Source of the DNA: Prevotella sp.
GTDB taxonomy: Bacteria > Bacteroidota > Bacteroidia > Bacteroidales > Bacteroidaceae
DNA: 64,000 nucleotides
Direction: 5' to 3'
NCBI GenBank assembly: GCA_016291495.1
Contig: JAEEXI010000006.1
Span: 119,043-183,042, forward strand
In this document: positions 1-64,000 of the stretch, in pieces
Position numbering within the stretch: the stretch's first letter is position 1
Layout: each line of letters opens with the position of its first letter
The notes under the pieces: generated by a model
Seen by the model: the letters and a program-made list of their open reading frames with translations, nothing else
What the model was told of the DNA's origin: nothing
Database searches by the model: none
Program-made: the position numbers and the translations under genes

Positions 1-9094: not shown

Positions 9095-10034
9095 TAAGGA
9101 AACTGCCATACAATGCATCAAGGATGAGGCACAGGCCGTACTTGACCTGACATCCAAGATTGACGACAACTTTGACAAGGCTGTCGAGCTCATGATGCAG
9201 TGTAGCGGCAAGGTCATTGTGACAGGAGTCGGAAAGAGCGGACATATCGGAGCAAAGATTGCCGCTACTTTAGCCTCAACGGGGACGCCTTCTTTCTTCA
9301 TCAATCCCCTGGATGTCTTCCACGGCGACCTGGGTGTAATGGCAAAAGAAGACGTTGTTCTTGCCATCTCCAACTCAGGACAGACAGATGAGTTGCTGCG
9401 TTTTATCCCGATGGTACTCCATATGGAAATCCCTATTATTGCCATGAGTGGCAACCCGCAATCCCTATTGGCAAAGTATGCCACCTGCCATCTGAACGTC
9501 AGCGTGGAGAAAGAGGCTTGTCCGCTGAACCTGGCTCCAACCAGTAGTACGACAGCGACACTGGTGATGGGCGATGCACTAGCCATTGCCTTGATGAACA
9601 AACGCCACTTCCAGCCGCAGGATTTCGCCCAGTTCCATCCTGGAGGTGAATTGGGTAAACGACTGCTCACCACTGCCCAGGATGTCATGATTACGGAGAA
9701 CCTTCCGATTCTGGCTCCTGAAATGCATTTAGGCGAGGCCATTATCCTTGTCAGCAAAGGAAAGCTTGGGCTTGGTGTTGCCATAAAGGACGGACACATT
9801 GCCGGCATTATTACCGATGGAGACATCCGGCGTGCCATGGAACGATGGAATGCGGAGTTCTTTGACCGTACGGTCGATGACATTATGACCAAGACCCCAA
9901 AGACGGTCTCTCCGCAAGCTAAGATCTCTGAAATACAGAAAATAATGAATCAACATAAGATACACAACGTGCTGGTATCCGATGACGACAATAAGCTATT
10001 GGGTATTGTAGACCGTTACGCTTGTATCCTCTAA
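9087..10034 (+). CDS. kdsD: Arabinose-5-phosphate isomerase (SIS + CBS domains)
   Basis: Start MTDKETAIQCIKDEAQ at 9087 overlapping kdsA stop; VTGVGKSGHIGAKIAATLASTGTPSFF; tandem CBS. Confidence 0.93.
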   Translation: MTDKETAIQCIKDEAQAVLDLTSKIDDNFDKAVELMMQCSGKVIVTGVGKSGHIGAKIAATLASTGTPSFFINPLDVFHGDLGVMAKEDVVLAISNSGQTDELLRFIPMVLHMEIPIIAMSGNPQSLLAKYATCHLNVSVEKEACPLNLAPTSSTTATLVMGDALAIALMNKRHFQPQDFAQFHPGGELGKRLLTTAQDVMITENLPILAPEMHLGEAIILVSKGKLGLGVAIKDGHIAGIITDGDIRRAMERWNAEFFDRTVDDIMTKTPKTVSPQAKISEIQKIMNQHKIHNVLVSDDDNKLLGIVDRYACIL

Positions 10035-10036
10035 CA

Positions 10037-13000
10037 ATGAAAAATGAACAGGCTATGAAAGGACTGAAGAAAATACTGATGATGTTGATGCTTGCACTGC
10101 CGTTGGCTGCTGCAGGTGTTTATCTATTCAAAACGCTGGACATCAAGGATGGACTTACCAGCAGTCAGATTAACTGTATCTTGAAAGACGGTCGTGGCTA
10201 CATGTGGTTTGGAACGCCAGCCGGCCTTTATCGCTATGACGGCTATACTTTCAGGTACTTCCAGAGTAATTCGCAAGACGGTTCCTCCCTTTCTGACAGT
10301 TATATCATAAGCATGCAGGAGGCACTTGACGGTAATCTCTGGATTCAGACATCAGCAGGCTATTGTGTCTATCATCCACAAACAGAGACCTTTGAGCGTG
10401 ACATGAAACAGGTCTTTGGCCGGATGGGTATTGAGGGACAGCCGAACGTGGTGTTCTTCGACCGTCACAAGAACTTATGGGCATCTATCCCCAACAAGGG
10501 AGTTGTCGCCTATAACATGCAGCAACAGCTGCTTTACGAATTCGGCTATACCGATGACAGCCACGGTGTTCCCCAAGGTACGATCTGTTCTATCGGAGAA
10601 TGTCGTGACGGTGCCATCATCGTTTATGAAGACGGAAGGTTGGTTTGCTGTGATATTATGCACCAGCAACACACCGTATGGGCAACCGACCTGATTGCCA
10701 ACCAGCACCTTCGCAAGAGTGCTTCACTGAGGGTATATGCCGATCAGGCAGATAACATCTGGCTTTACGGACAGGGAACCTTGATGTTCTACAACAAGAA
10801 TACCAATGTCTGGGACACAGCAATCGGTAACAGCATAGGGCTCACAGGCGTCGCCGTAGACCATAGCGTCAACGGGATGTCAGGTGACCGAAGTGGGAAC
10901 ATCTGGATTGGAACCGACCGCATGGGACTTATCCGTATGAATGTCGACACCCACGAAATGGAAGTTGTACAGCCACATAATGGCAGGACCAATCTGGCAA
11001 GCCAGGAGACTATCGGTATTCAAAGCGTCTATGTCGATGACACAGACCTGCTGTGGGTGGGTACTGAGAAATCCGGAGTCGCATTCTATGGCGACAACAT
11101 CTATAAGTTCCAGTCAGAATTCTATGGTGATGTAACAGCAATTGCCGAAGATGCAAACGGGAAAGTCTGGTATGGAACAAGTGACAAGGGTGTCGTTGGT
11201 TTTGAAGGTACGCTGGCCAGCCAGAAGGTGTCCTGCATGGAAACCACTGAGGACGGAAGCCTTTGGGTAGGTTCGCGCCAGAACGGACTGACCCGTATTC
11301 AAGGAAGTTCCTCACGGATATTCTCTGCAGTCCGTGACAGTATGAAGACGTTGATAGACGACCATGTCAATGCACTTGCTAAAGATAAGGGCGGAAACTT
11401 GTGGATTGCAACAAACGGAGGACTGCAGGTATATAACCCGAAGATGAACACGTTCTCTTCCTATACCCGTGAGAACGGTATGCTGAATACCAATAATATC
11501 ACTTGTCTGTGCTACGGAAAGAACAATATCTTATTAATCGGTACGTCAGAAGGACTGATGATACTGAACCTGTCGAATCGGGAAAAGAAGATCTTGACTG
11601 GTAATTCCACCAATATCAAGACGTTCACGAACAACTATATCACTCAGGTATATGAGGACTCCCGTGGACTTATCTGGATTGGGACCCGTGAAGGACTGAA
11701 TGTCTTCAATGTGGTGAACGATTCTTTGAACTATATCACGAAAAAGGACGGACTCTGCAATAACTCTGTCTGCGGTATTACAGAAGACAGAAACGGCAAC
11801 ATGTGGGTAACGACGAGTAACGGTATCAGCCGTATCGTTGTGCAGCGTAACCGACAAGAGGGAACCTTTGGATATGGTCTCTATAACTATGACACCAGCG
11901 ACGGACTGCAAAGCAACGAGTTTAACACGGGAGCTATCCTGACGAAATCAGACGGTTCTGTACAATTTGGCGGTCTCTTCGGTGTTAACTGGGTACGCGA
12001 AGTAAAGAAAGAGGATCAAAATTCCCTACCCCGCGTGATGCTTACCCAACTGTTTGTCGGAGAAGAGGAAATTATGGTAGGACATGATTATGACGGTAAC
12101 GTCATACTGCCTCAAGCCCTCAACGAGAGCAGCAAGATTACACTAAAGAACGGACAGAGTTCCTTTACCATCAAGTTTGCTGCGGGAAACTACAACCAAG
12201 GTGAGCGCCTGCAATTCATGTATTGGATGGAAGGACTGGAATACGACTGGCGTAATGGCGATGCTTTGTTGCATGGTGTCAGATTCCGCGACCTCGGCAG
12301 CGGAAAGTACACCTTGCATGTGAAAGCTGTGAGTGCCGATGGTGCAGTCAGCAATCAGGAACGCAAGCTGGACATTACCATCGAACGTCCTTGGTGGCTG
12401 ACATGGTGGATGCTGTCTGTATACGTCCTACTTGCCATTGTTGTCCTTGTAATCTGGCGCTATGGCTACAAGAGGGCCAAGAACTTCATGACAAGGAAGC
12501 GTACTGTAGTCGATGAATTGAAACGCCAGCGTGAGGAAATCAAGATAACTAGTGATGAACTCCGCCAGCCGATGGCACGCATGACGACCATCATTGGCAA
12601 TCTTGCAGAGAAGGAAAGCGACCTGGAAGGCAGGGAGCAGTTGAATTCACTCCATTTCCAGATGCTGCAGATCATCACCCGTATCTCAGAGATGCAGACC
12701 GTACTGGAGAATCCAGAAGAAAAAGCAGAATCTACGGCAAAAGACCGCATGGAACTGAACGACCAGGGAGAAATCACATTACCGTCTTTGTCCACTTCTG
12801 AATTGACTGCGAAGATCCAGCCGTTGCGCCTTGACAAGAAGACGCAAAAATTCAATGTGGTATTCATTGACGACAACCGGGAGTTCAATACATTCATGAA
12901 TGCTCATCTGCGTGAGGTCTATGACTTCCATGTCTATGATGACATCCGTCTGGCCATTCCGGATATTGAGGCGATGAAAGCCGATCTGGTTATCTGTAAG

Positions 13001-13813
13001 CAGGCTATGAAGCACATGACTGGTAGTGAGTTGTGCAACAAACTTAAGTCTGGTTCCCTGACGCATAAGATTAAATTCGTGCTGATGACAGACTCTGTCT
13101 TGACACCTGAGATGATGAAAGACATGGATATCACCTTGGCGGCAGACGACTATCTGGCCAAGCCGTTCAATGTACAAGAAGCTGTCATGCGATTCAACAA
13201 ACTGATGGGATTAGGTCCTATTGAGATGGAGCAGAATGCCATTGAGGGTCGTGAGACGCGTATGCTTGAGGGGCATAATGCAAGTATGACAACGGCGACC
13301 ATGGTTTATGACGATGATGTCATCCAGAACCAAGGCGATGCCACGCCTGCAAATGAAGAGGCTGTTGCTGAGCCAGAGACGCCGTCACAGCAGGAACCTG
13401 CAGAACAGGAGAAGAAGGATGAGCTCATGACACAGTTCTACGGTGAAGACGAGACCATCGGCAATTACTCTATGAGTAACCTGATGGACCGTCAGCTGAT
13501 GAAGAATGTAGAGCAGTATGTCCTTCAGAACATGAGCCGCGGACAGATCAGTCTGGAAGAGATGGCGACAGCGATGGGAATGGGACGTGTTCCTTTCTTC
13601 CATAAGATTCGCAGTATCACGACGAAGACGCCTGCAGAAGTTGTTCGTGAAATCCGGCTCAAACACGCCTGCGTACTCCTGACAAAGACCAATATCAACA
13701 TGAGTGAGCTTGCCATCAATATCGGCTTCTCGACTGCGGAGAACTTCATCAACATCTTCAAGGACAAGTATGGCATGACCCCACTCGAATATCGTCTTAA
13801 GAATAAAAAGTAA
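10037..13813 (+). CDS. Hybrid two-component-system-like regulator (Reg_prop propeller, Y_Y_Y, degenerate HK, REC-like, AraC HTH)
   Basis: LDIKDGLTSSQINCILKDGRGYMWFGTPAGLYRYDGY propeller repeats; TM; VVFIDDNREF REC-like; C-terminal AraC HTH. Confidence 0.85.
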   Translation: MKNEQAMKGLKKILMMLMLALPLAAAGVYLFKTLDIKDGLTSSQINCILKDGRGYMWFGTPAGLYRYDGYTFRYFQSNSQDGSSLSDSYIISMQEALDGNLWIQTSAGYCVYHPQTETFERDMKQVFGRMGIEGQPNVVFFDRHKNLWASIPNKGVVAYNMQQQLLYEFGYTDDSHGVPQGTICSIGECRDGAIIVYEDGRLVCCDIMHQQHTVWATDLIANQHLRKSASLRVYADQADNIWLYGQGTLMFYNKNTNVWDTAIGNSIGLTGVAVDHSVNGMSGDRSGNIWIGTDRMGLIRMNVDTHEMEVVQPHNGRTNLASQETIGIQSVYVDDTDLLWVGTEKSGVAFYGDNIYKFQSEFYGDVTAIAEDANGKVWYGTSDKGVVGFEGTLASQKVSCMETTEDGSLWVGSRQNGLTRIQGSSSRIFSAVRDSMKTLIDDHVNALAKDKGGNLWIATNGGLQVYNPKMNTFSSYTRENGMLNTNNITCLCYGKNNILLIGTSEGLMILNLSNREKKILTGNSTNIKTFTNNYITQVYEDSRGLIWIGTREGLNVFNVVNDSLNYITKKDGLCNNSVCGITEDRNGNMWVTTSNGISRIVVQRNRQEGTFGYGLYNYDTSDGLQSNEFNTGAILTKSDGSVQFGGLFGVNWVREVKKEDQNSLPRVMLTQLFVGEEEIMVGHDYDGNVILPQALNESSKITLKNGQSSFTIKFAAGNYNQGERLQFMYWMEGLEYDWRNGDALLHGVRFRDLGSGKYTLHVKAVSADGAVSNQERKLDITIERPWWLTWWMLSVYVLLAIVVLVIWRYGYKRAKNFMTRKRTVVDELKRQREEIKITSDELRQPMARMTTIIGNLAEKESDLEGREQLNSLHFQMLQIITRISEMQTVLENPEEKAESTAKDRMELNDQGEITLPSLSTSELTAKIQPLRLDKKTQKFNVVFIDDNREFNTFMNAHLREVYDFHVYDDIRLAIPDIEAMKADLVICKQAMKHMTGSELCNKLKSGSLTHKIKFVLMTDSVLTPEMMKDMDITLAADDYLAKPFNVQEAVMRFNKLMGLGPIEMEQNAIEGRETRMLEGHNASMTTATMVYDDDVIQNQGDATPANEEAVAEPETPSQQEPAEQEKKDELMTQFYGEDETIGNYSMSNLMDRQLMKNVEQYVLQNMSRGQISLEEMATAMGMGRVPFFHKIRSITTKTPAEVVREIRLKHACVLLTKTNINMSELAINIGFSTAENFINIFKDKYGMTPLEYRLKNKK

Positions 13814-13814
13814 G

Positions 13815-15074
13815 ATGCTGCGACTATTATTCATCGCAATATTATCTTTCCTTCTACAACCAGCGAGTTCTCAAACAAGTGACTCGCTGATTGTTCGTAC
13901 TTTGCGTTCCAAGAAAATTGTATTTTCCGACGACAACAAGGTTACACTCCTCATGTCAGGTCAGGCCAAGTTCGACGATATGTTCAACGCCATCCGTCAA
14001 GCGAAGAGCAGTGTACATCTGGAATATTTCAATTTCCGTAATGACTCTATTGCCTCCCTACTCTTCGACATCCTTCGGGAAAAGCGGAAAGAAGGTGTGG
14101 AAATCCGTGCCATGTTCGATGGTTTTGGCAATGACTCCAACAACCAGCCACTGAAGAAATATCATTTGAAAGCATTACGGGACGACAGCATTCAAATCGT
14201 AGAATACGAGCCTATCCGTTTCCCTTGGATTAATAAGATTTTCGGACGTGACCATCGGAAGATTGTGGTGATTGATGGACAAATTGCCTATACCGGAGGT
14301 ATGAATGTTGCCGACTATTATATCAAGGGAACAGAACAAGTCGGAGAATGGCGTGACATGCATTGTCGTATCGAGGGGGATGCTGTCAACGAACTGCAGA
14401 AAATCTTCTTGAGGATATGGAACCGTACAACTGGGGAGAATGTACACGGCATGAAATACTACCGGGGCGGCACCTTGACACGGTTTGAGGGGCTGAAGCC
14501 TGATACGACATCCACTGCAGGCAAGAAAATGGTGGGCATTATTAATCGGGAACCCCATTACACGCCATCCATTATGCGTGACTTCTATGTCAGCGCAATT
14601 GATCAGGCACAAGACTCCATCAAGATCATCAATCCCTACTTCACTTTGATTCCTAAAGTCACTCGTGCCCTGACCAGAGCCATCAAACGAGGCGTGAAGG
14701 TGGAAATCATGCAGTCAGCAAAGAGCGATATCCCCCTGACTCCTGACTGTGCCTATTATCAGGCTCATAAGCTGATGAAGCGAGGTGCTATTATCTGGAT
14801 GTATAAGCCAGGGTTCCATCACTCTAAAATCATGATGGTCGACGGGCGGTTCTGTACAGTGGGCAGTACCAATCTGGATGCCCGTAGCCTGAAATGCGAC
14901 TTTGAGGAAAATGCCGTGATTATAGACAAAGAGACGACCCGTGAATTAGACGAGATGTTTGCACGAGACACCAAGAAGTGTTTTCTCTTGACTCCTGAGT
15001 CGTGGAATGAGTTCCGCACTCCCTGGCAGAAGTTCCGCGGCTGGTTTGCCCATTTGCTAGCCCCATTCCTATAA
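13815..15074 (+). CDS. Phospholipase D-family protein, cardiolipin synthase-like
   Basis: Two HKD motifs: GRDHRKIVVIDGQIAYTGG and FHHSKIMMVDGRFCTVGSTNLD. Confidence 0.9.
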   Translation: MLRLLFIAILSFLLQPASSQTSDSLIVRTLRSKKIVFSDDNKVTLLMSGQAKFDDMFNAIRQAKSSVHLEYFNFRNDSIASLLFDILREKRKEGVEIRAMFDGFGNDSNNQPLKKYHLKALRDDSIQIVEYEPIRFPWINKIFGRDHRKIVVIDGQIAYTGGMNVADYYIKGTEQVGEWRDMHCRIEGDAVNELQKIFLRIWNRTTGENVHGMKYYRGGTLTRFEGLKPDTTSTAGKKMVGIINREPHYTPSIMRDFYVSAIDQAQDSIKIINPYFTLIPKVTRALTRAIKRGVKVEIMQSAKSDIPLTPDCAYYQAHKLMKRGAIIWMYKPGFHHSKIMMVDGRFCTVGSTNLDARSLKCDFEENAVIIDKETTRELDEMFARDTKKCFLLTPESWNEFRTPWQKFRGWFAHLLAPFL

Positions 15075-15078
15075 CATC

Positions 15079-16197
15079 ATGCAGCGCAATACCGTCATCT
15101 CCATCTGCAAAGCACTTGCCATTATCCTGATGGTTATTGGTCATGCTGATTGCCCTGATGTTGTCTGTTCCTTCCTTTATGAGTTCCACATGCCCGTCTT
15201 CTTCATTACGGCAGGCTATTTCTTCTCCCTGCGGTATCTTGATGACGAGGCCACTTTTGTCAAGAAACGGTTCAAGGGCCTTTACGTCCCTTTTCTCAAA
15301 TGGGCAGTATTCTTCCTGATTATCCATAATTGGATGTTCGATCTTGGCATTCTCAACGAGCAATACGGCAACTGGACTGGAGGCGTTACCCACCCCTACT
15401 CCTGGCATCAGATGCAGCAGAACCTGTGGAATATGGTGACGGCAATGGGCGGCTATGACCAATTCCTCTGTGGTGCATTCTGGTTTTTCCGTGGGTTGTT
15501 GGTAGCAAGTATTACGTACCTTATTATATATAAAGGCGCTGACCACCTGGTCGGAAAATCGAAGAAGCTGTCTGCTTACCGCGACACGATTACTCCTATT
15601 GCTGTCTGTGTGTTGATGCTCCTGCTGGCAGCATGGAAGACATCGGAAGGGCTCCGTATCATCACCCTCATCCAAGGAGGCTATCGGGAAATCATGGGTA
15701 CTTTCTTCTTCGGATGTGGTTTCCTGTTTCATAAGTGGGAGCGTCATTACAGAGTATCATGGTGGATCACTTTGGTCTTTGCCGTCATTGTCTTCCTCTT
15801 CTCCAAATACCTAACGGCTAACATGAACTGGCGCTCGTCCTTCATTCAGTTCATTTCTTTACCAGTCCCTGCCATCTGCGGTTTCCTAATGACCTACAAC
15901 ATAGCTTATTACTTGAATCGCAAGGAAGGAGCCATAAAACGCTTCTTGGTATTTTGCGGTGATAACACCCTTCCCGTCTTTGTATTCCATATCATCAGCT
16001 ATAAAGTTGTCAGCCTGATAAAGATATGGTATTACGACATGGACTTTGCCCAGATTGGATGCCACATGGTTATCCACGATCACGCCAAGGAAGACTGGTT
16101 TTGGGTACTCTACGCCATTGTTGGAATGGGTATTCCGTTGGGTTGGACCTGGTGTTATCAGAAGATCAAGAAAAGACTGCAGCCTGCATCAGTCTGA
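15079..16197 (+). CDS. Acyltransferase 3 family membrane protein
   Basis: N-terminal ISICKALAIILMVIGHADCPDVVCSFLYEFHMPVFFITAGYFF; multiple TMs. Confidence 0.85.
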   Translation: MQRNTVISICKALAIILMVIGHADCPDVVCSFLYEFHMPVFFITAGYFFSLRYLDDEATFVKKRFKGLYVPFLKWAVFFLIIHNWMFDLGILNEQYGNWTGGVTHPYSWHQMQQNLWNMVTAMGGYDQFLCGAFWFFRGLLVASITYLIIYKGADHLVGKSKKLSAYRDTITPIAVCVLMLLLAAWKTSEGLRIITLIQGGYREIMGTFFFGCGFLFHKWERHYRVSWWITLVFAVIVFLFSKYLTANMNWRSSFIQFISLPVPAICGFLMTYNIAYYLNRKEGAIKRFLVFCGDNTLPVFVFHIISYKVVSLIKIWYYDMDFAQIGCHMVIHDHAKEDWFWVLYAIVGMGIPLGWTWCYQKIKKRLQPASV

Positions 16198-18304
16198 CCT
16201 GTATCTCACTAACTGCGTATTCCGCTATCAATTGGGAGTCAAAACTGAAGAATGCCTCTTCAGGACGAACATTCCCTACTGCTTTCTTAAAACAGTGAAC
16301 GGCTTCGTCAATCCTGCCAGAGAACCAACAACAATAACCATAATTCTCCCAGTCTTCTCGAAGCACCTGATCACCTGCCGTTAGCTGCTTGTATAGCTTA
16401 TCAGCCTGTTCCAATTGGTGACTGCACAGATGTGTCCATGCAAGTACCCGATTCACATGATTGTCCTCAGGATGATTATAATTCAGCCGATACAGTATCT
16501 TCAAAGCCTCTTCATAGTCTTTCAGATTGACAAGACAGATCGACTTGTTCAACAAGTAGCTGGTCTTATCGGGATTCAGCATCAACAGTTCATCATATGC
16601 CTCTGCAGACTCTTCATACAATCCTGCGTTGAACATCTCTCGGGCATAGCCCTGAAGTGCCTTCTGGTTTCCAGGTTCCAGCTCCAATGCCTTAGCGAAC
16701 ATTCCCGACCAAATATAGTATTGTATGGAATGGTGGTCATCACTATAGGAATCCAGCAACCGCTTGGCATTCTTCTCCAGTTTCTGACGTTTCAACAAAC
16801 GGACGATCTCATCCTTATAAGGCTCCAAAGGAGAACCTTTGAACAGCCACAGACTGAAGAACTCACAGGAACCTAATTCGTCGTGTCCTGTGTCAAAAGG
16901 ATTCTGGAACTCATTCCGACCAGAATACAAACGATAGAAACGGTATAAGTCCATCAGATAGGCCCGACGGATAAAGGCAGGTGTCTGCAGCTCTTCCTCT
17001 GGAAGATCGCCCATCGTAGCCTCTCCACGCTCCAGCATCTTACGCATTCCATCTGGTATTCGCTCTATTACCTGTTGGAATGCAATGATAAATGAATATT
17101 TGTCACTGTTACAGAAAGGCCCCTGACGCATCATCTTTTCCAGAAACTTATTCCCTTCTGCCCTACGTACAAAATGGATGATGTCCGGATGCTGCATATA
17201 GAAAGGGACGAACCAGTTGGGGATATCGTAGAAGAAGGGGAACCGTTTCATCTGGGAGAAACCGCCGAAATAAATATCCGAGCCCTGCTTCTGCATGTTC
17301 ATCATACGCCCGAAGGTTTCCTCCAGCTTCTCCATACGCTGTTCTGAAGCCTCTGGATGCAGGATGTCTTCCATAGGATCGTCCTCCCGTTCCTCAATGC
17401 CAAAGCGGTTGAACTGGAGATTGTTGTTCTTCAGGATATCCGGCATGATTTCCTGCTGGATAGTATGGGTATCCTTTTCGGCATTCAGACAATACACCAA
17501 TTGCATCTGTAACTCCGTCAACTCCTCGCGAACCTTTTCTGATGAGAGCAGCGACAACACCAATTCCTCCTGCTCCGGATAAATCTTACGCATCTCTTCC
17601 TTCAGCGACAACACCCAGCCTACCAACGCCCGCTGTCTTACAGGTTCATCCTGAGAGCGGCGATATACATTGACAAGTGTACGGAACTTTGCCATATCAA
17701 ACTGGTTCAGCAACGACAAAGTCACTGACGACACCAGGAGTTGCTGGTCATTATTGTCGATGGTCGGCGATATCAGTATCTCCTCAAAGTCGTGCCCTAC
17801 TCCCTCCGTCCACATACGGGAGGTCAGGACATACGAAAACAGATTGTTCATCTGCGACTGATGTGCTTTATAGAGGCCCTCTGCCTTCTCCTGTCTCGTG
17901 TGCTCAGGCTCCAGTTCCAACATGGCGACATCACTCACAAAAGCTTCCATTTCCTGACGGATCTCCGACAGTGACCAGTCCTGACGCTCCAAGCGTACAC
18001 GATTATAGACGCCTGCCAATATCGGATAGGAGCGCATCCGGTGATAGGAGGCAATATTGGCATAAAGTACATAGACTCGTTGCAACAGATACTGGTAGAG
18101 TTGTTCCAGCTGCGGGTCGTTCACCCCACGACGCCAATAGTCAGACATCAGTTCATATTCCGTCTTGATGCCACTCAAACGCTCCTGCGTCTGTTGCTGA
18201 GGATAGGCAGCCAGATAGGTCTCCATCTCCGCAATGGCAAGCCCCACATTGCCTTGATGCAATTCGGCTGCCACTCTCTGTAATTGAAGTTCCGTACCTG
18301 TCAT
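16166..18304 (-). CDS. TPR-repeat protein of unknown function
   Basis: 712 aa; C-terminal TPRs (AEAYDELLMLNPDKTSYLLNKSICLVNLKDYEEALKILYRL). Confidence 0.75.
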   Translation of the reverse strand: MTGTELQLQRVAAELHQGNVGLAIAEMETYLAAYPQQQTQERLSGIKTEYELMSDYWRRGVNDPQLEQLYQYLLQRVYVLYANIASYHRMRSYPILAGVYNRVRLERQDWSLSEIRQEMEAFVSDVAMLELEPEHTRQEKAEGLYKAHQSQMNNLFSYVLTSRMWTEGVGHDFEEILISPTIDNNDQQLLVSSVTLSLLNQFDMAKFRTLVNVYRRSQDEPVRQRALVGWVLSLKEEMRKIYPEQEELVLSLLSSEKVREELTELQMQLVYCLNAEKDTHTIQQEIMPDILKNNNLQFNRFGIEEREDDPMEDILHPEASEQRMEKLEETFGRMMNMQKQGSDIYFGGFSQMKRFPFFYDIPNWFVPFYMQHPDIIHFVRRAEGNKFLEKMMRQGPFCNSDKYSFIIAFQQVIERIPDGMRKMLERGEATMGDLPEEELQTPAFIRRAYLMDLYRFYRLYSGRNEFQNPFDTGHDELGSCEFFSLWLFKGSPLEPYKDEIVRLLKRQKLEKNAKRLLDSYSDDHHSIQYYIWSGMFAKALELEPGNQKALQGYAREMFNAGLYEESAEAYDELLMLNPDKTSYLLNKSICLVNLKDYEEALKILYRLNYNHPEDNHVNRVLAWTHLCSHQLEQADKLYKQLTAGDQVLREDWENYGYCCWFSGRIDEAVHCFKKAVGNVRPEEAFFSFDSQLIAEYAVSEIQVRLMQAAVFS

Positions 18305-18307
18305 CTG

Positions 18308-19228
18308 CTATTTCTTTTGAAGCCATTTCTGTGCCAAATCCACATCTTTCTGGCGGGGGCCAACGGCATGTTGGTACTTAATGTCTTTTGGCAAGGAGTC
18401 AACAACAGCAGACTGTACGCCACAATACTTGACAATCAAGTCACGATAGTGCCTGATACCTTTCTTATTGATAGAGTCACATGCTGCATTATAGGCTTTC
18501 ACGAAAAGGTCCAGCTGCTTATGGCGCTCAGGTCGCCGCATTTCCTTCTCACGGAAGGCAATCACCCCCATCTGCATATCCAGTTTCCGAGTGTCCAGCA
18601 CCACAGGATGCCTTGCCATACGGGCCATTGTAGCCTGAGGCTCTGAAAAGAACATCGCATCCATTTCATTATTCTGCAACATCTGCATACGCACATTCAG
18701 GTCGTTGATCTGCACTCGGAACAGATGCTCATCCCTTAGTTTCACGGAATCAACAATGAGGTCACTGAGCATATCCGTCACTGAGAAACGGGTCATTGCC
18801 ACCATCTTGTCGTCCAGTTGCTTCAACTGGCGTATACGTGAGTTATGGTTGGTAATCAACTGCCAGTAACTGTTCGTCGCAGCTACATAGCGCAGTTGAA
18901 TGCCTCGTTTCTCAATACGTGCAGCCCTGACGAGGTCTGTCACACTACCTTCCACCCGTTGACGCTCCAAGGCGGTATCACAGTCTATATGTGCCATAAA
19001 GTGCTTCAGGCGCACGCCACCATTCAGTGTGTCAAACAATTGGTGATATGCTGCCACATACATCGGCAGGCAGTCAAGCGTCGGCATCACGGCAATCTTC
19101 AGCGCTGCAGAGTCTTTACGCAAAGCCTCCAGACGTTGTTTCCTCGTCTGTCGCTTCGTTTCCTCATAGGACTGTCCGCACGCTACCAATAGCACCAGAC
19201 AGGCCATCAAATAAAATGTTCTCTTCAT
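18308..19228 (-). CDS. Periplasmic solute-binding lipoprotein (SsuA/NMT1-like)
   Basis: Start MKRTFYLMACLVLLVACGQS (lipobox); 4 bp upstream of the TPR gene. Confidence 0.7.
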   Translation of the reverse strand: MKRTFYLMACLVLLVACGQSYEETKRQTRKQRLEALRKDSAALKIAVMPTLDCLPMYVAAYHQLFDTLNGGVRLKHFMAHIDCDTALERQRVEGSVTDLVRAARIEKRGIQLRYVAATNSYWQLITNHNSRIRQLKQLDDKMVAMTRFSVTDMLSDLIVDSVKLRDEHLFRVQINDLNVRMQMLQNNEMDAMFFSEPQATMARMARHPVVLDTRKLDMQMGVIAFREKEMRRPERHKQLDLFVKAYNAACDSINKKGIRHYRDLIVKYCGVQSAVVDSLPKDIKYQHAVGPRQKDVDLAQKWLQKK

Positions 19229-19236
19229 TTCGCGAA

Positions 19237-19267
19237 CAAAGGTACTATTAAGTGAGCAGAAAACCAA
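19237..19267 (-). promoter_or_regulatory. Promoter for the binding lipoprotein, implying a leaderless or very short 5' UTR
   Basis: Minus strand TTG (19265-19267) - N20 - TACCTTTG (19237-19244), start codon at 19226-19228. Confidence 0.65.
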
Positions 19268-19363
19268 ATTTTGGAGCAGCAAATGCAGAGAAATGCTTGC
19301 ATTATCTCTGCTGAGTCGCGAAAAAATCGACAATCGGTCAAATTATATTTGAGTTTTCTCGAA

Positions 19364-26798: not shown

Positions 26799-28865
26799 AT
26801 GTATAAGGTATCAGTCGTTACGCCGTTCCATAATGTGGACATGGGTATGTTTCAGAAGTGTGCAGACTCCATGCGCAGCCAGTCTATCGGTTTCGAGAAT
26901 ATCGAGTGGATCATTGTAGTTCACAACTGTGAGCCGCACTACCTTCCACTACTTACGGAGATGTTCAAAGACGACAAGAACGTTGTCATCAAGGAGTTGA
27001 ACGACGGCATTCGCTCACCAGGTATGCCACGCAACCACGGAATGCTCTTTGTAACGGGTCCCTACGTTGGCTTCCTCGACGCTGACGACAGTTACACACC
27101 GAACTGTCTGGAGGTAGTTTGCCACGAAATGGCAGAGACGAAGTCGCAGGTGGTTACCTTCCGCCGCGAATATGAGTTAGAGACGGAGAGTCTCCATCCG
27201 CATACGGAGACGGTGATGTGGAACCAAACCGAGTGGCGCATTGTCATGGACCGCGACAACTATCAGTATGACAAAATGTTCTCAGGTCTCTGGCCCTTCA
27301 CGACGTCACGGTTGTTCGACGTAGCATTCCTGCGTGAACATGACATCAAGTATTCCAAAGAGGTTCTCTGGGTCGAAGATGTCTGGTATACTGCTGCCTG
27401 CCTACTACAGGCCGACCGCGTGTGCTACCTGCCGCAGTTCATCGGCTACCACTACTTCATCAATGGCGGTTCCATCATCCAGAACAGCAAGAAGTCGGTT
27501 GATGACCTCTACGAGTGTTTTAAGTCTGCTGGCATCATCCTTGACTATCTCACGTCGCAGGGTGTTGACGCCAATGATACTGCTCAAACGCTATTCCGTT
27601 TGTTGACAAGATATTACCTAGCATCCGACCTAAGCGTTGAGGATCGGCGCGCTATGAGCGAGATGGCACGTCCCTACCTGGAGAAGTTCCGCCGAATGGA
27701 ACCATCGAAGATTCACTCCCCAGAAGAGTGCTATATGTCATACCACCTGTCACGCGAGGTACTTACCAACCCTGAAAACCCAACGGACAGCCCTGCACTG
27801 AAGGAGGCTGTCAACGGATGGCTGGTGATGATGGAAATCCTGCGTAATAACATCACTACCGACTACGGCCGCCGCTACCACTTCGACCAGATAGAAACAC
27901 TGGCAGATTATCAGCGGCTGATGCCCATGACCGACTACGAGAACTACCAGCGGCTCATTGACCTGCAAGCCAACATTGGCGAGAACGAGATTCTGACCAT
28001 AGCACCTACGCGTCACTACCTCGTCAATTCCAAAGGGCAGCGTGTGCCCTGTACTGAGAGCCATCTGCGTCCTTACATGGAAGCCTTTGCCACGACGATG
28101 AAAGGGCATCATAACTTACTGGCTGCACTGGTGGAACCTCGCAGTAAGCAGACCAATGACGGCTGCTCTGTGGAGTCGCTGGAGAGTGTGATGGTCAAAG
28201 TGTATATGTGGCACTACCATTATGCACGCGGCAAGTGCCGTGCCGAATTCTCCATGCCCGATGACTTGTTCTTTAAGACTGAGCCAGAGAATGAGATGCG
28301 CACGATATGCCGCTATGCCCTCTTGGACAGTGATGTAGACCAGATAGTAGCCCTCAACACACAACGGGTAGCCGATCTGTTCGACTACATTACCACGCAC
28401 CGCGACGAACTGATAGCAGAACTCCGTGAGGCTGATTCCCAGCGTGCCGACGAGGTAGAAAAAGCCTTCGCATCAGGACAACCCTTGGCAAAGACACTGT
28501 GGCCCAAATTGGAACGTATCGTGGCCTTCGGGGCTGGTGAATACTACGAGGCTACTGCCCACATGAAGCAGTTTACTGGCGAGATTCCTCACAACAACGG
28601 CTACTACTACACTGAGGAGACCATCTATGGTCGTGCCGTGGCTGATGACAGCGATCTCTTCGAGACCTTTCCTTCGGGCAGTTTCCACGAGTATCTGCCA
28701 CAGGAAGAACACAATGCGGCAACCATCTTTTCTACTAACGCGAAATCGGGAGAACCCTACCAGTTAGTTGTCACCAACAGCGCAGGGCTCTATCGTTACG
28801 TTACCGACCACATCGTCTGCATCCAGGAAACTCAGATGGACAAAGTGTTATTCACCATTTATTAA
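26799..28865 (+). CDS. GT2 glycosyltransferase fused to GH3 (auxin-responsive/JAR1)-like acyl-adenylase domain
   Basis: N-term VSVVTPFHNVDMGMFQKCADSMRSQSIGFENIEWIIV...GFLDADDSYTP; C-term NNITTDYGRRYHFDQIETLADYQRLMPMTDYENYQRLID...EYLPQEEHNA...YQLVVTNSAGLYRYVTDHIVCI. Confidence 0.75.
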   Translation: MYKVSVVTPFHNVDMGMFQKCADSMRSQSIGFENIEWIIVVHNCEPHYLPLLTEMFKDDKNVVIKELNDGIRSPGMPRNHGMLFVTGPYVGFLDADDSYTPNCLEVVCHEMAETKSQVVTFRREYELETESLHPHTETVMWNQTEWRIVMDRDNYQYDKMFSGLWPFTTSRLFDVAFLREHDIKYSKEVLWVEDVWYTAACLLQADRVCYLPQFIGYHYFINGGSIIQNSKKSVDDLYECFKSAGIILDYLTSQGVDANDTAQTLFRLLTRYYLASDLSVEDRRAMSEMARPYLEKFRRMEPSKIHSPEECYMSYHLSREVLTNPENPTDSPALKEAVNGWLVMMEILRNNITTDYGRRYHFDQIETLADYQRLMPMTDYENYQRLIDLQANIGENEILTIAPTRHYLVNSKGQRVPCTESHLRPYMEAFATTMKGHHNLLAALVEPRSKQTNDGCSVESLESVMVKVYMWHYHYARGKCRAEFSMPDDLFFKTEPENEMRTICRYALLDSDVDQIVALNTQRVADLFDYITTHRDELIAELREADSQRADEVEKAFASGQPLAKTLWPKLERIVAFGAGEYYEATAHMKQFTGEIPHNNGYYYTEETIYGRAVADDSDLFETFPSGSFHEYLPQEEHNAATIFSTNAKSGEPYQLVVTNSAGLYRYVTDHIVCIQETQMDKVLFTIY

Positions 28866-28869
28866 TAGC

Positions 28870-28899
28870 AAAGAGTCCCGCCAATTGGCAGGACTCTTT
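28870..28899. terminator. Hairpin terminator between convergent genes (bidirectional)
   Basis: aaagagtcc-c-gccaattggc-a-ggactcttt near-perfect palindrome. Confidence 0.8.
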
Positions 28900-28940
28900 C
28901 TTTAATTATTCAGTTTTAATCTTTCATTTAGCAAAGCGGC

Positions 28941-31100
28941 TTAGTCTTCTTCCTTCAGTTCAGCCTCATGCTCCTTGATGAGTTGCTGCTGGATGTCGTT
29001 CGGAACGAGTTCGTAGCTTGAGAACTGCGTGGTGAACGAAGCACGACCACCTGTGAGAGAACTGAGGGCAATGCTATAGCTTGCCAATTCTTTCAAAGGA
29101 ATCTTAGCAGACAATTTCTGATAGCCAGCCTCGCTGTCCATACCCATGATAATGGCGCGGCGACCCTGCAGGTCACTCATCACATCACCCATGTAGTCGC
29201 CTGGCACGAGTACTTCGAGGTCGTAGATAGGCTCAAGTACCTTAGGACCTGCCTCCTTGAAAGCGGCACTGAAGGCGTTACGTGCAGCAAGCATGAACGA
29301 CAACTCATTAGAGTCAACGGGGTGCATCTTACCGTCGTAGACTATGACGCGAACGTCGCGAGCATAAGAACCAGTCAACGGTCCCTGCTCCATACGCTCC
29401 ATGACACCCTTCAGGATAGCGGGCATGAAGCGCATATCAATAGCACCACCAACAACGCTGTTGATAAAGACAAGCTTACCGCCCCACTCCAGATCCTTCT
29501 CTTCCTTCGACTTGATATTCATCTTGAACTCCTGGCCGTTGATGGTGAATGAGGTAGGATCAGGCATACCGTCGGTATAAGGCTCGACAATCAGGTGCAC
29601 CTCACCAAACTGACCTGCACCACCCGACTGCTTCTTATGACGATAGTCGGCACGGGCCATCTTCGTGATAGTCTCACGATAAGGAATCTTCGGCTCCTGG
29701 TACTCAATCTGGATTTTCTCGTTGTTCTCCATGCGCCACTTCAGAGTACGCAAGTGGAACTCACCCTGTCCGTGAACGATAATCTGGCGCAACTCCTTAG
29801 ACTGCTCTACCACCCAGGTCGGGTCTTCCTGACGCATACGCTGCAGAGCTGCCATCATCTTCTCGGTCTCTGCCTCGTTAACAGCCTTGATGGCACGCGA
29901 GAACTTAGAGTTAGGATATTTGATGAAGTCGAACTTATTCTCGACATCCTTACCGTTCAGTGTATTACCTGTCTTCACGTCTTTCAGTTTCACGGTACAG
30001 CCGATATCACCAGCACGCAGCTCGTCGACCTGAATACGGTTGGCACCTGCGCAGGCATAGAGTGTACCGATACGCTCCTTAGAGCCACGATCGGCATTGG
30101 TTAGATCGTCGCCACTCTTCACTACACCACTCATTACTTTGAAGTACTGCACCTCACCGATGTGGGGTTCAACACCTGTCTTGAAGAAATAGAGCGATGT
30201 GGGGGCAGATGCATCTGCAGGAACGTCCTTGCCGGCAGCATTCTTGATGACAGGCATCTCGCTGACGAAGGGTACCACGTTGCCAAGGAATTCCATCAGA
30301 CGGCGAACACCCATGTCACGACCTGCACAAACACAGAATACGGGATAGATAGAACGCGTTACCAAGCCCTTGCGGATACCCTCACGCATCTCATCCTCAG
30401 TCAGGTCTTCACTCTCGAAGAACTTCTCCATCAGCGTATCGTCACCAGCAGCGGCAGCCTCAACCAAGGCAGCCTTCATCTCTTTAGCCTTGTCGAGCTG
30501 GTCGGCAGGGATATCCTCAATAATAGGAGCGCCACCCTCTGGCTTCCAAGAGTACTTCTTCATCAACAATACGTCAATGACGCTATTGAAGCCAGCACCT
30601 GTAGCGATAGGATACTGTACGGGAACGCAGTTGTTGCCATAGACCTCCTTCAACTGATTCAAGATCTGGTCGAAGTCACAGTTATCGCGGTCTAGCTGAT
30701 TTACCAGGAAGATAACGGGTTTCTTCAGTTTCTCCGTGTTGCGGAAAGCATTCATCGTACCTACCTCTGGACCATATTGTCCGTTGACGAGGATCACGGC
30801 CTGGTCTGTGACGTTCAGGGCGGTGATAGCACCACCCACGAAGTCGTCAGAACCCGGACAGTCGATGATGTTCAGCTTCTTGTTATTCCACTCTACATGA
30901 AAAACAGTAGAGAACACCGAGTAGCCATATTCCTGTTCAACAGGGAAGTAGTCGCTCATGGTGTTCTTACCCTCTACGGTACCGCGGCGCTTGATGATGC
31001 CAGCTTCGTAGACCATACTTTCGGCAAGAGTTGTCTTGCCGCTACCCGCACTGCCAATCAAGGCAATGTTTTTGATTTCGTTAGTTTGATAAACTTTCAT
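28941..31100 (-). CDS. EF-G paralog (EF-G2-like)
   Basis: GSAGSGKTTLAESM P-loop; IDCPGSDDFVGG in place of DTPGHVDF; EF-G domains IV/V present. Confidence 0.9.
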   Translation of the reverse strand: MKVYQTNEIKNIALIGSAGSGKTTLAESMVYEAGIIKRRGTVEGKNTMSDYFPVEQEYGYSVFSTVFHVEWNNKKLNIIDCPGSDDFVGGAITALNVTDQAVILVNGQYGPEVGTMNAFRNTEKLKKPVIFLVNQLDRDNCDFDQILNQLKEVYGNNCVPVQYPIATGAGFNSVIDVLLMKKYSWKPEGGAPIIEDIPADQLDKAKEMKAALVEAAAAGDDTLMEKFFESEDLTEDEMREGIRKGLVTRSIYPVFCVCAGRDMGVRRLMEFLGNVVPFVSEMPVIKNAAGKDVPADASAPTSLYFFKTGVEPHIGEVQYFKVMSGVVKSGDDLTNADRGSKERIGTLYACAGANRIQVDELRAGDIGCTVKLKDVKTGNTLNGKDVENKFDFIKYPNSKFSRAIKAVNEAETEKMMAALQRMRQEDPTWVVEQSKELRQIIVHGQGEFHLRTLKWRMENNEKIQIEYQEPKIPYRETITKMARADYRHKKQSGGAGQFGEVHLIVEPYTDGMPDPTSFTINGQEFKMNIKSKEEKDLEWGGKLVFINSVVGGAIDMRFMPAILKGVMERMEQGPLTGSYARDVRVIVYDGKMHPVDSNELSFMLAARNAFSAAFKEAGPKVLEPIYDLEVLVPGDYMGDVMSDLQGRRAIIMGMDSEAGYQKLSAKIPLKELASYSIALSSLTGGRASFTTQFSSYELVPNDIQQQLIKEHEAELKEED

Positions 31101-31237
31101 ATCGGTTATGTTTTAGGTTTAACTTTCTAAAAAGACGAAGCCAAAGGTAGACATTTTCATGCGAAAAACCTAAAAACACTTTCAAATATTAAACTTTATT
31201 AGTACTTTTGCTCACATAATTGTAATGTTACGAGCGT

Positions 31238-32341
31238 ATGGCAGGCCTTTACATCCATATTCCCTTCTGCAAAAGCCGGTGCATCTACTGCGGTTTTTAC
31301 TCCACTACCCTGTTGGACTTGCGACAGAAATATGTGGATGCAATATGCAAGGAAATGGAGATTAAAGGCAAGGGTATGAATATAGAAACGGTGTATTTGG
31401 GAGGCGGTACCCCGAGCCAGTTGACCATCAACCAACTACGCCAGCTCTTTATATATATTAATAAGGTATATTCTCTCACATCTACAGAGATCACCATCGA
31501 ATGTAATCCTGACGACGTGAGTGCCGAGTTTGCAGCAGCCCTGTCGCAGTTTCCCGTCAACCGTGTCAGCATAGGTGTCCAGACCTTTGATGACGAAAGG
31601 TTGCGTTTCCTACACCGTCGCCACACTGCCAAACAAGTGCCCCTTGCCGTCGAAAGGCTCCGTGAAACAGGCATCCAGAACATCAGTATTGACCTAATGT
31701 ATGGTTTTCCCTATGAGACACTCGACGACTGGCGACACGACATCGATGCCGCCCTCGCCCTCAATGTAGAACATATCTCTGCCTACTGCCTGATGATTGA
31801 AGAAGGAACCCCGCTCCATCAATGGGCAATGGTCAATGGGCAATGGTCAATGAATGAGGAACTGGAGCGGCAAATGTACGAAATGCTCATCGACCGACTC
31901 ACTGCTGCAGGATATGAGCATTATGAAATATCGAACTTTGCCAAGCCAGGCTACCGTTCCCGTCACAACAGCAATTATTGGCACGATGTTCCCTATATCG
32001 GAGTCGGTGCCGCAGCCCATAGCTATGACCTCACCAGTCGCAGTTGGAATGTGGCAGACATCCATCAATATATCGATGCCGTTGAAAAAGGGGAGATTCC
32101 CTGTGAACGGGAAGTCCTTGATGATGATACTCATTATAATGACCGTATTACCGTCGCCCTCCGCACCAAGGAAGGATTAGACCTCAGCTTGCTCTCCGAA
32201 ATGCACCGGAACTACTGTCTGCATGAGGCGCAGCGATTTATCGACGACGGTCTGCTATGCATTATCGGTGACCACCTGTCGCTGACACGGAAAGGCCTTT
32301 TCGTCAGCGACTATATCATGAGTTCCCTCATTTATGCATAA
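31238..32341 (+). CDS. hemW: HemW-like radical SAM protein (coproporphyrinogen III oxidase family)
   Basis: GLYIHIPFCKSRCIYCGFYS; YLGGGTPSQL; SIGVQTFDDERLRFLHRRH. Confidence 0.9.
   Translation: MAGLYIHIPFCKSRCIYCGFYSTTLLDLRQKYVDAICKEMEIKGKGMNIETVYLGGGTPSQLTINQLRQLFIYINKVYSLTSTEITIECNPDDVSAEFAAALSQFPVNRVSIGVQTFDDERLRFLHRRHTAKQVPLAVERLRETGIQNISIDLMYGFPYETLDDWRHDIDAALALNVEHISAYCLMIEEGTPLHQWAMVNGQWSMNEELERQMYEMLIDRLTAAGYEHYEISNFAKPGYRSRHNSNYWHDVPYIGVGAAAHSYDLTSRSWNVADIHQYIDAVEKGEIPCEREVLDDDTHYNDRITVALRTKEGLDLSLLSEMHRNYCLHEAQRFIDDGLLCIIGDHLSLTRKGLFVSDYIMSSLIYA
31820..31852 (+). repeat. In-gene heptanucleotide array (CAATGGK)
   Basis: caatggg caatggt caatggg caatggt caatg; encodes QWAMVNGQWSM. 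Confidence 0.9.
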
Positions 32342-32394
32342 AAGGATATTGCAAAAATATCATATAACAATGATGGCAATATCACATTTTTTTG

Positions 32395-32402
32395 TATCTT
32401 TG
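32395..32402 (+). promoter_or_regulatory. -7 element (TATCTTTG) upstream of NRPS gene
   Basis: TATCTTTG 23 bp before ATG; no clear -33 TTG at expected spacing. Confidence 0.5.
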
Positions 32403-32425
32403 CGACAAAACTAAAAACAACGGAT

Positions 32426-35400
32426 ATGAATATTGGCAGTAATGACACCCAGACGATAGTATCGCTGTTCCGCCAACAGGCAAAGGAAACACCTGATAAT
32501 ATCGCAGTAGTTTACAAAGACAAGCAATACACCTATGCCGAAGTAGACAATATCAGTGACCACATCGCAGGCTATGTTGCATCAAGGGGTCTCGGCTTAG
32601 AGGATGTGGTGAGCATATTGATTCCCCGTTGCGAGTGGATGACCATTGCGTCGCTCGGCGTACTTAAGGCTGGTTGTGCCTATCAGCCCCTTGACCCAAC
32701 CTATCCTAAAGAGCGTCTGAACTTCATGATGAAAGATGCCAGCGCGAAGCTGCTTATTGCTGATGAGGCACTTCGCCCTATCGTCGACGAATACCAAGAT
32801 GAGGTATTGTTGACAAAGGACATTGTCGAGTGTGCTACGATTCCGTCGCAGCAGTTCTCCCCCACCCCCGACAGTCTGTTTATCCTATTATATACCAGCG
32901 GTTCAACGGGTGTACCGAAAGGTTGCATGCTGACACATAAGAACCTGGTGACGTTCTGCAATTGGTATCGTTGTTACTACGACCTGCAGCCCGGTGACCA
33001 TGTGGCGGCTTATGCCAGCTATGGTTTCGATGCGTGCATGATGGATATGTATCCCGCCCTGACCACAGGTGCTACCGTATATATCATTCCAGAAGAAATC
33101 CGTTTGGATTTGATAGCGCTGAACGAATACTTCGAGGCTAATCATATCACCCTTGCCTTTATGACCACACAGGTGGGCTGTCAGTTTGCTGAAATGGACA
33201 ACCACTCACTGCGTCATCTCTCTGTGGGTGGAGAAAGCTTCATTCCAGTGGAACCGCCCACCAACTTTCAGCTACATAACTGCTACGGTCCGACGGAGTG
33301 TACCATCTTCACGACCATCTATCCCATCCGACAATACGAGAAGAATGCACCTATTGGCAAACCACTCGATTCGTTCCGACTCTACGTCGTCGACCAGAAT
33401 GGTCAGCAGGTGAAGGACGGTGCGGAGGGCGAGCTGTGGATTAGTGGTCCACAAGTGTCCCGTGGCTATTTGAATCGTCCTGAGCAAAACGCCAAGACGT
33501 TCACGCCGAACCCGTTCTGCCAGGAGTCTCCATACGACCGTGTCTACCATACTGGCGACATTGTGCGCTGGCTGCCAGACGGTAATCTACAGTTCATCGG
33601 CCGCCGCGACGGTCAGGTGAAGATTCGCGGTTTCCGTATCGAAATGCGTGAGGTGGAAGCCGTCATCAAAGAATTTCCTGGTATCAAAGACGTCACCATA
33701 CAGGCTTTCGATGAGGACGGTGGTGGTAAGTTCATCGCCGCCTACGTCGTCAGCGATGAGCAGATAGACATCGAGGCATTAAACAACTTTATTCTGGAGC
33801 GAAAGCCCCCTTATATGGTGCCTGCTGCAACCATGCAAATTGACCGCATCCCACTGAACCAGAACCAAAAAGTAGACAAGCGCGCCCTGCCGAAGCCTGT
33901 TAAGTCTGTTGCACAGCAACTTACGGGGCGGGAGCCCGAGAACGACCTCCAGCGCGAGTTGGTGGAAATGATTGGAAAGATCATCCACAACACCGAGTTC
34001 GGCATTGACACGCCCCTTCGCTATGTCGGTCTAACATCCATCTCGGCCATACGCCTCGCTGCCACCGTCTACAAAAAGTACGGTATAGCATTGGACTCGA
34101 AGAGCCTAGTGAAGGACGCAACAGTGCTGATGATAGAAGAAACTATATTAAGCGAAAAGGGAAAAGTAAATAGTGAAAAAGATGCTGTCGCCGCTGCATC
34201 AGAAGAGGTGACGGTAGCGCCGCTCTCTTTCTCACAGACAGGTGTCTATGTCGATTGCGTCAACAATCCTGACGACACGCAGTATAACATCCCTTGGGTC
34301 TTAGGTTTCCCCGTTGACACGGATACCGAGCAGTTGCGCAAGGCTGTACAGACGGTCCTCACGGCCCACAAACACATCTTCGTACGTTTCGAGGCCGACG
34401 GCGAAGACATTGTGCAACGCTACACGCCTACGGACATCGACATCCCCATACTCAGTATGACGGATAGTGAGTTGACCGAATATAAGAAAGTTTTCGTACG
34501 CCCATTCGACTTAAGCAATGACACACTCTGTCGCATGGAGATTGCCAAGACAGAGAGCGGTGTATTTCTATTGTTAGACATTCACCATTTGGTGTTCGAC
34601 GGCAGTTCCCTCGACCTCTTCATCGTCCAACTCTGCGATGTATTAGAAGGCAGAAATGTGGAGGAAGAAACCTACACCCATTTGAATCATGCTACCGACG
34701 AACAGAATGAATCTACAGAAGAACATAAAGCCTACTATGACAATTTGCTGGGTGCGTGTGAAGGTGCTACACAGTTACCCTCCGACCTGACAAACCCACA
34801 CGAGTGTGAGCAATCATCAGAGTCGTACCACCCAATTGATCTTGAAGCGGTGGAGCAGTTCTGTCGCGAACATCCCGTGACACCGGCACATCTGACGCTG
34901 GCAGCTACTCTATTGGTATTTGCCCGCTTCACAGGTAATGACGAGCTATACATCAGTACCGTCTCCAGCGGTCGCTCTAACATTCGCATCCAGAACACCT
35001 TCGGTATGTTCGTTAACACCCTGCCATTAGCTGCAAAGGTGGGCGACGGCACCGTCATGGACTTCATCAAAGACGTTAGTGAACACTTCGACGAGGCCAT
35101 GCGCCACGAAAAGTATCCCTTCGCTCGCATTGCCACAGATTACGGCTATACGCCAGAACTGGCCTTTGCCTATCAGTTAGGTATGGTGACGCGTTACATG
35201 GAGAACGGCCATGAAGTGACCACGGAAAGCCTAGAGGCTGGTGCTCCGAAGTTCCGCTTGATAGTGCGTCTGGAGATTCACAACGGACAGCCCAGCATTG
35301 TCACAGAATATGACAATGGACAATATAGTGAATCTCTGGTGAACCAAATGAACGAGTCCATTGCCAATGTGCTAAAGACTTTCATCAACCAGCCAGAGGC

Positions 35401-38400
35401 TCAACTTTCCGATATTTCGCTACTTTCCATTGAACAGACGCAGTTGCTGGATTCGTTCAACGATACCGACGATCCATACGATGACACACAGACCATCGTC
35501 TCGCTGTTCCGTCGTCAGGCCAAGGCCACACCCGACAAGGTGGCCGTGGTATTCAAAGACAAACGCTACACTTATGCCGAAGTGGATGACATCAGCGACC
35601 GCATAGCAGGATCTATTGCCAGCAAGGGCTTGGGCTTGGAAGATGTGGTGGCCATCTTGATTCCTCGTTGCGAATGGATGGCCATTGCCTCATTGGGCGT
35701 GCTGAAGGCCGGTTGTGCCTTCCAACCACTCGACCCGAGCTATCCGAAAGAACGTCTGAACTTCATGATGCAAGACACCCAGGCTCGTCTATTAATTGCA
35801 GAGGAAAAATTGTTGCCCATCATGGATGAATACAAGGGTGACGTGCTCTTAACCCGCGACATCGTCGAGTGTGCTGCGATTCCGTCGCAACTATTAACGG
35901 AACCCAAGCCCGACAGCCTCTTTACCTTAATTTATACCAGCGGTTCGACAGGTATTCCCAAGGGGGGCATGTCTGAACACAGACATTGGGTGGCGTTCTG
36001 TCACATGCATCAGAAGAATTTCAATATCACAGCCCAGAGTCGTGTGGCGGCATACGCCAGCTTCGGCTTCGACGCCTCCCCCATGGAGATTTTCGGTGCG
36101 CTGACAATCGGTGCCGAACTATATATCATCCCTGAAGAACTGCGCTTGGACCTCGTGGCACTCAACGACTATTTCGAGAAGAACGGCATCATGTTTTCGT
36201 TCATGACGACACAAGTGGCTTATCAGTTTGCAACGGGAATAGAGAATCACACGCTCCAGTATCTGATGACCGGTGGAGAGAAACTCGCATCGCTGGTTCC
36301 TCCTAAAGGTTACACACTTACCAACGGGTATGGACCTTCCGAGACCATCTGCTATGTGACGACCTACCGCGTCAAGGAACACATGAAGAATATTCCTATC
36401 GGTGTCGCCATGCCTAATTGTAAACTATATGTTGTGGACAAGTACGGTCATCGACTGCCAGCAGGAGCCTGCGGTGAACTATGGATAGCAGGTCCGCAAG
36501 TGGCACGCGGTTATTTGAATCGTCCAGAGAAGACGGAAGAAGTTTTTATCCCCAATCCGTTTATCAATGATTCCCGCTCGGCCGAAGGAGGCTTGCAAAA
36601 CAAGAAATACGCTCGTGTCTATAAATCAGGCGATATAGTTCGCTATCTGTCCGATGGCAATATCCAGTTCATAGGACGTAGTGACGGGCAGGTGAAGATT
36701 CGCGGTTTCCGTATCGAACTGAAAGAAGTGGAAGCTGTTATCCGCGAATTCCCCGGCATCAAGGATGTCACTGTCCAGGCTTTCGATATGGAAGGAGAAG
36801 GTGGCGGCAAGTTCATCGCGGCATACATCGTGAGTGATGCCCCCATCGACATTGAGGCACTGAACAACTTTATCCTCGAGGAGAAACCGCCATACATGGT
36901 GCCTGCGGTCACGATGCAAATTGATGCCATCCCGTTGAACCAAAACCAAAAGGTAGATAAGCGCGCCCTGCCGAAACCTGTACTGTCTGTTACAACAGAG
37001 TCGCAACAAGCAGTAAACGTTCCGCTGAACGTACTGGAGCAGGAACTGCACGACACGATTGCCAAAATTGTGAACAACGAGGACTTCGGTATCACCACGG
37101 TGTTGGGCTATGCCGGTCTGACATCTATCTCCGCCATCAAACTGGCTGTACAGGTCAACAAGCGCTACAGTGTACAACTCGACGCCAAGTCGTTAGCAAA
37201 AACGGCAACTCTCCAAAGCATTGAGAACGAAATACTGAAGGGATTCATGGTTCAAGGTGCAGGGTTAACGGTTAAGGAGGGAAAAAAGCAAGAAACATTA
37301 ACCAATAACCATGAACCAAACTCTGCTCCACTCTCTTACGCCCAGTTGGGTGTCTATTACGAATGTATGAAGCATCCGCTGAACATTACCTATAACATTC
37401 CGTTTGCCATCATGCTTCCGCAGAGTATAGAAGTCGACAAGGTAGAACAGGCGCTGATACAGATTATCAAGGCGCATCCAGCCTTCAACATCCATTTCGA
37501 GACGCAGGGCGATGATGTCGTTCAGGTATACGATCCTGACCTTGAGGCGCTGGTAACCCGTAGTGAGATGACGGAAGAGGAACTTGTCACCTATAAACAA
37601 CAGTTCGTATTACCCTTCCACTTGGAACGCGGACCGCTCTACCGCATAGAAATCGTGCAGACAGAGAAGTATGTGGTTATCCTCATGGATATCCACCACC
37701 TCATCTCTGATGGTGCCTCGACGGATTTGATCCTTCGTCAGTTGTGTGGTATTCTCGATGGGGAAAACATCGAGCGTGAACAATTAGGTTATCTGCAGTT
37801 TGCGCAGGAGCAGCGTCAGGCAGAGAGTGGCAACAAGTACCAAGAGGCCAAGGCCTATTTCGCCGAAGTGATGAAAGAGTGTGAGGGCTGCACGGAGATT
37901 ACCGACGATTTCACGCCCAGTGTGCCGCACGGCCATATCACTCACGTAGCGCATCCCTTTGACTTTGACAAGGTGGAACAGTTCTGCAAGCAGTTGAATG
38001 TCACACCAGCCAGTCTGATGCTCGCCGTGGCTTTCTACACGCTGTCACGCTACACCAACAGTCGTCATGTCTATATCTCCACCATCAGCAACGGGCGCGC
38101 TGACCTGCGCCTGTCCGACACGACAGGGATGTTTGTCAATACCCTGCCACTTGCGGGACACATTACCGAACAGACTGTAGAGGAATTCATTCGCCGCACG
38201 AGTGAGGATTTCGAGCAGACCATGCGCCACGAGCAGTATCCCTTTGCCCGCATTGCCGCCGACTTCGACTTCTCCGCCAATACCACCTACAGCTATCAGA
38301 TGGGGGTCATCGAGGAATATACCATCAATGGCGAGAAGATAGAGACAATGCCTATGGATCTGGATGTGCCGAAGCAGAAACTCGACATCATCATTGCTGA

Positions 38401-41400
38401 GCAGAACGGACTGCCTGTCGTCTGTCTGGAATACGACGATGCCTTCTATAGCGAGAAGACCATGAAGAGCTTGGCAGAATCGTTGGTCAGCGTGCTCAAC
38501 CACTTCATGGAAGCACCTAAAGGCAGCTTGCTCAAGGTGTCAATGCTCAGTGAGGAGCAGGAACGTCTGATCGATTCGTTCCGCATGGCTGGCACGGCAG
38601 AAGTTCCCACCCGTCTGTTCCATCAAGCCGTTGAGGCCAATGCCGAACAGAAACCCGACGCCAAAGCGCTTGTGGCTTGCGACGGTACCTTTACCTTCAG
38701 CCAGCTGAATGGTGAGATGAACCGTATTGCCAATGCACTCATCGCTCATGGTGTGAAGCGTGGCGACCGCGTGGCAATGTTGTTGCCTCGTACTAGTCGT
38801 CTCATCTTCACCATGTTCGGCATCATGAAGGCGGGTGCAGCATATATCCCTTGCGACCCACACTATCCTGCAGACCGCATCAAGCTAATTCTCGAAGACA
38901 GCGAGGCTGCTTATATCGTTACCGACAACGAGAATCTGGCAAATCTGAAGGCGCAAGCTGGTGAGGGAAGTCTCAAAGTCCTGGAGAAAGCCTTGAACGT
39001 AGAAGAACTACTGCAATGCAGTAATACGACGAACCCTGCCATTCCTCAGGAAGGCAGCGACCTCGCGTACATTATTTATACATCAGGTTCTACGGGTCGT
39101 CCCAAGGGTGTGATGCTCCACCACAAGGGTATCTGCAATGAACTCTTTACCCATCCGCTCAACTTCCGCAACTGGACGGTGATGCAGGAGGTAAAGTGTA
39201 TTCTTGGATTGGCCACAATCTCCTTCGATGCCTCTGTCGAGGAAATCGGTATTCCGCTGTACAACGGTCTCACCCTGGCATTGGCCAGCGACAAGATAGC
39301 CAACGACCCCATCCGTCTGGCGGAGTTCATGGTAGAAAACAATGTAGGCATGTTCCAGGGAACACCTTCACGTTTGATGCAACTCTACGAGTCGGACATC
39401 TTCCGCAAGGCGCTAGCAGGCTGCCATATCATCGAATTAGGCGGCGAGAAATTCTCCGACAGCCAGCTGCGTGAACTGCAAAAGACGATGGTAAATGCCG
39501 ATAGTTCTACGAAGGTTCATATCTTCAACAGCTTCGGTCCTACTGAGACTACGGTGGAAAGCAACAGCCACGAAGTAACGCACGATGACCATGTGACCAT
39601 CGGTCGTCCGCTGGTCAACGTGACCGAATACATCGTTGATGCCGATATGAACCGTGTTCCTGTGGGTGTCGTCGGCGAACTGCTGATTGGTGGTGCACAG
39701 GTGGGTTTGGGCTATAACAACCTACCTGACAAGACCCGCGAGGCCTTCATCCCCAATCCATTTGTAACAGACGATGCTATCGACAAGACGCTATACCGGT
39801 CTGGTGATTATGCTCGCTGGGACGAACACGGCTATGTCACTATCCTCGGACGCACCGACAATCAGGTGAAATTACGTGGTCTGCGCATCGAACTGGGTGA
39901 GATAGAGAGCGTGATAACCCAACAGGAAGGTATTGGACAGGTGGTTGTCATGATTCGCAAAATCAACGGTAAGGAACATCTCTGCGCCTACTTTACTGCC
40001 AATCATCCCGTGGACATTGACGAGCTAAAGGTAGAAATCGGCAAGAGTCTGACACAATACATGGTGCCTACTGCTTACCTGCAACTCGACAAGATGCCGA
40101 CCACGCCCAGTGGTAAGACTGACATGAAGGCACTACCAGAACCCACGCTTTCCGTCACGACAGAATATGTGGCACCCGTGGGAGAACTGGAGACACAACT
40201 CTGCGATATCTTCGCCAATATCCTGCAAGTAGAACGTGTTGGAGCCACCGATGATTTCTTCGAGTTAGGCGGCACATCGCTCGTCGTCACGCGCTTGATT
40301 ATCGATGTCGATAAGATTGGGCATCATCTGGTCTATGGTGACGTCTTTGACCACCCCACCCCCCGACAGATTGCTGCTCTGCTAACTGGTACGCAGGTAG
40401 CTGAAGATGTCAGCTTAGAGTCGGAGGTGAAGGACTTCGACTATACCGCCATCGATAAAGTATTGACTGATGGCACGCTTGACGCCTTCCGAGAGGGTAC
40501 GCCACTCACATTAGGTCATGTGTTCCTGACTGGTGCCACAGGTTATTTGGGAATTCACCTGCTTCATGAACTCATCAGTTCCGATGCCAAGACGATTACC
40601 TGTCTGGTACGCGCCAAGAGCCAAGCAGAAGCACAGAAACGCCTACAGACGCTCCTGTACTACTATTTCACCTCTGCCTATCGTGATCTTTTTGAGAGCG
40701 GTCGAATCAGAGTGGTCAACGGTGATGTCACCGACGACCTCTGTGCCGCATTGGGTTCGAAGGGTTTTGACACGGTCTATAACTGTGCCGCCATCGTGAA
40801 ACACTTCTCCAAGGATAACGACATCGAGCGGGTGAACGTAGATGGTACGCAACGCTGTGTGGATTTCTGTCTGAAGACGGGTGCCAAACTCATTCAGATT
40901 TCCACTGTCAGTGTAGGTGGATTCCTAACGCATGGTGAGTCGGCAGACAAGGCGGTTTTGGACGAGCATCGCCTCTTTATGAATCAGTATCTGGGCAACC
41001 AATATACCCTTTCGAAGTTCCTGTCAGAGCGAATCGTGCTGGATGCCATAGCCTCGAAGGGGCTCGTGGGTAAGGTGATGCGCGTCGGCAACCTGGCTGC
41101 TCGCAGTACCGACGGTGAGTTCCAAGTGAACTTTCGTACCAACAGTTTTGCCGGCATGATGCGTGCCTACAGCCTGTTGGGTTGCTGCCCATACGAGGAT
41201 TTCACCAACCCTGTCGAGTTCTCGCCCATCAACGAGGTAGCCCGTGCCATTTGTCTACTATCGACCACGCCGCGCGAGTGTTGTATGTTCCATCCTTATA
41301 ACAACCACAGTGTGTTCCTCGGTGACGTGCTGGGTGAACTGGACGCTGTAGGAACGCCTGTCCGTATGGTGGAACAGGACGATTTCCTGCAGACATTGAA

Positions 41401-41617
41401 TCGGGTAAAGGCCGACCCCTCGAAGGCAGAGCGCTTACAGAGTCTAGTGGCATACGCCGACGTGACTCACGGTCACGATGCGCTCAGCGTGCAAGAGACG
41501 AACGGCTATACCATGGAGGTACTTTACCGGCTGGGGTTCTTCTGGTCACCGACATCTTGGGACTATGTCGATCGGTTCTTCCAGGTAATTGCGGGATTCG
41601 GCTTCTTCGATAATTGA
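32426..41617 (+). CDS. Trimodular NRPS, A-T-C-A-T-C-A-T-R with terminal thioester reductase
   Basis: Three YTSGSTG A-domains; PCPs GLTSISAI, GLTSISAI, FELGGTSL; two C domains HHLVFDG and HHLISDG; R domain VFLTGATGYLG...NQYTLSK. Confidence 0.93.
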   Translation: MNIGSNDTQTIVSLFRQQAKETPDNIAVVYKDKQYTYAEVDNISDHIAGYVASRGLGLEDVVSILIPRCEWMTIASLGVLKAGCAYQPLDPTYPKERLNFMMKDASAKLLIADEALRPIVDEYQDEVLLTKDIVECATIPSQQFSPTPDSLFILLYTSGSTGVPKGCMLTHKNLVTFCNWYRCYYDLQPGDHVAAYASYGFDACMMDMYPALTTGATVYIIPEEIRLDLIALNEYFEANHITLAFMTTQVGCQFAEMDNHSLRHLSVGGESFIPVEPPTNFQLHNCYGPTECTIFTTIYPIRQYEKNAPIGKPLDSFRLYVVDQNGQQVKDGAEGELWISGPQVSRGYLNRPEQNAKTFTPNPFCQESPYDRVYHTGDIVRWLPDGNLQFIGRRDGQVKIRGFRIEMREVEAVIKEFPGIKDVTIQAFDEDGGGKFIAAYVVSDEQIDIEALNNFILERKPPYMVPAATMQIDRIPLNQNQKVDKRALPKPVKSVAQQLTGREPENDLQRELVEMIGKIIHNTEFGIDTPLRYVGLTSISAIRLAATVYKKYGIALDSKSLVKDATVLMIEETILSEKGKVNSEKDAVAAASEEVTVAPLSFSQTGVYVDCVNNPDDTQYNIPWVLGFPVDTDTEQLRKAVQTVLTAHKHIFVRFEADGEDIVQRYTPTDIDIPILSMTDSELTEYKKVFVRPFDLSNDTLCRMEIAKTESGVFLLLDIHHLVFDGSSLDLFIVQLCDVLEGRNVEEETYTHLNHATDEQNESTEEHKAYYDNLLGACEGATQLPSDLTNPHECEQSSESYHPIDLEAVEQFCREHPVTPAHLTLAATLLVFARFTGNDELYISTVSSGRSNIRIQNTFGMFVNTLPLAAKVGDGTVMDFIKDVSEHFDEAMRHEKYPFARIATDYGYTPELAFAYQLGMVTRYMENGHEVTTESLEAGAPKFRLIVRLEIHNGQPSIVTEYDNGQYSESLVNQMNESIANVLKTFINQPEAQLSDISLLSIEQTQLLDSFNDTDDPYDDTQTIVSLFRRQAKATPDKVAVVFKDKRYTYAEVDDISDRIAGSIASKGLGLEDVVAILIPRCEWMAIASLGVLKAGCAFQPLDPSYPKERLNFMMQDTQARLLIAEEKLLPIMDEYKGDVLLTRDIVECAAIPSQLLTEPKPDSLFTLIYTSGSTGIPKGGMSEHRHWVAFCHMHQKNFNITAQSRVAAYASFGFDASPMEIFGALTIGAELYIIPEELRLDLVALNDYFEKNGIMFSFMTTQVAYQFATGIENHTLQYLMTGGEKLASLVPPKGYTLTNGYGPSETICYVTTYRVKEHMKNIPIGVAMPNCKLYVVDKYGHRLPAGACGELWIAGPQVARGYLNRPEKTEEVFIPNPFINDSRSAEGGLQNKKYARVYKSGDIVRYLSDGNIQFIGRSDGQVKIRGFRIELKEVEAVIREFPGIKDVTVQAFDMEGEGGGKFIAAYIVSDAPIDIEALNNFILEEKPPYMVPAVTMQIDAIPLNQNQKVDKRALPKPVLSVTTESQQAVNVPLNVLEQELHDTIAKIVNNEDFGITTVLGYAGLTSISAIKLAVQVNKRYSVQLDAKSLAKTATLQSIENEILKGFMVQGAGLTVKEGKKQETLTNNHEPNSAPLSYAQLGVYYECMKHPLNITYNIPFAIMLPQSIEVDKVEQALIQIIKAHPAFNIHFETQGDDVVQVYDPDLEALVTRSEMTEEELVTYKQQFVLPFHLERGPLYRIEIVQTEKYVVILMDIHHLISDGASTDLILRQLCGILDGENIEREQLGYLQFAQEQRQAESGNKYQEAKAYFAEVMKECEGCTEITDDFTPSVPHGHITHVAHPFDFDKVEQFCKQLNVTPASLMLAVAFYTLSRYTNSRHVYISTISNGRADLRLSDTTGMFVNTLPLAGHITEQTVEEFIRRTSEDFEQTMRHEQYPFARIAADFDFSANTTYSYQMGVIEEYTINGEKIETMPMDLDVPKQKLDIIIAEQNGLPVVCLEYDDAFYSEKTMKSLAESLVSVLNHFMEAPKGSLLKVSMLSEEQERLIDSFRMAGTAEVPTRLFHQAVEANAEQKPDAKALVACDGTFTFSQLNGEMNRIANALIAHGVKRGDRVAMLLPRTSRLIFTMFGIMKAGAAYIPCDPHYPADRIKLILEDSEAAYIVTDNENLANLKAQAGEGSLKVLEKALNVEELLQCSNTTNPAIPQEGSDLAYIIYTSGSTGRPKGVMLHHKGICNELFTHPLNFRNWTVMQEVKCILGLATISFDASVEEIGIPLYNGLTLALASDKIANDPIRLAEFMVENNVGMFQGTPSRLMQLYESDIFRKALAGCHIIELGGEKFSDSQLRELQKTMVNADSSTKVHIFNSFGPTETTVESNSHEVTHDDHVTIGRPLVNVTEYIVDADMNRVPVGVVGELLIGGAQVGLGYNNLPDKTREAFIPNPFVTDDAIDKTLYRSGDYARWDEHGYVTILGRTDNQVKLRGLRIELGEIESVITQQEGIGQVVVMIRKINGKEHLCAYFTANHPVDIDELKVEIGKSLTQYMVPTAYLQLDKMPTTPSGKTDMKALPEPTLSVTTEYVAPVGELETQLCDIFANILQVERVGATDDFFELGGTSLVVTRLIIDVDKIGHHLVYGDVFDHPTPRQIAALLTGTQVAEDVSLESEVKDFDYTAIDKVLTDGTLDAFREGTPLTLGHVFLTGATGYLGIHLLHELISSDAKTITCLVRAKSQAEAQKRLQTLLYYYFTSAYRDLFESGRIRVVNGDVTDDLCAALGSKGFDTVYNCAAIVKHFSKDNDIERVNVDGTQRCVDFCLKTGAKLIQISTVSVGGFLTHGESADKAVLDEHRLFMNQYLGNQYTLSKFLSERIVLDAIASKGLVGKVMRVGNLAARSTDGEFQVNFRTNSFAGMMRAYSLLGCCPYEDFTNPVEFSPINEVARAICLLSTTPRECCMFHPYNNHSVFLGDVLGELDAVGTPVRMVEQDDFLQTLNRVKADPSKAERLQSLVAYADVTHGHDALSVQETNGYTMEVLYRLGFFWSPTSWDYVDRFFQVIAGFGFFDN
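34154..34181 (+). repeat. Heptanucleotide array in NRPS PCP1-C1 linker
   Basis: gaaaagg gaaaagt aaatagt gaaaaag. Confidence 0.65.
37249..37317. repeat. Inverted pair of heptanucleotide arrays in NRPS PCP2-C2 linker
   Basis: ggttcaa ggtgcag ggttaac ggttaag ... attaacc aataacc atgaacc. Confidence 0.75.
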
Positions 41618-41632
41618 CAATTCACAATTGAT

Positions 41633-42964
41633 ATGACAAACAAACCGTCTCTTTCGACCCAGTTCTGGCGTTACCTGTGGGCATTCATCTTAGTGGCTCT
41701 CTCGGGTTGCATGGGTGAGGTGGTCGACGGCATCATCGTCGGAAACCTAATCAGTACCGACGGCGTCAGCGCCATCAATCTGACAAAGCCTTTGATGCAA
41801 CTGATGTTCACCTTGAGCCTGCTTCTCGCAGCAGGCGCTGGGATGTTGGTGGCTTACGCACTGGGACAGAAGGATATAGCCCAAGCACGTACGCTCTATA
41901 CCCAGTCCATGCTCGGCAGTATCGTAGCTGGTGCTGTATTCACCGTCATCGGTATTGTGGCACCCGAAACGGTGACGCGCATCCTATGCGATGAACCCGA
42001 ACTGTTTGACATGACCAACGACTATAGTCGTGTGATGCTGCAAGGTGCTCCTGTCTTTATGCTCTCTTGGGGACTTGCCACGATGGTCGGTGTTGACGGT
42101 AGTCCTCGACTCGTTTCCGTATCTGTCGTCATCATCAACGTAGTCAATCTAGTGCTCGACATATTCTTCATTAAGGTCATGGGATGGGGCATCACCAGTT
42201 CTTCTGCCGCTTCCGTGATAGGCAATCTCATGGGGGTTCTCGTGCTGCTTTGGCATTTCCGCACGCCCAATGCACAACTGCGGTTGGTATCTCCCAGCAA
42301 GGGCCTCGGACTTTGGGGACAGATCATCAGTCAGGGTGCGCCGCTCGCCATTGCCTCTGTGTGTCTGACGCTGATGCTGTATGCAACCAACAGCATTGTC
42401 CTCTCGAAACTTGGTACGACGGGTATCTTTGTCTTCGCAGTTGGTATGAACCTACTGACGGTCTATAACCTTTTCCTGTCGGGTACAGTCGAGACGCTAC
42501 AGTCGCTCGGTGCCGTACAGGTAGGCGAGGGGAACGACAAAGGACTGCAACTGGTGCTTAACAAGTCTTTCTTCTTTATCACCGTCAGCATGGTTGTCAC
42601 CTGCATCTACACGTGGCTGTTCCCTGGAACCATCGCGGAGTTGTTTGGCACAGAGGATACTGCCGTCATTGCGGAATGTAACTATGCCCTACGCATCTTT
42701 GCCGTCAGTTTCATCCCCTTCTGTTACATCTACACGCTGATGATAGTCTACAAACTGTATGGTTACGACCGTATGGCGCTGTTTATATCCTTTGCACTAT
42801 CATTGACGGTCATCCCCTTCATGTGGCTTATCTCGCGCATTGCTACCGAATGGCTATGGTATAGTTTCTTGATTGCTTACATTGTCGAGTTAGTAATGAT
42901 TGGCAGCCTGCACCGGTTGATGCATGTTCGATTCAGGCTAACGCCAAACACAGACTGTCAATAA
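41633..42964 (+). CDS. MATE-family efflux transporter
   Basis: 443 aa, 12-TM pattern, MatE-like GEVVDGIIVGNLIS...LMQLMFTLSLLLAAGAGMLVAYALGQKD; starts 16 bp after the NRPS stop. Confidence 0.9.
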   Translation: MTNKPSLSTQFWRYLWAFILVALSGCMGEVVDGIIVGNLISTDGVSAINLTKPLMQLMFTLSLLLAAGAGMLVAYALGQKDIAQARTLYTQSMLGSIVAGAVFTVIGIVAPETVTRILCDEPELFDMTNDYSRVMLQGAPVFMLSWGLATMVGVDGSPRLVSVSVVIINVVNLVLDIFFIKVMGWGITSSSAASVIGNLMGVLVLLWHFRTPNAQLRLVSPSKGLGLWGQIISQGAPLAIASVCLTLMLYATNSIVLSKLGTTGIFVFAVGMNLLTVYNLFLSGTVETLQSLGAVQVGEGNDKGLQLVLNKSFFFITVSMVVTCIYTWLFPGTIAELFGTEDTAVIAECNYALRIFAVSFIPFCYIYTLMIVYKLYGYDRMALFISFALSLTVIPFMWLISRIATEWLWYSFLIAYIVELVMIGSLHRLMHVRFRLTPNTDCQ

Positions 42965-42976
42965 AATCGGACTTAA

Positions 42977-43005
42977 AAAAGTGCCCCTTCTTCAGGGGCA
43001 CTTTT
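42977..43005 (+). terminator. Rho-independent terminator after NRPS-MATE
   Basis: aaaagtgcccc-ttcttca-ggggcactttt. Confidence 0.85.
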
Positions 43006-43115
43006 CTTGATGAGTCAGGGTAAGAACTACGCATCAGGCTTTTGTAGCGACGATTAGACAATAACCTTACCCAATGTCTAAATCATCTATAGATACGTGA
43101 AATAGTAACACGACC

Positions 43116-45281
43116 CTACTCCTTGTCAAGCAGAATCTTCATCATTTCGACGGCGGCCTTGGCGACGGAAGTGCCGGGACCGAAGATGGCGGCGACGCCT
43201 GCCTTGTAGAGGAAGTCGTAGTCCTGAGCGGGAATCACACCACCGGCAATGACCATGATGTCCTCACGACCAAGTTTCTTCAGTTCTTCGATGAGCTGCG
43301 GGATGAGCGTCTTGTGACCAGCGGCCAGCGACGAAGCGCCAACCACATGGACATCGTTCTCAACGGCCTCGCGGGCAGCCTCAGCAGGCGTCTGGAACAG
43401 CGGTCCCATATCCACGTCGAAGCCACAGTCTGCGTAGCCCGTAGCTACCACCTTTGCACCGCGGTCGTGTCCGTCCTGACCCATCTTCGCGATGAAGATA
43501 CGCGGACGACGACCTTCCTTCTCTGCGAACTCATCGGTCAGCTTGCAAGCCAACTCGAAGTCGCTGTCGTTCTTTGATTCTGAACTATACACGCCTGAAA
43601 TTGTTCTGATTACTGCTTTATAACGGCCTACGATCTCTTCGCAGGCATCTGAAATCTCACCAAGGGTACAACGCAACTGGGCGGCCTTGACGGCGAGGTC
43701 CAGGAGGTTGTTCTCCGACTTGCGACCCTCGTTAAAGTCGCGGACGCACTCGGTGATGGCCTTGAGGGCTGCCTGGCAGGCGGCCTCGTCGCGCTTGCCG
43801 CGAACCTCCTTGAGGCTCTCCTCCTGCTGCTTGCGCACGGCGGTGTTGTCCACCTCGAGGATATCGATGGGATCCTCGTGCTCCAAGCGATACTTGTTGG
43901 TGCCGACGATGGTCTGCACGCCTGAGTCGATACGAGCCTGAGTACGGGCAGCGGCCTCCTCGATACGCATCTTAGGCAGACCAGTCTCGATGGCCTTAGC
44001 CATACCACCCAACTTCTCAATCTCCTGAATATGCTCCCAAGCCTTGTGAACCAACTCGTTGGTCAGGGTCTCAACATAGTAAGAACCAGCCCATGGGTCA
44101 ATCTGCTTGCACACCTTCGTCTCGTTCTGGATATAGATCTGGGTGTTACGGGCAATACGAGCCGAGAAGTCGGTAGGCAGAGCGATAGCCTCGTCGAGGG
44201 CGTTGGTGTGCAGAGACTGAGTGTGACCCAGCACGGCAGCCATAGCCTCGATACAGGTACGACCTACGTTGTTGAACGGATCCTGCTCTGTGAGTGACCA
44301 ACCTGAGGTCTGTGAGTGAGTACGCAGAGCGAGTGACTTCGGGTTCTTAGCACCGAAGCTCTTCACGATCTTTGCCCACAGCAGACGACCTGCGCGCATC
44401 TTGGCAATCTCCATGAAGTGGTTCATACCGATAGCCCAGAAGAACGACAGACGGGGAGCGAAAGCATCCACATCGATACCGGCATTCACACCTGTACGCA
44501 GATAGTCCATACCATCGGCCAGCGTGTAAGCCAACTCGATATCAGCCGTAGCACCAGCCTCCTGCATGTGGTAGCCGGAGATAGAGATACTGTTGAACTT
44601 AGGCATCTTCTGAGAAGTGTACTCGAAGATATCAGCGATAATCTTCATTGAGAAAGCAGGGGGATAGATATAGGTGTTACGCACCATGAACTCCTTCAGA
44701 ATGTCGTTCTGGATGGTTCCGGCCATTTCCTCGAGTTGTGCACCTTGTTCCAGACCTGCTACGATGTAGAATGCCAGGATCGGCAGCACGGCACCGTTCA
44801 TGGTCATAGAAACGGACATCTTGTTCAAGGGGATACCGCCGAAGAGCACCTTCATGTTCTCCTCGTTACAGATAGATACACCAGCCTTACCAACATCACC
44901 AACTACACGAGCGTTGTCGGGGTCGTAACCACGGTGTGTAGGCAGGTCGAAAGCGACGGAAAGTCCCTTCTGACCAGAAGCCAGGTTACGGCGATAGAAT
45001 GCATTCGACTCCTCAGCGGTGGAGAATCCGGCATACTGACGGATAGTCCAAGGTTTGAAGGGGTACATCATCGAATACGGACCACGCAGATAGGGCGGAA
45101 TACCGGCTGTGAAATCGAGGTGTTCCATACCTTCGAGGTCTTCTTTCGTATAAACAGGACGCACTTCGATGTGCTCTGGGGTCTTCCAGTCTGCTACGAT
45201 TCCATTGTCTTTAATCCACTTGGCACCATCTTGAGCCTTGATGCCTGCATAGATATCAATATCTTTAAACTGTTTACGCAT
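43116..45281 (-). CDS. mutB: Methylmalonyl-CoA mutase large subunit
   Basis: [41 protein letters not shown]12-binding [25 protein letters not shown]. Confidence 0.96.
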
Positions 45282-45300
45282 AATTCAAGTCTCCTATTCT

Positions 45301-47157
45301 TTAAATACCAAGTTTCTGATTATATTCTTTCAAAGTCTCGAGCACATTGCACTTGACGTGGATATAGTTCTCGATGCCGGCAGCCTTGAGGTCCTCCATG
45401 CAGGCGGGCGCACCAGCCACGACGAACATCGCACGGCCATCCAGATACTTGAAGGCGGGGATGGCATACTCAGCATATTCATCATCCGAAGAGCAGATGA
45501 CGACGATATCGGCACCGGCAGCGAGGGCGGCATCGACACCTTCCTCGACGGTCTTGAAGCCGAGGTTGTCCATCACCTTGTAACCAGCGCAGGCGAGGAA
45601 GTTGCACGAGAACTGTGCACGGGCCTGACGCATAGCCAGATTACCAATGGTCAGCATGAATGCCACAGGCACCTTCTTGGCTTTCTCCGTTGTCAGGCGC
45701 AGGGTCTCGAAGTCAGAAGCCATACGACTGATCTGCAGGGCGGGCACATCGGCATCGCCGGCGTGGGTTGCAACACAATCACTAGAAGCCAACGGTTCCT
45801 TACCTTCGCTCTTCTCGGTGAAGTTCGGGAATTGGTTGGTACCCAGCAGGAATTCCTTACGCTTGGCTGCATCGCCGTGGCGTTTGACGTTCGTGGCGTT
45901 GATGTCCTCCTGAATGGTACCCTTCTTTACAGCCTCTAGGAAGCCACCCTCGTCCTCGACTTTCAGGAATAGCTTCCAAGCCTCCTGAGCCAGTGCGTCT
46001 GTCAGGTGCTCGATATAGTAAGAACCTGCTGACGGGTCAACGATACGGTCGAAGTGACTCTCTTCCTTAATCAACAACTGCTGGTTACGGGCAATACGTT
46101 CGCTGAACTCGTTGGGCTTCTCATAAGGTGTATTGAACGGCGTAACTACCATCGAGTGGACGCCACCGAGGGCAGCACTCATGGCCTCCGTCTGTGAACG
46201 GAGCAGATTGACGTAACTGTCAAACAGCGTCTGGTTATACGTCGATGTCGAAGCATTGATAATCATCTTGCAAGAGCAGTCACACTTGGGCTCGTACTGC
46301 TTCACGATCTGTGCCCACAATAGGCGGCAGGCGCGGAATTTTGCGATTTCCATGAAATAGTTCTCCGAAATGCCCATGTAGAACTTGATCTTCTTTGCAG
46401 CCAGATCGACATCGACACCGGCATCCACCATCTGCTGCAGATACTCGTTACCCCAAGCGAGGGCGTAACCCATCTCCTGCACGATATAAGCACCGGCATT
46501 GTTCAGCAGGTCGCTGTGAACCATCACGCAACGCAGGTTGGGATAGTCCTTCAGTTTCTCCACCAGTTTCGGCATGTCGGGCAGCAGGAATGTCGAGTCC
46601 TTGCCCTTCATCAGCATACGCTCGATGGGGTCGAAACCGACACCACCCACGATCTTCTCCTTGTCATAGCCCATCTTCTCAAAATAGGCTACCAACAGGT
46701 CGGCCAGTTCCAGGGCGTGACGCAGACAGGCGCGATAACTCACTTCCACGATGTCAAGACGGATGTCCTTCAACAATGCCTCAATGTATTCAGCGCTGAC
46801 CTCGTCGTGTCCCAGTTTAAAACCGATACTGTCCACACCCTTCATCAGGATGTCCAACGCCTTCTTGTTGGCTGCGACGGGATCGCCGCCTACTACGACA
46901 TTCTGGCGGACATACCATTCGTTGGTGTCTTTCTTGTTGCCACGTACGAATGGAAATTCGCCGGGCAGCGCATCAGGAGTCTTGAGGTCCTTCAGATCCT
47001 CACGACGGTAGAAGGGCTGTACGTTGAAGCCCTCATTGGTTCTCCACACGAGTCGCTTCTGGAAGTCGGCCCCTTTCAGGTCAACCTCAATCTTGTCCAA
47101 CCATTCCTGTTTGGTCGGAGCCTGAAACTCGCTGAAGAGTTTTTCTTTGTTTGCCAT
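45301..47157 (-). CDS. mutA: Methylmalonyl-CoA mutase small subunit
   Basis: Paralogous to mutB; adjacent upstream in same operon; lacks the DxHxxG cobalamin motif. Confidence 0.93.
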   Translation of the reverse strand: MANKEKLFSEFQAPTKQEWLDKIEVDLKGADFQKRLVWRTNEGFNVQPFYRREDLKDLKTPDALPGEFPFVRGNKKDTNEWYVRQNVVVGGDPVAANKKALDILMKGVDSIGFKLGHDEVSAEYIEALLKDIRLDIVEVSYRACLRHALELADLLVAYFEKMGYDKEKIVGGVGFDPIERMLMKGKDSTFLLPDMPKLVEKLKDYPNLRCVMVHSDLLNNAGAYIVQEMGYALAWGNEYLQQMVDAGVDVDLAAKKIKFYMGISENYFMEIAKFRACRLLWAQIVKQYEPKCDCSCKMIINASTSTYNQTLFDSYVNLLRSQTEAMSAALGGVHSMVVTPFNTPYEKPNEFSERIARNQQLLIKEESHFDRIVDPSAGSYYIEHLTDALAQEAWKLFLKVEDEGGFLEAVKKGTIQEDINATNVKRHGDAAKRKEFLLGTNQFPNFTEKSEGKEPLASSDCVATHAGDADVPALQISRMASDFETLRLTTEKAKKVPVAFMLTIGNLAMRQARAQFSCNFLACAGYKVMDNLGFKTVEEGVDAALAAGADIVVICSSDDEYAEYAIPAFKYLDGRAMFVVAGAPACMEDLKAAGIENYIHVKCNVLETLKEYNQKLGI

Positions 47158-47312
47158 AAATGTGTTTATTATATAAGTTGTTTTAAGTTTAATCTCATAC
47201 GATTGTTTTCCAATTCGGCTTACAAAGTTAGTAATAAATTCTTAATCACCGAAGAATTTAATATTATTTTCATATTTATGAAAAATTGTTGCACAAAAAT
47301 GCTTGCATTGAG

Positions 47313-47341
47313 CATTTTCTTTGTACCTTTGCACACCATAA
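47313..47341 (+). promoter_or_regulatory. Promoter for AspT-like transporter
   Basis: TTG (47313-47315) - N18 - TACCTTTG (47334-47341). Confidence 0.5.
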
Positions 47342-47354
47342 AAGAAAACATAAT

Positions 47355-49046
47355 ATGGAATCATTTCAATGGTTAAAAGATTTGTTCACAACGACGGACT
47401 CCGTGGCACATATAGCATTGCTGTATGCCGTTGTGATTGCCGTTGGCGTATATTTGGGTAAAATCAAGGTTGGCGGAGTTTCGCTAGGCGTCACCTTTGT
47501 GTTGTTTGCCGGCATCGTGGCTGGTCATATCGGTTTCACGGCCCCCATACCTATTCTGACGTTTGTGCAGGACTTTGGACTCATTCTGTTTGTCTTCATG
47601 ATAGGTTTGCAGGTAGGGCCCGGTTTCTTTGAAAGTTTTGGCAAGCAGGGCATCAAACTTAACGGACTGACTGCATTAGCCATCCTGTTGAACATTATAG
47701 TGATGTTTGCCTGCTATTACATTTTCTTCGACACCAGCAACAAGATGAACCTGCCCATGATGGTTGGCACGCTCTATGGTGCCGTCACCAACACTCCTGG
47801 TCTTGGTGCTGCCAATGAAGCTCTGGGTACCGTCTTCGGACAAGATGCCCCACAGATTGCCTCTGCATATGCCTGCGCCTATCCTTTAGGCGTACTGGGC
47901 ATCATTGGCGCTATTATACTAATAAAGTATATATGTAACATTAAGTTGGAAAAGGAAGAGGCTCGTCTGAAGGCGATGGATGAGCAGAGTGCCAACAAGA
48001 AACCTTACAAGATGCATCTAGAGGTCACCAACCAGTATCTGGAAGGCAAGACCTTGCTACAGGTTCACGACTTCCTGAACCGCGACTTCGTGGTGTCTCG
48101 TCTGGTTTCACAAGGCGAGCTAATCATCCCAAACCGCGACACAGTATTTCACCTAGGCGACCAAATGCTGGTGGTGTGTGCCGAAGCTGACCAGGAAGCC
48201 ATCATGGCCTTCATCGGTCCCAAACTCGACATCGACTTTGAACAGCAAGACCAACCCTTAGTATCGAAGCGCATACTCATCACCAATCCCGCTATCAACG
48301 GCAAGTCGCTGGCCTCCATGCATTTTTCCAGCGTACATGGTGTCAACGTCACCCGCGTCACCCGTCACGGCATGGACCTCTTTGCCTCTGCCTCCCTACC
48401 CCTGCAGGTAGGCGACAGGATTATGGTCGTTGGACCTGAGGATGCTGTCGACCGCGTGGCCAACAAGATGGGGAATTCCGTACGGCGCCTGGATACGCCC
48501 AACATTGCCACCATCTTCGTCGGCATCATTATCGGACTCATCTTCGGTTCCTTCCCCCTGGCCATTCCCGGCATGCCGGTTCCCGTCAAGCTCGGTCTGG
48601 CCGGTGGACCGCTCATCATCGCCATCCTCATTGGCCGCTACGGCTATAAAATACACCTCGTGACCTATACCACAACATCGGCCAACATGATGTTGCGAGA
48701 GATAGGACTGGTATTGTTCCTAGCCTCAGTAGGCATCAAGGCAGGTGCAACATTCTTCTCTACCGTAGTCGAGGGCGATGGACTGCTCTACGTGCTCACC
48801 GGCTTCTTCATCACCATCATCCCCATCCTCATCATTGGTCCCATTGCCCGTCTGAGGTATAAGTTCAACTACTTCCTCATTGCAGGTATGATTGCCGGTA
48901 CCTATACCGATCCCCCTGCCCTGGCCTACTCCAACAGCATCTGTTCGAAGGAGGCTCCGGCCTTAGGCTACTCCACGGTCTATCCTCTCGCTATGTTCCT
49001 CCGCATCTTCACAGCCCAAATCATCGTGCTCTTCTTCTGCGGATAA
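47355..49046 (+). CDS. AspT/YidE/YbjL-type transporter with two RCK_C domains
   Basis: Start [13 protein letters not shown]; duplicated TM halves around TrkA-C-like domains. Confidence 0.88.
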
Positions 49047-49076
49047 TCATATGGGAATACATATACAATATACGCA

Positions 49077-49105
49077 AAAGCCACCTTCATTTAGGGTGGC
49101 TTTTT
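49077..49105 (+). terminator. Rho-independent terminator
   Basis: aaaagccacc-ttcattta-gggtggcttttt. Confidence 0.85.
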
Positions 49106-49246
49106 AATGTTTGAAGAGTGAGAGGGGAGACCTAAATACTATTTAACAAAAAAATTGCACAAAAGCGCATGGAATGTGCGATTTGTTTTGTAATTTTGCA
49201 GGCGATATAAAAAAATCAAAGAGGAAAGCTATATAATAATACAACA

Positions 49247-50284
49247 ATGAGAATAAAAATAATCCTGTTAGGCTCCCTTATCGCTATGACCTCACTGCCA
49301 ATGATGGCCCAGATGGACGCCAGCATCAAGTTGAACGAGGTGATGACCTTAAACAAGACGAGCCTGATTGACGAATACGGAGCGAGGAACGCATGGCTGG
49401 AGATAGCCAACATCTCGTACTCGACGTACAACATCCGCGGGATGTATATAACGACCGACCGCTCCGTGCTCGACAAGAAGATGAGCGTGCCTGAGCGTGT
49501 GAAGCGCATGAGCCAGATTCCCAATGGCGACGAGCGCACGAACCTCAGCGGGCGACAGCTCATCGTGCTGCAACTGGGCAGTCTGCCGAACAAAGGCGCA
49601 CTGCATCTCTCTGTGAAGGTGAACGCGACGGAACCGACGTGGATTGCCTTGTATAATGGTAATGCGACACAGCTGATAGACTCGGTGACGGTGCCTGTGC
49701 TGGAGGCAGACCAGTCGTACGCCCGTATTGCGAACAACGGTACAGCAAAGGACTGGGAAGTGAAGTCGGCCGACCGTGTGACGCTGGGCATCCAGAACCA
49801 GACAGTGGTGAGCGAGTCAAAGGTAGCCAAGTTCAAACGCGAGGATCCTCACGGCTTCGGTATGGCATTGATGGCGATGGGTATCGTATTCTTCTGCTTG
49901 GCCCTGCTGTGGATTACGTTTACGCTGTTTGGCATGTTGATGCGCCACATGGACACCGCCAAGAAGGTGGCGAACAAGCAACCTATCAAGCCTATCACGA
50001 AGACGGTGGAGAAGACCATAGAGATTGGTCACAAGACGGGCGTCATGCTGCAGGAAGGTTTCGATACGAAGGGTATCGATCGTGAGGTGTATATGGCCGT
50101 TATCGGTCTGGCCCTGCGCCAGTATGAAGACGACATACACGACGTTGAGAGCGGTGTCATCACCATCAAACCGAAAGAAACAGGTTGGGACGATGAGTAT
50201 AGTCAGATGACACACCTGCACGAGCCTGTAATGCCTACCAGCCACATGGGGCAACATATTCCAACAGGTCCAGAGTTGAAATAA
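49247..50284 (+). CDS. Na+-pumping decarboxylase gamma-subunit-like (OadG) with N-terminal lamin-tail-like domain
   Basis: Signal peptide; IKLNEVMTLNKTSLIDEYGARNAWLEIANIS (LTD-like); C-terminal TM of OadG type; followed by BCCP and OadB. Confidence 0.75.
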   Translation: MRIKIILLGSLIAMTSLPMMAQMDASIKLNEVMTLNKTSLIDEYGARNAWLEIANISYSTYNIRGMYITTDRSVLDKKMSVPERVKRMSQIPNGDERTNLSGRQLIVLQLGSLPNKGALHLSVKVNATEPTWIALYNGNATQLIDSVTVPVLEADQSYARIANNGTAKDWEVKSADRVTLGIQNQTVVSESKVAKFKREDPHGFGMALMAMGIVFFCLALLWITFTLFGMLMRHMDTAKKVANKQPIKPITKTVEKTIEIGHKTGVMLQEGFDTKGIDREVYMAVIGLALRQYEDDIHDVESGVITIKPKETGWDDEYSQMTHLHEPVMPTSHMGQHIPTGPELK

Positions 50285-50313
50285 TCATATAATACAAAGA
50301 TTAACGTTCAAAG

Positions 50314-50802
50314 ATGAAAACATATAAGTATAAAGTACAAGGCGTGGACTACGAGGTAGAAATCACCGACGTAGAAGGTAAAATAGCTAAAGTAAATGTA
50401 AACGGCATCCCCTTCGAGATAGAGATGCAGAAACCCATTAACGCCGCCAAGCATCCGGAGCTGGCAGCAACCAGAGCCAGTGCGGCAGCACCCGTGGCAG
50501 CACAGTCGGCAGAGAAGCCGCAGGCTGCAGCACCTAGCAGTCCTGTCCCCGCAGCAGCCAAACCACAACCCGCTGCTCCTGCAGGCGCAGGAACTCCCGT
50601 GAAGGCTCCGCTTCCCGGTACCATCAACAGCATCAACGTAAAAGTGGGTGACACCGTCGCCGTCGGTCAGGTGGTCATCGTGCTGGAGGCTATGAAGATG
50701 CAGAACAACATCGAGGCCGAGACGGCAGGTACCGTTACCTCGATTCTCGTCAATCAGGGCGACTCTGTGATGGAAGGTACAGTCATGCTGACCATTGGTT
50801 AA
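50314..50802 (+). CDS. Biotin carboxyl carrier protein of Na+-pumping decarboxylase
   Basis: VLEAMKMQNNIEAE biotinylation motif; Ala/Pro-rich linker. Confidence 0.93.
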   Translation: MKTYKYKVQGVDYEVEITDVEGKIAKVNVNGIPFEIEMQKPINAAKHPELAATRASAAAPVAAQSAEKPQAAAPSSPVPAAAKPQPAAPAGAGTPVKAPLPGTINSINVKVGDTVAVGQVVIVLEAMKMQNNIEAETAGTVTSILVNQGDSVMEGTVMLTIG

Positions 50803-50832
50803 TTGACAATTTATAATTGATAATTGACAATT

Positions 50833-51990
50833 ATGGGATTTACAAATTTCATCGTAGAAAACTTCAATGAGTTCCTGACGTACACGGGTTTTGCGAACGT
50901 GACGGCAGGTAACCTCATCATGATAGTAGTGGGTGCCTTCTTTATCTGGCTGGCCATCAAGAAGGACTTCGAGCCCCTGCTGCTCGTACCCATCGGACTG
51001 GGTATCATATTAGGAAACATCCCCTTCCGTGCTGATGCCGGACTGGAGATTGGACTGTATGAGGACAACTCCGTACTGAACATCTTCTATCAGGGCGTAC
51101 GGCAAGGATGGTATCCGCCGCTGATATTCCTGGGCATAGGCGCTATGACGGACTTCTCGGCGTTGCTGGCGAACCCGAAGCTGATGCTGATTGGTGCTGC
51201 CGCACAGTTTGGTATCTTCGGTGCGTATATGTTTGCGTTGGCCTTGGGTTTCGAACCTAACCAGGCAGCAGGTATCGCCATCATCGGTGGTGCCGACGGT
51301 CCTACGGCCATCTTCCTCAGTAGTAAGCTGTCGCCAAACCTGATGGGTGCCATTGCAGTGTGTGCCTATTCGTATATGGCACTGGTGCCGCTGATTCAGC
51401 CCCCATTGATGCGTCTGCTGACCACGAAGAAGGAACGCATCATCAAGATGAAGCCCGCCCGTGAGGTTTCGCAGACGGAGCGTATTCTGTTCCCCATCGT
51501 GGGACTGTTGCTGACAACGTTCATCGTACCGTCCGGTCTTCCCCTGCTGGGTATGCTATTCTTCGGCAACCTGCTGAAGGAAAGCGGCAAGACCACCCGT
51601 CTGGCTAAGACTGCCGGTGCAGCGCTGAACGATATCGTGGTAATGCTTTTGGGTCTGACGGTAGGTTGTTCGACGCAGGCTTCTGAGTTCCTGACGATGA
51701 ACACCATCTACATCTTCGCCATCGGTGCCGGAGCTTTCATCATTGCCACGATGAGCGGCGTCTGCTTCGTCAAGCTGATGAACGTGTTCCTGCCTAAGGA
51801 CAAGAAGCTGAATCCGCTGATTGGTAATGCCGGCGTGAGTGCCGTACCGATGGCAGCACGTATCTCCAACAACCTCGGACTGGAGTACGACCGTCACAAC
51901 TTCCTGCTGATGCACGCTATGGGGCCAAATGTAGCCGGTGTTATCGGGTCTGCAGTAGCAGCAGGAGCCCTACTCGGATTCCTATCATAA
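50833..51990 (+). CDS. Na+-translocating decarboxylase beta subunit (oxaloacetate/methylmalonyl-CoA)
   Basis: GGADGPTAIFLSSKL; NAGVSAVPMAARISNNLG; GPNVAGVIGSAVAAG. Confidence 0.95.
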   Translation: MGFTNFIVENFNEFLTYTGFANVTAGNLIMIVVGAFFIWLAIKKDFEPLLLVPIGLGIILGNIPFRADAGLEIGLYEDNSVLNIFYQGVRQGWYPPLIFLGIGAMTDFSALLANPKLMLIGAAAQFGIFGAYMFALALGFEPNQAAGIAIIGGADGPTAIFLSSKLSPNLMGAIAVCAYSYMALVPLIQPPLMRLLTTKKERIIKMKPAREVSQTERILFPIVGLLLTTFIVPSGLPLLGMLFFGNLLKESGKTTRLAKTAGAALNDIVVMLLGLTVGCSTQASEFLTMNTIYIFAIGAGAFIIATMSGVCFVKLMNVFLPKDKKLNPLIGNAGVSAVPMAARISNNLGLEYDRHNFLLMHAMGPNVAGVIGSAVAAGALLGFLS

Positions 51991-52002
51991 AGTAATTAGT
52001 AT

Positions 52003-52041
52003 AAAAAAAGTGGCAATCTTATAACGGATTGCCACTTTTTT
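52003..52041 (+). terminator. Rho-independent terminator after decarboxylase beta subunit
   Basis: aaaaaaagtggcaatc-ttataacg-gattgccactttttt. Confidence 0.85.
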
Positions 52042-52074
52042 CGTATCTTTGCAGGGATATTAGACTAAGAACTT

Positions 52075-54459
52075 ATGAAACTGCCACACATATTCAAGCG
52101 TAAAAGCTCCATCGCCAAGAGACTGACCTGGCGTGTCATCCTGTCTATGACGGCGGTATTTACAGTTATTCTTGCTTTTATCCTCTTCATCATCTGTATA
52201 GCGGGATCGATCCTCCTCCTACTGCTGAATGTCACTGCCATACAAGTCTCCAACGAAAGAATCAACAATGTTTTCGCTACCGTAGAGACAGCCGTGACCA
52301 ACAATGTGCCGGAGGTGCAGGAAAATATAGGTAACGATCAACGCATGTATTTTGCCCAAGAGAACCTGCTAACCCTCAATCCAAACATCGTAGGAGCTGC
52401 CGTTGCCTATAACCCGAGTTATGAGCCCAAGAAAGGACAACCGTTCTCGCCTTATGCCTATCGCGACAGCACAGGCATCCATACCAAACAGCTGACGGAC
52501 AAAGAATACGACTATCAACATCAGAGCTGGTATCAAGAACCTATTGAACAAGGAAAGGGCGTATGGTCTGAGCCTTACATTGACGAGGGCGGCGGAGAGG
52601 TTCCGATGATTACCTATTCCTTACCGTTGATTAACAAAAAAGGAGATATCTATGCCGTACAAACGGCAGACATCTCATTAGACTGGCTGTCTGACCTCAC
52701 CAAGGAGATGGATAACACCTATAATGATCATCTGAACTGGTCATGGCAAGAAATGTCTGAACAAGCCTACAGTTTCATCGTGTCCCGTGAGGGAACCTTT
52801 GTCGTACATCCAAACGAGACCTATGTGCTTCATAAGACCATCCAAGACTTCTTCAAGGAGAATACCAAAGAATCCGTAAACATATCAGACACTGAGAAAG
52901 GAAAATCGAAAATCTTTATCGGCAAGAACAACAATGTCTATATCATGTTCTACTCACCCATAGAACATACGGATTGGACGATGGGAGTTATCGTCCCCCT
53001 GATGAACATTCTCAATCCAGTCTTCTATTTCTTGACAGCACTCATCGTCATCATGGTTGCCGGACTTATCATCGTGGCACTGATTTGCCGTGGAGTCATT
53101 CGGCGCATCACAAAGCCACTACGTCGCTTTGCCGATTCTGCTGACGAGATTGCCAAAGGTAATTTTCAGACAGAACTGCCGAAAATTAAAAGCAAGGATG
53201 AGATGCTCCGCCTGCGTAACTCTTTCGAGACCATGCAGACCTCACTCATCCAGCAGATTGAGGAAACCAAGACCATGAATGAAGAGAAAGGTCGCATGGA
53301 AGGTGAACTGCATACTGCCCGTCACATTCAGATGTCAATGCTTCCCAAGACATTCCCACCTTTCCCTGAAAGGGACGACCTCGACATCTACGGGCAATTG
53401 GCTCCTGCCAAGGAAGTCGGCGGTGACCTTTACGACTTCTATATTCGTGACGAGAAACTGTTTTTCTGTATCGGTGATGTCAGTGGAAAAGGAGTACCCG
53501 CGTCGTTGGTGATGGCTGTCACACGTTCCTTGTTCCGCACCATCTCCTCTCATGAGAACCGTCCTTCAAGGATTATCAATACCATCAACGATGCCATAGC
53601 AAGAGATAACGAATCCAACATGTTCGTCACCTTCTTCATGGGCATCCTCGACCTCCCCACAGGCCGAATGAGGTATTGCAATGCAGGACACAATGCACCT
53701 ATCTTCATCAAACAAGACGAAGTGCGTTTCCTTCAGGTTGTTCCCAACATCCCCTTAGGTGTCATCACCGACTTTCAATATGAAGAGCAGGAGACACTCA
53801 TGCCTCAGGGAGCCTCTATCTTCCTGTTTACGGACGGACTTAACGAGGCGGAGAATAACAGACACGAGCAATTGGGCGACGACCGCATCCTTGCTGCCCA
53901 ACAGGACGCATTCAATCTCTCGCCACAGGAACAAATCGACAAGATGCTTCAAGTTGTCAAAAACCACGTGAACGGTGCAGAACAGAGTGACGACCTAACG
54001 ATGTTAAGCATCAAATATACCTATCAGCGAGACGAGCAGGCTAAGTCATCTCACCTAATCCTTAAGAACAAGGTGGAGGAACTCAACAAACTACCAGAGT
54101 TCGTGGATACCGTCTGCGAGGAGGCCGGTATTGACATGGCACTCATCGCCAGTCTGAACCTTGCTTTAGAGGAAGCCGCCACCAATGTCGTTCTCTATGC
54201 CTATGGAAGAGAAGAGGGCGAAGTGGACATTGAGGCTGTCTATACGGACAAGTATCTGAAATTTATCCTCACAGACGCTGGTATCGCCTTTGATCCCACC
54301 AAGAAAGAAGAGGTAGACACCACGCTAAGCGTGGAGGAGCGACAAATTGGAGGACTGGGCATCCATCTGGTCAGACAGATCATGGACTCCGTCAATTATG
54401 AACGGATAGATGGGAAAAATGTGCTAACACTGATTAAACGACTGAACATCCAACCCTAA
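52075..54459 (+). CDS. Membrane sensor: dCache-like, HAMP, PP2C/SpoIIE phosphatase, C-terminal RsbW-type HATPase
   Basis: Two TMs flanking periplasmic domain; HAMP RRITKPLRRFADSADEIAKGNF; SpoIIE LFFCIGDVSGKGVPASLVMAV; HATPase LNLALEEAATNVVLYAY...GGLGIHLVRQIMD. Confidence 0.9.
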   Translation: MKLPHIFKRKSSIAKRLTWRVILSMTAVFTVILAFILFIICIAGSILLLLLNVTAIQVSNERINNVFATVETAVTNNVPEVQENIGNDQRMYFAQENLLTLNPNIVGAAVAYNPSYEPKKGQPFSPYAYRDSTGIHTKQLTDKEYDYQHQSWYQEPIEQGKGVWSEPYIDEGGGEVPMITYSLPLINKKGDIYAVQTADISLDWLSDLTKEMDNTYNDHLNWSWQEMSEQAYSFIVSREGTFVVHPNETYVLHKTIQDFFKENTKESVNISDTEKGKSKIFIGKNNNVYIMFYSPIEHTDWTMGVIVPLMNILNPVFYFLTALIVIMVAGLIIVALICRGVIRRITKPLRRFADSADEIAKGNFQTELPKIKSKDEMLRLRNSFETMQTSLIQQIEETKTMNEEKGRMEGELHTARHIQMSMLPKTFPPFPERDDLDIYGQLAPAKEVGGDLYDFYIRDEKLFFCIGDVSGKGVPASLVMAVTRSLFRTISSHENRPSRIINTINDAIARDNESNMFVTFFMGILDLPTGRMRYCNAGHNAPIFIKQDEVRFLQVVPNIPLGVITDFQYEEQETLMPQGASIFLFTDGLNEAENNRHEQLGDDRILAAQQDAFNLSPQEQIDKMLQVVKNHVNGAEQSDDLTMLSIKYTYQRDEQAKSSHLILKNKVEELNKLPEFVDTVCEEAGIDMALIASLNLALEEAATNVVLYAYGREEGEVDIEAVYTDKYLKFILTDAGIAFDPTKKEEVDTTLSVEERQIGGLGIHLVRQIMDSVNYERIDGKNVLTLIKRLNIQP

Positions 54460-54465
54460 GAAATC

Positions 54466-55401
54466 ATGAGAATAATTATCACCAACCTATTATTCCTCGC
54501 CTGTACGATAGCCTATGCACAGGATAAGATCATTTTCACCCCGCAATGGAGTGCACAGGCTCAGTTTGCAGGTTATTATGTGGCTCAAGAAAAAGGCTTC
54601 TACAAACAAGCTGGTATCAACGTAGAGATTGTTCATCCTTCTGTCACACAATCCGCCATGAGTCGCATCCGTAACAACGAGAGCCAAGCCACTACCCTAC
54701 AATTAGTACAAGCGTTGGATATCATCGACCAGGGCATTCCTTTGGTTAATATTCTCCAAACCTCCATGAAAAATGCCTTGGTGATTGTGTCTCGCCGTAA
54801 CAAGAACCCCCTGACGCAGAAAGGGGCAAAGGTAGGTATTTGGAATGCTGGCTTCGGACAAATCGCCATCTGCATGAGTATCAAAGAAGGGCTTGATTAT
54901 CAATGGATTCCCTATGCCAGTAACATCAACCTCTTTGTATCTGGTGCCATCGATGCCACCTTGGCGATGAGTTATAATGAGTACTACCAGTTGGTGCAGT
55001 CTGGATTCATACCGACAAAAGATAATATATATCGTTTCTGCGACCATGGGTATAACGTCCAAGAGGACGGTCTCTATATGACACGTGATTATTATATGAA
55101 GCATAAAGAACAGGCACATCGCTTTGCTGCTGCCAGCAAGAAGGGATGGGAATGGGCTGCCGCCCATCCTGAGGAGGCCTTGGATATCGTTATGCGCTAC
55201 GTACAAAAGGATCATATTGCCACCAACCGCATATTGCAGCAGTTGATGCTTACAGAAATACTCCGATTACAAATAGACCGTGAGTCCAAGAAACGTGAAT
55301 TCCGCCTACGCCCTGACATGGTGAAGCAAGCCAGCAGACTGATGGTGGATAATATGATGTTAGGACGCGAAATTACCTATCAAGAAATCATAGCAAAATA
55401 G
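54466..55401 (+). CDS. Periplasmic solute-binding protein (NMT1/THI5-like)
   Basis: Signal peptide; DKIIFTPQWSAQAQFAGYYVAQEKGFYKQAGINVEIVHPS. Confidence 0.85.
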   Translation: MRIIITNLLFLACTIAYAQDKIIFTPQWSAQAQFAGYYVAQEKGFYKQAGINVEIVHPSVTQSAMSRIRNNESQATTLQLVQALDIIDQGIPLVNILQTSMKNALVIVSRRNKNPLTQKGAKVGIWNAGFGQIAICMSIKEGLDYQWIPYASNINLFVSGAIDATLAMSYNEYYQLVQSGFIPTKDNIYRFCDHGYNVQEDGLYMTRDYYMKHKEQAHRFAAASKKGWEWAAAHPEEALDIVMRYVQKDHIATNRILQQLMLTEILRLQIDRESKKREFRLRPDMVKQASRLMVDNMMLGREITYQEIIAK

Positions 55402-55405
55402 CAAC

Positions 55406-57760
55406 ATGAAGAATCCGTTCAGACATATCAAAAACTCACTATCCACCCGGCTCAGTCTGTGGATAGTACTATTTGCCTCTATCATTTTCCTGATAGCCCT
55501 CGGCTTCATGTTCGTCCAGTCACGCGAAGCCATACGGGAGGAAGCCATCGATCATGCTACTCAGATTCTGGATAATACGGCAGAACGTGTGAATACCATC
55601 CTTACCAAGGTGGAAGTTGCCGCAAACAATACCGACTGGCTAGCAACCCGTCATCTGGATGCCCCCGACTCTATGTTCGTTTACAGCAATCGCATCCTTA
55701 AAAATAATCCTGACCTGAATGGATGTTCCATTGCCTTCGAACCTTATTTCTTTAAAGACAGGGGACGTTTCTTCTCCGCTTACTCTATGAGAAGAAATGG
55801 CGAGATCCTAACTATACAGGAAGGCGATGACGCATACGAATATTTTGTCATGGACTGGTATCAATTGCCCAAACTGTTGAACCGTCCCTGCTGGACAGAG
55901 CCTTTCACTGATCTGACGATTGATTCCATCTTTTCTCCTGGTAGAATCATCTCCTACTGTAAGCCATTAAAAGACAGTCAGGGACAGTACGTGGGCACCA
56001 TCTCCGTCGATCTGTCGCTAGACTGGCTATCGAATACCATCTCAGCCGTCAAGCCCTACCCCAACTCCTACAGTATCATGATAGGACAAAGCGGCACTTT
56101 TTTCGTACATCCGGATACCACCAAATTGTTCTATCAGACCATCTATACAGAGACTTTGCTGAAGCCAGACACAGCCATTACCAACCTTGGACATGCCATG
56201 CAAAATGGAGAAGAAGGCATGAGACAGATGGTGGTTGACGGGAAAGACTGCTATGTATTCTACAAACCTCTTGGAACAACAGGATGGAGCGTTGCCATCG
56301 TCTGCACGGAAAGTGACATCTTTGGCGGCTATTTCCGTCTATTGAGGATTGTGATAGGTATCATCATCCTTGGACTGACCATCATGCTCTTATGCTTCAG
56401 TCGTATCATCAAGAAGGAACTAAAACCGCTCAGACAACTGGCACATGGGGCAGAAACGATTGCATCCGGCCATTTCGACGCAACCCTTCCAGCGACCCAA
56501 AGAACGGACGAAATCGGACAACTCAGTCAGTCGTTCAGTAACATGCAACAGTCTCTCACCAACTATATCGAGGAACTTAAGGAGACCACTGCGTCGAAAG
56601 CCCTGATAGAAGGTGAATTACAGACCGCCAGCAATATTCAGCAGTCGATGCTTCCCAAGATATTCCCAGCCTATCCTGACAGGGATGATATCGACATCTA
56701 TGGTCGACTGAGGCCTGCCAAAGAGGTCGGAGGTGACTTATTCGACTTCTTCATCCGCGATGAGAAGCTGTTCTTCTGTATCGGTGACGTTAGTGGAAAA
56801 GGAGTACCCGCTTCGTTAGTGATGGCTGTCACACGTTCCTTGTTCCGTACCATCTCCACGCATGAGAATCGTCCCGCAAAGATTGTCAATGCCATCAATG
56901 AGGCAATGGCAAAGGACAATGACTCCAATATGTTTGTCACATTCTTCATGGGAGTCCTTGATTTGCCAACAGGACGGTTAAGATACTGTAATGGTGGACA
57001 TAATGCTCCCATTGCCATTAAACAGGATGATGTGAATTTCCTTGACATTGTTCCCAATCTTCCTTTAGGAATTGTTCCCGACTTCCTCTTCAAGGAACAG
57101 GAATGTATCATTCCTTATAGCGCCAGTATATTCCTCTATACGGACGGACTGAATGAGGCTGAAGACAAAGAACATGAGCAGTTAGGGGACGAAGAGGTGC
57201 TTGCTGTCGCGAAAAAGATGTATGAGTTCTCCTCTCATCAACAAATAGAAATCATGACGGAGGCTGTTGTCAAGCATGCTGGCGGTGCAGAACAAAGCGA
57301 CGATCTGACGATGTTAAGTATCAAATACCTGCACCAACAAGACACAGAGGCCAAGACCAAGCGTCTGACCCTCAAGAACGAGGTGGAAGAGCTCAACAAA
57401 CTGCCTGAGTTCGTGGAGACGGTCTGCGAGGAGGCTGGTGTCGACATGGGACTTATTGCCAGTCTGAACCTCGCTTTGGAAGAGGCCGTCACCAATGTCG
57501 TTCTTTATGCCTACCAGAACGGAGAGGGATTTGTCGACATTGATGCGGTCTATAATGACAAGCGTCTCAAATTTATCATCACAGACTCTGGTGTGGCCTT
57601 TGACCCAACAAAGAAAGAGGCTGTTGATACGACGCTAGGCGTGGAAGAACGCTCCATCGGAGGATTGGGCATCCATTTGGTCAGACAAATCATGGACTCC
57701 GTCAATTATGAACGGATAGATGGGAAAAACGTGCTGACACTACGAAAAAATCTTACATAA
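55406..57760 (+). CDS. Paralogous membrane sensor: dCache-like, HAMP, PP2C/SpoIIE, RsbW-type HATPase
   Basis: Same architecture as 52075-54459; LFFCIGDVSGKGVPASLVMAVTRSLFRTIS. Confidence 0.9.
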   Translation: MKNPFRHIKNSLSTRLSLWIVLFASIIFLIALGFMFVQSREAIREEAIDHATQILDNTAERVNTILTKVEVAANNTDWLATRHLDAPDSMFVYSNRILKNNPDLNGCSIAFEPYFFKDRGRFFSAYSMRRNGEILTIQEGDDAYEYFVMDWYQLPKLLNRPCWTEPFTDLTIDSIFSPGRIISYCKPLKDSQGQYVGTISVDLSLDWLSNTISAVKPYPNSYSIMIGQSGTFFVHPDTTKLFYQTIYTETLLKPDTAITNLGHAMQNGEEGMRQMVVDGKDCYVFYKPLGTTGWSVAIVCTESDIFGGYFRLLRIVIGIIILGLTIMLLCFSRIIKKELKPLRQLAHGAETIASGHFDATLPATQRTDEIGQLSQSFSNMQQSLTNYIEELKETTASKALIEGELQTASNIQQSMLPKIFPAYPDRDDIDIYGRLRPAKEVGGDLFDFFIRDEKLFFCIGDVSGKGVPASLVMAVTRSLFRTISTHENRPAKIVNAINEAMAKDNDSNMFVTFFMGVLDLPTGRLRYCNGGHNAPIAIKQDDVNFLDIVPNLPLGIVPDFLFKEQECIIPYSASIFLYTDGLNEAEDKEHEQLGDEEVLAVAKKMYEFSSHQQIEIMTEAVVKHAGGAEQSDDLTMLSIKYLHQQDTEAKTKRLTLKNEVEELNKLPEFVETVCEEAGVDMGLIASLNLALEEAVTNVVLYAYQNGEGFVDIDAVYNDKRLKFIITDSGVAFDPTKKEAVDTTLGVEERSIGGLGIHLVRQIMDSVNYERIDGKNVLTLRKNLT

Positions 57761-57866
57761 TGCATAAATCGGAAAGTATAGAGATAAATGCCTTTAGTAT
57801 TTTTTAACTGATACGATAAGAGGCTAACGTGTTTTTTTTAATAAATTTGCAAGTCTAATTAAGTAA

Positions 57867-64000: not shown

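Follow-up and report, generated by a model that had tools for sequence, protein, structure and literature searches.

What becomes of an ATP-dependent amide ligase domain when it is joined to a glycosyltransferase is the question raised by a gene in the window analyzed here, a stretch of 64,000 nucleotides from Prevotella sp. (GCA_016291495.1, JAEEXI010000006.1:119,043-183,042, forward strand; window numbering is used for all coordinates). A single open reading frame combines a GT2 glycosyltransferase with a domain of the GH3 family, a pairing for which no description was found in the open-access PMC literature.

Gene structure and distribution

The gene and its domains are laid out as follows:

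25995..26774, + strand: SpoU-type RNA methyltransferase gene, 24 bp upstream of the fusion gene; a neighbor, probably unrelated in function
26799..28865, + strand: GT2-GH3 fusion gene, 688 aa, ORF from ATG to stop, with 13 intact homologues
26805..27617, + strand: GT-A glycosyltransferase region, residues 3-273 (the extent of the match to TarS; PF00535, phmmer, Foldseek)
27825..28544, + strand: GH3 N-terminal domain, residues 343-582 (PF03321; structure model)
28668..28826, + strand: GH3 central domain GH3_M, residues 624-676 (PF23571)

All three Pfam matches lie above the curated cut-offs: Glycos_transf_2 (PF00535) at residues 5-147 (54.4 bits, E 1.9e-14), the GH3 N-terminal domain (78.9 bits, E 5.1e-22) and GH3_M (35.7 bits, E 9.2e-9). 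The fusion is confirmed as real, and a frameshift or assembly artefact is ruled out by the identical single ORF, domain order and end at 13 distinct intact loci.

The survey across Bacteroidota called for in the original prediction, extended here to family, order and phylum samples, located the intact fusion only in the genus of the window. The full-length gene is present in 11 of 398 sampled genomes of this genus, and two further intact loci (L034 and L038) from another collection bring the known total to 13. A profile of the full fusion detected no other copy in samples of 201 family, 393 order and 198 phylum genomes, the family sample also missing other members of the genus that hold the fusion. 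Close homologues come from Prevotella-type genomes, several of which are isolates or assemblies from the rumen. One carrier locus, L036, is from the culturable Prevotella sp. tf2-5, and the copy of G181 (locus L083) is only 44% identical to that of the window. A phage or plasmid origin was considered and rejected: the viral contigs yielded no relative, and on the plasmid side no record spans 80% of the query, the matches listed containing one half only. In several genomes the identity of HemW to its window counterpart is much like that of the fusion, a pattern that fits largely vertical descent with relocation, from which L083 (fusion 44%, HemW 60%) and G231 (fusion 74%, HemW 61%) depart.

About ten further species carry only relics or fragments of the gene, with deletions and frameshifts. 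These relics, identified at loci L035, L040/L059, L041, L042/L062, L054, L039/L056, L057, L058, L060 and L061, frequently present internal deletions and lie mostly directly behind a UDP-glucuronate decarboxylase (UXS) gene. Since many species have lost the gene, its role is dispensable, a point that counts against the reading favored below.

Comparison with known glycosyltransferases and GH3 enzymes

The residues on which the comparison of both halves turns are the following:

27078..27089, + strand: DxD metal/nucleotide-sugar motif, D94-A/G-D96-D97
27375..27380, + strand: E193-D194, with D194 as the putative catalytic base
28017..28049, + strand: remnant of GH3 motif I, YLVNSKGQRVP, core deleted (alignment)
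28587..28622, + strand: remnant of GH3 motif II, PHNNGYYYTEET, with Glu E607 kept (alignment)
28785..28817, + strand: remnant of GH3 motif III, GLYRYVTDHIV, with H671 at the position of the catalytic Asp (alignment)

A GT-A glycosyltransferase had been predicted in the first half of the protein, and both the PF00535 match and the Foldseek fold match to its nearest solved structures, TarS, TarP and RmlT, bear this out. The DxD and base residues align with those of TarS and RmlT in phmmer comparisons, D194 falls on the residue altered in the RmlT D198A variant, and D94, D96, D97, E193 and D194 are invariant in the alignment of all 13 intact copies. On the strength of this conservation and of the likeness to TarS, TarP and RmlT, the first half is likely to be active as a glycosyltransferase. 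These wall teichoic acid glycosyltransferases share with the fusion the GT-A fold, the DxD motif and the base residue, but identity is low (about 17-20%), they have no GH3 domain, and their acceptors are Gram-positive teichoic acids, which are not expected in Prevotella.

For the second half, a GH3-like domain had been proposed that a structure prediction could refute; that prediction was run and returned the GH3 fold. Because an AlphaFold model of the whole protein built from fusion rows only was poor in this half, the GH3 half was modeled alone with GH3 rows, yielding a pLDDT of 89.1 for a model that is steered by the GH3 homologues among its 37 GH3-related alignment rows. The model matches plant GH3s with a Foldseek E of 4e-23 and superposes with a VIA-align Z of 35 over 349 residues onto residues 21-415 of GH3.12. 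Plant GH3s are also retrieved by the whole-protein model derived from fusion sequences alone (Foldseek E 4e-13), and GH3.12 is within reach of a sequence profile built from the fusions. The window protein presents both the large-domain fold and the Pfam match of the GH3 family. With the plant enzymes GH3.12/PBS3, GH3.5 and JAR1 it has in common the fold of the large N-terminal and central domains (about 350 residues) and the motif II Glu, at about 18-20% identity; it differs from them in the absence of the motif I core, the motif III Asp and the C-terminal domain, and in the addition of the GT2 domain. EhpF-type phenazine biosynthesis proteins (PDB 3hgu, 3hgv, 3l2k) also match structurally with a single adenylate-fold large domain of ~350 residues, although more weakly (Z 13) and with no glycosyltransferase. 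Judging from its chain length, we take EhpF to lack a GH3-type C-terminal domain as well.

Comparison of the 13 intact fusions with 17 full-length bacterial GH3s reveals a consistent set of losses. Motif I ([S/T]SGTTxxxxK), the ATP loop that had been described as replaced, carries a deletion of 5-6 residues relative to the canonical form in all 13 fusions, and at motif III a His is found in every fusion versus an Asp in every full-length enzyme. At motif II ([S/A]E) the Glu (E607) is kept throughout, with changes in the adjoining residues. The mobile C-terminal domain of GH3 enzymes is missing from all 13 proteins, which stop where that domain should start, and a recent C-terminal truncation is ruled out by an end point identical in all of them. 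The predicted departure from canonical catalysis thus holds and goes further, the motif III substitution and the absent C-terminal domain, which had been missed, adding to the loss of the ATP loop. The bacterial GH3 lyso-ornithine lipid synthetase OlsH has, like the fusion, a bacterial GH3 fold; unlike the fusion it has all three motifs, and its motif I Ser is essential for activity (PMC12493201). Against the OlsH profile NF052613, with a cut-off of 620 bits, the window protein scores 27.1 bits. Given these three losses and the essential role of the motif I Ser in OlsH, adenylation by the GH3 module of the fusion is unlikely.

The genome of the window also encodes a canonical GH3 of 497 aa (L001) and a standalone GH3 of 396 aa (L002). 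The latter belongs to a conserved truncated family carried by many genomes within the genus and by no other genus of the order sample. The family has in common with the fusion the deletion in motif I and the point, ahead of the C-terminal domain, at which the protein stops; it differs in having no glycosyltransferase, in its low identity to the fusion (about 20%) and in an Ile or Lys, not His, at the motif III position. Its nearest full-length relative, with which trees join it, is a GH3 of 582 aa from another member of the genus (L064:79-1827) in which the motifs and the C-terminal domain are intact. The comparison of shared versus parallel loss with the fusion gives a p-AU of 0.139, at which neither course is rejected. 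In the window's genome, the standalone gene (L002:1210-2397; G000:C28 about 61715-62899) lies just downstream of a gene for an LdcA-like peptidase.

A putative binding module

Both halves of the fusion are under purifying selection and neither is drifting. Among 12 intact orthologues (L083 left out), median Nei-Gojobori dN/dS is 0.088 for the glycosyltransferase half and 0.109 for the GH3 half, values that are rough because synonymous sites are near saturation. On the basis of the conserved and lost residues described above, the protein is probably an active glycosyltransferase that carries a non-adenylating, GH3-derived binding module. The GT-A half would bind a nucleotide sugar through the DxD motif and transfer the sugar with D194 acting as the base, as the conserved residues and the likeness to TarS, TarP and RmlT suggest. 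The GH3 half retains the large domain in which the acyl pocket of the plant enzymes lies, and having neither ATP loop I nor the motif III Asp nor the mobile C-terminal domain it would form no acyl-adenylates. Its most likely contribution would be to bind or position, on behalf of the transferase, either an acceptor that bears an acyl or aminoacyl group or a ligand with a regulatory role. The acyl or adenylate ligand suggested originally would be a candidate. It seems, then, that an amide-forming enzyme domain has been reused as a putative binding module.

Less probably, the GH3 half binds no acyl ligand at all and is either an inert structural or oligomerization domain or a regulator of the transferase. 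Every adenylation motif is damaged, and in RmlT and TarS non-catalytic C-terminal regions stand beside the same type of GT-A domain. Such a role has to be weighed against the retention of the full large domain, the closeness of its dN/dS to that of the glycosyltransferase half and the invariance of several residues of the pocket region, including H671 and E607.

Gene neighborhood and candidate ligands

Downstream of the fusion gene, which converges with an EF-G2 gene, lie HemW and then a nonribosomal peptide synthetase (NRPS) and an exporter:

32426..41617, + strand: neighboring NRPS gene, 3063 aa, comprising three AMP-binding domains, two condensation domains and a terminal reductase
41633..42964, + strand: neighboring MATE-type exporter gene, after the NRPS

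The distance between fusion and NRPS, originally given as 3.6 kb, is 3.56 kb to the start of the NRPS ORF. This proximity admits a role in peptide tailoring, with the GH3 module recognizing a product of the NRPS, or an (amino)acyl group held on a carrier, for the other half to glycosylate, a role that we consider rather unlikely. The 13 intact loci represent 10 gene contexts by our grouping of neighbors, and in three of these an NRPS gene lies next to or near the fusion: it follows directly on the same strand at L077, after 72 bp, and at L083, after 33 bp, and lies 3.6 kb away both in the window and in the syntenic locus L080. The chance of three such contexts in 10 would be about 2e-4 if 1.25% of the genome were that near an NRPS, a figure that is itself a rough estimate. 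Condensation domains are likewise commoner in genomes with an intact fusion (10 of 11) than in the others (149 of 387; Fisher p 6e-4), in a test that was chosen after the fact and ignores kinship. On the other hand, two housekeeping genes intervene in the window, the stretches read in the remaining seven contexts, some of them short contigs, contain no NRPS, and in G191, a 99% complete genome with the fusion, no condensation domain was found. The link between fusion and NRPS is at most suggestive. At L083, where the NRPS gene is followed by another A-T protein, the region 7988-18470 forms a cluster made up of an acyltransferase, the fusion, two AMP-binding/carrier proteins (~800 aa) that have an additional region at the C-terminus, a GT2, and a MATE exporter fused to a HATPase domain.

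The second recurrent neighbor is the UXS gene, a match to UDP-glucuronate decarboxylase 1 (E 1e-118), which about half of all fusion loci follow. At 11 species loci the fusion gene, intact or relic, lies within about 100 bp behind it, and the fusion-adjacent UXS sequences form a group of their own, with 96% identity within the group and 85% to the UXS of other fusion genomes. An equally doubtful reading would make the fusion a surface-glycan or glycolipid transferase, for which UXS would supply UDP-xylose as a UDP-pentose donor and whose GH3 module would bind the lipid acceptor. Eight of the 11 UXS-adjacent loci, however, are relics, and UXS is located elsewhere in the other fusion genomes that have it. 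Moreover, at E 1e-90 no UXS match was found in three incomplete assemblies that hold the fusion (G181, G412 and G394), so that UDP-xylose as an obligatory donor is not supported. No fusion relic was found behind stand-alone UXS genes. As neither the NRPS nor the UXS neighbor is constant, neither fixes the donor or the acceptor.

The GH3-half residues that are invariant among the fusions include H598 and H437-H438 besides E607 and H671 at the catalytic Asp position. Around these residues the module might have acquired a novel chemistry or ligand site; the fusion would then be a two-site enzyme, coupling a sugar and an acyl or aminoacyl acceptor with no need of ATP, a reading that we regard as quite improbable. 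Least credible is a gene in decay that has no current function, as the species with fragments only might suggest, for this is contradicted in the intact copies by a dN/dS of about 0.1 over long divergence and by the retention of the glycosyltransferase motifs and of a common end point.

An active glycosyltransferase with a GH3-derived, probably non-adenylating binding module therefore remains the reading that we favor. In it, a domain of ATP-dependent amide ligases has lost its catalytic parts and become attached to a glycosyltransferase while selection maintains it, in a genus that also holds a standalone family with the same losses. The fusion offers a well-delimited case in which to look for the ligands of GH3 modules that do not adenylate, and it may be a lead to acyl or peptidyl products that rumen Prevotella glycosylate.
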